Source: a bacterium (GTDB lineage Bacteria; Vulcanimicrobiota; Vulcanimicrobiia; Vulcanimicrobiales; Vulcanimicrobiaceae). From it: DNA of 64,000 nt. The position numbers and the translations under genes are program-made. The notes beneath the pieces were generated by a model. That model worked only from the letters and a program-made list of their open reading frames with translations. It was not told where the DNA came from and searched no databases. Shown in pieces: positions 1-64,000 of the stretch. Positions within the stretch are counted from its first letter, which is position 1. The number at the start of each line of letters is the position of its first letter. The stretch lies in assembly GCA_021778415.1 (NCBI GenBank), contig JAJYCL010000007.1, positions 1 through 64,000 on the forward strand. Direction: 5' to 3'.

Positions 1-182
1 CCTCTGGCAATCACGTACAGTTCATTTCGTTCGTGAGGCTGCTGTAAATCCATGAGATGCGGCGAGTAAAACTCGATATCGACGTCATCGCGTTTTGCAA
101 GTGCTGCTGCGAGTTCGCCGGGAACCGGCCGCGCCGTGAGGGCATCCGATAATGGGATATGCTGCCCCCGTTGATTGATCAT
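1..182 (-). CDS. cupin-domain protein, N-terminal part (runs off the window)
   Basis: Only the first 60 codons are inside the window. The translation starts MINQRGQHIPLSDAL and reaches a stretch reading PHEMNELYV-like (QQPHERNELYVIARG), which resembles the first metal-binding motif of small cupins, where a His and a Glu begin the jelly roll. The ATG at 182 overlaps the TGA of the upstream oxidoreductase as ATGA, so the two genes are probably cotranslated. The second cupin motif lies outside, so neither metal ligand set nor substrate can be judged. The function is unknown; many stand-alone cupins of this size are sugar or small-metabolite binders or dioxygenases. Confidence 0.75.
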   Translation of the reverse strand, partial: MINQRGQHIPLSDALTARPVPGELAAALAKRDDVDIEFYSPHLMDLQQPHERNELYVIAR

Positions 183-1708
183 GATGTCACCGTAACGAGA
201 TCGTTGACGATAGCCTGAGCTGCGCGGCGCCCCGGGAAGCCCGAAACGCAGCCGCCGGGATGCGTGCCCGACCCGCAAAGGTACAATCCGTCGATTGGCG
301 TGCGCAAGTTAAAGCGATTTTCATAAATTTGCCCTGGAAGAAGTTCGCCGTGGAAAATATTTCCTCCGACGAGCCCAAAGCGCGATTCCAAATCCGGCGG
401 GGCGAGGAGTTGTTGCGCTTCGATTGCCGATGGAATATTCGGTGCGTACTGCGCGAGCGTCTCGATAATCGATTTCGTGATGTTCTCGCGCGCATCGGTA
501 CTCCAGCGATCATCGCGATCGTACGGGAAATATTGCGCGAAAATAGAGAGAATATGTTTTCCAGGTGGGGCGAGATCCGGTTCCGTTGGCGTTTGCATAA
601 AACACTCAAGCATCGGTTCGGGACTAGCGCCTTCCGTCCGCCCATCTTCGAACGCCTTTTGGAGATAGTCTAACGACGGCGCAACGTGAATGGTGGCGCG
701 ATGATGCGCTTGCATATTGCTTCCCGGTCTGGCGGTAAAATTCGGTAATTCGCCTAATGCGAGATTGAGTTTCAGCGACGCTCCTGTCGTTCGCCAAAGG
801 ACGATTTTATCGCGTAGCCAGCTAGGCATCTCAGCTCCGGCGGCAAGGCCTAGAAGCGTCGTGCGCGGATGCGCGTTCGATGCGACGCAACGCGCATCGA
901 TTTCGCGACCGTTTTCGAGAATGACGCCTTGAACGCGATTTTCACGTATGACAATTCGCGCCACGCTGGCATCCGTGAGAATTTCTGCCCCGAAGGAGCG
1001 CGCCGCCGAAGCCAGTGCCGCCGAGACGCCACCCATTCCACCGCGAACAAACCCCCACGCACCCTGTGCACCAAGCGCGCGTCCGGCATAATGATGCGCG
1101 AGAATGTACCCCGTTCCGGCATCGCGCGGGCCGCGATTCGTGCCAATAAGTCCATCCGTGGCTAACGTCGCTTGCAAGACCGGTGTTTTGACAAACTTCT
1201 CGACAAGATCGGCTGCACTTCCGCGCAAGAGTGCCTGCGTCTGGGCATCGAATCGTTCAAAACTCGGATCTTCATCGGCAAACGTTTCGAAGAGAAGCGA
1301 CCCTAAGCGAGTAGCCTCAGCCTCAAAAGCTGCGAATCCGGCGACATCGGCTGGATCAAAGGCAGAAATTTCCTGAGCATTCGTCGCGTGGTCCGAGCCA
1401 AGCAGCAGCGATCTGCCGTCACGCATCGGGGTAAACGATGCCGGGTCTTTGCGATAAGCGTGATATCCGTGCTTGGTAAGATCGAGCTCTTTCACCAGCC
1501 AAGGATCGAGAAGGCTACACACGTACGACGCGGCCGAAATCGTGTAACCGGGCCAAACGTCGGTATCGCTGACTGTTGCCCCACCCAAACGGTCGGATCG
1601 CTCACAGACGACAACCCGAAGGCCGGCCTTCGCGAGCAGGGCGGCACACGCCAAGCCGTTGTGGCCACTACCGATAATCGCGACATCGAAGGATTTCATC
1701 CTGGGCAT
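179..1708 (-). CDS. phytoene desaturase-like NAD(P)/FAD-dependent oxidoreductase
   Basis: About 509 residues. A Rossmann FAD-binding motif stands at the N-terminus (VAIIGSGHNGLACAALLAKAG) followed by CERSDRLGGA, the classic dinucleotide-binding pattern of the carotenoid desaturase/amine oxidase superfamily. The C-terminus has LYLCGSGTHPGGCVSGFPGRRAA, the second FAD contact typical of CrtI-like and retinol-saturase-like proteins. No carotenoid genes are adjacent, so the substrate is open. I place the start at 1708 (MPRMKSF); ATG at 1699 is an alternative, and a much longer reading upstream would run through the divergent DUF3311 gene and is unlikely. It overlaps the downstream cupin by 4 bases. 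It is transcribed away from the symporter operon with only 16 bases between starts. Confidence 0.85.
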   Translation of the reverse strand: MPRMKSFDVAIIGSGHNGLACAALLAKAGLRVVVCERSDRLGGATVSDTDVWPGYTISAASYVCSLLDPWLVKELDLTKHGYHAYRKDPASFTPMRDGRSLLLGSDHATNAQEISAFDPADVAGFAAFEAEATRLGSLLFETFADEDPSFERFDAQTQALLRGSAADLVEKFVKTPVLQATLATDGLIGTNRGPRDAGTGYILAHHYAGRALGAQGAWGFVRGGMGGVSAALASAARSFGAEILTDASVARIVIRENRVQGVILENGREIDARCVASNAHPRTTLLGLAAGAEMPSWLRDKIVLWRTTGASLKLNLALGELPNFTARPGSNMQAHHRATIHVAPSLDYLQKAFEDGRTEGASPEPMLECFMQTPTEPDLAPPGKHILSIFAQYFPYDRDDRWSTDARENITKSIIETLAQYAPNIPSAIEAQQLLAPPDLESRFGLVGGNIFHGELLPGQIYENRFNLRTPIDGLYLCGSGTHPGGCVSGFPGRRAAQAIVNDLVTVTS

Positions 1709-1724
1709 ATACGAGAAAGAGATC

Positions 1725-1910
1725 GTGTATTCATGGCGCTTCGCGCTTCCGGGCATCCCGGTCGCCATGCTGACGGTCGCGATTCCGCTTGCGAACCGCA
1801 TTGAGCCTCGTGTATTTGGCATTCCCTTTCTCGCGGCATGGATTGCCGGATGGGTGCTTTTGACCCCACTCTTTCTCTTCGCCTTGTATCGCGTCGAGAA
1901 GCGGCCATGA
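1725..1910 (+). CDS. DUF3311 small membrane protein, partner of the symporter
   Basis: About 61 residues with two hydrophobic segments around the signature NRIEPRVFGIPF, which is characteristic of DUF3311. Proteins of this family are usually encoded immediately before a sodium:solute symporter of the MctP/PutP type, and this is the case here: its TGA overlaps the next ATG as ATGA. The GTG at 1725 is chosen because a purine-rich stretch (GAGAAAGAG) precedes it. An ATG at 1659 is in frame but lies inside the divergent gene. It probably acts as an accessory subunit of the transporter in the inner membrane; the role is inferred from family context only. Confidence 0.75.
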   Translation: MYSWRFALPGIPVAMLTVAIPLANRIEPRVFGIPFLAAWIAGWVLLTPLFLFALYRVEKRP

Positions 1911-3343
1911 GCGCAAGTTCGATTGCTCTTGGTATCGTTGCAAGCATCGTCGCTGGAACCATCGCCTTCGCGCTCGCGAGTCTGCGTCGTCTCCCCAGCG
2001 ACCCGGCACAATTGGTCGTCGGCGGTCGCTCGCTCGGCACGATCTTTCTCTGGTTCTTGCTCGCAGGAGAGGTCTATACCAGTTTTACGTTCCTCGGAGC
2101 AGCGGGGTGGGCGTACGGCCAGGGCGCTCCCGCATTCTATATTTTGGCCTACGGTACATGCGGATATATTTTTGGCTATTTTCTCTTGCCCGCGTTATGG
2201 CGACGAGCCAAAGAGCGCGGTTACTTAACCGGTCCGGATCTCTTTGCCGATCACTTTCACTCTCGAAGCTTGGGACTGATCACCGGGCTCATTCAGACGG
2301 TCTCCGTTATACCGTATATCACGCTACAACTTACCGCGTTAACGATACTTTTCAGTATCTCCGGATACGGATCGATCAATGCAACGCTCGCTGCAACGGG
2401 CGCGTTTTTTCTGATTACGCTGTTCGTCTTTAAGGTTGGACTGCGTGGGGCCGCGTGGGCTTCGGTTGTTAAGGATATCGTCGTTCTCGGCGCAATTCTT
2501 TTTGCCGGCATTGCACTTCCCGTACAATTTTTTGGATCACCGGCAGCGATGTTCGACCGTCTGATCGCGATACACGCGCCCTTACTCACGTTTAAGGATT
2601 GGACCTCGACGCACGGGCTGTTATGGTATATTTCAACCGTCCTGTTAACGGGATCGTCGTTTTTTATGGGTCCGCATTCTATCGCGGCAACGTTTTCGGC
2701 GAACAGCGAAAATACGTTACGTCGCAATGCCATCTTCCTACCGTTCTATCAAGTGTTGCTTCTTCTCGCGTTCTTCGCCGGTTTTGCAGCGCTGCTCATC
2801 GTTCCGGGACTCTCGGGAACGGCGATCGATCAATCGTTTCTGCTTGTCGTGCAGCACGATTATCCCGCATGGGTCATGGGCTTTATCGCCGCAGCCGGTG
2901 TGCTGTGCGCACTTGTTCCGGCTTCCGCCCTCTTGCTCGCGAGCGGATCAGTCATCGCTCGCAATGTCGTCGGAACGTTCATTCCCTATTCCTCGCCGCG
3001 CTTTAATGAAACACTAGCGATTCGTCTCTCGATTCTTGCGATGGCGCTGCTCTCGCTCGTCATGTGGTGGACGGTCAAAGCGACGCTCGTAACCTATTTG
3101 TTGTTGACCTATAATGCGTGGGCACAACTACTACCGGGCTACCTCTGCGCACTCCGTTTTCCTCGCGTGCCCGGCCATGCCGTGCTCGTCGGGATGATCG
3201 TCGGCATCGGCATATCACTGCTCTCGATGAGCTACACGCTCCCTATCGCCGGCATCAACCCTGGATTCGTGGCGTTAATCGTCAACATCGCCAGCATTGC
3301 ACTCATCACGCTCATTTCCAAGCCTCGGGCAGAGCTTGCATGA
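1907..3343 (+). CDS. sodium:solute symporter family permease
   Basis: 478 residues with about 13 hydrophobic segments, as expected for the SSS (LeuT-fold) family. The N-terminal part contains VVGGRSLGTIFLWFLLAGEVYTSFTFLGAAGWAYGQGAP, cut here only for naming; this matches the start of MctP-like monocarboxylate permeases, and the upstream DUF3311 gene supports that subgroup. It would import a small organic anion or amino acid together with sodium; the exact substrate cannot be read from sequence. Translation is coupled on both sides by ATGA overlaps, to DUF3311 before and to a GNAT acetyltransferase after, giving a three-gene operon. Confidence 0.85.
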   Translation: MSASSIALGIVASIVAGTIAFALASLRRLPSDPAQLVVGGRSLGTIFLWFLLAGEVYTSFTFLGAAGWAYGQGAPAFYILAYGTCGYIFGYFLLPALWRRAKERGYLTGPDLFADHFHSRSLGLITGLIQTVSVIPYITLQLTALTILFSISGYGSINATLAATGAFFLITLFVFKVGLRGAAWASVVKDIVVLGAILFAGIALPVQFFGSPAAMFDRLIAIHAPLLTFKDWTSTHGLLWYISTVLLTGSSFFMGPHSIAATFSANSENTLRRNAIFLPFYQVLLLLAFFAGFAALLIVPGLSGTAIDQSFLLVVQHDYPAWVMGFIAAAGVLCALVPASALLLASGSVIARNVVGTFIPYSSPRFNETLAIRLSILAMALLSLVMWWTVKATLVTYLLLTYNAWAQLLPGYLCALRFPRVPGHAVLVGMIVGIGISLLSMSYTLPIAGINPGFVALIVNIASIALITLISKPRAELA

Positions 3344-3888
3344 AAACGGGCGCGCCTCCAATCCTCCATACCGAACGCCTGCTTTTACGCGGCCATCGAT
3401 TACACGATTTTCCCGCCTCGTTTTCCATGTGGTCCGATCCGCTCGTGACCGCCTATATTGGTGGCAAACCATCGACGGAACAACAAGCGTGGTCACGTTT
3501 CCTACAGTACGTTGGTCATTGGTCACTGATGGGCTTCGGCTACTGGGCGATCGAAGAAAAATCTACGCACACATTCATTGGCGAAGCGGGATTCGCCAAT
3601 TTTCATCGTGAGATCGATCCGACGATGAAAGACGCTCCGGAAATCGGTTGGGCGCTCGCCTCGAGCGCGCACGGAAAGGGATTCGCAACCGAAGCGCTCC
3701 GGTCAATTATTTCGTGGGGCGACGAACATTTCGCATCACCCCGAACCGTTTGTCTCATCGATGTCGAGAATCTCCCATCGATCGGCCTCGCTCGCAAAAT
3801 TGGCTTCACGGAATTTCAACAGTCCATGGTCAACGGCCGGCCAACCATCTTCTTCGAGCGAAGCGCAAGAAAAAACCCGCCGCGCTGA
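3340..3888 (+). CDS. GNAT family N-acetyltransferase (RimJ/RimL type)
   Basis: 182 residues. The start TERLLLRGHRLHDF is the usual opening of RimJ/RimL-like acetyltransferases. The acetyl-CoA pyrophosphate loop is visible in GWALASSAHGKGFATEAL, and the C-terminal VENLPSIGLARKIGF is the conserved NxxSxxxxxKxGF segment. The ATG overlaps the symporter stop (ATGA), so it is the last gene of that operon. The acceptor (protein N-terminus, amino acid or antibiotic) is unknown. The stop codon lies inside the loop of the terminator hairpin that follows. Confidence 0.85.
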   Translation: MKTGAPPILHTERLLLRGHRLHDFPASFSMWSDPLVTAYIGGKPSTEQQAWSRFLQYVGHWSLMGFGYWAIEEKSTHTFIGEAGFANFHREIDPTMKDAPEIGWALASSAHGKGFATEALRSIISWGDEHFASPRTVCLIDVENLPSIGLARKIGFTEFQQSMVNGRPTIFFERSARKNPPR

Positions 3889-3908
3889 TGCGCGACGGGC
3901 TGTTTCTT
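3876..3908. terminator. rho-independent terminator shared by convergent genes
   Basis: CCCG-C-CGCGC, loop TGAT, GCGCG-A-CGGG forms a ten-pair stem with one mismatch, followed by TGTTTCTTT on the plus strand and preceded by a run of six A. It sits between the convergent GNAT and zinc-ribbon genes and can serve both; its loop contains the GNAT stop codon. Confidence 0.75.
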
Positions 3909-3921
3909 TGCTAGCGAAAGC

Positions 3922-4245
3922 TTAGCGGAACGAAGGCCGTGACGAGAAGCAGTCGCGGCAATACACGGGCTTGTCGCCACGCGGATTGAACGGAACTTCA
4001 GCTACGCCGCCGCAGGACGAACAGGTCGCCTGGAACATTTCACGGCGTGGCGCGCCTGCGCCGCCGCCGCCTGAGCGGTCTCCGCCGCCGCCGCCGCCGC
4101 GTGTGGCCTTACGGGCCGAGCGGCAATCGGGGCAACGGTTGGGTTTGTTTTGAAAACCCTTTTGTTCGTAGAACTTCTGTTCTCCGGAACTAAAAACAAA
4201 CTGGCGACCGCAGTCGACGCAGTTCAGCATTTCATCGGTGTACAC
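3922..4245 (-). CDS. zinc-ribbon domain protein
   Basis: 107 residues with two zinc knuckle pairs at the N-terminus (CVDCG at residues 9-13 and CPDCR about 26 residues later), a glycine-rich flexible stretch, and a second pair of knuckles at the C-terminus (CSSCG and CRDC). The layout matches small CxxC-CxxC proteins of bacterial genomes, often RNA- or nucleic-acid-associated and often seen near cold-shock proteins; no biochemical role is known. The start is GTG at 4245, preceded by an AAGGAG about 12 bases upstream; the context VYTDEMLNCVDCG matches the family start. An ATG at 4230 would remove four residues before the first knuckle. Confidence 0.85.
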   Translation of the reverse strand: MYTDEMLNCVDCGRQFVFSSGEQKFYEQKGFQNKPNRCPDCRSARKATRGGGGGGDRSGGGGAGAPRREMFQATCSSCGGVAEVPFNPRGDKPVYCRDCFSSRPSFR

Positions 4246-4448
4246 GAAACGAGTAACTCCTTGGATATTATGTGTTTATGACTGGTGGTACGACGGGGTG
4301 CGACTCGCCTGGTACGTGAATATGCCGACCGTGCGGAACCACGACTCGAAACCCGCTGGCGCGTGAAACGAGGCGCCCGAGCACTTCGCGGTGCTCGAAA
4401 CCCTGTAGTGACTCATGAACCTTACCATGCGAGGAGGAGAAAGGCAAC
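4246..4448. other. intergenic region with a small hairpin
   Basis: 203 bases without a convincing gene. GAGCAC-TTCGCG-GTGCTC near 4380-4397 is a perfect six-pair stem but has no T run. An open frame crosses the region on the plus strand but is Arg-rich, has no ribosome site and runs into the next gene, so I do not call it. Confidence 0.4.
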
Positions 4449-4880
4449 CTATGTTGCTCGACCGACCCGCAATGCCAAATCCAAACCTTCTTCGAAAATG
4501 AAGAGCGGGCCGATCAAAAGATAGACCAGATTCTCCAAAAACTTCGGTTTCGAACCTTCAAAGCGGTGCCCAACGAGCTGGAAGACCCATCCGAAGACGA
4601 AGGCTCCCAACGCCACTTGCCACGACAAATGCCCCCCTGCCCAATAGAGCAGAGCGAAAATTACCGTACACAGTAACGCGCCGCGCAGATCAATCACGGC
4701 GTAGTACACGAGCGTTGCGATCGCCGCCAAAGCGGCGAGATCGACCGGGCCTACACGCAAATGCGAGAGCATGCCCATGACGCCGAGGACGATCAATGGT
4801 ATACCGATGGCATGGCAAAGACGGTTTCTCGTATCCTTATGATACAAGCCATACTCCGTAAAGAGCTCCGTTTTTGTCAT
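4449..4880 (-). CDS. Mpo1-like (DUF962) membrane protein
   Basis: 143 residues with about four hydrophobic helices. The start TELFTEYGLYHKDTRNRLCHAIGIPLIVLG carries the YxxxHxxxxNxxxHxxGIP pattern of the DUF962/Mpo1 family, and the later GHRFEGSKPKFLENLVYLLIGPLF is the second conserved block with its His and the NPxxFLxxxxLLxGPLF-like end. In yeast Mpo1 is an iron-dependent dioxygenase acting on 2-hydroxy fatty acids; whether bacterial members do the same is not established. The ATG at 4880 is chosen because of GAGGTG five bases upstream. The gene lies alone between the zinc-ribbon gene and the receptor gene, both on the same strand. Confidence 0.85.
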   Translation of the reverse strand: MTKTELFTEYGLYHKDTRNRLCHAIGIPLIVLGVMGMLSHLRVGPVDLAALAAIATLVYYAVIDLRGALLCTVIFALLYWAGGHLSWQVALGAFVFGWVFQLVGHRFEGSKPKFLENLVYLLIGPLFIFEEGLDLALRVGRAT

Positions 4881-4952
4881 GACACCTCTACCTTTAGACC
4901 TCCCTATGTCGCTTTGCCTCACCCCAGCGAGTTCCTTCTCTCGCTACGACTT

Positions 4953-7900
4953 TTACGGTCCGAGGCGCTGCATCCCGCGAAGAACATAGAGTCCGAGCGT
5001 CGGCGAATAATTCAGGTCGGGTGGCCGTGCGCCATCGAGCCCGCGAGCGATGAGATCTGCATGACTCCCCGCCGAGACATGAGCGCAACGGATCACGGCA
5101 AAGGCAGCTGCCGGGTCATTTGCCTTCAGATCGTACCAGGCTCCGCCTTTTGCCGCTCGCATCGTAATCGTCCAATTCGGCGTGGCCACGTTCGCTAGAA
5201 AATAGCGGGCGAGCTCTGCCAGCGCCGGCGCGGCAACGGCGCGCAGTGCTGGCGGACATGTCGGCCCGGATTGCAGCACGAACGGCGTACGCGGTGCGGA
5301 ACGGGCAAGTGCATAGACGCGGAATGTCTCGGTGCCGGCGGCCGGCGGGTGTGCGACAATATACAGGCCGACGCTCGGCATAAAATTCAGCTGAGGACGG
5401 AAAAACGTTCCGGACGTCGGTGCAAACAGGTGTCGGGCCGTTATATCGCCTGGACGAGCAAGATGCACATCGGTACAGAAAATCAGCGAACGAACATTGG
5501 CTCCAGGTTTGGGCACCAACGATAGCGCGTAGGACGAAGCATAGACGCGATACTCAATCGTTGCAGAAGCAAGGACGGGCGGAATCACTTCCATTGGATA
5601 GCCGCTCGGCGTCTTCTTCGCTTCAATCGCTGCAACAAACGCTCGCAACACATTCATCGTCGCGCTTGCGGTTTGCGCATCTGACGCACTGCAGCGCTCG
5701 GACGAACGAACCGCTAGCGGATCGCTTGGCGCTGCAACGGGCAATGGCTGAAAAAATCGTGTGCGTGCTGCCAACGCACGCGTCGGCTTGAGTACTTGCG
5801 CACCGGAGCCAAAGCGAACCGTCCATGTTGCAGAGTAATTTCGTGGGGCGAGCGGCTGCGCTATCGTCGCAACCGACATCCCGCCAAGCGTCATATAGGG
5901 GACGGAATACTGCGATGAAGCAAATGTCCCAGCGAAACTATTCGAAATGTTCGATGCCGCAATGGTGAGCGTTCCTCGACCAAGTGTCGTCGCGGCACCA
6001 AGATCATAGGTTGTATATGCCGGCAAATTGTTGGGGTTGTTCGGCCCAGTGTATTGCGCGTCGCCCAACCACTCGATTGCCGAATGCGGCGCTTTGTAAT
6101 CCAGTGTTATCCCGGCACGATGGAGCGGCGTATTCGGGACTTGCGAACCGGGTGCGATGAGTGCGAATGGATTGACGATGCGCGGATCGCTGGATGCAAT
6201 TGTTACGCCGGTTATATCCGCAAACGGTTGCACGATAAGATTGCCAATCGGAAGAAATGCCGATAACCGCGCTCCTTGGTAGATGCGCGTCACGCCGGCC
6301 ACGGGCGAGGTGACATAGATGTTTTGCGGACCGAATGGCGTTCCCGGTGGCGCATTGCAGCCAGCTGGAGAATCGTATATTCCTTCGATCGCCGAGAAAT
6401 AGCCGGGGGGAAACATGCTCGGCGAAAGCACCGATGCATTCACGAGCACCGGGAGAACGACATTTTGCTGCACCTGACGATAGAACGAAACGGAAACGTT
6501 GCCATGCGCCACGGAATGCGTCATATCGAGACGCGCCGAGGTTGACGACGACCCGTGCGGCTGATCGCCCGGCGCGCTCCCATACGCGATATTCCCGGTG
6601 CAATCAAAACGCAATGACGCGGGATCGGAAAGGGCCTGGGCTCTCCCGGCGCTAGGTGCAGTGCCGCCAAGTGAATACGATGCGCTGATCCTATCGTGAG
6701 ACGTCGGCCTCCATGTTGCGCCGAAACCTCCAAGCGCCGATGCCGATGCACCGGAGGACGTACTCACGCCGAGAAACTCGTCCAACGTCAACGTCGACGA
6801 CGATCGAATCGAGTCGCTCACTTGCAGCGACGAATAGGCACTCGCTCGCGATCCGGTCGAGTACGGCTGTGCAGCCGGGACGAGCGGCGAAAGTACCGAT
6901 GTCGAATGTGTTCCATACGCTGAGATCGAGATTGTGTGACGACTGCGCGATGGTAGCTCTGCGGAAAGCGTATATCCGATCGATCGGTTATTACTGATAA
7001 ATCCGGTCGGCTGAGCCACTCCATCGACAAATCGATTGGTGAGATCGTGATCAAATGAACTTGAATTGCCGAACAGCGACGCTTGAATTGAGGTGTCGCC
7101 GATCAGCGCAGAATCGGTCAGTGAAAAAAGCGAAAAATTTCCGGACGACGTATTGCCCGGCCCGTATCCGCACGGTAGATTTGCCGTTATCCGCAGGCAC
7201 ACGAGTTGCGAGGAACGTGATGATCCGAGATATGATCCAACCAATGTTTGCGAGTCATTCACGTTATAGCGAAATTTTACGAGCGACCCCGTAGAGGTAG
7301 CGTCGCCGTCGTGGGTATAATCGAGTCCGCTTTGATCTGTATAGCGCAAACCATCGGCAAGCGACGTCATCGTGCGAGAGGTAAGCATCGTCGCAATACC
7401 CAGTTTTCCAACAGATCCGCTTTCGGACATTGCGGTAGAATGTTTTCCATTGCTTCCCACTCCCATCGTCGCCGATCCTAACCAAGCAATCGTTGGCTCG
7501 ATCGTTCGAAAATTGACAGCACCTCCAAGCCCGCCGACGGTCGGCCCATAGTGCACCGACGCTCCCGAAAAGAGATCGGAAGCAAATGAGCGCAGGTCGC
7601 CCGCGCTACCTGGAGCATTCAACGGAATGCCATCGAGCGTCAACTGCGTTTGCGACGGATCGTGTCCTTCGAGTGAGATCGTTTGAGCAGCATCCGAATC
7701 GTCACTCGACAGCGATACGGAAACGCCGGACAATTTGTTCAGAGCATCGGCAAGATCCGACGAAAGCTTCCGCTGTGCCGCATCTGCCGAGATAGAACTC
7801 GTCGCTATATTCGTCGTTGATTTCGAACTCACAACGGCAATGGTTTTCAGAGCCGACGACGACGCAAGAGCGACGGAGAGTGAGACGAGACGCCCTCCGA

Positions 7901-8183
7901 GTACCTCAAACTCCGGCGACGTTACGGCTGCATAGCCTGATTTAAAAACGCGGGCCCGATAAATTCCATCGGGAACATCGGTGAATTGCACTTCACCGTC
8001 GGGACGGCTAAACTCAGACGCAATAACAGGCCCTTGCAAAAGGACGCGCGCAAAACGAATCGGCTTCTTCGCCTTGTCGGTCACGACGATACGAATCTCT
8101 CCGGTATCCGATTGCGCCCGTACCGCGGTTCCCAGAGTCGCAAGAAGCAAAAGCCCAATGACGAAAGAAATAGTCCGATTCAT
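4953..8183 (-). CDS. TonB-dependent receptor with duplicated C-terminal extension
   Basis: 1076 residues. Residues 1-23 form a signal peptide ending ARA/VRA-Q. Residues 28-110 are a carboxypeptidase-like regulatory (Cna-B type) domain. Residues about 120-225 are the plug, with SLEGHDPSQTQLTLDGIPLN and a GGLGGAVNFRT end. The beta-barrel follows to about residue 792, closing with SATWTVRFGSG. Barrel receptors normally end there with an aromatic residue, but this one continues for about 284 residues. The extension holds two related repeats, both finishing with a PxLNxxPxxGLYxx motif (around residues 930-945 and 1053-1070). The ligand is unknown. The gene stands immediately downstream of a histidine kinase gene (57 bases), which may control it. 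Confidence 0.85.
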   Translation of the reverse strand: MNRTISFVIGLLLLATLGTAVRAQSDTGEIRIVVTDKAKKPIRFARVLLQGPVIASEFSRPDGEVQFTDVPDGIYRARVFKSGYAAVTSPEFEVLGGRLVSLSVALASSSALKTIAVVSSKSTTNIATSSISADAAQRKLSSDLADALNKLSGVSVSLSSDDSDAAQTISLEGHDPSQTQLTLDGIPLNAPGSAGDLRSFASDLFSGASVHYGPTVGGLGGAVNFRTIEPTIAWLGSATMGVGSNGKHSTAMSESGSVGKLGIATMLTSRTMTSLADGLRYTDQSGLDYTHDGDATSTGSLVKFRYNVNDSQTLVGSYLGSSRSSQLVCLRITANLPCGYGPGNTSSGNFSLFSLTDSALIGDTSIQASLFGNSSSFDHDLTNRFVDGVAQPTGFISNNRSIGYTLSAELPSRSRHTISISAYGTHSTSVLSPLVPAAQPYSTGSRASAYSSLQVSDSIRSSSTLTLDEFLGVSTSSGASASALGGFGATWRPTSHDRISASYSLGGTAPSAGRAQALSDPASLRFDCTGNIAYGSAPGDQPHGSSSTSARLDMTHSVAHGNVSVSFYRQVQQNVVLPVLVNASVLSPSMFPPGYFSAIEGIYDSPAGCNAPPGTPFGPQNIYVTSPVAGVTRIYQGARLSAFLPIGNLIVQPFADITGVTIASSDPRIVNPFALIAPGSQVPNTPLHRAGITLDYKAPHSAIEWLGDAQYTGPNNPNNLPAYTTYDLGAATTLGRGTLTIAASNISNSFAGTFASSQYSVPYMTLGGMSVATIAQPLAPRNYSATWTVRFGSGAQVLKPTRALAARTRFFQPLPVAAPSDPLAVRSSERCSASDAQTASATMNVLRAFVAAIEAKKTPSGYPMEVIPPVLASATIEYRVYASSYALSLVPKPGANVRSLIFCTDVHLARPGDITARHLFAPTSGTFFRPQLNFMPSVGLYIVAHPPAAGTETFRVYALARSAPRTPFVLQSGPTCPPALRAVAAPALAELARYFLANVATPNWTITMRAAKGGAWYDLKANDPAAAFAVIRCAHVSAGSHADLIARGLDGARPPDLNYSPTLGLYVLRGMQRLGP

Positions 8184-8240
8184 GCCGATAAAGCATGAAT
8201 GAAACGCCAGAGATTTCCCTGAGACGAAATGAATCGTCGA

Positions 8241-9572
8241 TTAGAGTAGTAAGGTAACGACCGTTCCGCGCTTGGGGGCGCTTTGCAGAGAAATAGATCC
8301 TCCGACGCGCTCAATAGCTCTCTTGGCAATCGCTAAACCTAAGCCGCTACCGGCAATTTCACCACGAATATCGCCACGAAAAAAGCGTTCAAAAACGTGG
8401 AGCCTTTCGGCTTCGGTCATACCTGGCCCGTCATCGCTAATGACGATTTCGGCACGTCCGTCATCAGTACGGCGAGCCCGGAGATGAATCGCAGAATCAG
8501 GGGCGTATTTTACTGCATTCTCGACGATGTTCCAGAGGGCTTCTCCAAGTTCGATGCGATCCGCGCTTACGACCATCTTATCCGGCACATCGTAATCCAT
8601 CACGCGGGTTTCATCTAAGCGATGTACGGCATCGACTTGATTGCGAAGCAATTCCGCGACATCGATATCTTCACGAACCGGTGGAAGCTCCTCGTCCATG
8701 CGGGCCAAACGAACCAAACTATCGATCATCGTCCGCATTCGTTCACGCTCGAGCATCATCGTGCCGAGGATTTGCCGAGCAATTTTCGGCTCCTCGACCG
8801 CTCCGCGACGTAGGACATCGATGTATCCACCGATGATCGTTAACGGCGTACGCAACTCGTGCCCGGCGTCTGCGACGAACCGACGCATGCGTTCTTCCGT
8901 TTTTGCGCGCTCTTCGATGGCTCCGTTGACGCCGCTCACGGCATCGTTAAATGCTGCAGTCAAAGCACCGATATCTTCGCCTCCGGCAGACATAAAATGC
9001 CGCTTCGTGAAATCACCTCGAGCCAGCGCATTCAGAGAATCGGTAATTTCGCCAAGCGGTTCTAGGGCACGTTCGGCAATAAACCGGCCGAGAAACCACG
9101 AAATGACAATGGCAATGAGCACGATAATGGCAATGACCCGCCAGTATGGAACCAGCAAGACCATAAGCAAGCCGGAACTCGGCTCGAAAACGACATATCC
9201 ACCATGCACGACAACCGAAAGAAACGTGTCATGTCGTACGACGTGCCCGCCGACGATTCGCGATAAGAAATGCGGTGGCGGTGCGGGATCGCCGGCAAGC
9301 TGTTTGTCGTTATCATCGTAGACGGCGACGCGCAAACCCGTAATGCTTAAACGTTTGACAATATTCGACGCGGCTTGCGCTAAGGTGAGATGTTCGGCGC
9401 GGTAATCGCTGACGATATTCCTGGCCATCTCATGGCGTGCGATGATGATATCCCTAGTAAACGAGCCTAGCCCGAGGACCAAGGCAAACGATGATGCCGC
9501 AATCACTAAGAGCAGCGTTACGGCAAGAATTGCCGTATAAAGGCCGGCAAGTCGCGCGGAAACCGATTTCAC
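8241..9572 (-). CDS. membrane sensor histidine kinase
   Basis: 443 residues. A transmembrane segment at about 10-33, a periplasmic sensor region to about 140, a second membrane segment, then HAMP, a HisKA dimerisation domain with the phospho-acceptor His in AGHELRTPLTIIGG (around residue 237), and a HATPase domain with N box NIVENAVKYAP, G1 SDDGPGM and G2 GSGLGLAIAKR. It would phosphorylate the response regulator encoded just upstream, with which it overlaps as GTGA (start GTG at 9572). The sensor region has no recognisable domain, so the stimulus is unknown. The receptor gene lies directly downstream on the same strand. Confidence 0.92.
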   Translation of the reverse strand: MKSVSARLAGLYTAILAVTLLLVIAASSFALVLGLGSFTRDIIIARHEMARNIVSDYRAEHLTLAQAASNIVKRLSITGLRVAVYDDNDKQLAGDPAPPPHFLSRIVGGHVVRHDTFLSVVVHGGYVVFEPSSGLLMVLLVPYWRVIAIIVLIAIVISWFLGRFIAERALEPLGEITDSLNALARGDFTKRHFMSAGGEDIGALTAAFNDAVSGVNGAIEERAKTEERMRRFVADAGHELRTPLTIIGGYIDVLRRGAVEEPKIARQILGTMMLERERMRTMIDSLVRLARMDEELPPVREDIDVAELLRNQVDAVHRLDETRVMDYDVPDKMVVSADRIELGEALWNIVENAVKYAPDSAIHLRARRTDDGRAEIVISDDGPGMTEAERLHVFERFFRGDIRGEIAGSGLGLAIAKRAIERVGGSISLQSAPKRGTVVTLLL

Positions 9573-10258
9573 GCGGGTGGCGCCATTCCGTACCCGACGC
9601 CGCGAACGGTGCGAATATACGATGCCTCAGCCGGGCGATCGAGCTTCCCGCGCAAATACGAAATATAGGTTTCGACGATATTTGCACCGCCTTCGAAATC
9701 GTGACCCCAAATCAATTCCAAGAGATGCTCCTTGCCGAAGACACGTCTCGGCTCCCGAATGAGCGTATCGAGCAACTCAAATTCGCGTTGGGTCAACTCG
9801 ATGCGTTCGCGGGCGCGAAAGACGTCGCGGGTCGTCGCATCGACGGTAAGATCACGCCATCGAACCGACGCATCGTCGATCAGTTGGGGACGACGCAATT
9901 TCGCCTGCAAACGAGCCAACAACTCTTCGACGACAAAGGGCTTCGTGAGATAGTCATCGGCTCCGGAGGCAAGGCTCCGAACTTTATCTTCGACCTCGCC
10001 TTTGGCAGTGAGCATCAGGATCGGAGCTTGCGTGACTTCTCGGAGCATCGGCAAGAGCGTGATGCCATCGAGTCGCGGCATCATCACATCCAGAATCACC
10101 GCATCCGCGGACCACTCGCGCACCAACGTCAATGCCGCCGGTCCATCTTGGGCCGTGCGCACGTCGTAGCCTTCACGCGTCAGCACGAGTTCGAGCATAT
10201 CACGCATGGCCCGATCATCATCGACGATGGCAATTCGTGCGGAAATCACAGTTTTCAC
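9569..10258 (-). CDS. OmpR/PhoB-family response regulator
   Basis: 229 residues. Receiver domain with the acidic pair DDD near the N-terminus, phospho-acceptor Asp in ILDVMMPRLDG (about residue 54), the conserved Thr/Ser in LMLTAKG and Lys in YLTKPF. The C-terminal winged helix has the OmpR pattern LTQREFELLDTLIREPRRVFGKEHLLELIWG and ends YLRGKLDRP...IRTVRGVGYGM. The start appears to be GTG at 10258. It precedes and overlaps its cognate kinase by 4 bases. It is the probable regulator of this operon and perhaps of the receptor gene. Confidence 0.93.
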   Translation of the reverse strand: MKTVISARIAIVDDDRAMRDMLELVLTREGYDVRTAQDGPAALTLVREWSADAVILDVMMPRLDGITLLPMLREVTQAPILMLTAKGEVEDKVRSLASGADDYLTKPFVVEELLARLQAKLRRPQLIDDASVRWRDLTVDATTRDVFRARERIELTQREFELLDTLIREPRRVFGKEHLLELIWGHDFEGGANIVETYISYLRGKLDRPAEASYIRTVRGVGYGMAPPA

Positions 10259-10308
10259 TATGCCATATCGTCACGCCAAACCCTTGGAGTGACCTGAGCT
10301 ACAGCGCG

Positions 10309-11283
10309 TTACCCCGTAGAAACGAGTAACCGTGAAGGAACCGGATGCGAAATCGGATGGGTCGAATCATCAAAGAGCGTGAGGAATGCTTCGACAATCT
10401 GCGGATCCCACTGAGAGCCGGCACCGTCGCGCAGAATAGCGAGTGCCGTTCGCGGAGGAATTGCTGCGCGGAAAGGTCGTTCGCTGAGCATCGCGTGAAA
10501 GCCATCGGCAACCGCGATGATGCGCGCTTCGTGAGGAATCGCATTCCCGACGAGCCCGTCAGGATAGCCATGCCCGTCCCAGCGTTCATGATGGGCGCGA
10601 ACAGCGAGCGCATAACGACGCAGCGACGGAATCGTATCGAGAATACGCTGCCCAACCGCGGAATGTTCGCGGATGCAATCCCACTCAGTAGCCAGGAGCG
10701 AAGTAGGCTTGCTGATGATCGCATCGGGAACCGCGATTTTCCCGATATCATGCAATAATGCGCACCGCTCGGCAAAGCGGGCAGAGGTTGGATCGAGTTC
10801 GAGCGCGACGCAGAGGCGACGCGTCCAGGCAGCCGTTGCACGCGAATGTTCTGCCATGGAAAGATCGCGCGCGGCTAACGCGGTGATCAACACTTCGGCC
10901 GAATCGTCGCCATCAGGTTGCGGACTAGGCTGACAGCCGAGGACGGCGTCCGTCCCAATGGAGCGAAGCATCTCTAAATACGCCGAGGCGGAGCCGTCGT
11001 TGGCAACTTCCGGCGAGGCAAGAAGCGTATCCACGACCGACGCAATCAAATCAAGGGCTTCGACCCGCCCTAAATCCGAGCGAACCCGCTCGGCCCACGA
11101 CGTGAGCCCGACCGGGCGAGAGAAAGCCAACGAAAGCGACAAGCGTTCACACAGAACGACCGCTTCATCAGACGTGCGATCGTCGGTGGCGGCAACGACG
11201 GGATCATCGCTGCCGCCCAAAGCGATGCGAGCCAACGTGTGGCTGCGCTCTAAGAGGGAGCGCCCGATCAAATCGAGCGACAC
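10309..11283 (-). CDS. HD-GYP domain phosphohydrolase
   Basis: 324 residues. The C-terminal half has the HD-GYP signature: HDIGKIAVPDAII, then HHERWDGHGYPDGL, then metal-ligand region EARIIAVADGFHAML. Proteins with this domain hydrolyse cyclic di-GMP (or cGAMP) with a two- or three-metal centre. The N-terminal 130 residues are helical and without a recognised sensor domain; there is no membrane segment, so it is probably cytoplasmic. Start GTG at 11283, three bases after the stop of a 25-residue peptide gene on the same strand, suggesting cotranslation. It lies upstream of the two-component genes, with about 50 bases between. Confidence 0.88.
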   Translation of the reverse strand: MSLDLIGRSLLERSHTLARIALGGSDDPVVAATDDRTSDEAVVLCERLSLSLAFSRPVGLTSWAERVRSDLGRVEALDLIASVVDTLLASPEVANDGSASAYLEMLRSIGTDAVLGCQPSPQPDGDDSAEVLITALAARDLSMAEHSRATAAWTRRLCVALELDPTSARFAERCALLHDIGKIAVPDAIISKPTSLLATEWDCIREHSAVGQRILDTIPSLRRYALAVRAHHERWDGHGYPDGLVGNAIPHEARIIAVADGFHAMLSERPFRAAIPPRTALAILRDGAGSQWDPQIVEAFLTLFDDSTHPISHPVPSRLLVSTG

Positions 11284-11286
11284 AGC

Positions 11287-11364
11287 CTAAAGCCCGATGG
11301 GACCCGGGGGAACGACTTGGGTAACGATAGCAACTGCGATGGCGACGATGATGCTGGTGAGCAT
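11287..11364 (-). CDS. small hydrophobic peptide, 25 residues
   Basis: ATG at 11364 is preceded by a consensus GGAGG with about seven bases of spacing, and the frame reads MLTSIIVAIAVAIVTQVVPP then GPIGL and TAG. The first 19 residues could span a membrane once. The ribosome site is one of the best in the window, which is why I call the gene despite its length. It ends three bases before the GTG of the HD-GYP gene. It could be a real small membrane protein or a leader peptide controlling HD-GYP translation. I do not recognise the family. Confidence 0.6.
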   Translation of the reverse strand: MLTSIIVAIAVAIVTQVVPPGPIGL

Positions 11365-11405
11365 GGAAAACCTCCAAGAACGAACGATGATGTTCCTAGA
11401 GTCTA

Positions 11406-11445
11406 CCTGCCCCCGGGCAAGACGTATCTAGTTACGATTAACTAG
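11406..11445. repeat. two inverted repeats at the 3' end of the MalT-like gene
   Basis: CTAGTTA-CGAT-TAACTAG (11428-11445) is a perfect seven-base inverted repeat covering the last codons and stop of the regulator gene. Just beyond it, TGCCCCCGGGCA can also fold. No T run follows, so this may be an mRNA-end structure or a protein site rather than an intrinsic terminator. Confidence 0.4.
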
Positions 11446-14061
11446 ACCGTGACGAACAGCATGTTCGATAGCTTCACCCCGATCGTGGACCCCGAGCTTG
11501 CCAAAGATATTCTGCAAATGGGCCTGAACGGTAAAGACGCTCCGACCGATTTCTTGGGCGATTTGCTTCGATGTGAGCCCACGGCCCAAGAGTTGCAGTA
11601 TCCGTTGCTCGCTTGGTGTGAGTCGAGGTGCGTCGACCCGTCGGAGACTCTGTACTCGCTCATAGACGAGACGCATCATTTCCGCAAATCCGACAAAATC
11701 GAGCGCTCGTAGGTCGTCAAGGGAACCAAGGAACTGACGTTCCCAAATTGCCTCGCCGCGCACCATGCCGATGAGGAACTCGGCGACTTGGCGCAACAAA
11801 GTACTCGCCATCCCCCGATCCTTGGCGATGTGCTTAGCGTACCGTAAGGCAAGCGATGTCTGCCCCTGACATGCGAGCGCAACCGTGAATTCGGCCATTG
11901 AAGTCGCCACCGTTGCATCCCATGGTGCCTGTAACACCTCCCGCATGATGGATCGTCCCATCGCGATAAGATCCTTGAACTTATCAATTTGCCCCGCCTG
12001 ATACGCCGCGAGTGCGGCAACGGCGATGGCGTCGAAACGAACGCTCAACTCGGCAACGGCGTGCGTCGCGGTTTCAGCGTAACGCAACGCATCATCGAAT
12101 TCTCCAAGAAAATACGAGCGCTTCGATTGGGCAATTTGGACGAACACTCGCGTGCGTTTATCAGCCGGAGCCGAACGCGACAACGTCGTACAGAGCGTTT
12201 CGATCTCGTCGGTTACGGCGCGCTCACACACCACATGCAATTCATGAAGTAATGCCGTACGCACGTCGAACTGACTTCCAGCGCGATCAGCAAAGCGATG
12301 TGCCGCTCGAGCATGATACAGCTGCTTGGCGAGATTGCGCTCTCCGCGCATGGCCAGGAGGGCAAGACAAGCATGCGAACGGCTCGCTAATATGACAAGA
12401 TCCCGTTCCTGGCACAGACGCGCGGCGCGTTCTAGCAGCAGCAACGATTGATCCAGGCGCCCTAGATCCAGACTAGCTAGTCCAATGCGCTGCAAAATGC
12501 GAGCGCGAAGATCCTCGTCGAGGAGGTCTTCAACGACCGCTTCGACCTCGGAAATGCGTTGAGCTGCACCGTCATGGTCGCCGGCACGCGCAAGAATGAT
12601 GGCATGCACTGCCCATGCTTCGACGCGAAGGGACATCTCGCACAGCGGATCATCGATGAGTGAGACGAGCATCGGACGTGCATCCCCGCCGGAATTTCCC
12701 GCAAGGATCGCACGCCGCAAGAGAATTTCGCGACGCACAGTCGGGTTGTCGATCGTCTCACAAGCTAAGCGGAGGAGCCGCTCTGCATTGACGCCGTCGG
12801 AGGCCGCCGCGTCCAGCAGTCCGCGCAAATAGAGCACCACTCCATCCGAGGATCGGACGGATGAATCAAGCGCGGCGATCGCTCGAATGACGATATCACT
12901 CGCGCCGTGCTCGACGAGCATCACGCCATGAGCACGCAGGAGCGGCAAAATAAGATCAGGTGCGGACGAGCGAACGAGAACGTCAAGCGCCGACGAAAAC
13001 TCACCAATTTTTTCTAACGCCGATGCGACTCGAACATGGAGCGATCGCGCGTGATCCGAACCACGTAACAGCGCCCGATGCACGAAAAACTCGCGAATGA
13101 GATCATGCAGTGCAAACAAACCTTCACGCTCGCCAGGCGCTATAAAGGCAACAGCCTGGCGCAATTTCTGTACAGATTCGCTTGGTTGCGAAAATCCGGC
13201 AGATTCAAGAACACGTAAATCAATCGCTCCGAGTACGGCGGAGAACTCAAGCAGTTCGCGTTCGGATTCCGAGAGTGACTCATATTCCTGCTCGGCCAGA
13301 AATGCGAACAGCAAATCTCTCGTCGTTGTGCGCACGTGCGCAAGGTCGTGCGATCGCGTTGAATTACGCAATGCGAACGAAAGCGCCGTTGGCCAGCCTT
13401 CGGTCAGCTCGACGAGTTTAAGGACTTCTTCATCGCGAACACTCAGACGCGTCGCTTTCGCAAATTCGCGAGCTTCAACGGAGGAAAATGCCAGATCTCG
13501 CTCATCGATTGCCAGATCGCAAAGGCCGTAGGCCAACCATGAAGCAACCGGCAGGCCCGACCAAGCGCGCGAGGCAAACATCCAACGAAGCTTTTCGTGC
13601 GTCGAAGAGACAAGCGCTGCAATGAGTTGACGCACTTCAGCATCGGTGGTGCAAAGATGAAGATCATCGACGGCAATAATTCCTGAAAAATCAGTCAAAT
13701 GCGTTGCAATCCAACGCGCTAACTCGCTTGCCGGCTCCAATGCGTGACGACTCGCTTCATAGGCTGTCGTCAGCGATGTCCGAAGACCCGGCGCCACGCC
13801 GACCGCCGCGTCGGCCAAACCACGAATAAAGCCAAGGATCGTCGCATGTTCAGGCCTGGCAGAAAATCGCAGAATCGGTTGCGCACTTTGCTCGAGAAAC
13901 TGGTGCATCGCCGTGGTTTTTCCGAATCCCGCCGGCGCAACAATGAGACAGACTCGCAAGCGTGCCGATGCTGCAATACGATCGACCACGCGTGGACGAA
14001 AAATCGGCGTGAACGGCCCACCGGCATCGATCGTCCCATCGGAATTAACGCGACGGATCAT
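11428..14061 (-). CDS. MalT-like LuxR-family transcriptional regulator (STAND ATPase)
   Basis: 877 residues. The P-loop VAPAGFGKTTAM lies near residues 41-52, and IIAVDDLH is the Walker B region near 125, as in MalT-type STAND ATPases. A long helical, TPR-like region fills residues 330-800. The C-terminal LuxR helix-turn-helix reads LTPSEQRILQLLGRGLTSKQIAQEIG with VFTVQAHLQNIFGKLG. Such proteins bind an inducer through the TPR region, oligomerise with ATP and activate transcription. The ATG overlaps the stop of the preceding monooxygenase-like gene (ATGA). The regulated genes are unknown; the adjacent small gene is the first candidate. Confidence 0.9.
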   Translation of the reverse strand: MIRRVNSDGTIDAGGPFTPIFRPRVVDRIAASARLRVCLIVAPAGFGKTTAMHQFLEQSAQPILRFSARPEHATILGFIRGLADAAVGVAPGLRTSLTTAYEASRHALEPASELARWIATHLTDFSGIIAVDDLHLCTTDAEVRQLIAALVSSTHEKLRWMFASRAWSGLPVASWLAYGLCDLAIDERDLAFSSVEAREFAKATRLSVRDEEVLKLVELTEGWPTALSFALRNSTRSHDLAHVRTTTRDLLFAFLAEQEYESLSESERELLEFSAVLGAIDLRVLESAGFSQPSESVQKLRQAVAFIAPGEREGLFALHDLIREFFVHRALLRGSDHARSLHVRVASALEKIGEFSSALDVLVRSSAPDLILPLLRAHGVMLVEHGASDIVIRAIAALDSSVRSSDGVVLYLRGLLDAAASDGVNAERLLRLACETIDNPTVRREILLRRAILAGNSGGDARPMLVSLIDDPLCEMSLRVEAWAVHAIILARAGDHDGAAQRISEVEAVVEDLLDEDLRARILQRIGLASLDLGRLDQSLLLLERAARLCQERDLVILASRSHACLALLAMRGERNLAKQLYHARAAHRFADRAGSQFDVRTALLHELHVVCERAVTDEIETLCTTLSRSAPADKRTRVFVQIAQSKRSYFLGEFDDALRYAETATHAVAELSVRFDAIAVAALAAYQAGQIDKFKDLIAMGRSIMREVLQAPWDATVATSMAEFTVALACQGQTSLALRYAKHIAKDRGMASTLLRQVAEFLIGMVRGEAIWERQFLGSLDDLRALDFVGFAEMMRLVYERVQSLRRVDAPRLTPSEQRILQLLGRGLTSKQIAQEIGRSVFTVQAHLQNIFGKLGVHDRGEAIEHAVRHGLVNRN

Positions 14062-14390
14062 GCAAACGCATCGAGCGGTGCTCGATACTCCTCGTCGCCC
14101 TCAAAATAGCCTAACAGATGACGTTCTAAGTAGAGCAAGCCAAACCGACGTTCGATTTCTCGAAGATCGCCTGCATGTTCGCTACGAAAGTCGTCCCAAT
14201 CGGCCTTCTCTTCCCAAACATCGACCGTCAAGTAAATTTCAACGTCACCGCGATGGCGGAACAATCTGGAGCGAATATACCTTGGGTGTGTCGCATAGAG
14301 GAGCGCCCACGGCCCTTCGTGGCCCATGGCGTGTTCAAACGCCCGAGCTTGCGACGGGTGGATGCGATAACGGTAAAAAATTTCGACCAT
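14058..14390 (-). CDS. small dimeric alpha/beta-barrel (ABM-like) protein
   Basis: About 110 residues starting MVEIFYRYRIHPSQARAFEHA, with the F-x-Y and alternating strand-helix pattern of the antibiotic-biosynthesis-monooxygenase / NIPSNAP-like ferredoxin-fold family. A longer reading starting at a TTG near 14450 would begin inside the rpoC terminator, so I take the ATG at 14390, although it lacks a clear ribosome site. Its stop overlaps the ATG of the MalT-like regulator. The family includes quinol monooxygenases and heme-degrading enzymes but also proteins without known activity, so no reaction is assigned. Confidence 0.65.
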   Translation of the reverse strand: MVEIFYRYRIHPSQARAFEHAMGHEGPWALLYATHPRYIRSRLFRHRGDVEIYLTVDVWEEKADWDDFRSEHAGDLREIERRFGLLYLERHLLGYFEGDEEYRAPLDAFA

Positions 14391-14448
14391 CGCTGTGTGG
14401 ATATCTTCGCCTGAGAGTCCGCCCGACCCCACTTCCGGTATCGGGGGC

Positions 14449-14485
14449 AAAAAAAAGACCCCAGAAACTTTACGTTTCCGGGGTC
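14449..14485 (-). terminator. rho-independent terminator of rpoC
   Basis: On the minus strand GACCCC-G-GAAAC, loop GTAAA, GTTTC-T-GGGGTC forms an eleven-pair stem with one mismatch, followed by eight T. It starts about 28 bases after the rpoC stop, and is a textbook intrinsic terminator. Confidence 0.92.
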
Positions 14486-14512
14486 CATTTCGTCGCAGTC
14501 GCAGTCTTTCGA

Positions 14513-17500
14513 CTACAGCTCCTCGATGCTGATGCCCTTGATGCGGTCATACTGGGTCTTGCGAACCGGTGCTTCCACAGCTGCGAGCGGATCGTATTCC
14601 CCCTCGTATTGCACGGCGAGCGGCTCGCGACTCCGGTCATACGCATTCACCAAGCGGCTCGTTTCGCCGTTTGGCATTTGCGAGGTCATAACCTCGGCCA
14701 ATGCCGCATCGTCCGCCGTCATCGACGGATAGATCAGGTCGTACTGGTTACGCGGGCGACCTTCTTCATCGATATCTTGACCCTCGGGCGTGATTTCGAT
14801 GTTGCGGTAGCGCGACATACCCGTACCGGCGGGAATAAGTTTTCCGATGATAACGTTCTCTTTGAGCCCCAGGAGCGGATCGTATTTGCCCTTGATTGCC
14901 GCATCCGTGAGCACACGCGTTGTCTCTTGGAACGAGGCTGCTGAAAGGAACGACTCGGTCGCAAGCGACGCTTTGGTGACGCCCAAGAGCACCGGATTGG
15001 CCGTGGCCAATTCCTTGCCCGCGGCTTTCGCCCGATCATTTGCGTCGCCGTATTGCGAGACTTCGATGAGCTGACCCGGCAGCATTTCGGTATCGCCGCC
15101 TTCAACAATCTTCACCTTGCGCATCATCGCACGAACGATGACTTCGATGTGCTTATCGTTGATGTCGACGCCCTGTGAACGATAGACGCGTTGCACTTCC
15201 TGAACCAGGTAATTCTGCAATGCAGTCTCACCTTTTAGGCGCAAAATATCGTGCGGATTGAGCGATCCTTCGTTAAACTGATCGCCCGGAACCACGACAT
15301 CGCCTTCCTTGACGGTGAGATGCGTTCCATGGGTGATATCGTATTCGTGCTCTTCACCGGTTTCATCGGTGACGATGACCGAACGATGCACTTTATCTTC
15401 ACCGAATTTGACCACGCCGCCCACTTCAGTAATAACGGCCTGTCCTTTCGGCTTACGCGCTTCGAAGATTTCTTCGACGCGAGGAAGACCCGTGATGATG
15501 TCGGCTGTCGCGACGCCACCGGTATGGAAGGTACGCAACGTGAGCTGCGTGCCCGGTTCACCGATGGACTGTGCGGCAATGATGCCGACTGCCGTTCCGA
15601 TATCGACGCGATTTCCGGTCGCCAGATCGCGGCCGTAGCACATCGAACAGACGCCGAATTTCGAAGCGCACGTGAGTACGGAGCGAATTTTGACATCGAC
15701 CATGTCGGCCGCGATGATTGCGGCCGCTTTTTCTTCGTCGATTTCTTCGCCGCGTTTGACGATGGTCGTTGTCGGCTTCTTCGGATCGAGACGAATATCG
15801 TCGGTCGCGCGACGGCCGACGATGCGGTCCGAAAGCGGTTCGATGATTTCCTTGCCCGATGCAATATTGGAAACCGTGATTCCCTTCGTTGTTCCGCAAT
15901 CATCTTCACGGATAATAACGTCCTGCGCGACATCGACGAGACGACGCGTGAGGTACCCGGAGTCTGCGGTGCGGAGCGCCGTATCGGCGAGACCCTTACG
16001 AGCACCGTGCGTCGAGATGAAGTACTCGAGAACCGTGAGGCCTTCTTTTAGTGAAGCCTTCACCGGAATTTCAAGAATTCGTCCCGACGGATCGGACATG
16101 AGTCCGCGCATACCACCGAGCTGTTTGACCTGGGCGATCGAACCACGGGCACCCGACGTTGCCATCATGAAGACCGGGTTAAGCGGGTTTTGCGCCGCTT
16201 GCATGGCTGCGGTGACTTCGTCGGAGGTCTTCGACCAAATTTCAATGGTCTTGTTGTAGCGCTCTTCTTCGTTGATAAAGCCCTGCTCGTAGAGCGAATG
16301 CTGGTTATCAACTTCTTGTTGTGCCCGCTCGATAAGATCATGCTTGGCTTGTGGCACGACGACGTCGCCGATGGAGACCGTCGTCCCCGAAAGCGTCGCG
16401 TGATGGAAGCCGAGCTCTTTGATGCTATCGAGGAAGCGTGCGGTTTCCGCGTTTCCATGCGTGCGATAGCATGCGGTAATGAGCTTTTTGAGCATGCTCT
16501 TATCGACGGTGGCGTTAACAAACGTATGGCGCCAATTTTTGGGGAACGCGAGATTGAAAATCACGCGCCCAACCGTCGTTTTGATCAGCTCACCGCGCCA
16601 GCGAACCCACATCCATTCCTGGAGTTTAAGATTCTCTGTCTGATAGGCGAGTAGCGCTTCGTTGGTATCAACGAATGCCGGCAATTGGCCCGGTGCATCG
16701 GCACTCGGTGCATTGGCCTTGAGGGTGCGCGTCCGGTTGTCGAAATCTTCGAACGCCGGAGCACGCGCCGGTCCCTTATATTCATCCAGTTGGAAGGTGA
16801 GATAATAGAGTCCGAGCACCATATCTTGCGCCGGAATCGAAACGGGGTTTCCGTATGCGGGAAGCAAGATGTTGTTCGAGGAGAGCATGAGAATTCGCGC
16901 TTCGGCCTGAGCCCCCGCCGAGAGCGGAAGATGCACGGCCATTTGATCGCCGTCGAAATCGGCATTATATGGCGAGCAAACGAGCGGATGCAATTGAATC
17001 GCCTTGCCTTCAACGAGGACCGGCTCGAAGGCTTGAATACCGAGACGATGCAGCGTCGGGGCGCGGTTAAGGAGCACCGGATGCTCGCGAATAACTTCGT
17101 CAAGTACATCCCAGACTTCATTACGAACGCGTTCGACCATACGCTTCGCCGATTTGATATTGTGCGCTTGGCCGCGATCTACAAGCTTCTTCATCACGAA
17201 GGGCTTGAAGAGTTCCAGCGCCATTTCTTTGGGCAAACCGCACTGGTGAAGTTTTAGCGTCGGACCGACGACGATCACCGAACGTCCCGAATAATCGACG
17301 CGCTTTCCGAGAAGATTCTGACGGAAGCGGCCTTGCTTCCCTTTGAGAATATCGGAGAGCGATTTCAACGGACGGTTGTTCGGGCCGGTCACCGGGCGAC
17401 CGCGACGACCGTTATCGATCAGCGCGTCAACGGCTTCTTGCAGCATGCGCTTCTCATTTTTGATGATGATTTCCGGCGCATTCAGCTCGAGCAATCGTTT

Positions 17501-18310
17501 GAGACGATTGTTGCGATTGATGACGCGACGATACAGATCGTTAAGATCCGATGTCGCAAAGCGACCACCATCAAGTTGCACCATCGGGCGCAGTTCCGGA
17601 GCGATCACCGGAACGGCCGAGAGAATCATCCACTCCGGCTTATTGCCCGAGGCCATGAATGCTTCAACGACTTCGAGACGCTTAATCGCCTTGAGACGCT
17701 TTTGCCCCGTCGCAATTTTGAATTCGTGACGAAGTTCATCTTTGATCTTCTTTAAGTTGAGATCGCGGAGCAATTCACGAATAGCTTCGGCGCCCATTCC
17801 GGCCTTGAAGCGATTGCCATATTTCTCACGCATATCGCGGTACTTCTGCTCGGAAAGCACTTCGCGACGCAACAGCGTGGTATCGCCTGGATCGATGACG
17901 ACATATGACGCAAAATAGACAACTTTTTCAAGCTGTCGCGGCGACATATCAAGTAAAATACCGATCCGGCTCGGAACGCCCTTGAGATACCAAATATGCG
18001 TTACCGGCGTGGCCAATTCAATGTGACCCATGCGCTCGCGACGAACTTTCGCGCGGGTAATTTCAACGCCGCAACGATCGCACGTCATGCCCTTAAAGCG
18101 TACGCGCTTATACTTTCCGCAATGACATTCCCAATCGCGGGTCGGTCCGAAGATTTTTTCGCAGAAAAGTCCATCGCGCTCAGGCTTGAGCGTACGATAG
18201 TTGATCGTCTCGGGCTTTTTGACTTCACCAAACGACCACGCGCGAATAAGATCCGGCGATGCTAGCCCAATGCGCATTGCATCGAAATTATTGACGTCAA
18301 TCAGATTCAA
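14513..18310 (-). CDS. rpoC: DNA-directed RNA polymerase subunit beta'
   Basis: 1265 residues, full length for the bacterial core subunit. The N-terminus [18 protein letters not shown] matches the family start, followed by the zinc-binding CHCGKYK...CDRCG. The catalytic magnesium motif [16 protein letters not shown] lies near residue 450, and the second zinc site and trigger-loop region ([28 protein letters not shown]) are intact. The start codon is TTG at 18310, with GGAG nine bases upstream; DVNNF is conserved in relatives, so the next ATG at residue 12 is too late. Unusually, rpoB is not immediately upstream: about 7.5 kb and eight other genes or RNA signals on both strands separate them. 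It has its own promoter (18425-18453) and terminator. Confidence 0.98.
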
Positions 18311-18424
18311 GGATTCGCTCCGTTAGCGTGCCGATCAACCGGGCTGACGCAGGGACCTCCTCGCACACTTGGTACGGGCTTCCCACCGTTGCCGCTGGCC
18401 GATGCTCCTCGGGCACAGACGGTT

Positions 18425-18453
18425 AGTATAGCGCAGAGCGAGGCGCCGCGCAA
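18425..18453 (-). promoter_or_regulatory. predicted sigma70-type promoter of rpoC
   Basis: On the minus strand TTGCGC, 17 bases, TATACT. Transcription would begin near 18418 and give a leader of about 108 bases before the TTG start. It lies in the space between the divergent rpoC and S53 peptidase genes. Confidence 0.65.
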
Positions 18454-18565
18454 ACGTACCGTTGCGAGCGATGTTGAGCGAGGACATCGCCACGGTGCGA
18501 CAAACATCGAAAAAGCACGGTCGAGTACGCCTGCTCCCTCACTTCTTCTTCAAAGGAGGCCTTCC

Positions 18566-20878
18566 ATGGGCTCACGCCGCCGCTCACCACTTGCCCCTGC
18601 CCTCGTAGCAAGCGGGCTCTTTCTCTTGTTAACGGCCTGCGGCGGAGGGGGAAGTAGCTCCGGCGGTGGTGGTGGCGGCGGCGGGGTGATACCGACTCCG
18701 GCACCGACTCCGGTCCCGTCACCGGCCACGGCGACCCAAAGCTTCGCAGTTGGGCCAGCGGCCGCGCAGGCGCCGTTCGGCCCCCTCGCCTCGGGCGCGT
18801 CAGGCACGTTTACCTTCCCTGCGACGCAGGCCGGAACTGCCACCGGCACGGTAACCGAGCAAAGCACGCTCCCCACGGGCGCGCCGGTGCCGGCGCGAGC
18901 GCTCTCGGTCTCGGCCAAAAAACGTATTGAAACCCTTGGGGGAACGGTCACGCCGCTACTCTATTTGACCGTTAGCATGAGCGCGACGGTCACCATTGCG
19001 AGTACGCCGGCGTTTTCGCTCACCTTTCCGGCCGGAACCCTTGCCGGGGACGTCTATGCCGTCGTGTATAACCCGAGTAGTCCGCTGACGGGATGGAACG
19101 TCGTTTCCGGTCCGCAACCGGGCACGGGAACCACGGTCACCTTTCCAAGCGCAACATTGGCCCCTCCGCTGATCTTCGCTGCGAACACGAGCTACATTTT
19201 TGCCATCGTGGAGACCGGCACTCCGCTTCCCACCCCAACGCCGAGTCCCTCGCCGACGCCGATTCCGACATCCTCGCCGGTTGCAGGCATGCCCACCCCG
19301 GGGGCAACGCTCCCGCCAAGCGGCCACAACAATTCGTCGGGCTGGGGGCCAACCGCCGCTGCTTCAGCCTTCAAGTATCCCGTTCAGTCGGGCTACAACG
19401 GAAATGGCGTAACGGTTGCAATCATCGGCACAACCGCGCCACTGGCAAGCGATCTCGCCGCTTATAACGCCGGATTCGGCCTAACCTACACCGGAAACTA
19501 CTCGGTGAAAGTCATTAACGGCGGCCCGGCTGCGCCTGATCCGGCTGGTCAGGGCGAGGCCACACTTGATGTCGAAACCGTTGAAGGACTTGCCCCGGGA
19601 GCAAACGTGGTGTTCTACTCCGTTCCGGATACGAGTGGAACGAGCTTCGACGCCGGATACAATACCATTATCTCGGACCACGCTGCGGCCGGAACGCCGT
19701 ATGTGGTGAGCATCTCCTACGGGGGCTGCGAAGTTGCGGGGTACACGAATACAACGCAAGACACCATCCTGGCAAACGGTGCATCCGCCGGAGTCACCTT
19801 CGTTGCCTCGGCTGGCGACAACGGCAACGAGTGCTTTACCGGCGGTACTCCCGCATTTACCGTTGGTGTGAACGCACCGGCGAGCGACCCGAACGTCATT
19901 GGCGTCGGCGGAACGGAATCGGTTATGAACGGATCCTTCAACATTGCCAATCCAGTTGCGTGGAATGATAACCTTTGCGCCTCCGGCCAGTGCGCCACCG
20001 GCGGCGGCGTATCGACGTTGTTTTCGATTCCGACGTACCAAAGCGGTGTCGCCGGAATTGCCTCAGCGACCATGCGCAACGTCCCGGATATTGCCTTACC
20101 GGCGGTGCAAACCGCGGTCTATAGCAACGGCGCGTGGGCAACAATGGCCGGGACTTCGTGGAGTGCTCCGCAAGCGGCAGCGTTGGTCGCCGAGATCGAC
20201 GAGTACTGCCATCTCTCCTCAGTCGCCAACCCGGTCACGATTTTTTACACGGCAGAAACCAAATCGACAGCGAATTTTATCGATGTCACGAGTGGAAATA
20301 ATCAATTCGGCACAACGACTCCGTTCTATACTGCGACGGCAGGGTACGACAATACGTCAGGCTTTGGCTTCCCACTCGGGATGAACGTCGCGCAATCACT
20401 CTGCCCGAACAACATCCCGCTCATTGCCCACGCATCGTCCGCCTATCGTCCGCTCGCGGAAACACTGGGCGCACCCGGCCCCAGAGTGCTCCCCATGGTG
20501 CCGCCTGTGCGTGGACTTCGCGATCTCGGCCCACGCTTGAGAACCGATCGCGTAACAACATTCATCGTGCTGCGCGATACACCATCACTTCTGCGTGACG
20601 AATCGACGGTTATTGCCTCACTGCAACATGCCGGATTCACCATCGATATGACCTACGGAAACCATCTGGCAATCCTCGCGAGTGCGCCCACATCGATAAT
20701 AAACGCCTATTTTGCAACAACGATGCACGATGTCGTGCAAGGACGCTACGGAACCAGGTACCTGCCGATGACCTCGGTGACCCTTCCAGCGGAGATCGCA
20801 CCGTTCGTCTCCGGCGTCACGCTCGACAACATCATCAGGATGGCGCCAATCTCCGCCTCTCACGTGCCGACGCACTAA
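18566..20878 (+). CDS. S53 (sedolisin) peptidase lipoprotein with C-terminal activation-domain-like region
   Basis: 770 residues; ATG at 18566 follows AAAGGAGG. A lipobox (LLTAC) ends the signal peptide at about residue 24, then a Gly run, a Pro/Thr linker, a beta-rich domain (about 60-225), and a second Pro/Thr linker. The serine-carboxyl catalytic domain follows: Glu331 and Asp335 in GEATLDVE, oxyanion Asp418 in SAGDNG, Ser531 in GTSWSAPQ, and a calcium site FIDVTSGNN...GYDNTSGFG. Residues about 650-770 look like a pro-kumamolisin activation domain (LQHAGFTIDMT, PTSIINAYFATTM, VTLPAEIAPFVSGVTLDN), which in this family normally precedes the catalytic domain. No such domain is visible at the N-terminus. 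Such acid-active endopeptidases act outside the cytoplasm. Confidence 0.88.
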   Translation: MGSRRRSPLAPALVASGLFLLLTACGGGGSSSGGGGGGGGVIPTPAPTPVPSPATATQSFAVGPAAAQAPFGPLASGASGTFTFPATQAGTATGTVTEQSTLPTGAPVPARALSVSAKKRIETLGGTVTPLLYLTVSMSATVTIASTPAFSLTFPAGTLAGDVYAVVYNPSSPLTGWNVVSGPQPGTGTTVTFPSATLAPPLIFAANTSYIFAIVETGTPLPTPTPSPSPTPIPTSSPVAGMPTPGATLPPSGHNNSSGWGPTAAASAFKYPVQSGYNGNGVTVAIIGTTAPLASDLAAYNAGFGLTYTGNYSVKVINGGPAAPDPAGQGEATLDVETVEGLAPGANVVFYSVPDTSGTSFDAGYNTIISDHAAAGTPYVVSISYGGCEVAGYTNTTQDTILANGASAGVTFVASAGDNGNECFTGGTPAFTVGVNAPASDPNVIGVGGTESVMNGSFNIANPVAWNDNLCASGQCATGGGVSTLFSIPTYQSGVAGIASATMRNVPDIALPAVQTAVYSNGAWATMAGTSWSAPQAAALVAEIDEYCHLSSVANPVTIFYTAETKSTANFIDVTSGNNQFGTTTPFYTATAGYDNTSGFGFPLGMNVAQSLCPNNIPLIAHASSAYRPLAETLGAPGPRVLPMVPPVRGLRDLGPRLRTDRVTTFIVLRDTPSLLRDESTVIASLQHAGFTIDMTYGNHLAILASAPTSIINAYFATTMHDVVQGRYGTRYLPMTSVTLPAEIAPFVSGVTLDNIIRMAPISASHVPTH

Positions 20879-20886
20879 GCGCACAT

Positions 20887-20935
20887 CGACATACGGGCCG
20901 AGCCAGGGAACTGCCTCGACCCGTATGTCGTTTCC
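20887..20935 (+). terminator. terminator-like hairpin after the S53 gene
   Basis: CGACATACGGG (20887-20897) pairs perfectly with CCCGTATGTCG (20920-20930), with an inner CGAG/CTCG extension, and is followed by TTT. It begins nine bases after the stop. The T run is short, so it may be leaky and also stabilise the 5' side of the next gene. Confidence 0.6.
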
Positions 20936-20957
20936 CATTCATAGGAGGGTCAGTTCT

Positions 20958-21422
20958 ATGCTCAAGAGACTCATTGCATCAGGCGCACTTGTCGCCATCG
21001 CCCTTACGGCGGTTCCGGCGTCGACTGCATTGGCAAATGGCGCGGCATCGACACGAAATATTATCCTTGGGGTGGGAGCGGCGACGTATCTCATCATCCA
21101 TCACAATCGCGTCGTGCATCAACGCGAGGCCGCACAAGCCGCGCAAACTGCGGCTGCACAGCAGCAAGCCAACAACGCGAATGCCGCATATAATTCGGAA
21201 AAACTTGCCTACGAGCGCCAACTCGCCGTGAATCGGGATCTGCAAAAAGAAATTGCCTACCAGCACTCGATCATCACGCAGCAAAGCAAACAACTTGCGG
21301 CAGTCGGCCTCCACACTACCGTGATCACCACTCGGCGCGTGGTCGCCGCGCGTCCTGGTGTTAAGGCCCATTCGACATCGCGTGAAGTTGCAAACGTCTC
21401 GTACGGATGGGGAACGCTCTAG
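20958..21422 (+). CDS. exported coiled-coil protein of unknown function
   Basis: 154 residues, ATG at 20958 with AGGAGGG upstream. Residues 1-26 form a signal peptide (ALTAVPASTALA-NG). After a short hydrophobic stretch NIILGVGAATYLIIHH, which may be a second anchor, residues 50-115 are Ala/Gln/Glu-rich with heptad character and likely form a coiled coil. The tail is basic and ends SYGWGTL. I do not recognise a family. It sits between the S53 peptidase and a small lipoprotein gene on the same strand, with a hairpin before it and one base after it, so it and the lipoprotein probably form a two-gene unit in the periplasm. Confidence 0.7.
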   Translation: MLKRLIASGALVAIALTAVPASTALANGAASTRNIILGVGAATYLIIHHNRVVHQREAAQAAQTAAAQQQANNANAAYNSEKLAYERQLAVNRDLQKEIAYQHSIITQQSKQLAAVGLHTTVITTRRVVAARPGVKAHSTSREVANVSYGWGTL

Positions 21423-21423
21423 C

Positions 21424-21795
21424 GTGCAACTCAGACTTCTCGTAGCATCGGCAATGCTCGGTCTTTGCGTCGCCGCATGTTCCAGTAGCGCGAACGCAAC
21501 GGCCGATCATGCTGCCGATGCCGTCACCAAGACCGTGTACGCCAACGATTTTAGAGGCACGACAGCCCAACTTGATGCGTCGACGAGAGGCGAAGTAACA
21601 CGCGCCTCGGTAGGCGCCCTATCAGACCTCATGCATCGCATGGGTGCCTATAAAGGCGTTGCCCTCATGGCCCAGGACCCGGCAAAAAACGACTACACCT
21701 ACACCGCGACCTTCGAGCACGGCACACTCATTGTGGCAATTCGCATGGACGCAAAAGGCGGAGTCGCCGCCTACCACGTGTTCGCCCCGCACTAA
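21424..21795 (+). CDS. small lipoprotein, possibly DUF3887-like
   Basis: 123 residues from GTG at 21424, one base after the stop of the previous gene. The signal peptide ends in a lipobox (LCVAAC), so the protein is probably lipid-anchored. The mature part has the pattern of a short helix-then-sheet protein (NDFRGTTAQLDASTR...VGALSDLM...YTATFEHGTLIVAIRMDAKGGVAAYHVF), cut here into pieces, that resembles DUF3887/NTF2-like lipoproteins, but the match is by eye and weak. There is no clear ribosome site, consistent with coupling to the upstream gene. It converges with the hydrolase gene, with no space between stops. Confidence 0.65.
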   Translation: MQLRLLVASAMLGLCVAACSSSANATADHAADAVTKTVYANDFRGTTAQLDASTRGEVTRASVGALSDLMHRMGAYKGVALMAQDPAKNDYTYTATFEHGTLIVAIRMDAKGGVAAYHVFAPH

Positions 21796-22590
21796 CTACG
21801 AGGCCAGAAACGAATCCAAGGCAGCGCTGAATTCGTCCAGCGCCGAACGGTGCAAGCTATGGCCCGCTCCGGGAAACTCGACATAACGCACCACGTGAGG
21901 GAGTGCTCGAAGTAACTCCGCATAGCGCGATGCTTCGAGCACTCCCTCTCCTGGCGATGCCATTGCCAGAAGAAGCGGCCGATCATACTGCGCGACCTTC
22001 GGAATCAATTCCCACGTTGGAGCCGGATTATCGGTTTGCAGTGCACGAATCGGCGCCGGTGTCATCGTTGCCAGCGCGTGAATTTTTCCGACAACATCAA
22101 GTTCGGGATCGCCGGCGTACGCAAGCCGAATCCGTTGCTCACGTTCCTCACCTTCAAATGCAAACGCTTCATCCAATTCTTCAATGAATTCTGCATACCA
22201 CGAATCGGCGAGTTGATGCAGCATCGGATCAATGGCAACGACTCGACGCGCATCGATCCGCTTTCCACCAGCGACGGCGACCGCTCCACCCCATGAATGT
22301 CCCACTAGTACATCGATAGGCGCATCAAGTTGCTCGGCAACCGATGCAAGATCGTCGACGCATTGTGCCAGGGTCATCGGTCCACCGACGGCAGAACTCT
22401 CGCCATGCCCACGCTGATCATAGGCTGCAATCCGGAACGTCGGCGCATATCGTTCGACGATGCGCAGCCACGAGCGGCGCGAACTCGACATGCCGTGCAC
22501 CAAAAGCATGACCGGGCCCGAAGCTCCCCACAATTCGACCGTCGTCGCACTGCCATCGTTCAATCGAACGATTCGACTCGTTCCCGTCAT
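21796..22590 (-). CDS. alpha/beta hydrolase
   Basis: 264 residues with the alpha/beta-hydrolase fold. The oxyanion region is LLVHGMSSSRRSW, the nucleophile elbow is VGHSWGGA (Ser near residue 104), and the catalytic His is in GAGHSLHRSA near the end. The acid residue is probably the Asp/Glu in MASPGEGVLE. The substrate cannot be told; the family includes esterases, haloperoxidase-like enzymes and C-C hydrolases. Its ATG overlaps the TGA of the upstream dehydrogenase gene (ATGA), so the two are cotranslated. Confidence 0.88.
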   Translation of the reverse strand: MTGTSRIVRLNDGSATTVELWGASGPVMLLVHGMSSSRRSWLRIVERYAPTFRIAAYDQRGHGESSAVGGPMTLAQCVDDLASVAEQLDAPIDVLVGHSWGGAVAVAGGKRIDARRVVAIDPMLHQLADSWYAEFIEELDEAFAFEGEEREQRIRLAYAGDPELDVVGKIHALATMTPAPIRALQTDNPAPTWELIPKVAQYDRPLLLAMASPGEGVLEASRYAELLRALPHVVRYVEFPGAGHSLHRSALDEFSAALDSFLAS

Positions 22591-23480
22591 TTGCCGTGGC
22601 GCGAAAGAAACGTTAATTCGGACACGCCGGATTTATCAAGGCCACCAAGACCAAGCTCTTTCATCCGTTCAAACTGCGAGAGCGCTGCGTGTGCTAGCGG
22701 TGCTTTCACACCGATGTGATCGGCGAGCGCAACGGCGATGCCTGAATCCTTGGCCGCATGTTCGGCCGAGAAATAACATTCATGGTCCCTGGCCTGCATA
22801 TCGGGACCGTCGGTTTCAAGGACGCGCGACTGTGCGCCGGTCTGCGAAAAAACGTCTCGCACGACGGCTACGTCCAAGCCAAGCGCGTCGGCAATGCCCA
22901 AGCCCTCCGCTAACCCCGCGGTGTTGATGTTCATCACCATGTTGACGAGGGCTTTGAGTTGAGCAGCACGCCCCGCTTCGCCGATGTAGCGCAAGGATGC
23001 CGAAAGCGATTCAAGAATCGGCTTGACCCGTTCGAAAACTTCGCGCTTGCCGCCCACCATCAGGTACAGCGTGCCGTCCCGAGCTTGAGGAATGGAGCTC
23101 GCCATGCATGCTTCAAGCGATTGCGCTCCATGTTTTTCGAGCAGCCGTTCGATATCAACGTGAATTTCCGGGGTCACCGTCGCACAGTTGATAAAAATTT
23201 TTCCCCGCGCATCGGTAACCAGCGAATCTCCACTCGTCGCAAAGATCGATCGCATCGCCTCGTCATCGGTAACCACGGTGAAGATAATGTCGGCAGCCGA
23301 GGTGAGATCGCGCAATTCGGCCGACGCAATCGTATCGAGTTCGGCGGCCAGCGTAATTGCGGTATTTCGGTTGCGATCAAAAAGCGCTCCGATCGTGTAT
23401 CCGCAATCATTGAGACGACGCGCCATGTTGGCGCCCATGCGGCCCAGTCCCACCACGCCGATTCGAAGATTTTCGCTCAT
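22587..23480 (-). CDS. beta-hydroxyacid dehydrogenase (3-hydroxyisobutyrate dehydrogenase family)
   Basis: 297 residues. The N-terminal Rossmann motif GVVGLGRMGANMARRL binds NAD(P). SSIPQARDGTLYLMVGG is the substrate-binding loop of the beta-hydroxyacid dehydrogenases, and LKALVNMVMNINTAGLAEGLGIADALGLD contains the conserved Lys helix. The length fits glyoxylate/succinic-semialdehyde reductases and 3-hydroxyisobutyrate dehydrogenases, which cannot be separated by eye. It is coupled to the downstream hydrolase. It lies in the 7.5 kb block between rpoB and rpoC. Confidence 0.88.
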   Translation of the reverse strand: MSENLRIGVVGLGRMGANMARRLNDCGYTIGALFDRNRNTAITLAAELDTIASAELRDLTSAADIIFTVVTDDEAMRSIFATSGDSLVTDARGKIFINCATVTPEIHVDIERLLEKHGAQSLEACMASSIPQARDGTLYLMVGGKREVFERVKPILESLSASLRYIGEAGRAAQLKALVNMVMNINTAGLAEGLGIADALGLDVAVVRDVFSQTGAQSRVLETDGPDMQARDHECYFSAEHAAKDSGIAVALADHIGVKAPLAHAALSQFERMKELGLGGLDKSGVSELTFLSRHGK

Positions 23481-23524
23481 GGCGTGGTCATTCGCGTTTG
23501 CACCAAAGCGTTGCCTTCTCAGAG

Positions 23525-25690
23525 TTAGTCGAGAACGGCTAATTGCTCGAGAGCAGCGATGGGCATCGGATGACCTAGCTCATATCCTTGAATGAACGTA
23601 CAACCAAGCGATAGCATGGTTGAAAGCTGACTTTGGTTTTCAACGCCTTCGGCAACGAGTTCCATCCCAAGATCAAGGCCTAGGCGTGAGATTCCGGCAG
23701 CCACCGACCGTGATTTTTCATCGAGATCGGCACGGGCAACAAACGAGCGATCGATCTTCAGGATGTTTGCCGGAACATCGCGCACGCGCCCATAGGAAGA
23801 TCCGCCGGTTCCAAAATCATCGATAGCCACACCAACGCCAATTTCGCGCAGTTCCGAAGTAACGCTGCGAACGACATCGTCGTCGTTGGCTAATATCCGC
23901 TCATTCATCTCGAGGACAAGTCCCTCGGCCTGAACTCCGGTGAGCGCAAGCGCGCGACACACGCGCGAAAAAATTTCCGGATCCCGAACTTGCCGCGCCG
24001 AAAGATTCACCCACGATCGCAAAGGGCCGAAGCGAGCGCGCAGGGCCGAAATGTCGCGCAGCGCGCGTTCAAGCGCCCACCACCCAACCTGCTCGGCAAT
24101 TGCCAAGCGTTCAAGGACGTCAAAAAACCGAGCTGGACGGAGAAGGCCGCGCTGAGGGTGCTCCCAACGCAGCAATGCCTCTGCGCCATCAAGCGAATGT
24201 CGTCCATTTTCGTCGATACGAAAAATCGGCTGATAATACATAACAAATTCGTGCGCATCAAGAGCCCGATGCAATTCACGCACCGTCATCCGATCCGTCG
24301 ACTGATCACCTGTTCGTACGGCCACCGGCTCCGGCGCATGTTGTTTTGCTCGTTCGAGTGCGGCGTCAGACTTCATAATGAATTGCCCGATGTCACTAAT
24401 GAAATCGCATGACGCCATTCCGACGGAACCGCTTAAAAACAACGGTGCTTCAGAAGTGGCAAACGACAGCGCAAAAAGCCCATCGATTTTCCGCCGCGTT
24501 GCAATCTCATCGATATGCTCAGCAAAAATAATAGCAAATTCATCCGCCGAAAAACGGCCAACGTACGCGGCATTCCCGAACGCGTTTTGAACGCGGGCGC
24601 CAAAGGCCGTAAGCAAGGCATCGGTACTCGATCGTCCTAGGCTTTCGTTGAAGAGTCGGGTGTTATCGATATCGATGAGCGCGAGGGTCACGGGGCCGGC
24701 GGCAATCGCCGCCAAGTGCAGTTCGATCGCCGCACGATTTGGCAGCCCGGTCAGTGCGTCGGTGAGGGCAAGTGCCTCTAATCGCTTGATTAATCGAACT
24801 TGCGAATCCGAAAGAGTCCCGATAACGAAGATGACTAAAGCAACGAAAATCAAGACCGTTTGAGCAAGAATTTGCGCTTCGAAAGTCGATGGAAAAAACG
24901 CCGAAAGTGCCGTAGCCAACGTATCTGCGACGAGCATTCCCCACGCTGCACCGGGCAAGCCGAAACGAACGGCTAACCATGCCAAGGGTATGAATGCCGG
25001 GGCAAAGTGGGGCGTCGAATGGATGACCATCGCATACCAATAGACGAATAAAACGCTGAGAACGAGCGATGCCATCGCAAGCAAGAACTCAAAACGACCC
25101 GCGGCCAGCCACAAGGTCGGAATTGGCGAAGCAGATTTACGCCAACGTGGATATCCTTGGACTAAAAAAGCCGGGAGAAATGCGGCAATGCCAATGGCAT
25201 CGCCTGTTGCATGCGCAAAAAATTGCTCGGGAACCGACTGCCACGGGATGACATGAAGCCAGGCTATAAATGGCGTGGAATATGCGCTCGTAAGAACGGG
25301 AGCCAGCACAACAAAAAAGACAAAAAAGAGTAACACATCTCGCACCCGTCCGAGCGTCAGCGAGAGATCGAAAACGCGCGTTGCCAAAAGATAGCACGCG
25401 GCGTAGCCCAAGCCGACCGAGACGCCAAACACAAGCAAATCAATCGGTGGTAGCAACGGAGAATAGCCGAAGAGCAACCCTCGAAGCATTAACGCCACCC
25501 CAACGAGGGGAAACATCCGCCACGATGTGGCTGCAAAGAGGGCGATATCTAAGGCTCCGCCGAGATACCAGGGGCTAAAGCCGGCTACCCCGCTATAGCG
25601 GGTCGCAATGATATCAAAAATACTGTAGGCGACGACAAATATGACGGCAGCCGCAATGTTGCGATACCGCTTCATCAATCGACGAGCCAT
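23525..25690 (-). CDS. MASE1-like membrane GGDEF-EAL protein (c-di-GMP turnover)
   Basis: About 721 residues. The N-terminal 290 residues contain about eight membrane helices resembling the MASE1 sensor domain. The GGDEF domain follows, but its active-site motif reads SADEF instead of GGDEF, so cyclase activity is doubtful. The EAL domain looks complete: EALLRW, EMNERIL, DDFGTG, LKIDRSF and EGVENQ are all present, so phosphodiesterase activity is likely. I choose ATG at 25690 because GAGGGT lies eight bases upstream; a longer TTG start would overlap the rpoB terminator. It is the first gene after rpoB on the same strand but is separated from it by that terminator. Confidence 0.85.
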   Translation of the reverse strand: MARRLMKRYRNIAAAVIFVVAYSIFDIIATRYSGVAGFSPWYLGGALDIALFAATSWRMFPLVGVALMLRGLLFGYSPLLPPIDLLVFGVSVGLGYAACYLLATRVFDLSLTLGRVRDVLLFFVFFVVLAPVLTSAYSTPFIAWLHVIPWQSVPEQFFAHATGDAIGIAAFLPAFLVQGYPRWRKSASPIPTLWLAAGRFEFLLAMASLVLSVLFVYWYAMVIHSTPHFAPAFIPLAWLAVRFGLPGAAWGMLVADTLATALSAFFPSTFEAQILAQTVLIFVALVIFVIGTLSDSQVRLIKRLEALALTDALTGLPNRAAIELHLAAIAAGPVTLALIDIDNTRLFNESLGRSSTDALLTAFGARVQNAFGNAAYVGRFSADEFAIIFAEHIDEIATRRKIDGLFALSFATSEAPLFLSGSVGMASCDFISDIGQFIMKSDAALERAKQHAPEPVAVRTGDQSTDRMTVRELHRALDAHEFVMYYQPIFRIDENGRHSLDGAEALLRWEHPQRGLLRPARFFDVLERLAIAEQVGWWALERALRDISALRARFGPLRSWVNLSARQVRDPEIFSRVCRALALTGVQAEGLVLEMNERILANDDDVVRSVTSELREIGVGVAIDDFGTGGSSYGRVRDVPANILKIDRSFVARADLDEKSRSVAAGISRLGLDLGMELVAEGVENQSQLSTMLSLGCTFIQGYELGHPMPIAALEQLAVLD

Positions 25691-25744
25691 CGCCGATACC
25701 CTCACGCGCATGCATGTTCGAATTGCAAGCGTCGTGACCTTCTG

Positions 25745-25777
25745 CAAAAGAAAAGGACCCGGTCGGCGACCGAGTCC
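25745..25777 (-). terminator. rho-independent terminator of rpoB
   Basis: On the minus strand GGACTCGGTC, loop GCC, GACCGGGTCC forms a ten-pair stem (one T-G pair) followed by TTTTCTTTT. It starts about 27 bases after the rpoB stop. It isolates rpoB from the genes that follow. Confidence 0.9.
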
Positions 25778-25803
25778 CTTTCTTCGCTCGTAATGCGTCG
25801 TCC

Positions 25804-28800
25804 CTAGAATTCTTCTTCGGGAAGATTACCGTCCGTAAAGCGGTCGGAATCATCTTCGTCGTCAAAAAGCGTTGGTTCGTCGGTCTCTTCGAGGAGATCT
25901 TCTTCCTCTTCGAGTTCGTAGCCCGGCGTACCATCTTCGTCGTCATCTTCGACGGCTTCGACTTCGGCAATTGCCAGGTCTTCGAGCGATTCGAACTGCG
26001 GGACACGTGCGAGCGGCGGAGCTTCGGGAATCGGACCGGCATCAATCGGCTTGCTGTCGTCGATCTCGTCGTCCTCCTCTTCGTCTTCGATTTCAGCACC
26101 TTCGTGTTGCGCTTCACCGGTCATCGATTCGGCCGTTGCAGCGGCTGCCGCATCGCGCAAGGCTGCAGGACTCGGTGCCGCCGGTTCATCGATGGCGCCC
26201 ATAAGCACGCCGAATTCGCTGCGTTCGCCTTGCGAAAGATCGTCGTATTGCGTACGCACATCAACTTCCTCACGATTTTCGGTGAGGACTTTGACATCAA
26301 GCGCGAGTGACTGCAGTTCTTTGATGAGGACCTTGAACGATTCGGGAACACCCGGCTCCATGACGTTCTCGCCCTTGACGATCGCTTCGTACGTTTTTAC
26401 GCGTCCGACGACATCGTCAGATTTTACGGTGAGAAGTTCCTGAAGCGTATAGGCCGCACCATAGGCTTCCAATGCCCAGACTTCCATTTCGCCGAAGCGC
26501 TGTCCGCCGAACTGTGCCTTACCACCGAGTGGCTGCTGCGTAATCATCGAGTATGGACCGGTCGAACGCGCGTGGATCTTATCATCGACAAGATGCGCGA
26601 GTTTGAGCATGTAGATCATCCCGACGGTGATCGGGCGGCTGAAGCGGTCGCCGGTGCGACCGTCACGCAACCAGGTTTTTCCGTCGGACGGAAGACCGGC
26701 ATCCTGAAGCCATTCGACAATGTCTTCGGAATGGGCACCATCGAAGACCGGCGTTGCAACGTGCATGCCGAGCATATGCGCGGCCAAGCCAAGATGCGTT
26801 TCCATAATCTGACCGAGGTTCATGCGCGACGGCACGCCGAGCGGATTGAGCACGATATCGACGGGCGATCCATCCTCAAGATACGGCATATCTTCTTCCG
26901 GAAGAACCTTGGCGATAACGCCCTTGTTCCCGTGGCGACCGGCCATCTTATCGCCTTGCAGAATCTTGCGCTTCTGCGCGACGTACACACGAACGAGTTG
27001 ATTGACGCCCGGTGAAAGCTCGTCGCCATTCTCGCGCGAGAATACCTTAACGTCGATGATCTTGCCTTTTTCGCCGTGCGGCACTTTCAATGATGTATCG
27101 CGCACTTCGCGAGATTTCTCACCGAAGATAGCACGCAGAAGGCGCTCTTCTGCGGTCAACTCAGTCTCGCCCTTCGGCGTTACCTTACCGACGAGAATGT
27201 CTTCCGGGCGAACTTCCGCTCCGACGCGAATGATGCCACGCTCATCGAGATCCTTGAGCGCTTCTTCGCCAACGTTCGGAATATCGCGCGTAATTTCTTC
27301 GGGTCCGAGTTTCGTATCGCGCGCTTCGCATTCATATTCTTCGATGTGAATGGACGTAAAGCGATCTTCTTTGACCATGCGCTCGGAAATAAGGATGGCG
27401 TCTTCGTAGTTATAGCCTTCCCATGGAATAAATGCGACGAGCACATTCTGCCCGAGAGCGAGTTCTCCATCATCTGAGGAGGGACCGTCAGCAATGATTT
27501 GCCCGGCACTAACCATTTCGCCGAATTTTACGATCGGACGTTGATTTATGCACGTACCGGCATTCGAGCGCACGAATTTGAGGAGTTCGTACCGATGATC
27601 GCCTTCGGCATTCGAAATGACGACCGAATGAGCATCAACGGCCGAAACTTTACCGGTGTGATGCGATACGACCAGCGATCCTGAATCCTTAGCAGCACGA
27701 TATTCCATGCCGGTGCCCACGATGGGAGCATCCGGACGGAGAAGCGGAACAGCCTGACGTTGCATGTTGGCACCCATGAGTGCGCGGTTGGCATCGTCAT
27801 GTTCAAGGAACGGAATCAAGGCGGTTGCAACCGAGACGATTTGCTTCGGTGAAACGTCCATGAGTTGCACACGTTGTGCCGGCTCTTCGATGTACTCTTC
27901 AGCATATCGACAGACAACCGTATCGGTCAGAATTTTTCCGTTGTTGAGATCGACCGGCGTGTTTGCCTGAGCGACGATATATTCGTCTTCACGATCTGCC
28001 GTGAGGTACTGAATTTTATCGGTCACGATTCCGTTTTCGACGACGCGATACGGCGTCTCAAGAAAGCCGAAGCGATTGACGCGAGCAAACGTTGCCAACG
28101 AACCGATGAGCCCGATGTTCGGACCTTCCGGCGTTTCAATCGGGCAGATACGTCCATAATGCGAGTGATGGACGTCGCGAACTTCGAAGCCGGCGCGCTC
28201 GCGCGAGAGTCCGCCCGGCCCTAAGGCTGAGAGGCGACGCTTGTGCGTCAACTCGGCAAGTGAGTTCGTTTGGTCCATGAACTGCGAAAGTTGCGAGGAA
28301 CCGAAGAACTCTTTGATCGCGGCGACGACCGGGCGAATGTTGATCAATGCCTGCGGCGTAACCGTTTCGATATCTTGCACCGTCATACGTTCGCGAACAA
28401 CGCGCTCAAGACGGAGCAATCCGACGCGGAATTGATTTTGTAAGAGCTCGCCAACCGAGCGAATACGACGGTTACCAAGATGATCGATATCGTCTTTAGC
28501 CACGATCCGCATCGCAACGCGAATGAGACGACGGATAACGGCGATCATATCTTCGCGTTTAAGGCAACGCGTTTCAATCGACGGCATGGTGACGCCTTGC
28601 GCCGTCATTTCATCGATTTCAAGATACGGCTTCGTGGCGCGTTCTTCGACCGTCGGATTTTCGATACGATAATGGAACTTTGAGTTGAGCTTATAGCGAC
28701 CAACGCCGGCTAGATCGTAGCGCTTCTCATCGAAGAACAACGACTCAAGCAACTTCTCCGCGTTATCGGCATTCTCGGGTTCACCCGGGCGAAGCTTTTT

Positions 28801-29841
28801 GTAAATTTCTTTAAGCGCATCCTCGCGCGTGACGATTTCATCATCTTTGATGAGCGAATTCAGGATGAAATTATCCGGCTCTTTATCCGGGAACAGCGTA
28901 TCAAAGAGAGCCCGCAATTCGAGCTCGCGCCCTTTCGCTTCGGCATCTTTTTTCGTTGAGACCGGTTCGGTCTTCGACGAATCGCGGCGTTTCACATAAA
29001 GATCGGAGAACAATTTGAGGATCTCGGCATCGTCATCCCAGTTCGCGCCGAGATCTGGACGCGCCAAGGCGCGAATAAAAGTCGTAACAAAAATCTTGCG
29101 ATTTTTATCGATTCGAACGCCAATGGTGCCTTCGGTCTCGTCATTTTTGGTACCGTTATCGGTTTCGAACTCGATCCAGGCACCGCGATTCGGAATAATG
29201 GTGGCGTTATACGTCGGGCGGCTATTCGTATCGGCATCCTGGTTGTAATACACACCGGGCGACCGAACGAGCTGGCTCACGATCACGCGCTCCGCGCCAT
29301 TGATCATGAACGTGCCTTTTTCCGTCATGAGCGGGAAATCGCCCATGAAAATTTCCTGATCGGGAATACCCTTGATCTCGCCGGACTCGGCCGTAATCAA
29401 TCGAACGCGCACGCGCAGCGGCGCGCTGTAGGTCATATCGCGTTCGCGACATTCTTCGATCGTATATTTCGGCTCGCCGAGCGAATGTTCACCGAACTCA
29501 AGAATGAGATTCCCGGTAAAATCCTTGATCGGCGAAATGGAGGCGAAGGCTTCTTTGAGACCGTCGGTCTTAAACCACTCGAACGAAGCACGTTGAAGCT
29601 CGATGAGATTCGGCAGTCCAAGGACATCCGGAATTTTCGCAAACGAGAAGCGCTTGCGAGCAGGACCCGGATCCGGGAGCTGCTCCATAATGAAAGCGCC
29701 CGTCGATGCCGGGAACACAATCGAGGTCGAGGTTGCGGCAATCGTATTAGAACCTACACTCGCGCCCCGCTTCGGCTTGGCCTTGCTGGTGCTCTTTGTG
29801 GAGCTCTTCGCAGAGGCTTTTGTCGCCGTCGTCTTCGCCAT
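25804..29841 (-). CDS. rpoB: DNA-directed RNA polymerase subunit beta
   Basis: 1345 residues. The core is standard: [62 protein letters not shown] and the C-terminal [25 protein letters not shown] are all present. Two parts are unusual. The first about 50 residues form a Lys/Ala/Ser/Thr-rich tail ([19 protein letters not shown]) before the usual start. After the normal end ([11 protein letters not shown]) there is a tail of about 150 residues that is very rich in Asp and Glu. There are no ribosomal protein genes upstream and rpoC is not downstream, so it is a single-gene unit with its own promoter, leader and terminator. In the rifampicin region, [29 protein letters not shown] is of wild-type form. 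Confidence 0.98.
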
Positions 29842-29899
29842 TCGTATCTACCTTTACCCGAAAAGAAGCGCTGCAATGCCCGCGAAGTGTGCGCACACG

Positions 29900-29937
29900 A
29901 AAAAGGACGACTCCACCGTGGCCGGGGCAGGATCGTC
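29900..29937 (-). promoter_or_regulatory. hairpin in the rpoB leader, possible attenuator
   Basis: In the minus-strand leader GACGA-TCC pairs with GGA-G-TCGTC (one bulge) around a GC-rich loop, and is followed directly by five T. It lies about 60 bases before the rpoB start and about 37 bases after the predicted transcription start. It resembles a weak intrinsic terminator. Confidence 0.4.
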
Positions 29938-29980
29938 TTTAGCTCTGTTGCTGGCTACAAGCCGAAGGGCATAGGCGGGT

Positions 29981-30009
29981 ATTGTACGCCTCCTTGCCTG
30001 CCCCGTCAA
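29981..30009 (-). promoter_or_regulatory. predicted strong sigma70 promoter of rpoB
   Basis: On the minus strand TTGACG, exactly 17 bases, TACAAT. Transcription would start near 29974, leaving a leader of about 130 bases. This is the best-matching promoter I see in the window and explains why rpoB can stand alone. Confidence 0.85.
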
Positions 30010-30078
30010 GCGGGAAACGACCTTCTTTTCCTGCCGTCCCATCCTCTGCCCCCCACACCCCACAGCGGCCCAGATGAT

Positions 30079-30135
30079 GTCATCCTACAGCGAGCGCCCT
30101 TCGAGACGCGCACTTTGTGCGCTCCTCAGGGTGAC
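30079..30135 (+). repeat. palindromic intergenic repeat, copy 1
   Basis: Starts GTCATCCT and ends AGGGTGAC, which are near-inverted repeats; the inner part CGCGCACTTTGTGCG is itself a palindrome. The 3' 40 bases are identical to copy 3. A dozen bases of the left arm are missing relative to copy 3. Confidence 0.75.
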
Positions 30136-30143
30136 AATACGCT

Positions 30144-30180
30144 GTCATGCTGAGGAGCGAGCGCAGCGAGCGTCTCGAAG
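30144..30180 (-). repeat. palindromic intergenic repeat, copy 2 (inverted, partial)
   Basis: GTCATGCTGAGGAGCG...GTCTCGAAG is the reverse orientation of the right arm of copies 1 and 3, with a GAGCGCAGCGAGCG loop in place of GCACAAAGTGCG. It stands between the two direct copies. Confidence 0.65.
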
Positions 30181-30200
30181 CATTCGCCCGTCGAGACGAT

Positions 30201-30262
30201 GTCATCCTGAGCGAGCGCAGCGACCCTTCGAGACGCGCACTTTGTGCGCTCCTCAGGGTGAC
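30201..30262 (+). repeat. palindromic intergenic repeat, copy 3
   Basis: Complete copy: GTCATCCTGAGCGAGCGCAG at the left, CTCCTCAGGGTGAC at the right. It ends ten bases before the stop codon of the propeller gene and could act as its transcript end. It has the look of REP/MITE-type elements that are dispersed in many environmental genomes. Confidence 0.75.
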
Positions 30263-30271
30263 ATTGCCCTG

Positions 30272-33262
30272 TTATCGGACTTTTTCGCTGTGATCGAAGT
30301 CCGCCTTGGCCTTGGCGTAGGCTTGCGCGATTGCCGCCAACTCTCGCTGCTGCGGTTGATTCGGCCCCTGGTAGGAGCTGCTCAGGCGCGAGAGCATGTC
30401 CAGAATACGCTCACGCAATTTTGCCGGCCCCTGCAGATCTTCGATGTTTTTCGGATTTATGGTGAGGCGATAAAGAAAGGCAACAAGCGCCTTTTTTTCT
30501 GTTGCTCCGGCGTGCGGCAAACGCGCATCAATGGCGTTGAGCATCCTGTCGACGTCCGATAATTCGGCGTTGAGTTGAACCACGGCAGCATAATGTTCCT
30601 CATAGGGACGAGCTGACGTGCCGGTACGCGGATCGGGATTGACCCTCACACTTTGTTCCACGGATTTCCCGTCGACGGTAAGCCGCACAACATAGGTACC
30701 GGGCACAACGCGTGCACCGGGGCTAGGGTACGGCTGATTTGTGAGAAATGTCCCCTTCCAAATGGTCGGACCATCGACCGTCAGGTCCCAAGCGGTGCGA
30801 TTCATCCCAAGCGCCATTGGCGCGTCCTTACCGGTAAGATGTCGAATGATGTGATGCTGCTCATCGAGGATATCGAGAGCGATTTTTTTGGGCTTGCTTC
30901 CAAGATTGTAGGTTATGAGCGCGCCATACGGTGCATTCTTTCCAACGTAAATATTACTCGGCACCGGCGGTTCAAGAAACCGTTGAATCGGAGCAGCAAG
31001 CCAGGTGAGATCGGTTGGGCGAATGGCGAATAACGTCACGGGTTGCACTTTTGCTTTTGCCCATTCTTGGAGCGGACGCAGATCATCGAGAATCCAAACG
31101 CCACGCCCATGGGAAGCAACTAGCAGATCATTCGCATCGGGTTGAATTTCGAGATCATAAATCGCCGTGGCCGGCATTGCTCCCCGCAACGATTGCCAGT
31201 GCGTCCCGCGGTCGAACGAAACGTAGACGCCTCGTTGCGTTCCGGCATAAAGGAGCTGCGGATTGACATGATCTTCACGAATACTTCGCACAAAAAGATC
31301 GCTCGGCAAATCACCCGAAATCGATTTCCATGATTTTCCATAGTTATCGGTGACAAAAATATACGGACGGTCATCTCCGCTCATATGATGATCAACGGCG
31401 ATATACGCTGTCGCCGCCGAATAATGACCGACCTCGACGGTCGGAACGCGGCCGAACGACGGCATTGCTTTCGGCGTCACGTTCGTCCACGTTGCGCCGG
31501 CATTGCGCGTCAATTGTACGACGCCATCGTCGGTGCCAACCCACATCGTTCCGTCAGCGAGTGCTGAAACACCGATATCGAGAATCGTATCGGAGATTTC
31601 GGCGCCGGATTCATCGCGAGTAATCGGGCCACCCGTATGCATTTGATGCGATCGGTCGTTACGCGTAAGATCGGGGCTAATGACCTTCCACGTTTGGCCA
31701 TGATCAGCGCTTTCAAACACAACGTTCCCACCGACGAGGGCTTTCCCATCGTTGGTAAACGTCACCGGAGATTCCCAATTAAAGCGATATTTTAAGGCTG
31801 ACGCCGCGTTTTCTGTTATTTCGGCATCCGGAGAAACTTCGCGCGCATCAAGCGTGTGAATATTACTCAGATAGACCTGGCCCGTATCAGATGCCGTCGA
31901 GGTGGACCACACAAGATTTGCATCCTTAGGATCAAAGACGGCCCACATGCCATCGCCAGGTGCAACTTGATACCAGTCGCGGTTGAGCACGCCGATTCCA
32001 TTGGTAGAACTTGACGGGCCACACCATGTGTTATCGTCCTGCAAACCGATACACACGTTGTAATAGGGAGCCGAATGATCAAAGCCGATGCGATACGGTT
32101 GCGCAAATGGAAGATCGTAAGGCTGCCAAACCGTCTGCATCCCGTTGTTGGACATAACGACGCCTTCGTCGCTTCCAATGGCAACGCGACGACCGTCGTG
32201 CGACCACCAAACAAAATGGTAGTCCCAACCGGCGTTTAATGAGATCGGCTTAAACGTTTTACCGCCATCTGTGGACATCGAAAGAATCAGCGAAACATTG
32301 ATGAGGCGATTTGCATCGGCCGGATCGATGTAGATCCGATTGAAATAGAAGGGACGAGCCCCAAGCAGCGGATTTTCGGGCATCGCCTGCCAAGACGTTC
32401 CCGCGTTATCGGATCTCCAGAGTTCGCCATGTTTCGTCTGTATAATCGCGTAGACGCGGTTATTCGGCCCAGCGGCAAGGCCAATACGCCCCATCGCGCC
32501 ACCGGGCAAGCCGTTTCCGACCAGCTTCTTCCACGTCGTGCCGTTATCGAGCGAACGATAGATGCCATCGAGCGGACCGCCGCTGCTCATATGCCATGAC
32601 GAGCGGCGGAACTGCCAGATACCGGCGTACAAGGTCGATGGATGATCCGGCGACCGCACGAGATCCGAAGCTCCGCTCGCCGGGCCAACGGAAAGCGTGT
32701 GCGTCCAATGCGCGCCGCCATCATGTGTCACGTAGACGCCGCGATCCGAACTATCGGCGAATGGGTTTCCAAGAACTCCAACGGCGACCGTGTTCGTATC
32801 GCGTGGATCGATGCTGATACGCGCGATTCGCTGCGATCTCACCAATCCGGCGCGGTGCCACGTTTTCCCACCGTCGGTGCTGTGATACATGCCATCACCG
32901 GATTCTGACGTATTGCGCGGATACGCCTCGCCGGTTCCGACCCACACATCATTGGGATTGGTGGGCGATACGGCGATTGCTCCGATCGGCGCTACTGGTT
33001 GAGCATCGAAGACCGGATTCCACGAAACGCCGCCGTCGGTCGATTTAAAAACGCCGCCCCCCGCACCGCCGGCATAATAGACCATCGGGTCGCTATTGCT
33101 ACCGACAATCGCCGTCGTCCGCCCACCCGCAATAGCCGGGCCGATGGAGCGAAATTGCAGCCCAGCAAGCGGGCTCGTAAGGGCGGCGGATGCGACCGAA
33201 GCGGAGAGGAGAGAAACGACGAATGCCATCGTTCCGCACAACACATAACGCACTACGTTCAT
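30272..33262 (-). CDS. exported BNR/Asp-box beta-propeller protein (sortilin/Vps10-like fold)
   Basis: 996 residues with a signal peptide (VVSLLSASVASA-AL). The body is made of repeated Asp-box motifs SxDxGxxW, for example KSTDGGVSWNPV, HSTDGGKTWHRAG, RSLDNGTTWKKL, RSDNAGTSWQAM and SFDRGTHWQSL, which form two seven- or ten-bladed propellers. The C-terminal about 200 residues carry a beta-sandwich region and a helical tail. This is the family often annotated as glycosyl hydrolase or Vps10/sortilin-like; no catalytic residues of sialidases are evident, so I would not call it an enzyme. It is exported. It lies alone, followed by palindromic repeats. Confidence 0.88.
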   Translation of the reverse strand: MNVVRYVLCGTMAFVVSLLSASVASAALTSPLAGLQFRSIGPAIAGGRTTAIVGSNSDPMVYYAGGAGGGVFKSTDGGVSWNPVFDAQPVAPIGAIAVSPTNPNDVWVGTGEAYPRNTSESGDGMYHSTDGGKTWHRAGLVRSQRIARISIDPRDTNTVAVGVLGNPFADSSDRGVYVTHDGGAHWTHTLSVGPASGASDLVRSPDHPSTLYAGIWQFRRSSWHMSSGGPLDGIYRSLDNGTTWKKLVGNGLPGGAMGRIGLAAGPNNRVYAIIQTKHGELWRSDNAGTSWQAMPENPLLGARPFYFNRIYIDPADANRLINVSLILSMSTDGGKTFKPISLNAGWDYHFVWWSHDGRRVAIGSDEGVVMSNNGMQTVWQPYDLPFAQPYRIGFDHSAPYYNVCIGLQDDNTWCGPSSSTNGIGVLNRDWYQVAPGDGMWAVFDPKDANLVWSTSTASDTGQVYLSNIHTLDAREVSPDAEITENAASALKYRFNWESPVTFTNDGKALVGGNVVFESADHGQTWKVISPDLTRNDRSHQMHTGGPITRDESGAEISDTILDIGVSALADGTMWVGTDDGVVQLTRNAGATWTNVTPKAMPSFGRVPTVEVGHYSAATAYIAVDHHMSGDDRPYIFVTDNYGKSWKSISGDLPSDLFVRSIREDHVNPQLLYAGTQRGVYVSFDRGTHWQSLRGAMPATAIYDLEIQPDANDLLVASHGRGVWILDDLRPLQEWAKAKVQPVTLFAIRPTDLTWLAAPIQRFLEPPVPSNIYVGKNAPYGALITYNLGSKPKKIALDILDEQHHIIRHLTGKDAPMALGMNRTAWDLTVDGPTIWKGTFLTNQPYPSPGARVVPGTYVVRLTVDGKSVEQSVRVNPDPRTGTSARPYEEHYAAVVQLNAELSDVDRMLNAIDARLPHAGATEKKALVAFLYRLTINPKNIEDLQGPAKLRERILDMLSRLSSSYQGPNQPQQRELAAIAQAYAKAKADFDHSEKVR

Positions 33263-33348
33263 GCATTCGGGAGTACGAGGAATGCAGGGAAAACCTTTGT
33301 CGCAGGCGCGAGCTACCGAGCGACGTTTCCGGGCTAGTCCGAGAGCAA

Positions 33349-34005
33349 CTAGACTTCGAAGGCGACGAGCTCGTTCTTGGTTTTATCCGAGGTCCAGAAA
33401 CGCGCGCCATCATGGGTCAGCGATACGGCGCGGAACGGAATATCTGCTAAGCGTTCGTAGCTACCGTCTTCGAGCGTCGTCATCCGAATGAGAAATCCAC
33501 TAACGTTGTCGTGATTGCGCACCGAGACGAATAACGAACCACCGACAAACGCAATTCCCGCGAGACTGCGTCCATCAAGTTCGAGTGCAATTGTTTGCAG
33601 TGCCTTCCCCGATGCATCGAGTTGCAATAGACGCTTATCAACAGCATGCGTCAACCACAAAAATGTTCCATCAAAAGCAAGATATGAACCGGTATCGTTC
33701 GGACAATGCAAAAGTTCTGAATCTTTCACACCGTGTCCCGGGACAAAACGGCGAATAACGCGATTGTCCTCATCATCGTTGGAATTCACGAGCCGAAGCT
33801 CGTCACCAACGCACACTGCGCCGATCGGGCCACCTTTTGCATCCGCTTCTTCAAACACCGTAAAATGTGCGCGATCAATGCCGTAGATGCGATTCGTCTC
33901 GGTCGACCCCAACCAAAGATGCTCCCCATCACACGCAAGCGCCTGCGGCGAAGGCGCAGGCGACGGGAGACGAAAGACTTCGGAGATTACAACAGCTTGA
34001 TTCAT
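33349..34005 (-). CDS. small beta-propeller-like protein of unknown function
   Basis: 218 residues without signal peptide. Repeated short units (ALACDGEHLWLGSTETNRIYGID, YLAFDGTFLWLTHAVDKRLLQLD, GIAFVGGSLFVSVRNHDNV, SLTHDGARFWTSDKTKNELVAFEV, each about 50 residues apart) resemble NHL/SMP-30-like blades: four to five blades can be counted. No enzyme motif is evident. It is encoded 86 bases upstream of nothing on the same transcript apart from the Asp-box gene on its 5' side; the two propeller genes could share transcription. Confidence 0.65.
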   Translation of the reverse strand: MNQAVVISEVFRLPSPAPSPQALACDGEHLWLGSTETNRIYGIDRAHFTVFEEADAKGGPIGAVCVGDELRLVNSNDDEDNRVIRRFVPGHGVKDSELLHCPNDTGSYLAFDGTFLWLTHAVDKRLLQLDASGKALQTIALELDGRSLAGIAFVGGSLFVSVRNHDNVSGFLIRMTTLEDGSYERLADIPFRAVSLTHDGARFWTSDKTKNELVAFEV

Positions 34006-34074
34006 AGAGGGCCCCTTCGCCCAAGCCCCCGCCTAGCCCGTTTTACCCCGCCGAACTCGTCGGAAATTTAATCT

Positions 34075-35007
34075 TTACGCGCGGCCCGTCTTCTGCCGAT
34101 ACATCGCTTCATCGGCACGTTGCATCAGCGATTCACTATCGCGGCCATCTCGCGGAGCAACAGCCGTTCCGATGGAAACACCGATGGAGAGGATTGCGTC
34201 CCCATAGGCGATGGGCAACTCGACAGCATGCTTTACCTTGCAAACGACGTCAGCGATACCTTCGCCGACATCTTCGAGAAGGATGGCAAACTCGTCACCC
34301 CCGATGCGCGCAACGGTATCCACATCACGTACCACATGTTGCAATCGCTCCGCGACCACGCGCAAGACGAGATCGCCGGCCTCGTGACCGAACTGGTCAT
34401 TAACGGGTTTGAAGCGATCGAGATCGAGATAGAGAAGGCCAACCTCGCGGTTCGTCCTCTGCTCGCGAAGAAGTGCCTGCTCGAAACGCGATGCGAACAG
34501 GGCCCGATTCGCGAGTTTCGTCAGCGGATCGTGCTCGGCCCGAAAGCGCTCCGCAACGACGGCGTCGAGGAGAATCCGTTGTTGAAGCGCGACGGCAATA
34601 TAGGGCGCTATCGACCCTACTAACGCCTCGGAGTCGTCATCATACGCATTGAGTCCATCGCTACGTGCGGATACGGCTCCAACGATCTCATCACCGATGA
34701 CCAAGGGAAGCGCAAATGCCGCAGGATGTTGTTCGCGCAGCACGCCTTCGCGCGCGGCCCGCCCGCAGGGATCGTCATCCGGCAAGGCAGGCAATGCCTC
34801 CCGAAAATAGCGGTCGCCTGAATACCGAAGCAACACCCAGCCGCGTTCTCCGCGGCGAAAGGCCACTTCGACCGAGGTGGCCTCGACAAAAGACCCAAGC
34901 AGATCGCAGAGCGAGACAAAAATTTCGTCAAGCGAGAGGTTGCCTACCAGCAACGCCGCCATCCGGCGCGCAGCGTCGGGGGCCGTTTGCGCCAAGCGAG
35001 CTGCCAT
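34075..35007 (-). CDS. GAF-GGDEF diguanylate cyclase
   Basis: About 310 residues. The first 140 residues match a GAF-type sensor (SLDEIFVSLCDLLGSFVEATSVEVAF ... ALPLVIGDEIVGAVSA, shown in parts). The GGDEF domain has DPLTKLANRALF, YLDLDRFKPVNDQFGHEAGD and the intact active site RIGGDEFAILLED, so it should make c-di-GMP. An allosteric I-site RxxD five residues before it is not obvious (RDVDTVARIGGDEF contains RDVD). ATG at 35007 is preferred over GTG at 35016 because GAGGG precedes it by four bases. There are no membrane segments. Confidence 0.9.
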   Translation of the reverse strand: MAARLAQTAPDAARRMAALLVGNLSLDEIFVSLCDLLGSFVEATSVEVAFRRGERGWVLLRYSGDRYFREALPALPDDDPCGRAAREGVLREQHPAAFALPLVIGDEIVGAVSARSDGLNAYDDDSEALVGSIAPYIAVALQQRILLDAVVAERFRAEHDPLTKLANRALFASRFEQALLREQRTNREVGLLYLDLDRFKPVNDQFGHEAGDLVLRVVAERLQHVVRDVDTVARIGGDEFAILLEDVGEGIADVVCKVKHAVELPIAYGDAILSIGVSIGTAVAPRDGRDSESLMQRADEAMYRQKTGRA

Positions 35008-35076
35008 AGCCCTCACTTAGTGACGGGGCCGCAAGACTCCCAGGCAAGGTCGCGAACACCACAAAGCCTAAACCAT

Positions 35077-35106
35077 TTGACGAGCACGCTGCGACTCTGC
35101 TATCGT
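35077..35106 (+). promoter_or_regulatory. predicted promoter of tRNA-Val
   Basis: TTGACG, 18 bases, TATCGT, with transcription expected near 35113, a few bases before the mature 5' end of the tRNA. Confidence 0.6.
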
Positions 35107-35119
35107 GCGCAAGGTTCTG

Positions 35120-35194
35120 GGGCGGTTAGCTCAGCGGGAGAGCACTACACTGACACTGTAGGGGTCACAAGTTCGATCCTTGTACCGCCCACCA
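35120..35194 (+). tRNA. tRNA-Val (anticodon GAC)
   Basis: A full cloverleaf: acceptor GGGCGGT paired with ACCGCCC, D stem GCTC/GAGC, anticodon stem CTACA/TGTAG around loop CTGACAC (anticodon GAC), T arm ACAAG-TTCGATC-CTTGT, and an encoded CCA end. It reads GUC (and GUU) valine codons. It is transcribed alone between the diguanylate cyclase and phosphotransacetylase genes, which both lie on the other strand. I looked for repeats that would mark an integrated element at its 3' end and saw none. Confidence 0.96.
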
Positions 35195-35217
35195 TTTCTT
35201 CGTCCGTTCGCCGTTAT

Positions 35218-36123
35218 TTAGGCAGGCGGACTATTTCTACGGAGCAAAGCGGCAAGCGCCGCGGAAACGACCCTCGCTCGTGGCGGATCCGCGCGCGACG
35301 TCAAAATGATTGGGACCCGAGCACCGAGGACGATACCGGCCAACGTGGCTCCGGCAAGATACTCCAAGGCTTTTGCGAGAACGTTGCCCGAGACGATATC
35401 AGGCACGACGAGAATATCGGCGCGACCGGCGACCTCGCCTCCAATCCCCTTGATCCGCGCCGACTCCTCAGAAATTGCGTTATCGAGCGCGAGCGGTCCA
35501 TCGACGTAGGCGCCGGCAAAACTCCCCTCGGATGCCATTTTTTTCAATGCCGCGGCATCCAGCGTCGACGGAATTGCCGCATTGACCACTTCGACCGCTG
35601 AGAGGATGGCGATGCGGGGCGAGGCGATACCCATTACATGGGCAAGCTGCACTGCGTTTTCGACAATTCCCATCTTCGCATGGAGATCCGGCGAGATGGC
35701 GATAGCAGCGTCGGTAATGCACAGCAATCGAGGGTATGACGCCAAGTCCGCAACAAACACGTGCGAAAGCAATCGCCCGGTGCGTAATTTTGCGAGAATT
35801 GGATGCAAAAACGTATCGGTATGGATATGCCCTTTCATAAGTGCATCGGCCTTTCCGTCGAGCACCATTTGCACACCAAGTTTCGCGGCAACGTCATCTG
35901 TTTGGGCATGAACAATGCAAGGCGATGAACGCATCATCGATTTTCTTCCCTGAAGCATGACCCGAATGGTCGTTTCATCACCGATGAAAATTGGGTTGAT
36001 TATCTCATGCGAAGCGGCATCGATAGCACCTTGCAAGACATGATCTTCAGCGGCATCGACGACCGCAACGGTCAACGGCTCTATGCTTTTAACGACACGT
36101 AGGAGCTCTTCAAAATCGCGCAC
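35218..36123 (-). CDS. phosphate acetyl/butyryltransferase (PTA/PTB family)
   Basis: 301 residues. VVDAAEDHVLQGAIDAASHEIINPIFIGD and SAVEVVNAAIPSTLDA, GPLALDNAIS and DILVVPDIVSGNVLAKALEYL are the conserved blocks of the phosphotransacetylase fold, in the shorter form related to phosphate butyryltransferase and to MaoC-linked phosphotransacetylases. It would interconvert acetyl-phosphate and acetyl-CoA (or a longer acyl). Start GTG at 36123, five bases after the acetate kinase stop. It is the last gene of the phosphoketolase operon, which argues for acetyl-phosphate as substrate. Confidence 0.88.
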   Translation of the reverse strand: MRDFEELLRVVKSIEPLTVAVVDAAEDHVLQGAIDAASHEIINPIFIGDETTIRVMLQGRKSMMRSSPCIVHAQTDDVAAKLGVQMVLDGKADALMKGHIHTDTFLHPILAKLRTGRLLSHVFVADLASYPRLLCITDAAIAISPDLHAKMGIVENAVQLAHVMGIASPRIAILSAVEVVNAAIPSTLDAAALKKMASEGSFAGAYVDGPLALDNAISEESARIKGIGGEVAGRADILVVPDIVSGNVLAKALEYLAGATLAGIVLGARVPIILTSRADPPRARVVSAALAALLRRNSPPA

Positions 36124-36128
36124 GATCG

Positions 36129-37295
36129 TTATAAACCCGGGGAAAAGAGCAGACGTCGCGTATGTCTGGCAATCATTCGATCTTCATCCGTCGGAATGAC
36201 CATAACGCGTACGCTCCGACCCGGTAAACCGATGACTCGATCTCCGCGATCATTCGCGTCCTTATCGATCTCGATTCCGAGGTATCGCAATTGAGAACAT
36301 ATCTCGGAGCGAATAGCAGGCGCATTTTCACCGATGCCTCCTGTAAAGACAAGGGTGTCGATCCCGCCGAGCGCAGCCACCATCGCAGCCAAATGTTTGC
36401 GAGCGCTATAGCAAAACATTTCGATGGCCAGAGCTGCATGCGGCTCGGCGTCTCGTTGATCAAGGAGCGTCTGCATATCCGAGCTTATTCCGGAGATTCC
36501 TAAGAGCCCGGAAAGATGATCAAGCAATCTTTCGAGTTGTGCTGCATCATACCGTTTCTCGTTCATGAGGTACATCACGACCCCCGGATCCAGATCGCCG
36601 CACCGAGTCCCCATAATGAGGCCTGCAGTTGGCGTAAAACTCATGGTCGTGTCGATTGATATTCCGTCTCGCACGGCAACCATGCTCGCACCGTTCCCAA
36701 GATGCGCGATTACGGTCCGTCCCGACGCCCCCTGCAAATCTTCGACAATATATTCGTACGAAAGACCATGAAATCCATATTTTTTTACGCCTTCGTGCCA
36801 CAGGTTTCTTGGTAAGGGTAGACGACTCGCAACTTCGGGAATCGTTCGGTGAAATGAGGTATCGAAGCACGCCACTTGAGGAATCGACGGAAACAGACGC
36901 GCACTCGCCTCAATGCATGCGATTTCAACCGGCAAATGCAGCGGGGCAGAGCGTATTAAAGCATGGAGATCGGTAACAAAATCCGCATCGATTCGGATTG
37001 GCTGCCGATATTTTGGACCGCCGGAGGCAACGCGATGGCCGACGGCATCAAACTTGTCGTATCCGGCTCTCGATAGCCGAGCGAATACGGCCTCCAAAGC
37101 CCGATGATGATCGCTGAATTCACCGATCGATTCGTGCCGCCTTCCATCGTCGAGAATAAGAACCCCGCCGGGCAACCCGATGCGTTCTACCTCCCCTCGA
37201 ATGGCACGCGATTCTCCCGAAGATGTCGGCGAATAGATGGAAAATTTTACCGACGATGATCCGCTATTTATGCAGAGAATCGTGGACACGTTCAC
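36129..37295 (-). CDS. ackA: acetate kinase
   Basis: 388 residues. The ASKHA-fold motifs are visible: ILCINSGSSSVKFSIY at the N-terminus, GHRVASGG, FDTSFHRTIP, KKYGFHGLSYEY, HLGNGASM with GLIMGTRCGDLDPG, and the late LVFTGGIGENAP with RSEICSQL. It converts acetyl-phosphate and ADP to acetate and ATP, and the reverse. Start is GTG at 37295, overlapping the PPK2 stop as GTGA. In this operon it would harvest ATP from the acetyl-phosphate made by phosphoketolase. Confidence 0.97.
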   Translation of the reverse strand: MNVSTILCINSGSSSVKFSIYSPTSSGESRAIRGEVERIGLPGGVLILDDGRRHESIGEFSDHHRALEAVFARLSRAGYDKFDAVGHRVASGGPKYRQPIRIDADFVTDLHALIRSAPLHLPVEIACIEASARLFPSIPQVACFDTSFHRTIPEVASRLPLPRNLWHEGVKKYGFHGLSYEYIVEDLQGASGRTVIAHLGNGASMVAVRDGISIDTTMSFTPTAGLIMGTRCGDLDPGVVMYLMNEKRYDAAQLERLLDHLSGLLGISGISSDMQTLLDQRDAEPHAALAIEMFCYSARKHLAAMVAALGGIDTLVFTGGIGENAPAIRSEICSQLRYLGIEIDKDANDRGDRVIGLPGRSVRVMVIPTDEDRMIARHTRRLLFSPGL

Positions 37296-38167
37296 GACGC
37301 CTTGAGCGCAGCCCGCTGCTGATCGATTGCCGCTCGGATTTCATCCGCTAGCGGAGGGTAGGCAAGATCAAGCGATCGCAACACATGTACCACAATATCT
37401 GCAATTGCAAGCCGAGCGACCCATTTGTGATCGGCCGGAATGACATACCAGGGAATAGACTTCGTACTGGTTGCATTAAGCATCTCCTCGTATGCGACGA
37501 CGTAGTCGTCCCAAAATGGTCGTTGCGAAAGATCGCCTAGTGAGAATTTCCATTGTTTCTTAGGATCGTCCAGCCTCGATAGAAGCCGTTTTCGTTGCTC
37601 GTCATTCGAAAGATGCAAAAAACATTTAATCGGGATAATCCGGTTACGGAGCAAATATTCTTCGAAGTGATTTATATCGCGATACCGATCCTCCCAAAAC
37701 GCCTTACCCATTTTTTTTGCGACATCTTGATCATCTCCAAGAAGATTTTGATGAACGCGAGTAATTAAAACATCTTCATAATGCGAACGGTTAAAAATTC
37801 CGATTCTTCCCCGCTCCGGCAAAACGCGTGCACAGCGCCAGAGATAGTCGTGGCTGGCTTCTTCAACACTGGGTTGCCTAAAACTGTGCACACTGACGGC
37901 CTGCGCATTGACGCCGCTCATCACATGCTTGATCACACCATCCTTGCCCGCGCTATCCATGCCCTGCAAAATAAGAAGTAAGCCATACCTCTTCTGCGCA
38001 CTGAGCATATCCTGCAATGCCGCCATTTCGGAGATATCTGCCAACAATTTTTCTTCAGCGTCCACCTTGTCAAGAAAACCGCAACGATGAGCAGGGTCAA
38101 AATGCGAGAGACCTCCCGGCTTGGCGCGATCGTAACGCAATGCATTTTCAATATGCTTCATTATCAT
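37292..38167 (-). CDS. ppk2: polyphosphate kinase 2 family protein
   Basis: About 291 residues. The Walker A is in LLILQGMDSAGKDGVIKHVM, the Walker B in RIGIFNRSHYEDVL, and the lid region RNRIIPIKCFLHLS with RDINHFEEYL, as in one-domain PPK2 proteins. These transfer phosphate between polyphosphate and nucleotides; the class (ADP to ATP or AMP to ADP) cannot be fixed by eye. The start at 38167 overlaps the ATPase stop as ATGA and has GGAG four bases before; ATG at 38161 is an alternative. Its place in the operon suggests it balances nucleotide and polyphosphate pools with acetyl-phosphate metabolism. Confidence 0.93.
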   Translation of the reverse strand: MIMKHIENALRYDRAKPGGLSHFDPAHRCGFLDKVDAEEKLLADISEMAALQDMLSAQKRYGLLLILQGMDSAGKDGVIKHVMSGVNAQAVSVHSFRQPSVEEASHDYLWRCARVLPERGRIGIFNRSHYEDVLITRVHQNLLGDDQDVAKKMGKAFWEDRYRDINHFEEYLLRNRIIPIKCFLHLSNDEQRKRLLSRLDDPKKQWKFSLGDLSQRPFWDDYVVAYEEMLNATSTKSIPWYVIPADHKWVARLAIADIVVHVLRSLDLAYPPLADEIRAAIDQQRAALKAS

Positions 38168-40479
38168 GATACTCCACGGAAAAGCGGTATCTTTATGAAT
38201 AGGATGATGACGGCACAGAGTAGCAGTACTCCTGTCGTTTCTGCCAAAAGAACAGGAGGAAGTGGCTCGCAAAGAATTCCGAAAAGCGATATAAAAGCGG
38301 CCAAAAAAATTGCGAACAAGCTAGATACCATGAGCCATATAGACGGTCGAGTCGAGAAAATAACTCCACGTTCACGAATCGCCAAAACCGAGAATTGCCC
38401 CATTATCGCAATGCAATAAAAGGCAAGTGTTTGCAATTGCGCCGCATCGAGCCCCTCGTGAGACGACGCAAATAGCAGGACGAACAGGACCGTAGTAGCG
38501 GTCAGCACCGCAATCGGCACAACCGCTAAGACTAATCTCTTGACATTCCAGCGTTGAATCCCCCGAACTGCGCCAATATTATCAGTGGCGACAGCCAACG
38601 TAACAAAATCGTTTATGACGAGAAGAATGACCATCAGATCGGCGGTGAGAAAAAAACGTCCCGTAATAAAAAATGCACAACTAAGAAGAAATGTAATCTC
38701 AAAATATTTAATGATTTTGATAAGCGTATAAGTAAGCATACGCTGAAAAATCCGTCGACTTACCTCAATCGCGGGCAAAATATTGTTCAAGCCTGGTTGC
38801 GTGAGAATAACGCTAGCCGACGCTTTCGCGACATCGGTCGCATTAGATACTGCGATTCCGATATTGGCTTGTTTCAGTGCCGGTGCATCGTTAACCCCAT
38901 CGCCCGTCATTCCAACAATGTGACCATTGCGTTGTGCAGCTCGCACAATAGAAAGTTTATCATCGGGATATATCGACGCAAAAATTGTGCAATGTTCGAT
39001 CAACGAAGGATCGCGCAGCAAGTCGTCATGGTTACAGGAGTCACCGAGAATACCGACGCTTTGTGCAACCGATTTCGCCGTCTCTACGCCGTCTCCGGTA
39101 AGCATCGCAACTCGGACACCCATTGCTTCAATTGCACTAACCAGTGCCTTAGAGTCGTCGCGAGGGGGATCGGCTAACGCAATGAGCCCCACGCACTCGA
39201 CGGCCTCGGCAGCACCACATGCTACGGCAATGACGCGATATCCGCTACTCGCCAAGCTACGGACAGATGCGTCAAAATCGTTCGGTAGAATTTTGCTCAG
39301 CGATCTAATCGCTTCAGGAGCACCTTTGTACGCGATGGCAGGGACGTTGTTCCAAATGACACGCGCGGATGATCGTTTTGTCGCAGGATCAAAGGGCGTA
39401 ATATCATGAGCGCTAAACGTCGGCGTACTGCCTGGTGTCGTAAGAATTTTCGCGGCAATCGCAGAGTCGACGGGGTCCCGACTCGATGAATCCGAGGCTG
39501 CCGACGCTAAACCTAGGACGTCCGCGGCGTTCCGGTCACCAAATGGAAGAATTTTCGCAACAGCGATTTCATTTTTCGTTATGGTACCGGTCTTATCGGT
39601 AAAAAGAATACTCATAGACGCTGCATCTTCAATTGCCGTAAGCCTCGCTACAAGAACTCCATTTTGGGCAAGCTGGAGAGAACCTAGCGTCGTCGCAATG
39701 GTAAACGCAACGGGGAATGCAACGGGAACCGATGCCAATAAGAGGACGATCGCGAAAAGCGCAACATCGAAATACCCTATATGAAGACGAATGGCATCGA
39801 GCACCACAGCGGCAATGGCAATGACGCTTAGGACGCTCAAGATACGAACGAGTTGCACGATAAGCTGCTCGAGTGTGCCACTCACCTTTGCCGTACGGAC
39901 GAGTTCCGCGGTCTTACCATAGGTCGTTCGCATTCCGGTAGCGACAACGGTAGCCTCGCCTTGGCCTCGTTTTACGAGGCCACTTGCGAACAGTCGACTC
40001 CCTTCGGATACATCGCGCGGCAGCGATTCGCCGGTTATGGTCGACTCGTCTACCTCCAGCGTCCCAGAGACGACGCAGACATCGGCCGGAACGATATTTC
40101 CGATATCAAGATGGATCAAATCCCCCGGTACCAATTCGGCCGCCGAAAGCGTCTGCCAGCGATCGTCCCTATAGGTCCTTGCCTGGACGACGATCGCCTT
40201 TCGCAAGAGTGCAACGGCATTCTCTGTGCGCGCTTCTTGCAGTCTCGATAATGTCGCGTTGAACAAGAGCAAAAATAAGATGCCCACAGCATCGGGGTAG
40301 CGACCGGTCGCAAGTGTCATGACAATGACCACTTCCAGCATCCATGGTATCGGACCCCAAAGTTTTATGAAGAAAGAAAGCCACGGCCGAGTCCGCTCAA
40401 GAGGAATCTCGTTGCGCCCATATTTTTTTAAAAGTTCGGACGCCTGAGCACTCGAGAGACCGGTTACTTGTGAATTCAC
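38164..40479 (-). CDS. P-type H+-ATPase (P3A, plasma-membrane proton pump type)
   Basis: 771 residues. The phosphorylated Asp is in FTDKTGTITKNE, TGES is present as TITGESLP, and the hinge reads MTGDGVNDAPALKQANIGIAVSNATDVAKASA. Membrane segment 4 is SVPVAFPVAF, which is the proton-pump form (PVALP/PVAFP) and not the calcium or heavy-metal form. No regulatory C-terminal autoinhibitory tail like that of plant pumps is present. It would expel protons using ATP. Start GTG at 40479, 15 bases after the phosphoketolase stop. Coupling to acid-producing enzymes in the same operon suggests a role in pH homeostasis or membrane energisation. Confidence 0.93.
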   Translation of the reverse strand: MNSQVTGLSSAQASELLKKYGRNEIPLERTRPWLSFFIKLWGPIPWMLEVVIVMTLATGRYPDAVGILFLLLFNATLSRLQEARTENAVALLRKAIVVQARTYRDDRWQTLSAAELVPGDLIHLDIGNIVPADVCVVSGTLEVDESTITGESLPRDVSEGSRLFASGLVKRGQGEATVVATGMRTTYGKTAELVRTAKVSGTLEQLIVQLVRILSVLSVIAIAAVVLDAIRLHIGYFDVALFAIVLLLASVPVAFPVAFTIATTLGSLQLAQNGVLVARLTAIEDAASMSILFTDKTGTITKNEIAVAKILPFGDRNAADVLGLASAASDSSSRDPVDSAIAAKILTTPGSTPTFSAHDITPFDPATKRSSARVIWNNVPAIAYKGAPEAIRSLSKILPNDFDASVRSLASSGYRVIAVACGAAEAVECVGLIALADPPRDDSKALVSAIEAMGVRVAMLTGDGVETAKSVAQSVGILGDSCNHDDLLRDPSLIEHCTIFASIYPDDKLSIVRAAQRNGHIVGMTGDGVNDAPALKQANIGIAVSNATDVAKASASVILTQPGLNNILPAIEVSRRIFQRMLTYTLIKIIKYFEITFLLSCAFFITGRFFLTADLMVILLVINDFVTLAVATDNIGAVRGIQRWNVKRLVLAVVPIAVLTATTVLFVLLFASSHEGLDAAQLQTLAFYCIAIMGQFSVLAIRERGVIFSTRPSIWLMVSSLFAIFLAAFISLFGILCEPLPPVLLAETTGVLLLCAVIILFIKIPLFRGVS

Positions 40480-40494
40480 CGTGAGAAATCGGGT

Positions 40495-42846
40495 CTAGAC
40501 ACTTCCGAGCCACCGCCACCCAAGTATCTCCGGTAAGTCATCACCGACGCGCTCAATATACTCTTTGTGGGTTATCAGCATATCGCGAATTTTTTGTAGC
40601 ACATGGTCTGCGCGCCCTCCAAGTCGCGGGATTCGTTGCACTGCATCTTGCGCCAAATGAAACCGATCAAGCCGATTTCTGACGGTCATATCAAACGGCG
40701 TGGTCGTGCTTCCTTCCTCTTGATACCCATGCACGTGAAAATTCCGATGATTCGTTCGCTTGTATGTGAGCCGATGAATCAGGGCGGGATAACCATGAAA
40801 GGCAAAGATTACCGGTGCGTGAGTTGTAAACAGCGCATTAAAGGTCGCGTGATCTAAGCCATGCGGATGATTTTCGGGAGATTCCAACGCGAGCAAATCG
40901 ACAACATTCACAACGCGAATCAAAACTTCAGGAAGATGTTCTTGCAAAAAAGCGACAGCGGCAAGCGTCTCGAGCGTTGGAACATCGCCCGCACATGCCA
41001 TAACGACATCCGGCTCGGCGCCGTCATCATTACTTGCCCAGTCCCAAATACCGGCGCCAATCGTACAATGTCGGACGGCGGCCTCCATACTTAACCACTG
41101 CCACTCCGGCTGCTTGCCGGCAACTATCACATTGACGTAATCTCGACTTCGTAGGCAATGATCGGTAACAGAAAGCAACGTATTAGCATCCGGCGGCAAA
41201 TACACACGGACAACATCGGACTTCTTATTCACGACGTGGTCGATAAAACCCGGATCCTGATGACTAAAGCCGTTATTATCCTGTCGCCAAACGTGAGACG
41301 TCAGCAAATAATTTAACGACGCGATGGGGCGACGCCACGGTATTTCACGCGTCGTTTTCAACCATTTTGCGTGCTGGTTAAACATGGAATCGATTATGTG
41401 TATAAAAGCTTCGTAACACGGGAAGAGACCATGCCTGCCTGTCAAAAGGTATCCCTCAAGCCAACCTTGGCAGAGATGCTCACTGAGGACTTCCATAACA
41501 CGACCATCGGCGGAAACATGGTCATCCGAGGGATAAATTTGAGCCGTTGAGCAACGATCGGTAGTTTCAAAAAGCGCCGATAGCCTATTCGAATTTGTTT
41601 CATCCGGTGACATGATGCGGAATCGCTCGGGATTCTCACGCATGATGTCGCGAAGAAATTGCCCCATCACTCGTGTCGATTCTGCGGACACCGCGCCGGG
41701 TTTCGGAACGTCAACGGCATAATCCGCAAATTTCGGCAAAGCTAAATTCTTTAACAGGAGCCCGCCGTTGGCATGCGGATTCGCTCCCATGCGCCGCTCA
41801 CCGCTAGGTGCAAGGTTCGCTAGCTCCGGAACTAGCGCGCCCGACTCATCGAAAAGTTCATCGGGCCGGTAGCTTCGCATCCAGGATTCAAGAATCGCCA
41901 AATGTCCGGAATTCTCGCGCACCTGAAGTACGGGAACTTGATGCGAACGAAAAGTACCCTCGATTTCTAGGCCATCGACAATTTTTGGGCCCGTCCACCC
42001 CTTCGGCGTGCGAAGAATAATCATCGGCCAGATTGGGCGGTGATCGAACCCGCTTGTCCGAGCCTGCTTTTGAATCGCACGAATTCCCGAAATGACCTTT
42101 TCAAGAGCCGCAGCCATACAATCATGCATTAGCAACGGGTCATCGCCTTGAACAAAAATTGGATCGTAGCCATAACCAACGAAAAGATTGCGCAATTCTT
42201 CTTCGGGGATTCGCGCAAGAATTGTTGGCCCAGAAATTTTGTACCCGTTGAGATGGAGTATCGGTAGCACTGCTCCGTCGCGCGTTGGATTGAGAAACTT
42301 ATTGGAATGCCAACTCGCCGCTAACGCCCCAGTCTCCGCTTCCCCGTCCCCGACAACAACGCAAGCGAGTAAATCGGGATTATCAAAGACGGCGCCATAG
42401 GCATGCGCTACGGAATAACCGAGCTCACCGCCTTCGTTTATCGATCCGGGAGTCTGGGCGGAAGCGTGACTCGGTACGCCACCCGGAAAGGAAAACTGCT
42501 TAAAGAGGCGCCCAATTCCCAACTCGTTTTGCGGAACATCTGGATACAGCTCGCTATATGATCCTTCGAGATACGTGTTTGCGAGAACTGCGGGCCCCCC
42601 GTGCCCCGGACCCGCAAGAAAAATCATATCGAGGTCATATTGCTTAATCATGCGGTTGAGATGCGCATAAACGAAATTTAACCCTGATGTCGTGCCCCAA
42701 TGCCCGAGTAACCGTGGCTTAATATCTGCCGGCGAAAGAGGGCGACGAAGGAGAGGATTCGTATCAAGCAAGTAAATCTGCCCGACACTTAAATAATTAG
42801 CAGCCCGCCAATAGGCATCGATCAATTTCCGTGATGCGATTTCCAT
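40495..42846 (-). CDS. xfp: phosphoketolase (xylulose-5-phosphate/fructose-6-phosphate)
   Basis: 783 residues from ATG at 42846, normal length. [20 protein letters not shown] and [15 protein letters not shown] are the two PROSITE-type phosphoketolase signatures, and [24 protein letters not shown] binds thiamine diphosphate and magnesium. The enzyme splits xylulose-5-phosphate (or fructose-6-phosphate) with phosphate into acetyl-phosphate and glyceraldehyde-3-phosphate (or erythrose-4-phosphate). It heads a five-gene operon with a proton ATPase, PPK2, acetate kinase and a phosphotransacetylase. The gene starts 57 bases from the divergent glycosyltransferase gene; the space is A+T-rich. Confidence 0.97.
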
Positions 42847-42902
42847 GCGGCGAAGTATACCATGAAATATACGCAGAAATAAGGAAGATCGAATCGGAAC
42901 GT

Positions 42903-43841
42903 ATGCAGCCTCGGCACCCAATGCCCCGTATGCTCTTTATTCGCGATTACCAAGGTTATAACGGGGGCCATCGCAAGGTTTTTGACTACATTTCCCACGT
43001 TGCCGCAATGGGACAATTCCTGCCTGCACTTTACTGCACGAAAGCAAGCGTCCCCATTCCATCGCATTATCTTCCCCACGACCTCGAAATACTCAAAGAC
43101 ATAAGTGTTTCGGACGCATATTTCGTCGCTGGAAACGATTGGGTCCAACTTGATCACGCGGGAATCGACACCACAACGTCACCTGTTATTAATCTTATTC
43201 AGGGCCTTCGGCATGCCAATCCGGATTCGACACAGTATAGGTTTCTTGATCGACCGGCACTGCGCATATGTGTTAGCGACGTTGTCGCCGACGCAATTCG
43301 ATCGACGGACCGCGTAAATGGACCAATTTGCGTGAATTACAACGGCATCGCCCCCCTTTCTCGATTTATACCTTCATCACGAACTTGTGATGTATTTATC
43401 GCTGGTGCAAAAAACCCGGATCTTGCACGCCGCGTAGCAGCACTTGCGCAAGAGCGAGGCATATCTCTTGATTTGCTTACTGATTTTATCGACCAAAGGC
43501 AATTTCTTCGACGCATGGCTTCGGCAAAGATTGCCCTGACGCTACCGCTGCCAATTGACGGTTTTTTTCTACCGGGACTTGAAGCCATGGCGCTTGGGTG
43601 CATCGCAGTTGTTCCAGATTGCCCAGGGGCTCGCAGCTATTGCATCGATGGAAAAACCGGATTTACTCCAACAGCAGACGAGAATGCAATTTTAACAACG
43701 ATTCAAGCGATACTTGCCGATGCTGAGCGAGCCAGTAAAATTCGAAATGAGGCGAAGCGAATCGTTCAGGAACATTCAATTTCGCGAGAACGAAAAATGT
43801 TTTCAAAATTTTTGTCCGAGCATTTTAAGAGATTTTTATGA
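42903..43841 (+). CDS. glycosyltransferase (GT4-like, GT-B fold)
   Basis: About 312 residues. The C-terminal half shows the GT-B donor-binding pattern: [43 protein letters not shown], with the E of the EX7E motif in PGLEAMALG, and a DG(K/E)TGF loop. The N-terminal half ([22 protein letters not shown]) has the GGxxK-like acceptor side start. The length is on the short side for GT4. Start ATG at 42903, with further ATGs at 42921 and 42930. It is the first of three genes coupled by ATGA/GTGA overlaps, and the region is richer in A+T than its neighbours. Confidence 0.8.
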
Positions 43842-44728
43842 AACCTAGCAACCATATTTTTGTCGTTGTAGCCCATCAAGATGACTGGCAGATATTTTTC
43901 GGTCATACACTCTATCATTACGTTCGCGATCCACAAAAAAACATCGTCATTGTTGTGATAACAGCGGGTGATGCCGGAGATTCTGGAGCACATTGGAAAT
44001 CTCGTTTATCCGGAGCTGTAATTTCTATCGCTCGAGCTCTTCCATCCTGGAGTCCATACGCACTCGACGAGCGCCCGTCGGCAGAATTACCCTCGTCATT
44101 TCAAATTGCATATCGCCACAGCATGATCGAGGGAAAAAATATTCTCTCGTGTGAAATTCAAGGAACATTGTCTGCGACAATTTCTCTTAAATTTCTTCAT
44201 CTTCCTGATGGGGGAGTCTCGGGTTATGGTTTTTCGCCGAATTTTGCTTCCCTTTTACACTTAAAAACAGAATCGCAGCCCCTGCAAACACTTTGGCCCG
44301 AGCACAAACCAAGCACGTATACGACGTGGGAAGAGCTTCAACATACGGTAGGAAAAATAATCGATGACGAACTACCCACGACGGATACGAATGCGCCCAT
44401 TTACGCGGCAGATCCTGACCCGATAGTAAACCCGGACGATCATATCGATCATCGATTAACATCCGAGTTGGTCGCGCAACTCATTAAGACACGTCCAAAC
44501 CTCATTCCACATTGGCATGCAATGTATTGCATAGCCTCCAAAGCGAAAAACCTCGCGCCTGAGGACGAGCGACTCCAACGGACGGCAATTTTCGCATATG
44601 GCGCAGGGTATAGCGCAACTGCTGCCGGATTCGGCGAGAAATGGCGCACCGGTTGGGAACGGGAATATCTCGCATTTTCTGGGCGATATTACCCGACGAA
44701 CCGCACTGACGAGAGTAAACCTGAGTGA
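43838..44728 (+). CDS. PIG-L family deacetylase
   Basis: 296 residues. VVVAHQDDWQIFFGHTLYHYV is the AHxDD zinc motif of the LmbE/PIG-L family at residues 11-16, and DDHIDHRLTSELV supplies the HxxH ligand near residue 208. These zinc enzymes remove acetyl groups from N-acetylglucosamine-type sugars on lipid or small-molecule carriers. The usual AHPDDE has become AHQDDW, so the last acidic residue of the motif is replaced by Trp; activity should be checked. Start ATG overlaps the glycosyltransferase stop (ATGA). It likely acts on the product of that transferase. Confidence 0.82.
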   Translation: MKPSNHIFVVVAHQDDWQIFFGHTLYHYVRDPQKNIVIVVITAGDAGDSGAHWKSRLSGAVISIARALPSWSPYALDERPSAELPSSFQIAYRHSMIEGKNILSCEIQGTLSATISLKFLHLPDGGVSGYGFSPNFASLLHLKTESQPLQTLWPEHKPSTYTTWEELQHTVGKIIDDELPTTDTNAPIYAADPDPIVNPDDHIDHRLTSELVAQLIKTRPNLIPHWHAMYCIASKAKNLAPEDERLQRTAIFAYGAGYSATAAGFGEKWRTGWEREYLAFSGRYYPTNRTDESKPE

Positions 44729-46002
44729 AACCCTGCATAGAAACATCGATTATTGAAAGCGCCGATGAAATTGCGGCGCAATTCTACTCCGCGCAGCCGT
44801 TTAAACATGTCGTTCTCGAGAATTTCTTCAGGGAAGATGTGGCAAGAAGCCTCGTCGCGGAATTTCCATACGCGCCGGAAAATGGGGTCAAAAATTCATA
44901 TGGAGCTCCAGGAGACAAAATTGTTCATTCGGATTTAACGAATCTGGGCCCGACCTTTCGGGAAATAGACACATATTTTAGTGCGCAGACAACGCTTGAC
45001 TGGCTCGCCACTATTACGGGCATTCCGGATATTCTTTACGATCCAAGCAATTACGGTGGTGGCCTTCACGAAAACTGCGACAACCGAGATCTCCGACCTC
45101 ATGTCGATTTTAATTTTCACCCTGTAACAAAATTGCATCGTCGGCTCAATCTCATCGTCTATCTCAACGATCCGTGGAAGAGCGATTGGGGTGGCTCCTT
45201 ACAACTTTACGCCGATCCAAGAAATCACCAGGAATCGCCCGTTTCCTATGAGCCCCTTTTTAATCGATGCGTCCTTTTTGCAACATATGAGGCCTCATGG
45301 CATGGATTCGATCGTTTGTGCTTCCCGAAAGACGGGGTGTACCGGTCTCGTAAATCGCTTTCATTGTATTTTTATACAGCAGAACGCCCAAGCACCGATA
45401 TTTACCGGGAACACACGACTTTTTTCATTCCAAGACCCTTTCCGGCGAAATACGCCGCGGGATATACCATTACAAGGGAGGACGAGTGCGACCTTACCGA
45501 TCTAATAGGTCAGCGCGATCACCTTATCGAGCTTTACCAAGGCGAGCAAGGGCGACAAGATGAGTCTTCATCAGAACTTGCGCAGCTACGCATACTGGTT
45601 AGCCAATTGCGGAAATCTCAACATGTTCCAACGATGGGCTATGTTAGGACCATAGAAACCATTAAATCTGGCTACTCCGATGGCTGGTGCGAGCGAGCGT
45701 TTTCGTTTCGAATTTGCGCAGAGCGGCCGGTTTCTGGTATCTCGCTTTCGATTCGCATCCCTGAGGGCATGCCTCAGGACGGACAAATTACGGTTTCCAT
45801 AGATAAAAAAGATAGTGTATCGTCGTTCGTTGCGCCCGGAACGCTCACATTAGATATTGCGCACACGCTTGAAACCAATACGATTGCCGAAATCTCCATT
45901 CGAAGCACGCACACGGTCAATCACTATCAACTTGGCATAAGCAAGGATCAACGCAATCTGGGTTTCTACTTAGAACGCGTTATTTTCGACCATACTGGTT
46001 AG
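44725..46002 (+). CDS. Fe(II)/2-oxoglutarate oxygenase with C-terminal beta-sandwich
   Basis: 425 residues from GTG at 44725, overlapping the deacetylase stop (GTGA). The first 255 residues are a prolyl-4-hydroxylase-like double-stranded beta-helix: the metal motif is HVDFNFHP (HxD), followed by LNLIVYLNDPWKSDWGGSLQLY, the distal His in SWHGFDR and an Arg/Lys for 2-oxoglutarate in SRKSLSLYFYT. A short coiled-coil linker follows at about 265-300. Residues 310-425 form a beta-rich domain (GYSDGWCERAFSF...) of a type found next to surface-glycan enzymes. It would hydroxylate a sugar or protein side chain; the substrate is unknown. Confidence 0.82.
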   Translation: MKPCIETSIIESADEIAAQFYSAQPFKHVVLENFFREDVARSLVAEFPYAPENGVKNSYGAPGDKIVHSDLTNLGPTFREIDTYFSAQTTLDWLATITGIPDILYDPSNYGGGLHENCDNRDLRPHVDFNFHPVTKLHRRLNLIVYLNDPWKSDWGGSLQLYADPRNHQESPVSYEPLFNRCVLFATYEASWHGFDRLCFPKDGVYRSRKSLSLYFYTAERPSTDIYREHTTFFIPRPFPAKYAAGYTITREDECDLTDLIGQRDHLIELYQGEQGRQDESSSELAQLRILVSQLRKSQHVPTMGYVRTIETIKSGYSDGWCERAFSFRICAERPVSGISLSIRIPEGMPQDGQITVSIDKKDSVSSFVAPGTLTLDIAHTLETNTIAEISIRSTHTVNHYQLGISKDQRNLGFYLERVIFDHTG

Positions 46003-46015
46003 GTAGGAAAAAATC

Positions 46016-46684
46016 ATGTTTGACCTTGACGCATATCGAGATTTCGGGCACTCTTGCACACTACGGGCCCTGTTTCCGGGGCAAGCGAGTGAGCTCTTAG
46101 CAACGATTGATCGCGACGTTCTCTCGAACGACGGGCCGGATGTTCGTTCTCGAACACAGTCTCGCCATCTTGATTCAGCGGCGCTCGCAAAACTGTGCAA
46201 CTCGCCAAGTATTACGAGTGCCGTCCATGACGTGCTTGGTCCGCACATCGTTCTTTGGCGCTCAAATATTTTCAATAAGCTTCCCGGGGCACCAGAGCTC
46301 CCCTGGCATCGAGACTCCAGCATTTGGCGAGATCTTCTTACGCCCATGGTCAACGTTACGGCATGGGTCGCGCTTACTTCGACAACTTTATCGAACGGAT
46401 GCATAGAATTTATACCAGGCTCTCATCGCGTGACGTATCGCAATGAGCGCTTCAATCAACAGTATCCGCAACTGCCGGAGGAGGAAACGGACCGGAGTCT
46501 TTCTATTCCACTGGAACCGGGCCAATTTATCCTATTCGATTCCACTACCTTGCATCGGTCAGGTCCAAATTTATCAAATGAGCGACGATTAGGTGTTGCA
46601 ATTCGGTTCACTCTACCGACGGTCAAAATCTGTCAAGACCAGAGACTTTTTGATGGATATAAGTCGATTAGCATTCAGCGCTAG
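46016..46684 (+). CDS. phytanoyl-CoA dioxygenase (PhyH) family protein
   Basis: 222 residues, ATG at 46016 preceded by AGGTAGG. The metal site is WHRDSSIW (HxD) with a distal His in LHRSGPNLSNERRLGVAIRFT, whose Arg would bind 2-oxoglutarate. ALTSTTLSNGCIEFIPGSH is the typical PhyH core. PhyH proteins in bacterial glycan and natural-product clusters hydroxylate, epoxidise or desaturate small substrates. It is the second Fe/2-oxoglutarate oxygenase in this operon; the two are not close paralogues. Its stop overlaps the convergent sulfotransferase stop by four bases. Confidence 0.88.
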   Translation: MFDLDAYRDFGHSCTLRALFPGQASELLATIDRDVLSNDGPDVRSRTQSRHLDSAALAKLCNSPSITSAVHDVLGPHIVLWRSNIFNKLPGAPELPWHRDSSIWRDLLTPMVNVTAWVALTSTTLSNGCIEFIPGSHRVTYRNERFNQQYPQLPEEETDRSLSIPLEPGQFILFDSTTLHRSGPNLSNERRLGVAIRFTLPTVKICQDQRLFDGYKSISIQR

Positions 46685-47364
46685 AATAAGTACTTAAAAC
46701 GATCAATATCGCGAGCAAAATGCTTACTCACGATGTCCCGTGTTGTTTTGGTATAATAGGTCGCATAATTATTGTGCTCGGATCGATTTTCGTGTGGCAA
46801 CCGCAATTCTACGCCAATTCGTCGAGAGATATAGGCCAGATCGTTTCCATAATTCTCGAATCGCCCAATAAAATCAACCGCATTTTGACCATATTTATCT
46901 TCGATAAACGAAGACATATCGCACCGAACTGCGCAGAACCCGTTCACGAAATTCTCGAAAGAATCAGATCGTTGAACAAACGCTTGGATATCTGGTTCGA
47001 GCGGGTACTGAACGGGCAAAAAATTCATTTTTGCAAAATGATAGGACGATACAACCAAATCCCATGGGTTTCGCACAAAAGCGAACCGGAAAAACTCCTT
47101 CCATTTGTTTGTTCCCAATAACATTTGGAGAACTTGAGCTGGAAGATGTTGCTGGGGAAACTCCGTCAGCGTTGAAAGCGGAAAACATTTTCGTAACGCC
47201 TGCAGTATGTCTGCCAAATCGGGCCGGCCGTAGATGAGATCCCAAAGCCCGCGTTCTTCGAACGTAAAATCGATTGCCGCAGATCGCATCGCCTGAACAA
47301 GGGATGTCCCTCCCGTTTTCGGGATATGGATATATGCGAAACGACAGTTTTCGGAAATCGGCAT
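46681..47364 (-). CDS. sulfotransferase family protein (family 2 type)
   Basis: 227 residues. YIHIPKTGGTSLVQAM is the 5'-phosphosulfate-binding loop for PAPS, with Lys, Thr and Gly as in heparan-sulfate-type sulfotransferases, and FAFVRNPWDLVVSSYHF is the 3'-phosphate-binding block. This pattern is the sulfotransferase family 2/6 of polysaccharide sulfation. It would add sulfate to a sugar chain, possibly that built by the convergent cluster. The ATG overlaps the stop of the upstream hydrolase by one base (TAATG). PAPS synthesis genes are not seen in the window. Confidence 0.85.
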   Translation of the reverse strand: MPISENCRFAYIHIPKTGGTSLVQAMRSAAIDFTFEERGLWDLIYGRPDLADILQALRKCFPLSTLTEFPQQHLPAQVLQMLLGTNKWKEFFRFAFVRNPWDLVVSSYHFAKMNFLPVQYPLEPDIQAFVQRSDSFENFVNGFCAVRCDMSSFIEDKYGQNAVDFIGRFENYGNDLAYISRRIGVELRLPHENRSEHNNYATYYTKTTRDIVSKHFARDIDRFKYLF

Positions 47365-48068
47365 TATGTAATCGTCACGGGAATTCCAAATTTTTGCAAA
47401 AGAGCGGATACGTCATCATGCGATGCATCGTGGTTCACGATGATATCGATAATAGGACGAAGCGCGCGATAAACAATCTGCAGATACATTGCTACATCAT
47501 GTCCGCATCCTGAAACACAATATATTTGCGCATTGGGATCTTCAAAGGCCCTGAAGTGTGCGAGATGCGGCAAATCGTTTGTATCTCTATCTCCGAAAAA
47601 TATGAATCTTCGCGACCCATTACTTTTCGGGACATGATCAAATCGCCATGTTGCAATTTTTTCAATATGATCGCGAAAGCGAGGATCATAAATAAGCCCA
47701 TTAGGTCGCACGCTAAAAGTGGGAACAAAGGCAATCGTGGATTTTCGGGCGGCAAAAACGGTATCAAAGAGCAAAGCTCCATATCCGCCTGCGCTATTTC
47801 CGAGTAAATACGTCTGCCCTAACGGTAAGCGCGGGTCTAGGACAGTACGGATCGTTTCAAAGGTTTCATTAAACAACGATCGTGCTTTTTCAACCACGTA
47901 ATACACGTCGTGCGAGATCGACGCATCTGAAAGCGTGCCCGCAAACTCTTCACGCTGAATTCCGCCGAATCCTAAGGCGAAGCCGGCAAACGCGACGATC
48001 GCTTTATCATGCTCGGTCCCGGGTTCGAAGGTAATCCTAAGGCGCTCGTCCTCGAACAGCGTTTCCAT
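47364..48068 (-). CDS. alpha/beta-hydrolase-like protein linked to a sulfotransferase
   Basis: About 234 residues. YLLGNSAGGYGALLFD is a nucleophile elbow (GNSAGG) of the alpha/beta-hydrolase fold; FIFFGDRDTNDLP provides a likely acid and CVSGCGHDVAM a likely His. Such proteins occur beside capsule glycosyltransferases and sulfotransferases; the reaction is unknown. Start ATG at 48068 gives METLFEDERLRITFEPG, similar to family openings; a GTG at 48086 would add six residues. It is coupled to the sulfotransferase gene by TAATG and converges on the glycosyltransferase operon. Confidence 0.72.
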   Translation of the reverse strand: METLFEDERLRITFEPGTEHDKAIVAFAGFALGFGGIQREEFAGTLSDASISHDVYYVVEKARSLFNETFETIRTVLDPRLPLGQTYLLGNSAGGYGALLFDTVFAARKSTIAFVPTFSVRPNGLIYDPRFRDHIEKIATWRFDHVPKSNGSRRFIFFGDRDTNDLPHLAHFRAFEDPNAQIYCVSGCGHDVAMYLQIVYRALRPIIDIIVNHDASHDDVSALLQKFGIPVTIT

Positions 48069-48171
48069 CGCGCAATTTTTCGCCACGAGAGACCCATTCC
48101 CCTAACGGGCTTTCCTGCGTATTACGGAGAACGCATTCCGTGCTTATGCGTGAGACCTTTGTCACAGCTTT

Positions 48172-49629
48172 ATGACACAACAACGCTGGTATCGTTCTAG
48201 TTTAGCGCTCATCGGAGCGATAACGCTATTTCGGTTGGTCGTAGCGTCCCGGCTCCCAGTCAGCGATGATGAAGCCTACTACTGGACGTGGGCACAGCAC
48301 CTTGCATTTGGGTATGTGGACCATCCACCGCTCGTCGCATGGCTTATTTCCTTGGGAACCTTCGGTGGAATAGCGCACAGCTCGCTGTCGCTGCGCTGGC
48401 CGTCGATCCTTTGCGAAGCCGCTGCAGCTTTTGCCGCGAGCCGGGCGACGCGCGAATTACAAGGAAATGAGCGGGCGGCGTTTTTAACGGCATTTTTTTT
48501 CTCATTGCTCCCCGAGACCAGGCTGCTCATTGGGCAGGCGCTCCCTGATCCTCCATATCTTCTCGCCTGGTCCATGTCACTCTGGATCATGCTTCGGTTT
48601 GAGCGAACACGACAGCGCAACGATGCAGTTCTTCTTGGTCTAACACTTGGAGCAGCATTGCTCTCGCGCTTCTTTGGCTGGGCGCTCATTTTCGGCATTG
48701 CTTTCTATGCGCTCACACCGCAAAAGCGTTCCCTATGGAAAGACGGCTTGTGGCTTGCACTTCTCCTTGCACTCGGTTTTTACGTACCGAATATCGCCTG
48801 GAACGCTAGCCATCACTGGGCAAATTTCGCCTTCACCTTTCACGGCCGGCAAGCAATTCGGCACCTGGAGGTTTCACGACTATTCGCACTTTCTACGTTT
48901 CGCTATGCGATATTCGCTGTTGCGTTTTGGGGAGTAGCCTGGTGGGCGATCATCCGTCCGCGATTTACACTGCTCGCGTGGACGGCACTTCCGTTCACAA
49001 CATTTCTTATCGTTCTCGGCATGTTTCAACGCGTCGAGTCGTATTGGTTACTCGGCCCCTTTACATCGCTATGTATTGGGCTGGGCATTGCCGTGTCGCA
49101 ACTTCCAGTAGCAGCACGCAGAACATGCCTGGGAGTTTGGCTCCTGCTTGCCGTCGTGAGTGGATTTTTTATCTCCATAGCATCGCTGCCGCTGCCGGTC
49201 CAAGCACGTATCATGAGAAGCTCCGGTCATATCCTTGTCGGCTCAGTGGTCGACCGCTCGTATGCCTATAGCTCACTTGCACGCGCGCTCCGGCCCGCTA
49301 TCAATAATCGAGCGTTTCGTATCGTCGCACGGCCGTATGAAATTGCATCTCAGCTCCGGTATTTCGGTATACACGCGGATCTCACCGACGGAAGTCCCCA
49401 AGCACAACAGTTCGCAATGTGGCCGATTGTTGATACCGGCTCGACCTGCGAAATTCTTGTCACGTTTGCTCCTCACAGTATCGGATCGACAATCGGCCAA
49501 CATTCGCAAAAAACCGACCCCACGTCCCGGAACCAGCGACTGACCTACGACGTTGCCAACCAACAGGGCCTGGCGTTTAACGTTCGCACCTCGGATGCAG
49601 GACCTTGTCATGAAGGGATGCCCAAATGA
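48172..49629 (+). CDS. GT39-type membrane glycosyltransferase (ArnT/PMT-like)
   Basis: 485 residues with about ten to eleven membrane helices. The motif RLPVSDDEAYYWTWAQHLAFGYVDHPPLVAW after the first helix contains the catalytic acidic pair (DDE) and the GYxDHPPL signature of family 39 glycosyltransferases, which use polyprenyl-phosphate sugars outside the inner membrane. A soluble tail of about 110 residues follows. No clear ribosome site precedes ATG 48172. It is coupled to the MauE-like gene by ATGA. The acceptor is unknown; protein O-glycosylation or lipid decoration are both possible. Confidence 0.9.
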   Translation: MTQQRWYRSSLALIGAITLFRLVVASRLPVSDDEAYYWTWAQHLAFGYVDHPPLVAWLISLGTFGGIAHSSLSLRWPSILCEAAAAFAASRATRELQGNERAAFLTAFFFSLLPETRLLIGQALPDPPYLLAWSMSLWIMLRFERTRQRNDAVLLGLTLGAALLSRFFGWALIFGIAFYALTPQKRSLWKDGLWLALLLALGFYVPNIAWNASHHWANFAFTFHGRQAIRHLEVSRLFALSTFRYAIFAVAFWGVAWWAIIRPRFTLLAWTALPFTTFLIVLGMFQRVESYWLLGPFTSLCIGLGIAVSQLPVAARRTCLGVWLLLAVVSGFFISIASLPLPVQARIMRSSGHILVGSVVDRSYAYSSLARALRPAINNRAFRIVARPYEIASQLRYFGIHADLTDGSPQAQQFAMWPIVDTGSTCEILVTFAPHSIGSTIGQHSQKTDPTSRNQRLTYDVANQQGLAFNVRTSDAGPCHEGMPK

Positions 49630-50057
49630 TTACCACGATTGCCCGCGTCATTCTCGGTGGCATTCTTCTTATTTCCGGTGCCGAAAAAGTCGGACAGCCG
49701 GCCGCCCTGGCAGCATCGATAGCAAGCTTTCATCTTCTCGCTCCAAGCATCATCGTCGCCATTTCGATCATTTTGCCATATTTTGAAATGCTCGTTGGCC
49801 TCTACCTCGTGATCGGTCTCTTCACAAGAATTGCTTCATTCGTCGCTACCCTGCAATTTGTGATCTATGGGGCGGCAATCGCATCGGCAATCATTCGCAA
49901 GCTGCCTGCCGATTGCGACTGCTTCGGCCCAAATGATCACGCGGTCGCCGATTGGCCGCACGTAGCCTTTGATTTTGCGCTTGCAGCGATTGCCCTCATT
50001 ATCGCCATAAACGGTCCAAGCCCACTCTCGCTTGACAGGAGAATGCACCTCGAATGA
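49626..50057 (+). CDS. MauE/DoxX-family membrane redox protein
   Basis: 143 residues, four membrane helices. ADCDCFG is the cysteine motif of MauE, the membrane partner of methylamine dehydrogenase maturation, which feeds electrons to periplasmic disulfide chemistry. SGAEKVGQP is the first conserved block. No methylamine genes are present; this family is also common as the membrane half of thioredoxin-like pairs, as here with the next gene. ATGA overlaps on both sides bind it to the glycosyltransferase and to the TlpA-like gene. Confidence 0.85.
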   Translation: MITTIARVILGGILLISGAEKVGQPAALAASIASFHLLAPSIIVAISIILPYFEMLVGLYLVIGLFTRIASFVATLQFVIYGAAIASAIIRKLPADCDCFGPNDHAVADWPHVAFDFALAAIALIIAINGPSPLSLDRRMHLE

Positions 50058-50629
50058 CCCGACGATCCCTTACCGCTATCACCATTGGGCTAATCGCCGC
50101 CCTTGTCGTCGGTGGCCTCGTTTATAGTCGTTATTTTTCATCCGGGTCATTACAAACGGCATCGATCGCACCGCTTCGCGCACCGCTCGCCGTAGGCGAT
50201 TCTGCCCCGGCATTCACTGCGGCGACCACGGCTGGATTGTTTAACCTTGCAAAAGAAAAGCGCCCGATTTTCCTCGAGATTTTCGCCACGTGGTGCCCGC
50301 ATTGCCAGCGCGAAACAGCTGTCATCGATCATCTTTTCGCGAAGTATGGAAACCGGGTATCATTCATCGCGGTCGTCGGTAGCAATAAAGGCATGGACTA
50401 TAGCTCGCCCGAGTCGTCGCTGGATCTTCTCGCGTTTCAGCAACGTTTTGGCGTGACCTACCCTATCGCGACCTACGATCCAGCGCTAACCGTCGCGCAA
50501 CAGTACCTACAGGGCGGATTTCCAACCATCGTCCTTATCGGGCGAAATAAAAAAATTCTCTCGCTGGTAAGCGGCGAAATTCCCTACGCCGCCTTGGATA
50601 AAGCCCTGCAAACCGTCCTTTCTCCCTAA
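50054..50629 (+). CDS. TlpA-like thioredoxin-fold protein, membrane-anchored
   Basis: 191 residues. One N-terminal membrane helix (about 7-28), then a thioredoxin/AhpC-TSA fold with the active site in FATWCPHCQRE (CPHC) and the cis-Pro region GGFPTIVLIG. It probably works in the periplasm as a thiol:disulfide reductase or oxidase. It is coupled to the MauE-like gene, which likely supplies its electrons. The CPHC sequence is that of DsbA-type active sites in a TlpA-like frame. Confidence 0.88.
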   Translation: MTRRSLTAITIGLIAALVVGGLVYSRYFSSGSLQTASIAPLRAPLAVGDSAPAFTAATTAGLFNLAKEKRPIFLEIFATWCPHCQRETAVIDHLFAKYGNRVSFIAVVGSNKGMDYSSPESSLDLLAFQQRFGVTYPIATYDPALTVAQQYLQGGFPTIVLIGRNKKILSLVSGEIPYAALDKALQTVLSP

Positions 50630-50810
50630 GCGTCGCTCGGGAAGCCCGCGCCACCCGCCATTTCATAGTGCCCGAAATATGTAAAGCAATTGTGTGATAT
50701 TCCTTACCACGGTCCGGAAGGCATGGGCTGTTCGCAGTGCCAGCCAATATGCACACCGGGAAAGTGAGAGGACGCAAGATTGATTCTATGAGCCGTTCCA
50801 TCTGAGTCGT
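50630..50810. other. intergenic region before the BTAD regulator
   Basis: 181 bases. I see no clear promoter or terminator. A frame of 14 codons (50724-50768) reads MGCSQCQPICTPGK and stops; it has GGAAGG only one base upstream, too close for a good ribosome site. I list it as an observation, not a gene. Confidence 0.35.
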
Positions 50811-53678
50811 TTGGCAAACTATCGAGCAAAGTTGCGACTACTCGGTACCATCGCGATTGATGCCGGAAGTGGGGATCGACCGCTTCGCCTTCCGCGTCGC
50901 GCGGTGGAAGTGTTAGCGATGCTTGCCCTTAGCCGAGGAAAGCCCCTATCACGCTCGTACATTCACGAAACACTTTGGCCGGATTCATCGGATGACGATG
51001 GTCGCGCGAATCTACGTCGCCACCTTCATCTGCTTTCAAAGGCCCTCCCGTTTCACGACGATATTCCATGGATACTCTCCGACAAATCGTTCCTCTGGTG
51101 GAACCACGCATCGCCTTACGCAATCGACCTCTTCGATTTCGAGGATCTTCATGCCAGCGGTGATGCAAAATCGGCTCTGGAGCGCTATGGTGGCGATCTT
51201 CTTCCCGGCTCATTTTCCGGTTGGCTAGAGCCGCATCGAGCCCGCCTCCGTGATATGGCACTCGATCTGTTGCGGAAGCATTCACGCATTGCCGACGATA
51301 TTGAGGCGATTGCGGCAGCTGAGCGCGGATTAGATATCTACCCGTACGATGAACAACTCCTCGGCGAACTTATTAAGCGACGAGCCGCGAGCGGCGACCG
51401 CGCAGGAGCGCTTGCTCGATATCGCCAGTTTGAACGCCGTCTCCGCGACGAACTCGATGCCGCACCCGATTCCCAAACGGTCGCTTTGTTTGAATCGATC
51501 CTCAAAGGATCTGAGCTAAACGCTCAAATTGGGAATTTGCCCCCGCGGCCGAACACGAGCTTCATTGGTCGAGACGCCGATGTCGCCCTCGTTATTCGCT
51601 CTTTAGAGCGCGCTCGAATCGTTACGCTTCTTGGCCCGGGAGGAGTCGGAAAAACGCGACTTGCCCTTGAATCGGTTTGGCGATCGCCGGTGCTCTTCCC
51701 GGGTGGAACGTGGTTCATTGACCTTGAGAACATCGTCCGCGGCGAAGAGATTATCGAGCGAATCCGACGGGCCATAGGCGATACGTCGCCCCAAATTGAC
51801 TCTCTCTTAGCATTACGTGAACGGTTCAGCGGGAAACGGGCGCTCATCGTCCTTGATAATTGTGAGCATGTACTGAGTAATGTCGTTCGCTTTGTAGAAA
51901 AAATATTCAACGTCGAAGATATAACAATCCTCGCTACCAGTCGACGCCCGCTCACTCTGCCAAACGAAATCGTTATTCCGGTAAAGCCACTTTCCATTTC
52001 TGAACAGCCAAACGATGATTTGGAACCCATGCCGGACTCCTCGGCAATACGCCTCTTTGTGGATCGGGCGATTGCCGCCGGCGCTCATCTCGTTCTTAAT
52101 GATACAACAACGAAAATCATTGGGGATTTAACGGCAAAGCTCGATGGGCTTCCCTTAGCCATCGAACTAGCCGCATCGAGAGCAACGTTCTTAACGCTCG
52201 ATGAAATCGACCAACGGATTGCACAAACCCTCGATATTCCTCGGCACGCCCATTTTTCTTCAACGCGCCACGATACACTCCGCGCAACCGTCGGTTGGAG
52301 CGTGGATCTCCTATCACCCAAAAGCAAAGAACTTTTCGGACGACTTTCGGTGTTTTACGGGTCTTTCGATCTCGCCGCAATCGAGGCGGTCTGCGTAGGA
52401 GATTTGATCGAGGTTGAGGATGTCGTCGCTCTTCTTAGTGATCTTATCGAAGGATCGCTGATAACCGCTGATCGCCGATCCGAGCACGATGTCAGGTACC
52501 GAATGCTCAAAACTATCCGGCGGTATTCACTAGTCGTTGCGGCCGAAACACCAACCCTACACGCGTGGCACGCGCAGCATTATACGCTTCGCGCCACGGA
52601 AGCGGCTATACACCGTCAGCGACGATACCGCATGCGGCTCGACCATGATAATTTTATGGCGGCATTACGTTGGTATGAATCCATTGATGACATCAAGAAT
52701 ATTTCCGGCTTGACATTCGCCCTTGCTTGGTATTGGCGTCGCCATGGGCATGTGCGAGAGGGCACGGCGCTCGTGCAAAGTCTTCTTGAGAAATATTTTT
52801 CGCGAGCGACTGATGGCTCCAAAGGGGAGCTCGCACGATCGGCCGGTATTCTTGCCAACGCGTGCGGCGACTGGTCAGAAGCCCTGAAGTGGAATCAGCA
52901 GGCAGCGGAAGCGTTTACGTCATGCGGACGTCACCGCGATGCGGCAGAAGCTCGGATCGGCCTCATTCATTCACGGTCATCAACCGGCCAGCCGATTTCG
53001 GAGACCATCGCTCAATACAAACGTGAATATGACGAATTGCGAGATCTTGGCGAAGACGTCATCGCAGCGGAAACACTTGCAAATATCGGTGTCATGTCGA
53101 GTCTGTCCGGAGATCATGAATTAGCTCGAAAATATCTTGTTGATGCAGTCTCAATATGTAGGCGATATAACAGAATTGATAGCACAACGATCACGTTGCA
53201 ACAACTTTCATTAGTATATCGTGTTAGTGGCATGGCAGACGAATCGATGACGTGCGCTCGAGAAAGCCTTGACTTAGCCCGCAAGGCAAACGATACTCCG
53301 GCGGAATCGACTGGTCTTCGCATCATTGCCCAACTCCAAATTGATTTGGGTGAAATTTCGCACGCCCATGAAAACATTCGCGAAGCGCTTCTAAAAACCG
53401 ATATCACGTACGAGACGCTAAGTTCGGTTTACAGCGTCACGACTGCAGCGTATGTCTTAGCGGCCGAGAACCATTTTATTGAAAGTGCACGAACACTCGG
53501 GTTCGCTATGTATGTTCAGCGCGCATGGGGGATTAAGGACCAACCAATTCTTACCAAAAACGCCGATCTTATCGAAAAACTCCGTGCGCACATCGGGAAC
53601 GATCTTGAAAAACAGATAAGTTTCGGGGAGATCCTCTCATTGAGTTCAATCATTGCCATGCTCGGCACAAGAAATTAA
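50811..53678 (+). CDS. BTAD/NB-ARC transcriptional regulator (AfsR-like)
   Basis: 955 residues. Residues 1-95 are an OmpR-type winged helix (LRLLGTIAIDAG...RRAVEVLAMLALSRGKPLSR...LWPDSSDDDGRANLRRHLHLLSKAL), 100-235 the BTAD helical domain, 250-540 an NB-ARC ATPase with P-loop LLGPGGVGKTRLAL and Walker B RALIVLDNCEHV, and 600-955 TPR-like repeats. This is the AfsR/SARP architecture known best from actinobacteria; such proteins activate target promoters on binding ATP and a signal. The start is TTG at 50811; no better start is visible, and the reading matches the family start. It converges with the GGDEF-EAL gene with a four-base overlap. Confidence 0.9.
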   Translation: MANYRAKLRLLGTIAIDAGSGDRPLRLPRRAVEVLAMLALSRGKPLSRSYIHETLWPDSSDDDGRANLRRHLHLLSKALPFHDDIPWILSDKSFLWWNHASPYAIDLFDFEDLHASGDAKSALERYGGDLLPGSFSGWLEPHRARLRDMALDLLRKHSRIADDIEAIAAAERGLDIYPYDEQLLGELIKRRAASGDRAGALARYRQFERRLRDELDAAPDSQTVALFESILKGSELNAQIGNLPPRPNTSFIGRDADVALVIRSLERARIVTLLGPGGVGKTRLALESVWRSPVLFPGGTWFIDLENIVRGEEIIERIRRAIGDTSPQIDSLLALRERFSGKRALIVLDNCEHVLSNVVRFVEKIFNVEDITILATSRRPLTLPNEIVIPVKPLSISEQPNDDLEPMPDSSAIRLFVDRAIAAGAHLVLNDTTTKIIGDLTAKLDGLPLAIELAASRATFLTLDEIDQRIAQTLDIPRHAHFSSTRHDTLRATVGWSVDLLSPKSKELFGRLSVFYGSFDLAAIEAVCVGDLIEVEDVVALLSDLIEGSLITADRRSEHDVRYRMLKTIRRYSLVVAAETPTLHAWHAQHYTLRATEAAIHRQRRYRMRLDHDNFMAALRWYESIDDIKNISGLTFALAWYWRRHGHVREGTALVQSLLEKYFSRATDGSKGELARSAGILANACGDWSEALKWNQQAAEAFTSCGRHRDAAEARIGLIHSRSSTGQPISETIAQYKREYDELRDLGEDVIAAETLANIGVMSSLSGDHELARKYLVDAVSICRRYNRIDSTTITLQQLSLVYRVSGMADESMTCARESLDLARKANDTPAESTGLRIIAQLQIDLGEISHAHENIREALLKTDITYETLSSVYSVTTAAYVLAAENHFIESARTLGFAMYVQRAWGIKDQPILTKNADLIEKLRAHIGNDLEKQISFGEILSLSSIIAMLGTRN

Positions 53679-55342
53679 CTGCCCGTCCGCGTAACTCGTC
53701 CTCTTTCTCTGACAAGATCAACGAACGCATCAGGTTGCAGCGCCGGCGAATAGAGCCAACCTTGAAATGAGTGGCAGCCCATCTCCTTAAGTGCCTGGTA
53801 TTGGCCAGGCATTTCGACACCTTCAGCGGTTACTGAGAGTCCGAGTTCAGAAGCGATACTCACTATGGTATGAATAATCGACTTATCGTATCGATCCGTC
53901 TCTACCTCGGAAACAAACATTTGATCTATTTTCAAGGTATCGATTGGTAAGTGATGCACATAAGAGAGCGATGAATATTCGACACCGAAATCATCGAGTG
54001 CAATCGAAAGACCCATATCTTTAAGATTGCGAAGAGCACAGATTGCGTCGTCGCGGTTCGCCAGTAAAGTCCGCTCGGTCAGTTCGATACCGATTTTTGC
54101 CGGAGATACATTATGACGAAAGAGGCTTGAGCAAATGTCGGCCTCGAAATCTCGATGATGCACTTGCATCGGCGCGACATTAATCCAGACTTTACCATTG
54201 ATTCCAAGCATTCGCCAATTTCTAATTTGCGCACATACCTGATCGAAAACCCAGTTCCCTAAGATTCGAATGAGCGTCCCATTACCTTCAGCCTGCGGTA
54301 AAAAATCGCCAGGAAGTAGCAAACCCCGTTCAGGGTGATTCCAACGGAGCAATGCTTCCGAACCAATGATACAATTCGTGCGAAAGCTCCAAAGCGGTTG
54401 ATAGTATATGACCAACTCGGAATTTCGAATTGCCTGCTGCAGTTCAAGTTCCAAGGTGCAGGAATCAATCATCTCTTGCCGCGCCAACGGGGTTGTAAAT
54501 TCGAACGCTCCGCCGCCAGATTGTTTGACGTTATAGAGCGCGGCATCGACGCTTTGTAAGAGATCCTCAACATTCTCTCCATCACGAGGATATAAGGCGA
54601 TGCCACCGCTAAGTGAAAGAAAATATGACGAGCCAAGAATCGTAAATTGCTCGGAGAAAATTTTTCCAATGGCCTCGATATCGTCTTGTAATTCGAATTC
54701 CGAATGGACGTCAAAAATTACGACTAGAAACTCATCCGATCCGGAGCGCGCTGCAACGGCGTGATCTCCGGAAAACGCGTTGAGCCGCTTGGCAAGTTCC
54801 TCAAGAACAATGTCACCGGCTGTGTGGCCCATGCTATCGTTAACGAACCGAAAGCGATCGATATCAAGGAACATTAACGCAAATCCGCAACTTGGACGCT
54901 TTTCTATTTCATCCGCTAGCACATTCAATACGTTTCTGCGAGAAAGCAATCCGGTAAGCGAATCTCGGGAACCATGCTCATCAGGCAAATACTTCGTAGG
55001 CTGAGTATGGGCAACGGTTGCTAGCGAGGCAATAATACTACGAGGGCTCATGCCATTATCTTGATAGCGTCTCCGTTCGTTTACCAACACGACCGGAGCA
55101 TTCGTCGGCCTGAGCCTATAGGTTGTCGTGCATGCGTTCGAACTCGAGTAGTCCCTTTCTGGCGATCCAGCTAGGATTGCTCGATCTTCTTCCACAACGA
55201 ATTCCAGGAATCGATCCCAATCATCGAGACGTTCGTTCACACCGAGAAGCCTGGAAAGACCGCTCGATCCACGAAATGAGCCGGACTCGGGCTCGAACCA
55301 GTAGCAGGCGGCACGCGATTTATCCACCCCGCGTTTTATCAC
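53675..55342 (-). CDS. soluble PAS-GGDEF-EAL protein
   Basis: 555 residues. The first 110 residues look like a PAS-type region (ACYWFEPESGSFRGSSGLSRLLGV). The GGDEF domain has DSLTGLLSRRNVLNVLA and FMDIDRFRFVNDSMGHTAGD, but its active site reads RSGSDEF, with Ser in place of the second Gly. The EAL domain has EALLRW, ELTERTLL, DDFG(VEY), LKIDQMF and EGVE, so it may be an active c-di-GMP phosphodiesterase. No membrane segments are present. Start is GTG at 55342, overlapping the S53 stop by one base, so it is the last gene of the lipoprotein operon. Confidence 0.87.
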   Translation of the reverse strand: MIKRGVDKSRAACYWFEPESGSFRGSSGLSRLLGVNERLDDWDRFLEFVVEEDRAILAGSPERDYSSSNACTTTYRLRPTNAPVVLVNERRRYQDNGMSPRSIIASLATVAHTQPTKYLPDEHGSRDSLTGLLSRRNVLNVLADEIEKRPSCGFALMFLDIDRFRFVNDSMGHTAGDIVLEELAKRLNAFSGDHAVAARSGSDEFLVVIFDVHSEFELQDDIEAIGKIFSEQFTILGSSYFLSLSGGIALYPRDGENVEDLLQSVDAALYNVKQSGGGAFEFTTPLARQEMIDSCTLELELQQAIRNSELVIYYQPLWSFRTNCIIGSEALLRWNHPERGLLLPGDFLPQAEGNGTLIRILGNWVFDQVCAQIRNWRMLGINGKVWINVAPMQVHHRDFEADICSSLFRHNVSPAKIGIELTERTLLANRDDAICALRNLKDMGLSIALDDFGVEYSSLSYVHHLPIDTLKIDQMFVSEVETDRYDKSIIHTIVSIASELGLSVTAEGVEMPGQYQALKEMGCHSFQGWLYSPALQPDAFVDLVRERGRVTRTGS

Positions 55343-57432
55343 TATGGCAACGCCCAGGTTGCTTTTGAACCCTCATTCGTCAAAATCGCATTGATAAGAT
55401 GCCCTGCGTATGGTACCCCGACTCCCGTAACCAAATCGTACCCCGTTCCGGCCGAGTAGCCGCTTCCACTGTTTCCAAACGGTGAGGCTGCGCCGTTAGC
55501 TCCATAGGTCACATCGAAAAACGTGGCCGGATACTGCGTTGGACTGGAATACACTCCATAAATAAGAGCCGCCGGATTTCCTAATCGATACGGCGCAGCG
55601 CCGGTTCCTTTGCTCGAACACGTCGTGTCGGACTTGCATGCTTGGAGAACAAGTGCCCAGAGAGCCGCCATTTGCGGCGCGGCCAAACTCGTTCCGCCAA
55701 TGGGAGCGACAAAGGCTTGGCCGGGAAAGCCCGCATCCATAACGATTGCCGGAGCGGTCGCCGGATCGGCCATCATCGCTATATCCGGCTGGCCACGATA
55801 ACCACCGGTAATCTTACCGACGCCGGATGCCGTCTGCCATGACGGGGCCAGGAACACTGTCGAAATACCGCCGCCTGAGCCGATATTGTTTCCGAATGAT
55901 CCATTTCCGCCAGCCGTTGTCTGCTCACCCCAAGCGGTGAACGGGGTAAGCGGTGAGCCGTTATCGCTTAAGGGCGCCGTGACACCACCGACGGAGACCA
56001 CGTTCGGATCGCCAGCCGGGTAACTTACGCAGGGCGGATTTCCGAGATATTGCGCCCCAAAGAAGCCGCACTCGTATGCTCCGTTGTCGCCGGACGACGC
56101 GAAGAGCGCCATTCCTTCAGCCGTCATCGTCGCCATTTCGAGTGGGCCATAGCCAAAGCCGAGCGCGTCGTAATACCCGTGAACCGAAACGTACCCAGAA
56201 ACTCCAAGCGGCTCACCAAGCCCGTAGCTCATCGATACGACATCAGCCCGATTATCAGCAATGATCTGTTGAATCTCAGCATCGGCAAGTGCGATCCCTT
56301 CGACCGGTGTGCCTTGCCCAGCTGGGCACGCAGAATTTCCTTGCGGTATTCCATCGACGTAATAACAGTCGTTCGGATTATATCCGAGATAGAACAACAC
56401 GTTCGCCCCAGGAGCAAGCGACGCAATGGATTCGGTGTCCAACTGCGCTTCGAAATCTTCGGGATTACAGGCCGGAAGCGGATTCGAACACGGTGCGGTA
56501 ACCGGAGGCGGAGTCGCAAAACCGCTTGAAAGCGGATACGCTACGCCCGTCGGAAGCGGCGTCGGGGAAGGGGCGCCGATTCCCAGACCTGCGCTCACAC
56601 CCGCGTCAGTAACGTTGACTTGCGTAACCGTCGCTACCGGAGCATGAAAAAGTCCGCCCAAGTAGGGAACATCGGCTGAGGAAATTGGCCCCGTTCCTAC
56701 GACGGCGACATTGATTCCGCTGCCGGTAAAACCTCCGCTATATGCACCACTAAAATCGAATGCTCGCTGCAACTGTTGCGGCGAATACCCGCGTAGTTGT
56801 CCATTCGGCGGACGAAGAGCATAGCTTTTATACAGAACGGCGTGCACCATTCCGACAACCTGTGCAATTGGAACGACGTGCGAAAGATGCGGAGCTCCCA
56901 TCGGCGCGATAAACTGGGCATTTCCTTGTGTATAGATTCCAAATGGCGTGTTAAACGCACGCTCAAATTGCCCAACGGCGCCACTTATGTAAAACGACTC
57001 TCGCTGCGGCCAGCCTTCAACGGTGATTCCATATTGCGCAAAATATGCCGCCGCATTTCCATAATCCATAGAAGTGGCGCCAAAACGATCGGCAATTTGC
57101 ACCGGGCTTAAAAACTGACGATAGCGCGGAGATCCAGGATCACTCACATCATGCGCAAATTGCATCAAACCAATGGGATCCCGTTGATTGACAACAACCT
57201 GCATGCCGATCATCGCATTCCCGTCGGCTTCTTTCTGTAGTACCGCCCCTGTCATGAGTTTTTTACCCCAATCGAATGCAGCGAGTGCTGCTGGACCCGA
57301 ATAAGGCGCTATCGTCGCCGTGGCTTGGCTGCCGATGCCGGCGCGGTTGGGAAGCGCGCCTCCACCGCCGCACGCGGCGACCGCAGCCGCAGCGAAGAGA
57401 GCCAAGAAGAGCTTAACCTTCAACGAGTTCAT
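55342..57432 (-). CDS. S53 (sedolisin/kumamolisin) peptidase lipoprotein
   Basis: 696 residues. Lipobox VAAC at about residue 21, then the N-terminal pro-kumamolisin activation domain with the typical DPGSPRYRQFLSPVQIADRFG, ending near residue 215. The catalytic domain has Glu328 and Asp332 (FEAQLDTE), oxyanion Asp449 (SSGDNGAYEC), Ser582 (GGTSLAAPQ) and a calcium site FFDVTYGAN...TGYDLVTGVGVP. All catalytic residues are present, so it is probably an acid-active serine-carboxyl endopeptidase outside the cytoplasm. Domain order is the normal one, unlike the S53 gene at 18566. Start ATG at 57432 overlaps the previous stop (TGATG); a GTG one codon earlier is possible. Confidence 0.93.
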   Translation of the reverse strand: MNSLKVKLFLALFAAAAVAACGGGGALPNRAGIGSQATATIAPYSGPAALAAFDWGKKLMTGAVLQKEADGNAMIGMQVVVNQRDPIGLMQFAHDVSDPGSPRYRQFLSPVQIADRFGATSMDYGNAAAYFAQYGITVEGWPQRESFYISGAVGQFERAFNTPFGIYTQGNAQFIAPMGAPHLSHVVPIAQVVGMVHAVLYKSYALRPPNGQLRGYSPQQLQRAFDFSGAYSGGFTGSGINVAVVGTGPISSADVPYLGGLFHAPVATVTQVNVTDAGVSAGLGIGAPSPTPLPTGVAYPLSSGFATPPPVTAPCSNPLPACNPEDFEAQLDTESIASLAPGANVLFYLGYNPNDCYYVDGIPQGNSACPAGQGTPVEGIALADAEIQQIIADNRADVVSMSYGLGEPLGVSGYVSVHGYYDALGFGYGPLEMATMTAEGMALFASSGDNGAYECGFFGAQYLGNPPCVSYPAGDPNVVSVGGVTAPLSDNGSPLTPFTAWGEQTTAGGNGSFGNNIGSGGGISTVFLAPSWQTASGVGKITGGYRGQPDIAMMADPATAPAIVMDAGFPGQAFVAPIGGTSLAAPQMAALWALVLQACKSDTTCSSKGTGAAPYRLGNPAALIYGVYSSPTQYPATFFDVTYGANGAASPFGNSGSGYSAGTGYDLVTGVGVPYAGHLINAILTNEGSKATWALP

Positions 57433-58859
57433 CACTTACGAATCTTCTTTCCAAGAGCTTGACGGGTAAGGGCTTCGCTGATCGAACGTATTCGAGCAAA
57501 TCGATTTGCTACGAGTCGCTGCTTCAAACGCAAGCGAGCTATGGCAATCTCCGCCGGGGTAATGGCAGCAAACGCACTGCCCGAATGCGTCGTCACTTTG
57601 CCGGCTATTTGTTGATATGATTGCTGCGGTTGCAATGTAAGCGATTCGGTATAGGTCGTTGTTTGCATCGGCGTGGCCTGGTAGAGAATCGCACCGAAAT
57701 ACGTATCCTTATTATAATCGTAATAGGCACTCACCGTGCTCGAAAGTTGAACGCATACGGGACCGTAGCCGTCAACTACATACGATTTCGTTGTCGTGGC
57801 AGTTGTCATTCCAAGTACCGTATCCGTACTTGTCACGGTTTGCTGGATCTCCGTCGCCGTCGTACCCAGCGACGCTGGTAGATTGCATGATGCAGGAACG
57901 GCCGTAGTACCGAGATTTTTGTCGCTTTCACCATAGAGAGAAAGCGGACTCGTGTACCAAATCGGTAACGTCGCATACGGGGATGGCGTCGGAGGCGATG
58001 GCGATCCGAAGTAAACCGGATAATTTTGTGATGTTATGTAGAGGAACTGAGCGTTCGTCGATTGGGCGGTTGGTGGGCTTACCGCATAATTTTGGTATAC
58101 CACTTCATTCGGCTGGTAGCCGGCACGACCGTTTTCATAATAAATGATCTGAAACACGCCACTACCATCGGGATTTTCGGTCACCGACGATGCTATCGAT
58201 GGATAATTCGTCGTCGTCCCATAGACTTGTACCGAATCGACATAGGTACCATTGCTTGCAATCGTACGCGTTGCACTTTTCCCATCGATAAATGTTTGAC
58301 TCAACTGCCCTGCCGGATTATTTGTCCAAGACGCCCCTGTGGTTTCCGGGATTTGATCGACAACTTGCGGTGCCGTAAACATCATAGTGCTACGATTTCC
58401 GCTGCCGTCCGTAGAGGCATATCCGATCAATGAAAACGCCGAACCTGACTTAAAATAGTAATCAGTCGTTTCGCCGACAGTTTGCGCTGGATACGCGTCG
58501 GTTTCAACCGAATGAAAATCTTGCACTTGCCCGCCGCCGTTAGGATTTGCCGTAGCAAAAACCGTTACCGCCTGCGAGACCTTTGCAGTGCTACTTGTTG
58601 CCGGTAACGGGCTACCAACGGGATATGTGTACGTATCGTTTTGCACCATGCTGCCGGTAAAAGCAAACATGTCGCCGGCCGCCGATGGATGCGGAGGACC
58701 GCTCGGTGCTGGAGTTGGAGTCGGCGTTGCAACAGGGTTCGGCGTAACACTCGGAGCGCTGGGCATTATACTCGACGCAGTACTCGCTCCGCCGCCTCCA
58801 CACGCTGCGAGTACTTCAAGTATTGCAAACGAAGCAAAGATGGCAATATGTCTTTTCAT
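57432..58859 (-). CDS. lipoprotein of unknown function
   Basis: 475 residues from ATG 58859 with GGAG five bases upstream (ATG 58886 overlaps the previous stop as TAATG and is an alternative). Lipobox LAAC, a short Pro/Thr linker, then a beta-rich body of about 380 residues with many Thr, Ser and Tyr, no known motif and only one clear pair of cysteines. The C-terminal about 50 residues (ITPAEIAIARLRLKQRLVANRFARIRS, then ALTRQALGKKIRK) are helical and basic, unlike the rest. I do not recognise a family. It is encoded between the NHL lipoproteins and the S53 peptidase, so it could be the substrate or partner of the peptidase. Confidence 0.75.
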   Translation of the reverse strand: MKRHIAIFASFAILEVLAACGGGGASTASSIMPSAPSVTPNPVATPTPTPAPSGPPHPSAAGDMFAFTGSMVQNDTYTYPVGSPLPATSSTAKVSQAVTVFATANPNGGGQVQDFHSVETDAYPAQTVGETTDYYFKSGSAFSLIGYASTDGSGNRSTMMFTAPQVVDQIPETTGASWTNNPAGQLSQTFIDGKSATRTIASNGTYVDSVQVYGTTTNYPSIASSVTENPDGSGVFQIIYYENGRAGYQPNEVVYQNYAVSPPTAQSTNAQFLYITSQNYPVYFGSPSPPTPSPYATLPIWYTSPLSLYGESDKNLGTTAVPASCNLPASLGTTATEIQQTVTSTDTVLGMTTATTTKSYVVDGYGPVCVQLSSTVSAYYDYNKDTYFGAILYQATPMQTTTYTESLTLQPQQSYQQIAGKVTTHSGSAFAAITPAEIAIARLRLKQRLVANRFARIRSISEALTRQALGKKIRK

Positions 58860-58885
58860 GATTCTCCGTAAAAGTGACTCTAACA

Positions 58886-60769
58886 TTAGAGTTGTATCTG
58901 CCGCACGCCGGTAATATCGCCGGTATATAACGACCCGGTCGAGTGAACGTATACAAGCCCGTAGCAATTGACCGCGTAGCAAATGTATGCGTTACTGCCT
59001 ATACCGTCAGTCATCGGTTGGATATACAGTTGCGCGCCCGGCGGCGGTGAACCGGCGATGGTAACGACTGCACCAGTCGTTGGGTCCACCTGCCGAACGG
59101 CATGATACTGACTATCCGTCACATACAGCATTCCATTATCGGCATCAAAAGCGATGCCGTCAGTATAAGCTGAAAATTTTGCCGTTCCCTTGATCCCATC
59201 GACGTAGCCACATCCTCGACTGGTAACGGCACCACCTGAGATCGTTGTTACGACGCCCGAAGGCGTGACCCGTCGAACACCGCAATGATCGATAAAATAC
59301 ATATTCCCATCCGCAGAATCGTACGTCATCGACGGTGCGACGCCCATTTTTGCGTTGCTACCCGTTCCATCAGTAAAACCGCACGACGGGTTTGGCGGAA
59401 CAGAACCGGCAATTGTCGTCACCACTCCAGTTGCGGAAACCTGACGAATCGCACAATTATCTGCAACGTAGAGTTTATCTGCGGCGGTATCGTACGTTAT
59501 CGCTGAAAGATATCCAAATCGCGCGGCCGATCCGGTACCATCGGTGAATCCCGTGCAAATTGCCGCCGGCGGTGGCGCCCCAGCAATCGTCGTGACGAGC
59601 CCTGTTGAGGTGAGTTGCCGAACCGAACAATTCTCTCTATCGGATACATACATATTTGCATCCGCAGAATCAAACGTCAACTGGACTCCGCCCTCGCTGA
59701 ACTCGGCGGCAGTGCCGGTCCCATCGAGATACGATGACGCTCCATAAACACAATTTGTCGCATTACCGGCAGCGGTGGTCACTCCGCTTGTACCGGATAG
59801 ATTTGACCGTAAAATTAGGCAGTTGCTATTTTCGGTGTAGGTATAAATATTTCCATCAATAGGATCGTAGGTTAATCCTATAAAATATGCCCAAAGCGAA
59901 TTGTTCGAGAAAACTGTCGTTACTTTCGCTACGGCAGCCAACGTATAAGCAAGCGTAACAGGGCTTGTGTTACTTCCGCTTTGAGGTGTTGCTGTTATCG
60001 TAAGAGTTGTATAGCCTGCGTTCGGTGCCTGGATGGAAAATTGATTTTCGTTTCCGCCAGTAACCGGAGTAACGGTTACTCCGGGGCTACCGTTCGTATC
60101 TGCTGTCGTAAATGAAAACGTGGGGGCTCCGGGGCCAACGATGTAATTTCCGTCGGCATCAAGGGCAGTTATTGCGACCACTTGAGGAGTTCCAAAGACA
60201 AATTGCATGCCGGGTTGATTCAGCAGTGAGTTTGTCACGATACTCGTTGTTGAGCCGGGAAGTGGAACGACTTGAATTCCTACTGGAACGCCTGAAAGAA
60301 CGATTGGGATCGCCGGATTCTGCCCAGCGACAAATGTCACCGTCGTTGCATTTGCAGAAAGCGTATTTCCATTGGCGTTTGGTTTATCATACGTGATGAA
60401 TTGCACGGTATGCGAGCCGACAGTAGCGGAGACAGTGATCGTACAATTAATTGGAGCCGATGCTCCGGCGTTAGAACAATTTGGCGCAGAAGCGGAGACG
60501 TTTTGCACGACCGGTGCATTGGTATCGACTTGAACGGATAACGACTGCGTCGACGGCGAAACGAACGTCGGTTTGCGAGTGGAAGCGTTTGTAGCTACCG
60601 CAGAAGGAATCGTTAAAATAATGTGCACGCTGCTCATCGGGCCAACGTTTTTCCCATTGCCAGGATTCGGAGATGCTATATTTGTGACCAATGGGGTCGT
60701 GGCCGCCCCTCCTCCACAGCCCGCTACTAGGAGAGCCAAGCTCAAAGTTACAGCAAGGAAGTTGCGCAT
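58886..60769 (-). CDS. NHL six-bladed beta-propeller lipoprotein with SPSTQS module (paralogue A)
   Basis: 627 residues. Lipobox VAGC at about residue 18. Residues 55-285 form beta-sandwich domains beginning with PTFVSPSTQSLSVQVD and containing a conserved ISGP-type turn DADGNYIVGPGAPTFSF. From about residue 295 there are six NHL-like repeats of about 50 residues with the pattern YDSADGNxYxxDxxxCxVRxVTxxGVVTTIAG; the last ends GVRQIQL at the C-terminus and closes the propeller. Several blades carry a Cys at the same place. It is a tandem paralogue of the next gene upstream. ATG overlaps the previous stop (TAATG). Probably displayed on the outer surface or in the periplasm; ligand unknown. Confidence 0.85.
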   Translation of the reverse strand: MRNFLAVTLSLALLVAGCGGGAATTPLVTNIASPNPGNGKNVGPMSSVHIILTIPSAVATNASTRKPTFVSPSTQSLSVQVDTNAPVVQNVSASAPNCSNAGASAPINCTITVSATVGSHTVQFITYDKPNANGNTLSANATTVTFVAGQNPAIPIVLSGVPVGIQVVPLPGSTTSIVTNSLLNQPGMQFVFGTPQVVAITALDADGNYIVGPGAPTFSFTTADTNGSPGVTVTPVTGGNENQFSIQAPNAGYTTLTITATPQSGSNTSPVTLAYTLAAVAKVTTVFSNNSLWAYFIGLTYDPIDGNIYTYTENSNCLILRSNLSGTSGVTTAAGNATNCVYGASSYLDGTGTAAEFSEGGVQLTFDSADANMYVSDRENCSVRQLTSTGLVTTIAGAPPPAAICTGFTDGTGSAARFGYLSAITYDTAADKLYVADNCAIRQVSATGVVTTIAGSVPPNPSCGFTDGTGSNAKMGVAPSMTYDSADGNMYFIDHCGVRRVTPSGVVTTISGGAVTSRGCGYVDGIKGTAKFSAYTDGIAFDADNGMLYVTDSQYHAVRQVDPTTGAVVTIAGSPPPGAQLYIQPMTDGIGSNAYICYAVNCYGLVYVHSTGSLYTGDITGVRQIQL

Positions 60770-62646
60770 TATAATTGCACCTGTCTAATTGAATCATTAT
60801 CGAGGATATAGAGAAAGCCGTTGTTCGGATCAAAAGTGAGACTTAATGGAGCATCTAGATATGACGGATTTCCCACCACGAGAGCTGGAACATTACTGCC
60901 GCTAACGAGCGTCGTCACGACGCCGGCAGGGGTTACTTGTCGAAGAGCTTGCGCCGGATACGTCGTGACATAGAGATTTCCGTCGTTAGAATCATACGTA
61001 ATTCCGTACGGCATATTGAACTGTGCAGCGCTCCCGGTTCCATCCGTGCTTAGGCACGCGGCGGTTCCTCCGGCTGGCAATGAACCAGCCAAGGTCGTAA
61101 CGACGCCGGCTGGCGTAACCTTGCGAATTGCGCAGCTTCCCGTATCGGCTACGTAGAGATTGTGATCGAAACTATCGTACGTAATTCCCCATGGGCCATT
61201 AAAATGCGCTGCGCCTCCCGTCCCATCGGAAACGGTTCCATTGCACCCATTATTTCCCGCAATGGTCGTTACTGCGCCAAGAGGCGTGATCTGCCTTACC
61301 GAACAGCCGAAAACGTCTACGCCATACAAGTTTCCGTTATTTGAATCATACGTAATGTCCATCGGACCATTAAACTGGGCTGCATTGCCTTGGCCGTCGT
61401 TTGTGCCACAAGCTCCTTGAGCACCGGCCAAGGTCGTCACGACAGCGCCGACACCGCTGATCTGACGAATTTTACAATTTCCATAATCGGCGACGTAGAA
61501 GGACGAGGTCGCCGGATCGTAGACGATGCCTTCCGGAGTATAAAAACCCGGCGGACCCGATGTTGTTGCCCCGGTACCGTCCAGTCCGTTGCATTTGTTC
61601 GTAACAGGTGGGAGACCACCGGCATAGCTGGTGATTGTACCTGACAGCGTCACTTGGCGAACCGTACAAACCAGCGAGTCGGTAATATAAAGATTCCCGT
61701 CGGCTGAGTCGTATGTGATTCCCTTAGCATTTGGGGCAATTCTTTCTGTTCCGACAACTCCATCAACAAACATCGACCCACCACTAGTCATCGGATCCAC
61801 AAATGTCACGATAACTTCAGAGGTAAGGGAAACTGTCGAACTGATCGACGTTCCGGCAAGCGCTGATGTTGGAGTCGCCGTGATCGCAAGAGAACCTGTG
61901 CCGGAACTCGTCGCATTTAGAAGGTAGTGATTGGGATTTCCATCGGACGCTGCACTCGCTGTCATGTTTGCAGCCGCCGTTGCTCCGGTGACGCTAACTG
62001 ACAAAGTCGGGGCACCTGGGCCGACGATATAATTTCCGTCGCTGTCGATTGCTGCGACCGATATCGAGCGTGGTGAACCAAAAAGAAACTGCAACCCGCT
62101 CGAAGAATTTCCGGATATTCCCGTAGCGCTGGGAAGCGGCGCAACTTGCACGGCCTTGGGTACCCCGGCTAGCGTCACGTTCACAGGATTGACCTGGTCC
62201 CAATACAGGGTCTGCACGACGCTGTTTACGGAAAGTTTGTTGCCGGCCGATCCGACTTGATCATACGTCGTAAACGTAAAGGTATGACTCCCGGGAACGG
62301 CCCCGATATTCACGATGCAAGTCAGCGCAGATAGGGCACCGGGAACGGTGCAATTCGGTGAGCCCGGCGTTAAATTTTGTGAAACGGGTGCTGCAGAATC
62401 GATCTGCACCGATATTGATTGCGTCGACGGCGAAACGAAAGCCGGCGTCCTTGAACCTGCAGCCGGACTCAACGATTTCGTCGGAATGGAAATGACCAAC
62501 CGTGCGATCGTTTTCCCATCGCTTGGTGTTCCGGCGGTTGGGATGGCGGAGGCAGATGCCCCTCCGCCACCACCGCAGCCGGCCGCGAAAACGCCGAGCA
62601 TGAAGCATGCGGCGGACGCAGCAGTTACGCGAATGATGCGAATCAT
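60769..62646 (-). CDS. NHL six-bladed beta-propeller lipoprotein with SPSTQS module (paralogue B)
   Basis: 625 residues, collinear with paralogue A along its whole length. Lipobox AAGC, PAFVSPSTQSISVQID at about 70-85, the turn DSDGNYIVGPGAPTLSV, and six NHL-like repeats (GITYDSADGNLYITD, GIVYDPATSSFYVAD, DITYDSNNGNLYGVD, GITYDSFDHNLYVAD, GITYDSNDGNLYVTT, SLTFDPNNGFLYILD), ending DSIRQVQL. The pair looks like a tandem duplication that has since diverged. Start ATG overlaps the upstream stop as TGATG with GGAG nine bases before. No enzyme motif is visible. Confidence 0.85.
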   Translation of the reverse strand: MIRIIRVTAASAACFMLGVFAAGCGGGGGASASAIPTAGTPSDGKTIARLVISIPTKSLSPAAGSRTPAFVSPSTQSISVQIDSAAPVSQNLTPGSPNCTVPGALSALTCIVNIGAVPGSHTFTFTTYDQVGSAGNKLSVNSVVQTLYWDQVNPVNVTLAGVPKAVQVAPLPSATGISGNSSSGLQFLFGSPRSISVAAIDSDGNYIVGPGAPTLSVSVTGATAAANMTASAASDGNPNHYLLNATSSGTGSLAITATPTSALAGTSISSTVSLTSEVIVTFVDPMTSGGSMFVDGVVGTERIAPNAKGITYDSADGNLYITDSLVCTVRQVTLSGTITSYAGGLPPVTNKCNGLDGTGATTSGPPGFYTPEGIVYDPATSSFYVADYGNCKIRQISGVGAVVTTLAGAQGACGTNDGQGNAAQFNGPMDITYDSNNGNLYGVDVFGCSVRQITPLGAVTTIAGNNGCNGTVSDGTGGAAHFNGPWGITYDSFDHNLYVADTGSCAIRKVTPAGVVTTLAGSLPAGGTAACLSTDGTGSAAQFNMPYGITYDSNDGNLYVTTYPAQALRQVTPAGVVTTLVSGSNVPALVVGNPSYLDAPLSLTFDPNNGFLYILDNDSIRQVQL

Positions 62647-63893
62647 CAGTTAATCACTCCTTGTGACAGGGTTACACCGATCGAGACCGCTGCCGTATTC
62701 CCAATTCCATCGGTGATGGTTATCGTGCACGTCCCGGCATTGACCGGCGTTACGGTGAAAATGGCATTCGGACCGCCGGCAGAAGTTGGCGACAACGTCG
62801 CGATCGTTCCGGAGCTTGGGTGACACGTGTCGGTCTCCGTATAGGTGCCACTAAATCCGTTTTCACCAACCGTAAATGTTTGCGCATACGCTGCCCCCGT
62901 ATTAAAGAAGTTAAGCGAATACGGCGAGATAACGATCGCGCTGTTTGGCGTGGCTGTTGGAATCGGCGTAGCCGTTGGAACCGGCGATGCACTCGCTGTT
63001 GGAATTGGCGTCGGTGTCGGTGTCGGCGTTGGCGTCGGAGCTACTGTCGGTGACGGCGTAGGCGTTGGCATTGGGGTCGCTGTTGGAATTGGTGTCGCAG
63101 TCGCCGTTGCTACGGGTGTTGGAGATGGCGATGGCCCGCCCGTTATTCCAAATGCAATCGTTACGGGCAAAACATTGGGAGCAGTTGCCGTGATCGTCAT
63201 GCCGGTTGATGCTTGGCCGGTATAGAGCAATGCGACCGTTTCGCCAGGCTGCGTCACGTCGGTCGGCGTGAGAGTTGCGACACCGGCTGCTCCTGAGAGC
63301 GAAAGCGAAATAGGCGCCGCATAAGCTCCCGGCCCGACGATCGTATTTCCATCGGCGTCGATTTCGGCGACGGTGATATTCGACGATGAGGCCGCACCGT
63401 ATGGGAGCGAATTTGGACTTGCCGCAAGCGTCACTTTCTTCGCGACGCCAATAAATGTAACGTTTACGGAATTTGCCGTACCGATAAGAATTGTCTGCCA
63501 TACGGATCCTGCTGCTAGAAGATTTCCCGATCCGTTAGCCCCGTCGAAGAGTTGAATGGTAAACGAATCGTACCCGGTTGGCGCTTCGATGCTGATGGAA
63601 CATACGTTTGCGGAGCAATTGGCGGATCGCGTTGCAGTCGGCGTATTCGGCGATGCAACGCTAATCGTCAGCGATTGCGTCGATGGCGAAATGTAATTCG
63701 GCGATCCGATTTTTTGCGGGGATGTCCCATTACGCGGAACCACGACGCTAAAATTAACGGTGGAATTCGATTGCGGCGCGATCGTCGACGTACCCACTGG
63801 CGGGGCTACAGATCCTCCACCGCCCGATGCCGCAGAGCACGCGGCAATGGCAACAGCGATGCCAAGAGCGACAAAAATGCGATATTGATACAT
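62646..63893 (-). CDS. SPSTQS-module lipoprotein with Pro/Thr linker and Ig-like C-terminal domain
   Basis: 415 residues. Lipobox AAC at about residue 19. Residues 50-265 resemble the N-terminal part of the two NHL lipoproteins: [13 protein letters not shown] and [19 protein letters not shown]. Then a Pro/Thr/Ala linker (about residues 262-320, low-complexity DNA). The last 95 residues form an Ig/BACON-like domain ([12 protein letters not shown]...[18 protein letters not shown]...[28 protein letters not shown]) with two cysteines that may bridge. There is no propeller. ATG 63893 overlaps the previous stop (TAATG) with GGAGGG before it. The upstream partial gene ends with the same Ig-like domain. 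Confidence 0.82.
62945..63140 (-). repeat. Pro/Thr linker coded by simple repeats
   Basis: A run of imperfect short repeats of the type GTTGGCGTCGG/GTCGGTGTTGG on the plus strand encodes the PTPTPxPTATP linker of the 415-residue lipoprotein. Such stretches commonly change length by slippage. Two similar Pro/Thr linkers occur in the S53 gene near 18700 and 19230. Confidence 0.7.
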
Positions 63894-64000
63894 TACTGCC
63901 CCCCTCCAACGGTCGTCGTGACAACAATTGGCAGCGCGGCACTATTCCCGGCACTATCGCTAAAGGTGGCGGCGCACGTACCCGCACCGATAGGAATTAC
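63893..64000 (-). CDS. C-terminal end of a further Ig-like lipoprotein paralogue (runs off the window)
   Basis: Only the last 35 codons are present: [20 protein letters not shown] and a tail ending VGGGQ. They align with the end of the next gene ([20 protein letters not shown]), so it is another member of the array. Its stop overlaps the next ATG (TAATG). The GGAGGGGGG of its last codons serves as ribosome site of the following gene. Confidence 0.8.

Follow-up and report, generated by a model that had tools for sequence, protein, structure and literature searches.

In one clade of 23 genes from 20 genomes, the domain order of an S53 peptidase has truly changed and become fixed: the catalytic domain comes first and the activation domain last. 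One of these genes lies in the window, the 64,000-nucleotide stretch of DNA that was analysed (Table 1). Its catalytic residues and fold show that the protein is a peptidase of the sedolisin/kumamolisin type; an acid pH optimum is inferred, no purified protein being available. The textbook feature of the family that fails is the position of the activation domain, which is not N-terminal to the catalytic domain but occupies residues 641-752. The textbook prodomain of a subtilase or sedolisin is an N-terminal segment which is made first, chaperones folding and is then self-cleaved. A stable clade that places the prodomain last offers a natural experiment on the importance of this order and of the in-line first cut. 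No sedolisin or subtilase with a C-terminally moved activation domain was found in the open-access literature searched.

The first-pass annotation had proposed this permutation, and most of its claims held. The open reading frame and the four catalytic residues (Glu331, Asp335, Asp418 and Ser531) are where it had placed them. The activation domain is C-terminal according to the Pro-kumamolisin activation profile PF09286, hhalign and the predicted fold, and the N-terminal side lacks one, as had been claimed. The statement that the C-terminus reads like the end of a prodomain held in part: the domain is present in full from the DLG motif and first strand, apart from a missing central segment. 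Two outcomes had been named as refuting the permutation, the lack of a PF09286 match at the C-terminus and the presence of an activation domain in residues 60-225; both were tested, and neither occurred. The two checks that had been proposed, a PF09286 search of the C-terminal region and a structure prediction, gave respectively a match, also across 22 of 22 homologues, and a confident joint packing on the catalytic domain in the model, with the partner strands of the tail inferred. The window's other S53 gene, offered as a normal-order comparison, does have the normal order (PF09286 at residues 63-186, E 7.7e-20), but its coordinates, given as 55342-57432, are corrected to 55342-57435 on the minus strand.

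Table 1. Features of the permuted S53 gene, in window coordinates
Feature	Position	Strand	Basis or conservation
S53 lipoprotein gene, permuted order	18566..20878	+	770 aa + stop
Shine-Dalgarno AAAGGAGG	18552..18559	+	6 nt upstream of ATG at 18566; sequence
Lipoprotein signal, lipobox LTAC, Cys25	18566..18640	+	sequence
N-terminal beta-rich accessory domain, ~residues 57-217	18734..19216	+	without PF09286 match
Pro/Thr/Ser-rich linker, residues 218-255	19217..19330	+	sequence
S53 catalytic domain, residues 256-613	19331..20404	+	kumamolisin match, model
Catalytic Glu331	19556..19558	+	kept in 21/22 permuted homologues
Catalytic Asp335	19568..19570	+	kept in 22/22 permuted homologues
Oxyanion Asp418	19817..19819	+	kept in 21/22 permuted homologues
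Catalytic Ser531	20156..20158	+	kept in 21/22 permuted homologues
Cys548, end of helix after Ser531	20207..20209	+	22/22 permuted vs 7/32 normal-order
Cys613, last residue before tether	20402..20404	+	22/22 permuted vs 3/32 normal-order
Flexible tether, residues 614-640, putative activation-cleavage region	20405..20485	+	low identity, low pLDDT
C-terminal activation (pro-)domain, compact form, residues 641-752	20486..20821	+	profiles, fold
C-terminal tail, residues 753-770, putative product-like inhibitor of active site	20822..20875	+	joint-model strand bridges

The identity of the catalytic domain rests on several lines of evidence. Kumamolisin-As aligns to residues 260-615 with an E-value of 4e-33 (phmmer), and the modelled fold matches kumamolisin structures with a Foldseek E-value of 2e-27 and a TMt of 0.87. 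The Ca site region, expected close to the C-terminal end of the catalytic domain and including the FIDVTSGNN...GYD motif region, could be aligned and is mostly conserved, as judged from the sequence alignment only and without geometry. NCBIfam gave no match for either S53 protein of the window. One permuted protein, L079:1907-4597 in genome G117, lacks the catalytic Glu, the oxyanion Asp and the Ser; judging from these losses, it is likely an inactive pseudoenzyme. Its gene is the upstream member of a tandem pair, immediately followed by an intact permuted copy.

Residues 641-752 are a true homologue of the Pro-kumamolisin activation domain, compacted in its central part, as shown by profile and predicted fold. 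In the window protein itself the PF09286 match is confined to residues 680-752 (profile positions 64-138) and, on the C-terminal piece, reaches an E-value of 2e-4 and 21.9 bits, just under the gathering cut-off of 23.5; the Pfam search found no PF09286 in the N-terminal piece (Cys25 to ~222). The signal is nevertheless far beyond chance, because PF09286 matches the C-termini of all 22 proteins in the permuted alignment, at best with an E-value of 5.8e-12. When the permuted C-terminal domains were compared, profile against profile, with 26 normal-order prodomains from the same phylum, hhalign returned a probability of 100 and an E-value of 1.7e-40; the activation domain of the same-phylum normal-order lipoproteins is 35% identical in the profile alignment. 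This alignment extends from the DLG motif to the domain end, covering the last strand as well as the N-[VIL]-V motif, and is broken by a gap of ~33 columns, which in the permuted members falls at the SDPxSxxYxxYLTxxQF segment of normal prodomains. The permuted members thus do not meet the criterion of a full-length PF09286 domain that includes the SDPxSxxYxxYLT segment.

The beta-rich domain at residues ~57-217 is not an activation domain: it has no PF09286 match, and in other permuted homologues it is swapped for Tectonin repeats (several of them) or is absent, leaving the linker alone. The constant unit across the homologues consists of the catalytic and C-terminal domains. Of the 22 permuted homologues, 19 have a lipobox, and two of the remaining three are truncated at contig ends; lipoboxes occur in permuted and normal-order proteins alike. 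The beta domain (18734-19216) matches no Pfam family in a Pfam search and recurs near the front of other proteins of the same genome (L003, L004 and L005).

The 23 genes come from searches, first of relatives and then of 149 genomes belonging to the window's phylum (Eremiobacterota), with the hits sorted by domain order; by the names obtained in a contig scan, the permuted-gene records fall in Candidatus Eremiobacterota. The 22-row alignments omit one permuted gene (G099, L078:5677-7995). The scan of genome contigs gave no matches with a single sequence as query and gave matches with an alignment. Outside the phylum its hits, in Verrucomicrobiota, Chloroflexota, Actinomycetes and others, are of normal order or without a detectable prodomain. 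Samples of 289, 301 and 297 genomes from three other phyla, the last without a positive control, contained no permuted match under strict thresholds. Ktedonobacteria and Actinomycetes also have some proteins of 455-504 aa with an S53 catalytic domain (L138-L142, L145), in which our models detected no prodomain. Around the permuted gene at 20 other loci, none of the seven window neighbours (0/7) recurs, and the genomic context therefore gives no function.

In the catalytic-domain tree a branch supported at 100/99 separates the permuted genes from all others. This tree leaves out six long or distant rows; in an earlier tree that included the long rows, the permuted group was split and two placements were unsure. 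The prodomain tree repeats the split between permuted and normal-order genes, again at 100/99. Among three close homologues, dN/dS is 0.10-0.14 for the C-terminal domain and 0.13-0.14 for the catalytic domain, and is somewhat above both, at 0.16-0.26, for the tether. The C-terminal domain is under purifying selection. A chance fusion, an assembly error or a decaying gene might be suspected from the PF09286 score of the window protein, just below the cut-off, but such explanations are all but excluded by the presence of 23 genes in 20 separate genomes, in one clade supported at 100/99, and by the low dN/dS.

The structure of residues 242-770 (529 residues) was predicted with AlphaFold2 from a 64-row alignment. 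The joint model of the catalytic and C-terminal domains has a pLDDT of 90.6 and a pTM of 0.92; as this pTM extends over all 529 residues, the C-terminal domain (~130 residues) is confidently placed on the catalytic domain. Modelled alone, the C-terminal domain has a pLDDT of 89.8, and its top three Foldseek matches in the PDB are pro-kumamolisin (1t1e) and pro-tripeptidyl-peptidase 1 (3edy and 3ee6), with E-values from 3.4e-7 (1t1e) to 2.7e-4; subtilisin propeptides come next, weakly. The joint model contains strand bridges of the tail at residues 757, 760-761 and 765-766, whereas the isolated domain has none past residue 752. As the bridges appear only in the joint model, the tail is predicted, and is likely, to pair with the catalytic domain. 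That its partner is the substrate cleft (residues 385-388 and near 357) is inferred from strand positions and the kumamolisin alignment, without coordinates. The last 9 residues have a pLDDT of 55. The tail is variable in sequence and extends 7-25 residues beyond the Asn of the LDN motif, never fewer than 7, in the 22 homologues. A tail of at least 7 residues is close to the number of residues that follow the last strand in subtilisin propeptides.

These results bear on two alternatives. The C-terminal domain might have been repurposed, for instance for binding a substrate or surface, leaving the attached catalytic domain no longer regulated. The missing central segment of normal prodomains and the unusual location speak for this, but it is unlikely, given the confident joint packing, the predicted dependence of the tail bridges on the catalytic domain, and the prodomain homology, which reaches the last strand and includes the N-[VIL]-V motif. 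Less likely still is domain-swapped inhibition, in which the tail or the entire C-terminal domain acts on a neighbour in the membrane and not in cis. It is permitted by the long flexible tether and the membrane anchoring, and tandem permuted copies exist in genomes G099 and G117, but the model of the monomer is confident and nothing requires a dimer.

The tether, in which identity among the permuted homologues falls to 0.22 at residues 622-631, coincides with a block of low pLDDT (58 at ~622-631) in the joint model. A disulfide between Cys548 and Cys613 might pin its start; this is a tentative proposal, made without geometry.

The mechanism to which we lean, by a modest margin, is that the tethered C-terminal prodomain inhibits as a cleaved propeptide does and is removed by a cut in the tether, while the enzyme stays anchored. 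It is inferred, without biochemistry, and so are the inhibition, the cleavage site and the pH. The C-terminal domain would fold against the catalytic domain and inhibit it, a step supported solely by the modelled packing. Its free tail would occupy the substrate cleft like the end of an already cut propeptide, with no uncut linker threaded through the active site. Activation would consist of a cut within the flexible tether and, since the tether lies outside the occupied active site, the cut would probably be made in trans by another protease molecule. Low pH would be the likely trigger, because S53 genes are tied to acidophilic life (PMC6411800) and the linker between S53 prodomain and catalytic domain is normally cleaved at low pH (PMC6278154). 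As the lipid anchor is on the catalytic side, it is proposed that only the prodomain is lost on activation and that the active enzyme remains attached to the cell; the normal-order lipoproteins carry their anchor on the side of the prodomain, and activation would release the catalytic domain. If this mechanism is true, the permuted layout is a way to hold an activated acid protease on the cell surface. The earlier assertion of a necessarily different mode of zymogen activation is a reasonable inference that has not been shown.

A precedent for the proposed inhibition is the clostridial subtilase CspB. Its cleaved prodomain remains bound and blocks the site with its C-terminal P6-P1 residues, which occupy the cleft as far as the oxyanion hole; once the last three or four prodomain residues are removed the site is open, and the same holds for a prodomain given in trans (PMC3567191). 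The mode proposed to be common to both proteins is a prodomain C-terminus that sits in the cleft as an inhibitor (PMC3567191). CspB differs in belonging to family S8 and in having an N-terminal, autocleaved prodomain. By analogy, a C-terminal prodomain with a free end would be a CspB-like arrangement encoded in the gene, which would make the usual first cut unnecessary. In a bolder reading, which is slightly more likely to prove wrong than right, the zymogen is encoded 'pre-cut': it bypasses the initial autocleavage that known sedolisins and subtilases undergo, activation at the tether is purely intermolecular, and a released protease becomes a cell-anchored one.

It also remains possible that the C-terminal domain is never removed and serves as a reversible gate or a chaperone of folding, without any activation cleavage, and that acid pH or substrate displaces the tail. 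The bound prodomain that gates the site in CspB (PMC3567191) speaks for this alternative, as do the covalent tethering and conservation of the C-terminal domain; a tethered prodomain need not be shed, and PCSK9 is a further case of a retained prodomain. Against it, the tether is flexible and fast-evolving, as expected for a cleavage region, and cutting of the prodomain-catalytic linker at low pH is the S53 norm (PMC6278154).

Kumamolisin (S53; PDB 1t1e and 1sio) has the same catalytic fold, Glu-Asp-Asp-Ser residues and activation-domain fold as the permuted protein, in which the activation domain is C-terminal and ~33 columns shorter centrally, and the permuted layout precludes the usual linker from prodomain to catalytic domain through the cleft. 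The precursor of tripeptidyl-peptidase 1 (S53; 3edy and 3ee6) likewise has both folds in common with the permuted protein, but its prosegment is N-terminal and a short linker is removed on activation. Normal-order S53 lipoproteins of the same phylum (for example L021, L073/L096, the C36/C29 gene of the same genome and P0002) consist of a lipobox, a prodomain, in some a middle domain, a linker and the catalytic domain.

Among normal-order genes, the group closest to the permuted ones on the catalytic tree (G012 and G089) shares with them Cys548, partly Cys613, most of its members having a Cys at or near that column, and a short C-terminal extension; its prodomain loop is shortened. With the same extra Cys and extension, this sister group can be compared directly with the permuted genes and suggests a plausible way in which they arose. 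In G089 (L096:2285-2330) two of its S53 genes lie in tandem with a 4-base ATGA overlap. Fusion of such a normal-order pair, with the outer domains subsequently lost, may have produced the permuted order, a route that is possible and purely inferred.

The genome of the window also contains a normal-order S53 lipoprotein that is apparently split at a TPKPTASP repeat between L006 (start of contig C36) and L002 (start of contig C29), the prodomain and a CBM-like domain being on one contig and the catalytic domain on the other. A repeated stretch at L006:1724-2445, with frames reading MLRSDAKHRVSK and CHAEERCEASR, resembles a dispersed repeat and not a gene.

Follow-up and report, generated by a model that had tools for sequence, protein, structure and literature searches.

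A conserved cassette of two Fe(II)/2OG oxygenases and a sulfotransferase in Candidatus Eremiobacterota and its putative role in tailoring a cell-surface glycan

Six genes in the window, by which we mean the whole 64,000-nucleotide stretch of contig JAJYCL010000007.1 analyzed here, form a cassette that probably tailors a polysaccharide of the cell surface, or the lipid-linked precursor of one, by deacetylation, hydroxylation and sulfation; we put the probability of this reading at about 0.68. At its center are a two-domain oxygenase (OXY3), a second oxygenase (PhyH) and a PAPS sulfotransferase (ST1). This combination is not random: among 149 genomes from the phylum, Candidatus Eremiobacterota, five, belonging to four genera, encode full-length OXY3, and PhyH and ST1 were located within about 5 kb of it in all five.

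Gene content and catalytic motifs

An earlier note, made from the sequence alone, had described six open reading frames here, and all are present in the place and on the strand that it gave, with an extent of 42903–48086 of the window (Table 1). The reading frame of the glycosyltransferase (GT) opens at a GTG (42831), and homology to relatives begins near the ATG at 42903. Overlaps of 4 bases join GT to PIG-L and PIG-L to OXY3. The note had also read a four-base overlap of stops between PhyH and the convergent ST1, which we located at 46681–46684; ST1 and HYD, both on the minus strand and convergent with the oxygenase operon, overlap by 1 base. To the left of the cassette, XFP belongs to a pta/ackA/PPK2/ATPase/XFP block. 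The counts of predicted promoters and terminators equaled those of shuffled sequence, and a tRNA was the sole Rfam match. Among the 21 window proteins scanned (all cassette genes and the nearest flanks), no polymerase, flippase, ABC exporter or priming transferase was found, and these proteins do not make up a complete capsule or O-antigen biosynthesis locus.

Table 1. Features of the cassette and its flanks (window coordinates). For GT, PIG-L, 2OG-FeII_Oxy_3, PhyH and Sulfotransfer_2 the cut-offs are Pfam gathering scores.
Feature	Position	Strand	Evidence
GT4-type glycosyltransferase	42903..43841	+	Glycos_transf_1 33.2 vs cut-off 26.4
PIG-L family N-deacetylase	43838..44728	+	PIG-L 46.5 vs 28.2
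OXY3, two-domain Fe(II)/2OG oxygenase, prolyl-4-hydroxylase-type	44725..46002	+	2OG-FeII_Oxy_3 55.7 vs 27
OXY3 C-terminal domain	45616..45999	+	HMM and hhalign homology to Wzt-like ABC exporter ATPases
PhyH-type Fe(II)/2OG oxygenase	46016..46684	+	PhyH 94.4 vs 22
ST1, Sulfotransfer_2 PAPS sulfotransferase	46681..47364	-	Sulfotransfer_2 41.9 vs 22
HYD, alpha/beta-hydrolase-like protein	47364..48086	-	GNSAGG elbow, GCGHD; plasmid homologues
Left flank, outside cassette: phosphoketolase (XFP)	40495..42921	-	XFP_N and XFP_C
Right flank: PMT_2 family membrane glycosyltransferase, normal GC	48172..49629	+	PMT_2

The GT has homologues of 42–43% identity in G032:C16 and G006:C95. The deacetylase belongs to the PIG-L family by its profile and by AHQDD and DDHxDH, which are conserved in the window protein and in a G032 homologue (45–47% identical) that adjoins the GT homologue there.

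OXY3 consists of a catalytic N-domain (residues 1–227, approximately) and a beta-rich C-terminal accessory domain (approximately 298–425). H126-x-D128, H193 and R209/K210 are invariant in five homologues. The structure model (mean pLDDT 67) is usable for parts only, and its matches, which cover residues 2–227 only, gave Z scores of 15.6 to Tpa1 and 13.0 to the Pseudomonas putida P4H (rmsd 3.5–4.2 Å). The ligands, the basic 2OG residue and the double-stranded beta-helix fold identify OXY3 as a prolyl-4-hydroxylase-like 2OG oxygenase.

The halogenase-type metal motif of SyrB2 and CytC3 is HxA/G and differs from HxD. In PhyH the hydroxylase triad is intact, with H98-x-D100, H180 and R191 invariant in five homologues, and both the profile and this metal site, HxD and not HxA/G, place it among the hydroxylases. 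Its closest solved relatives are SyrB2, CytC3, EvdO2 and kanamycin B dioxygenase. A halogenase was considered and ruled out: HxD is intact, and the chlorinating enzyme model TIGR01762 gave 91.1 vs 226.3 bits.

ST1 is a Sulfotransfer_2 PAPS sulfotransferase with the motifs HIPKTGGTS and RNPWDLVVSS; we take HIPKTGGTS and RNPWD...S to be its 5' and 3' phosphosulfate-binding motifs. In the ST1 of G029, R replaces the motif K. HYD, the gene that the note called hydrolase-like, was without a Pfam match (E <= 0.1); it does align with three proteins encoded on plasmids, all of which have GNSxGG and a C-terminal H. Its predicted structure (mean pLDDT 34.5) was useless.

Distribution, neighborhoods and base composition

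A second sulfotransferase (ST2) also accompanies the cassette in four of the five OXY3 genomes, and all five encode an APS kinase. Strong ST1 matches occurred in eight of 149 genomes; their co-occurrence with OXY3 has a Fisher P of 1e-7, calculated over genomes that are not independent. A search of genome contigs for related loci, made with restrictive patterns, returned two loci among 22 candidate stretches, which are those of G032 and G105 and are counted once. The note had thought two oxygenases in one small operon odd, a concern answered by the OXY3-PhyH pair in every genome with full-length OXY3. No description of an OXY3/PhyH/ST1-type gene combination was found in the open-access literature searched (subscription papers lay outside its scope).

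The relatives' cassettes are surrounded by polysaccharide genes; the neighbors in G006 are an ABC-2 permease, an O-antigen ligase, a Sulfotransfer_3 protein and WcbI. Distant homologues of OXY3, ST1 and HYD were found in EPS loci. The OXY3 N-domain homologues were in polysaccharide/EPS loci in the three annotated plasmid regions opened (a fourth region is unannotated), and all three HYD homologues were in polysaccharide loci that also encode a sulfotransferase or PAPS synthase. Two of the four ST1 plasmid contexts opened were not clear polysaccharide loci, and the plasmid homologues of PhyH and PIG-L had mixed gene contexts.

The A+T-richness reported by the note was borne out in 1-kb windows, with a GC content of 0.44–0.50 from 43.0 to 48.0 kb compared with 0.54 for the window and 0.54–0.55 just downstream. 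Mean GC3 of the six genes was 0.455 vs 0.575 in 59 other ORFs from the same genome (P 1e-6, Mann-Whitney test), which were chosen by length and may include some that are not genes. As a group the six are the lowest sampled (ranks 1–4, 9 and 12 among 70 ORFs), and the five upstream genes averaged 0.516. The GC dip sets in before the island, near a tRNA-Val (35120–35194), and spans the block from pta to the phosphoketolase gene, where it is milder; a second, separate dip lies at 53–55 kb. Within three relatives, cassette GC is near its own local value (L019, L020) or modestly lower (L018).

The island is absent from the phosphoketolase loci of five relatives, where XFP is conserved and AckA adjoins it in four, and from the PMT loci of three. 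A clean empty site was not demonstrable, as the XFP and PMT flanks are adjacent in no relative examined. No integrase, transposase or IS element was recognized among the scanned window proteins. An integrative element at the tRNA-Val (35120) was considered but is not supported: the dip does start there, but the expected flanking repeat was not found. The transfer suggested by the note is consistent with the odd composition, the patchy distribution and the island-free XFP and PMT loci, but mobility genes and a flanking repeat were not recognized, and recent transfer is only partly supported. Because of this lack, and because the relatives' cassettes are near or modestly below local GC, an old gain followed by differential loss fits the data equally well.

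The OXY3 C-terminal domain and the proposed function

The C-domain of OXY3 is homologous to the C-terminus of two Wzt-like ATPases of related genomes (HMM E 1e-32 and 6e-30; hhalign probability 99.8, E 1.9e-29), both of which are adjoined by PIG-L genes. We examined ten carriers other than OXY3, comprising nine of the 19 C-domain-only matches in the 149 genomes and one neighbor. Eight had recognizable fusion partners (Wzt-like ABC_tran, two; WcbI, two; Sulfotransfer_3, one; GT2, three) and two were without a Pfam match. In the five cassette genomes the domain is on OXY3 only, so that a signal common to oxygenase and exporter in the same cell is hypothetical. Pfam listed no Wzt-C family for the two Wzt-like proteins (E <= 1) and no PDB sequence matched; these C-domains are tied to the canonical Wzt carbohydrate-binding domain by position only. 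Since OXY3 has this domain in common with Wzt-like, GT2, WcbI and sulfotransferase proteins, the domain points to a polysaccharide as the substrate.

The glycan modification proposed by the note is supported by these carriers, by the relatives' polysaccharide genes and by the EPS-locus homologues. We propose that the GT4 enzyme would add a sugar, probably N-acetylated, from which PIG-L would take off the acetyl group. OXY3 and PhyH would each hydroxylate a different position, ST1 would transfer sulfate from PAPS to a hydroxyl or to the amine freed by PIG-L, and HYD may trim an acyl group or transfer it. OXY3 would locate its target through its C-domain; as this is of the kind fused to the Wzt-like exporter in related genomes, the type of domain that gates export would probably also recognize the modified glycan. 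Against this reading stand the lack of assembly and export genes among the 21 proteins scanned, the protein-proline targets of the nearest OXY3 folds and the modest pLDDT of its model, the purely positional tie to the canonical Wzt domain, the restriction of the C-domain to OXY3 in the cassette genomes, and the plasmid contexts of PhyH, PIG-L and ST1 that are mixed or not clearly of polysaccharide type. Heparan-like N-sulfation after deacetylation by PIG-L is an idea that we raise for ST1, a member of the Sulfotransfer_2 family.

The oxygenase could instead act on protein: OXY3 would hydroxylate a protein of the cell surface, such as a tail-collar protein, whose new hydroxyls would then be glycosylated by GT and sulfated by ST1/ST2. 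The nearest folds of the N-domain act on proteins (Tpa1 and OGFOD1, on proline; the P. putida P4H), and Collar genes are present in five of five OXY3 genomes vs 23 of 144 others. They adjoin the cassette in G006 and G029, and ST2 of the window genome, on another contig, lies next to tail-collar genes, and its stop overlaps that of a Collar gene by 4 bases. In G032 and G105, however, Collar genes are on other contigs, the partners of the C-domain are polysaccharide enzymes and the N-domain homologues are in EPS loci; we consider a protein target improbable. The same low probability is given to a small glycosylated, hydroxylated and sulfated metabolite, which the note had entertained. GT4 and PIG-L show translational coupling, recur side by side in G032:C16 and resemble the BshA/BshB pair of bacillithiol synthesis; the nearest solved relatives of PhyH are natural-product enzymes. 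Similarity to the BshA and BshB1 NCBIfam models is weak, however, and far under the cut-offs (21.2 vs 273.7 and 16.8 vs 182.5 bits), neither the cassette nor its immediate flanks contain an assembly-line, amino-acid-ligase or transporter gene, and the C-domain argues for recognition of a polymer. That the cassette is a decaying remnant of a larger polysaccharide locus and no longer a functional unit appears very improbable: ST2 and the relatives' polysaccharide assembly genes are missing here and the region is AT-richer, but none of the six frames is broken, their coupled overlaps are present, and both oxygenases keep their metal ligands.

An Asp/Asn-hydroxylase-type enzyme is encoded on another contig, and in G029 a collar-AspHyd-STx module is contiguous with the cassette. 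We regard as rather unlikely a wider "hydroxylate, then sulfate" relay, in which OXY3, PhyH and this enzyme would make hydroxyls, ST1, ST2 and STx would esterify them, the exporter-type domain of OXY3 would direct the mark to the site that a Wzt-type exporter reads, and tail-collar proteins would serve as carrier or as the surface fiber on display. If it were true, a single system would consist of two halves, the window cassette and the collar-AspHyd-STx module.

Comparison with known systems

Bacterial glycans that carry sulfate and hydroxyl groups are difficult to predict from sequence. A putative recognition domain common to OXY3 and to this lineage's exporter, glycosyltransferases and sulfotransferases offers a handle on the glycan substrate, and its other carriers could help to find the polymer that matches it in this uncultured phylum.

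The sulfated EPS/capsule loci of rhodobacteral and rhizobial plasmids likewise group a sulfotransferase, glycosyltransferases and HYD-like or 2OG oxygenase genes, although none of the opened records unites OXY3, PhyH and ST1. Tpa1/OGFOD1 and bacterial prolyl-4-hydroxylases have the double-stranded beta-helix and HxD...H of the OXY3 N-domain; they differ in that the C-terminal half of OXY3 is unrelated and its genomic context points to glycans. The solved sequences closest to the window PhyH include EvdO2, kanamycin B dioxygenase and SyrB2, but with its intact HxD it is unlike the SyrB2/CytC3 halogenase type. BshA/BshB1 resemble the GT4 and PIG-L pair, to which the cassette adds oxygenases and a sulfotransferase, with scores far below the equivalog cut-offs.

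Another close system is WzmWzt of Aquifex aeolicus, where, according to PMC9445017, the Wzt C-terminal carbohydrate-binding domain recognizes a chemically modified O-antigen cap; a chemical modification there goes together with a recognition domain on the exporter's C-terminus. On the Wzt-like ATPases of related genomes, the domain homologous to that of OXY3 holds the same position. Here, unlike in WzmWzt, an oxygenase carries the domain, and no exporter was found in the vicinity of the window cassette. The cap described in that paper is O-methyl (PMC9445017), whereas hydroxyl and sulfate groups are proposed here.

The six-gene island and its recurrent core

The genome analyzed here belongs to Candidatus Eremiobacterota and was assembled to 2.59 Mb in 61 contigs. 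Inspection of the ORFs in the window showed an island of six genes. A glycosyltransferase (GT4), a PIG-L protein, a two-domain Fe(II)/2OG oxygenase (OXY3) and a second 2OG oxygenase (PhyH) are read rightward in this order, the first three coupled through 4-base overlaps; a Sulfotransfer_2 protein (ST1) and HYD are read leftward, and the stops of PhyH and ST1 have four bases in common. Pfam confirmed five of the six proteins, the exception being HYD, which appears alpha/beta-hydrolase-like from the GNSxGG and C-terminal His motifs that it has in common with three plasmid proteins.

A profile search of 149 genomes of the phylum revealed full-length, two-domain OXY3 in five (G000, the genome of the window, and its relatives G006, G029, G032, and G105), which span four genera; the remaining matches had the N-domain or the C-domain alone. 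Strong ST1 matches occurred in eight genomes, including all five with OXY3. The earlier note had regarded two oxygenases together as an oddity; we found that PhyH accompanies full-length OXY3 in 5/5 genomes, with 40-52% identity to the window PhyH in the other four cassettes. ST1 is convergent with the adjoining cassette gene in all five, and the stops overlap by 4 bases in the window and in three relatives' loci (L018, L019, L068) and by 13 bases in another (L020). A second Sulfotransfer_2 protein, ST2 (about 30% identical to ST1), lies inside the cassette in four genomes and on contig C39 in the genome of the window; in the ST1 profile search of the 149 genomes, ST2-type matches were confined to the five OXY3 genomes.

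GT and PIG-L are less fixed in the cassette than the core genes. Homologues of the GT (42-43% identity) were present in G006, within the cassette, and in G032, on a different contig. Among the 59 relatives searched, only G032 had a PIG-L homologue, which adjoins its GT homologue as in the window, and none had a HYD homologue.

Features, locations, and associated observations
Feature	Location	Remarks
Six-ORF island	window 42903-48086	GT4, PIG-L, OXY3, PhyH, ST1, HYD
Tail-collar (PF07484) + STx + Asp_Arg_Hydrox oxygenase	L051:11297-14812, contig C39	also L020, L169-L175
Allocoleopsis plasmid, polysaccharide locus		OXY3 N-domain homologue
Parasedimentitalea plasmid, polysaccharide locus		OXY3 N-domain homologue; with sulfotransferases
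Sinorhizobium plasmid, polysaccharide locus		OXY3 N-domain homologue
Two neighbouring genes	L052:3014-4704	window's contig, downstream of window; weak PhyH similarity
O-antigen-ligase-type proteins	L018:5891-7789; L049:14032-16059	weak N-terminal match to OXY3 C-domain (E about 1e-3)
pta/ackA/PPK2/cation ATPase/phosphoketolase block	window 35120-42921	directly after tRNA-Val; GC intermediate
Another AT-rich dip	window 53000-55000	GC about 0.47; at GGDEF-EAL gene

Catalytic sites and genomic surroundings

In a predicted model of modest confidence (mean pLDDT 67), the OXY3 N-domain has a prolyl-hydroxylase fold (Tpa1, Z 15.6, rmsd 3.5 Å over 207 residues; Pseudomonas putida P4H, Z 13.0), and its HxD...H motif is conserved. 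The hydroxylase site of PhyH is intact; the closest solved sequences are SyrB2 and CytC3, with the sugar-modifying enzymes EvdO2 and kanamycin B dioxygenase lower in the list. ST1 has both phosphosulfate-binding motifs, and PAPS can be made because an APS kinase is encoded in 5/5 cassette genomes.

The G006 cassette is accompanied by an ABC-2 permease, an O-antigen ligase, and a Sulfotransfer_3 protein, with WcbI further upstream; the other cassettes have GT2-type proteins and methyltransferase-like genes, the latter recognized by eye only. Plasmid homologues of the OXY3 N-domain were in polysaccharide loci in the three annotated cases opened (Table); a fourth record was unannotated. All three HYD homologues lie within polysaccharide loci containing sulfation genes. 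ST1 homologues were in polysaccharide loci in two of the four contexts opened, and one context had no clear assignment. In the remaining one, on Asticcacaulis plasmid pASDW145_1 (L176), the ST1 homologue precedes a gene for an Asp/Asn hydroxylase and those for two additional sulfotransferases, adjoining a TonB-dependent receptor, which makes a further hydroxylase-sulfotransferase pairing. PhyH and PIG-L homologues had mixed, uninformative contexts.

On contig C39, the genes after ST2 are two tail-collar genes and those for STx and an Asp/Asn-hydroxylase-type protein. STx had no Pfam match and is called a putative sulfotransferase-fold protein from its LSRCGSTL and RDPxxxxxS motifs. Its profile gave strong matches at 14 places in 12 of the 149 genomes, all with a Collar gene within 6 kb; the hydroxylase was also present in all nine STx loci examined with wide flanks. 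The proposed link of this module to the window cassette, on which a more novel but unlikely reading of the two as one system is built, rests on its contiguity with the OXY3 cassette in G029, the position of ST2 in the genome of the window, and a Collar gene adjoining the G006 cassette. An Azospirillum plasmid encodes a distantly related STx homologue, close to genes for PqqD and asparagine synthase and to two 'tail fiber' genes.

Base composition

The island is richer in A+T than its flanks, as the earlier note had described: its GC is 0.44-0.50 versus 0.542 for the whole window. When 70 ORFs of 140 aa or longer, taken from the window, the remaining contig, and a 20-kb part of C39, are ordered from the lowest GC3, the six genes hold ranks 1, 2, 3, 4, 9, and 12. 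The five upstream genes back to tRNA-Val are intermediate (mean GC3 0.516), and the AT-rich stretch is therefore composite. In that upstream block, XFP with adjoining AckA was kept in 4/5 relatives' loci examined.

The AT-richness is inconsistent across relatives: cassette GC was 0.572 versus 0.636 outside in L018, 0.676 versus 0.662 in L019, and 0.627 versus 0.618 in L020. The transfer suggested in the note agrees with the deviating composition and with the absence of the island from the five phosphoketolase loci and three PMT loci of relatives that were compared; it cannot be dated from odd composition alone.

The C-terminal domain of OXY3 and the proposed role

The homology of the OXY3 C-domain, as judged by sequence comparison, is the main new evidence on the island. 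Residues 298-425 match the C-termini of two Wzt-like ABC ATPases of relatives G112 and G009 (E 1e-32 and 6e-30; 32-33% identity; profile-profile probability 99.8), and a PIG-L gene lies beside or near each. Ten carriers were typed (9 of the 19 C-domain-only matches of the OXY3 profile plus one neighbour): besides the Wzt-like proteins, the domain ends two WcbI, one Sulfotransfer_3, and three GT2 proteins, and the other two carriers had no Pfam match. The OXY3 profile search found no C-domain on an exporter in the five cassette genomes. The match in the O-antigen-ligase-type proteins (Table) may reflect a domain related to that of OXY3 in a further kind of surface-glycan protein.

The six-gene island described earlier is real and has a conserved core that recurs in relatives, and the cassette is most likely devoted to glycan tailoring; tailoring of a surface polysaccharide is the simplest account. 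A sugar would be added and then deacetylated, hydroxylation would occur at two positions, and sulfate would be attached. If the cassette is active, the polysaccharide assembly genes must lie elsewhere in the genome.

The C-terminal domain of Aquifex Wzt binds carbohydrate and recognizes an O-antigen cap that bears a chemical modification (PMC9445017). The OXY3 C-domain is likened to it by position and company and is most simply a putative glycan-recognition module; a Pfam scan of the two Wzt-like proteins at E <= 1 listed no canonical Wzt-C family, and a PDB sequence search gave no match. This link makes substrate recognition testable.
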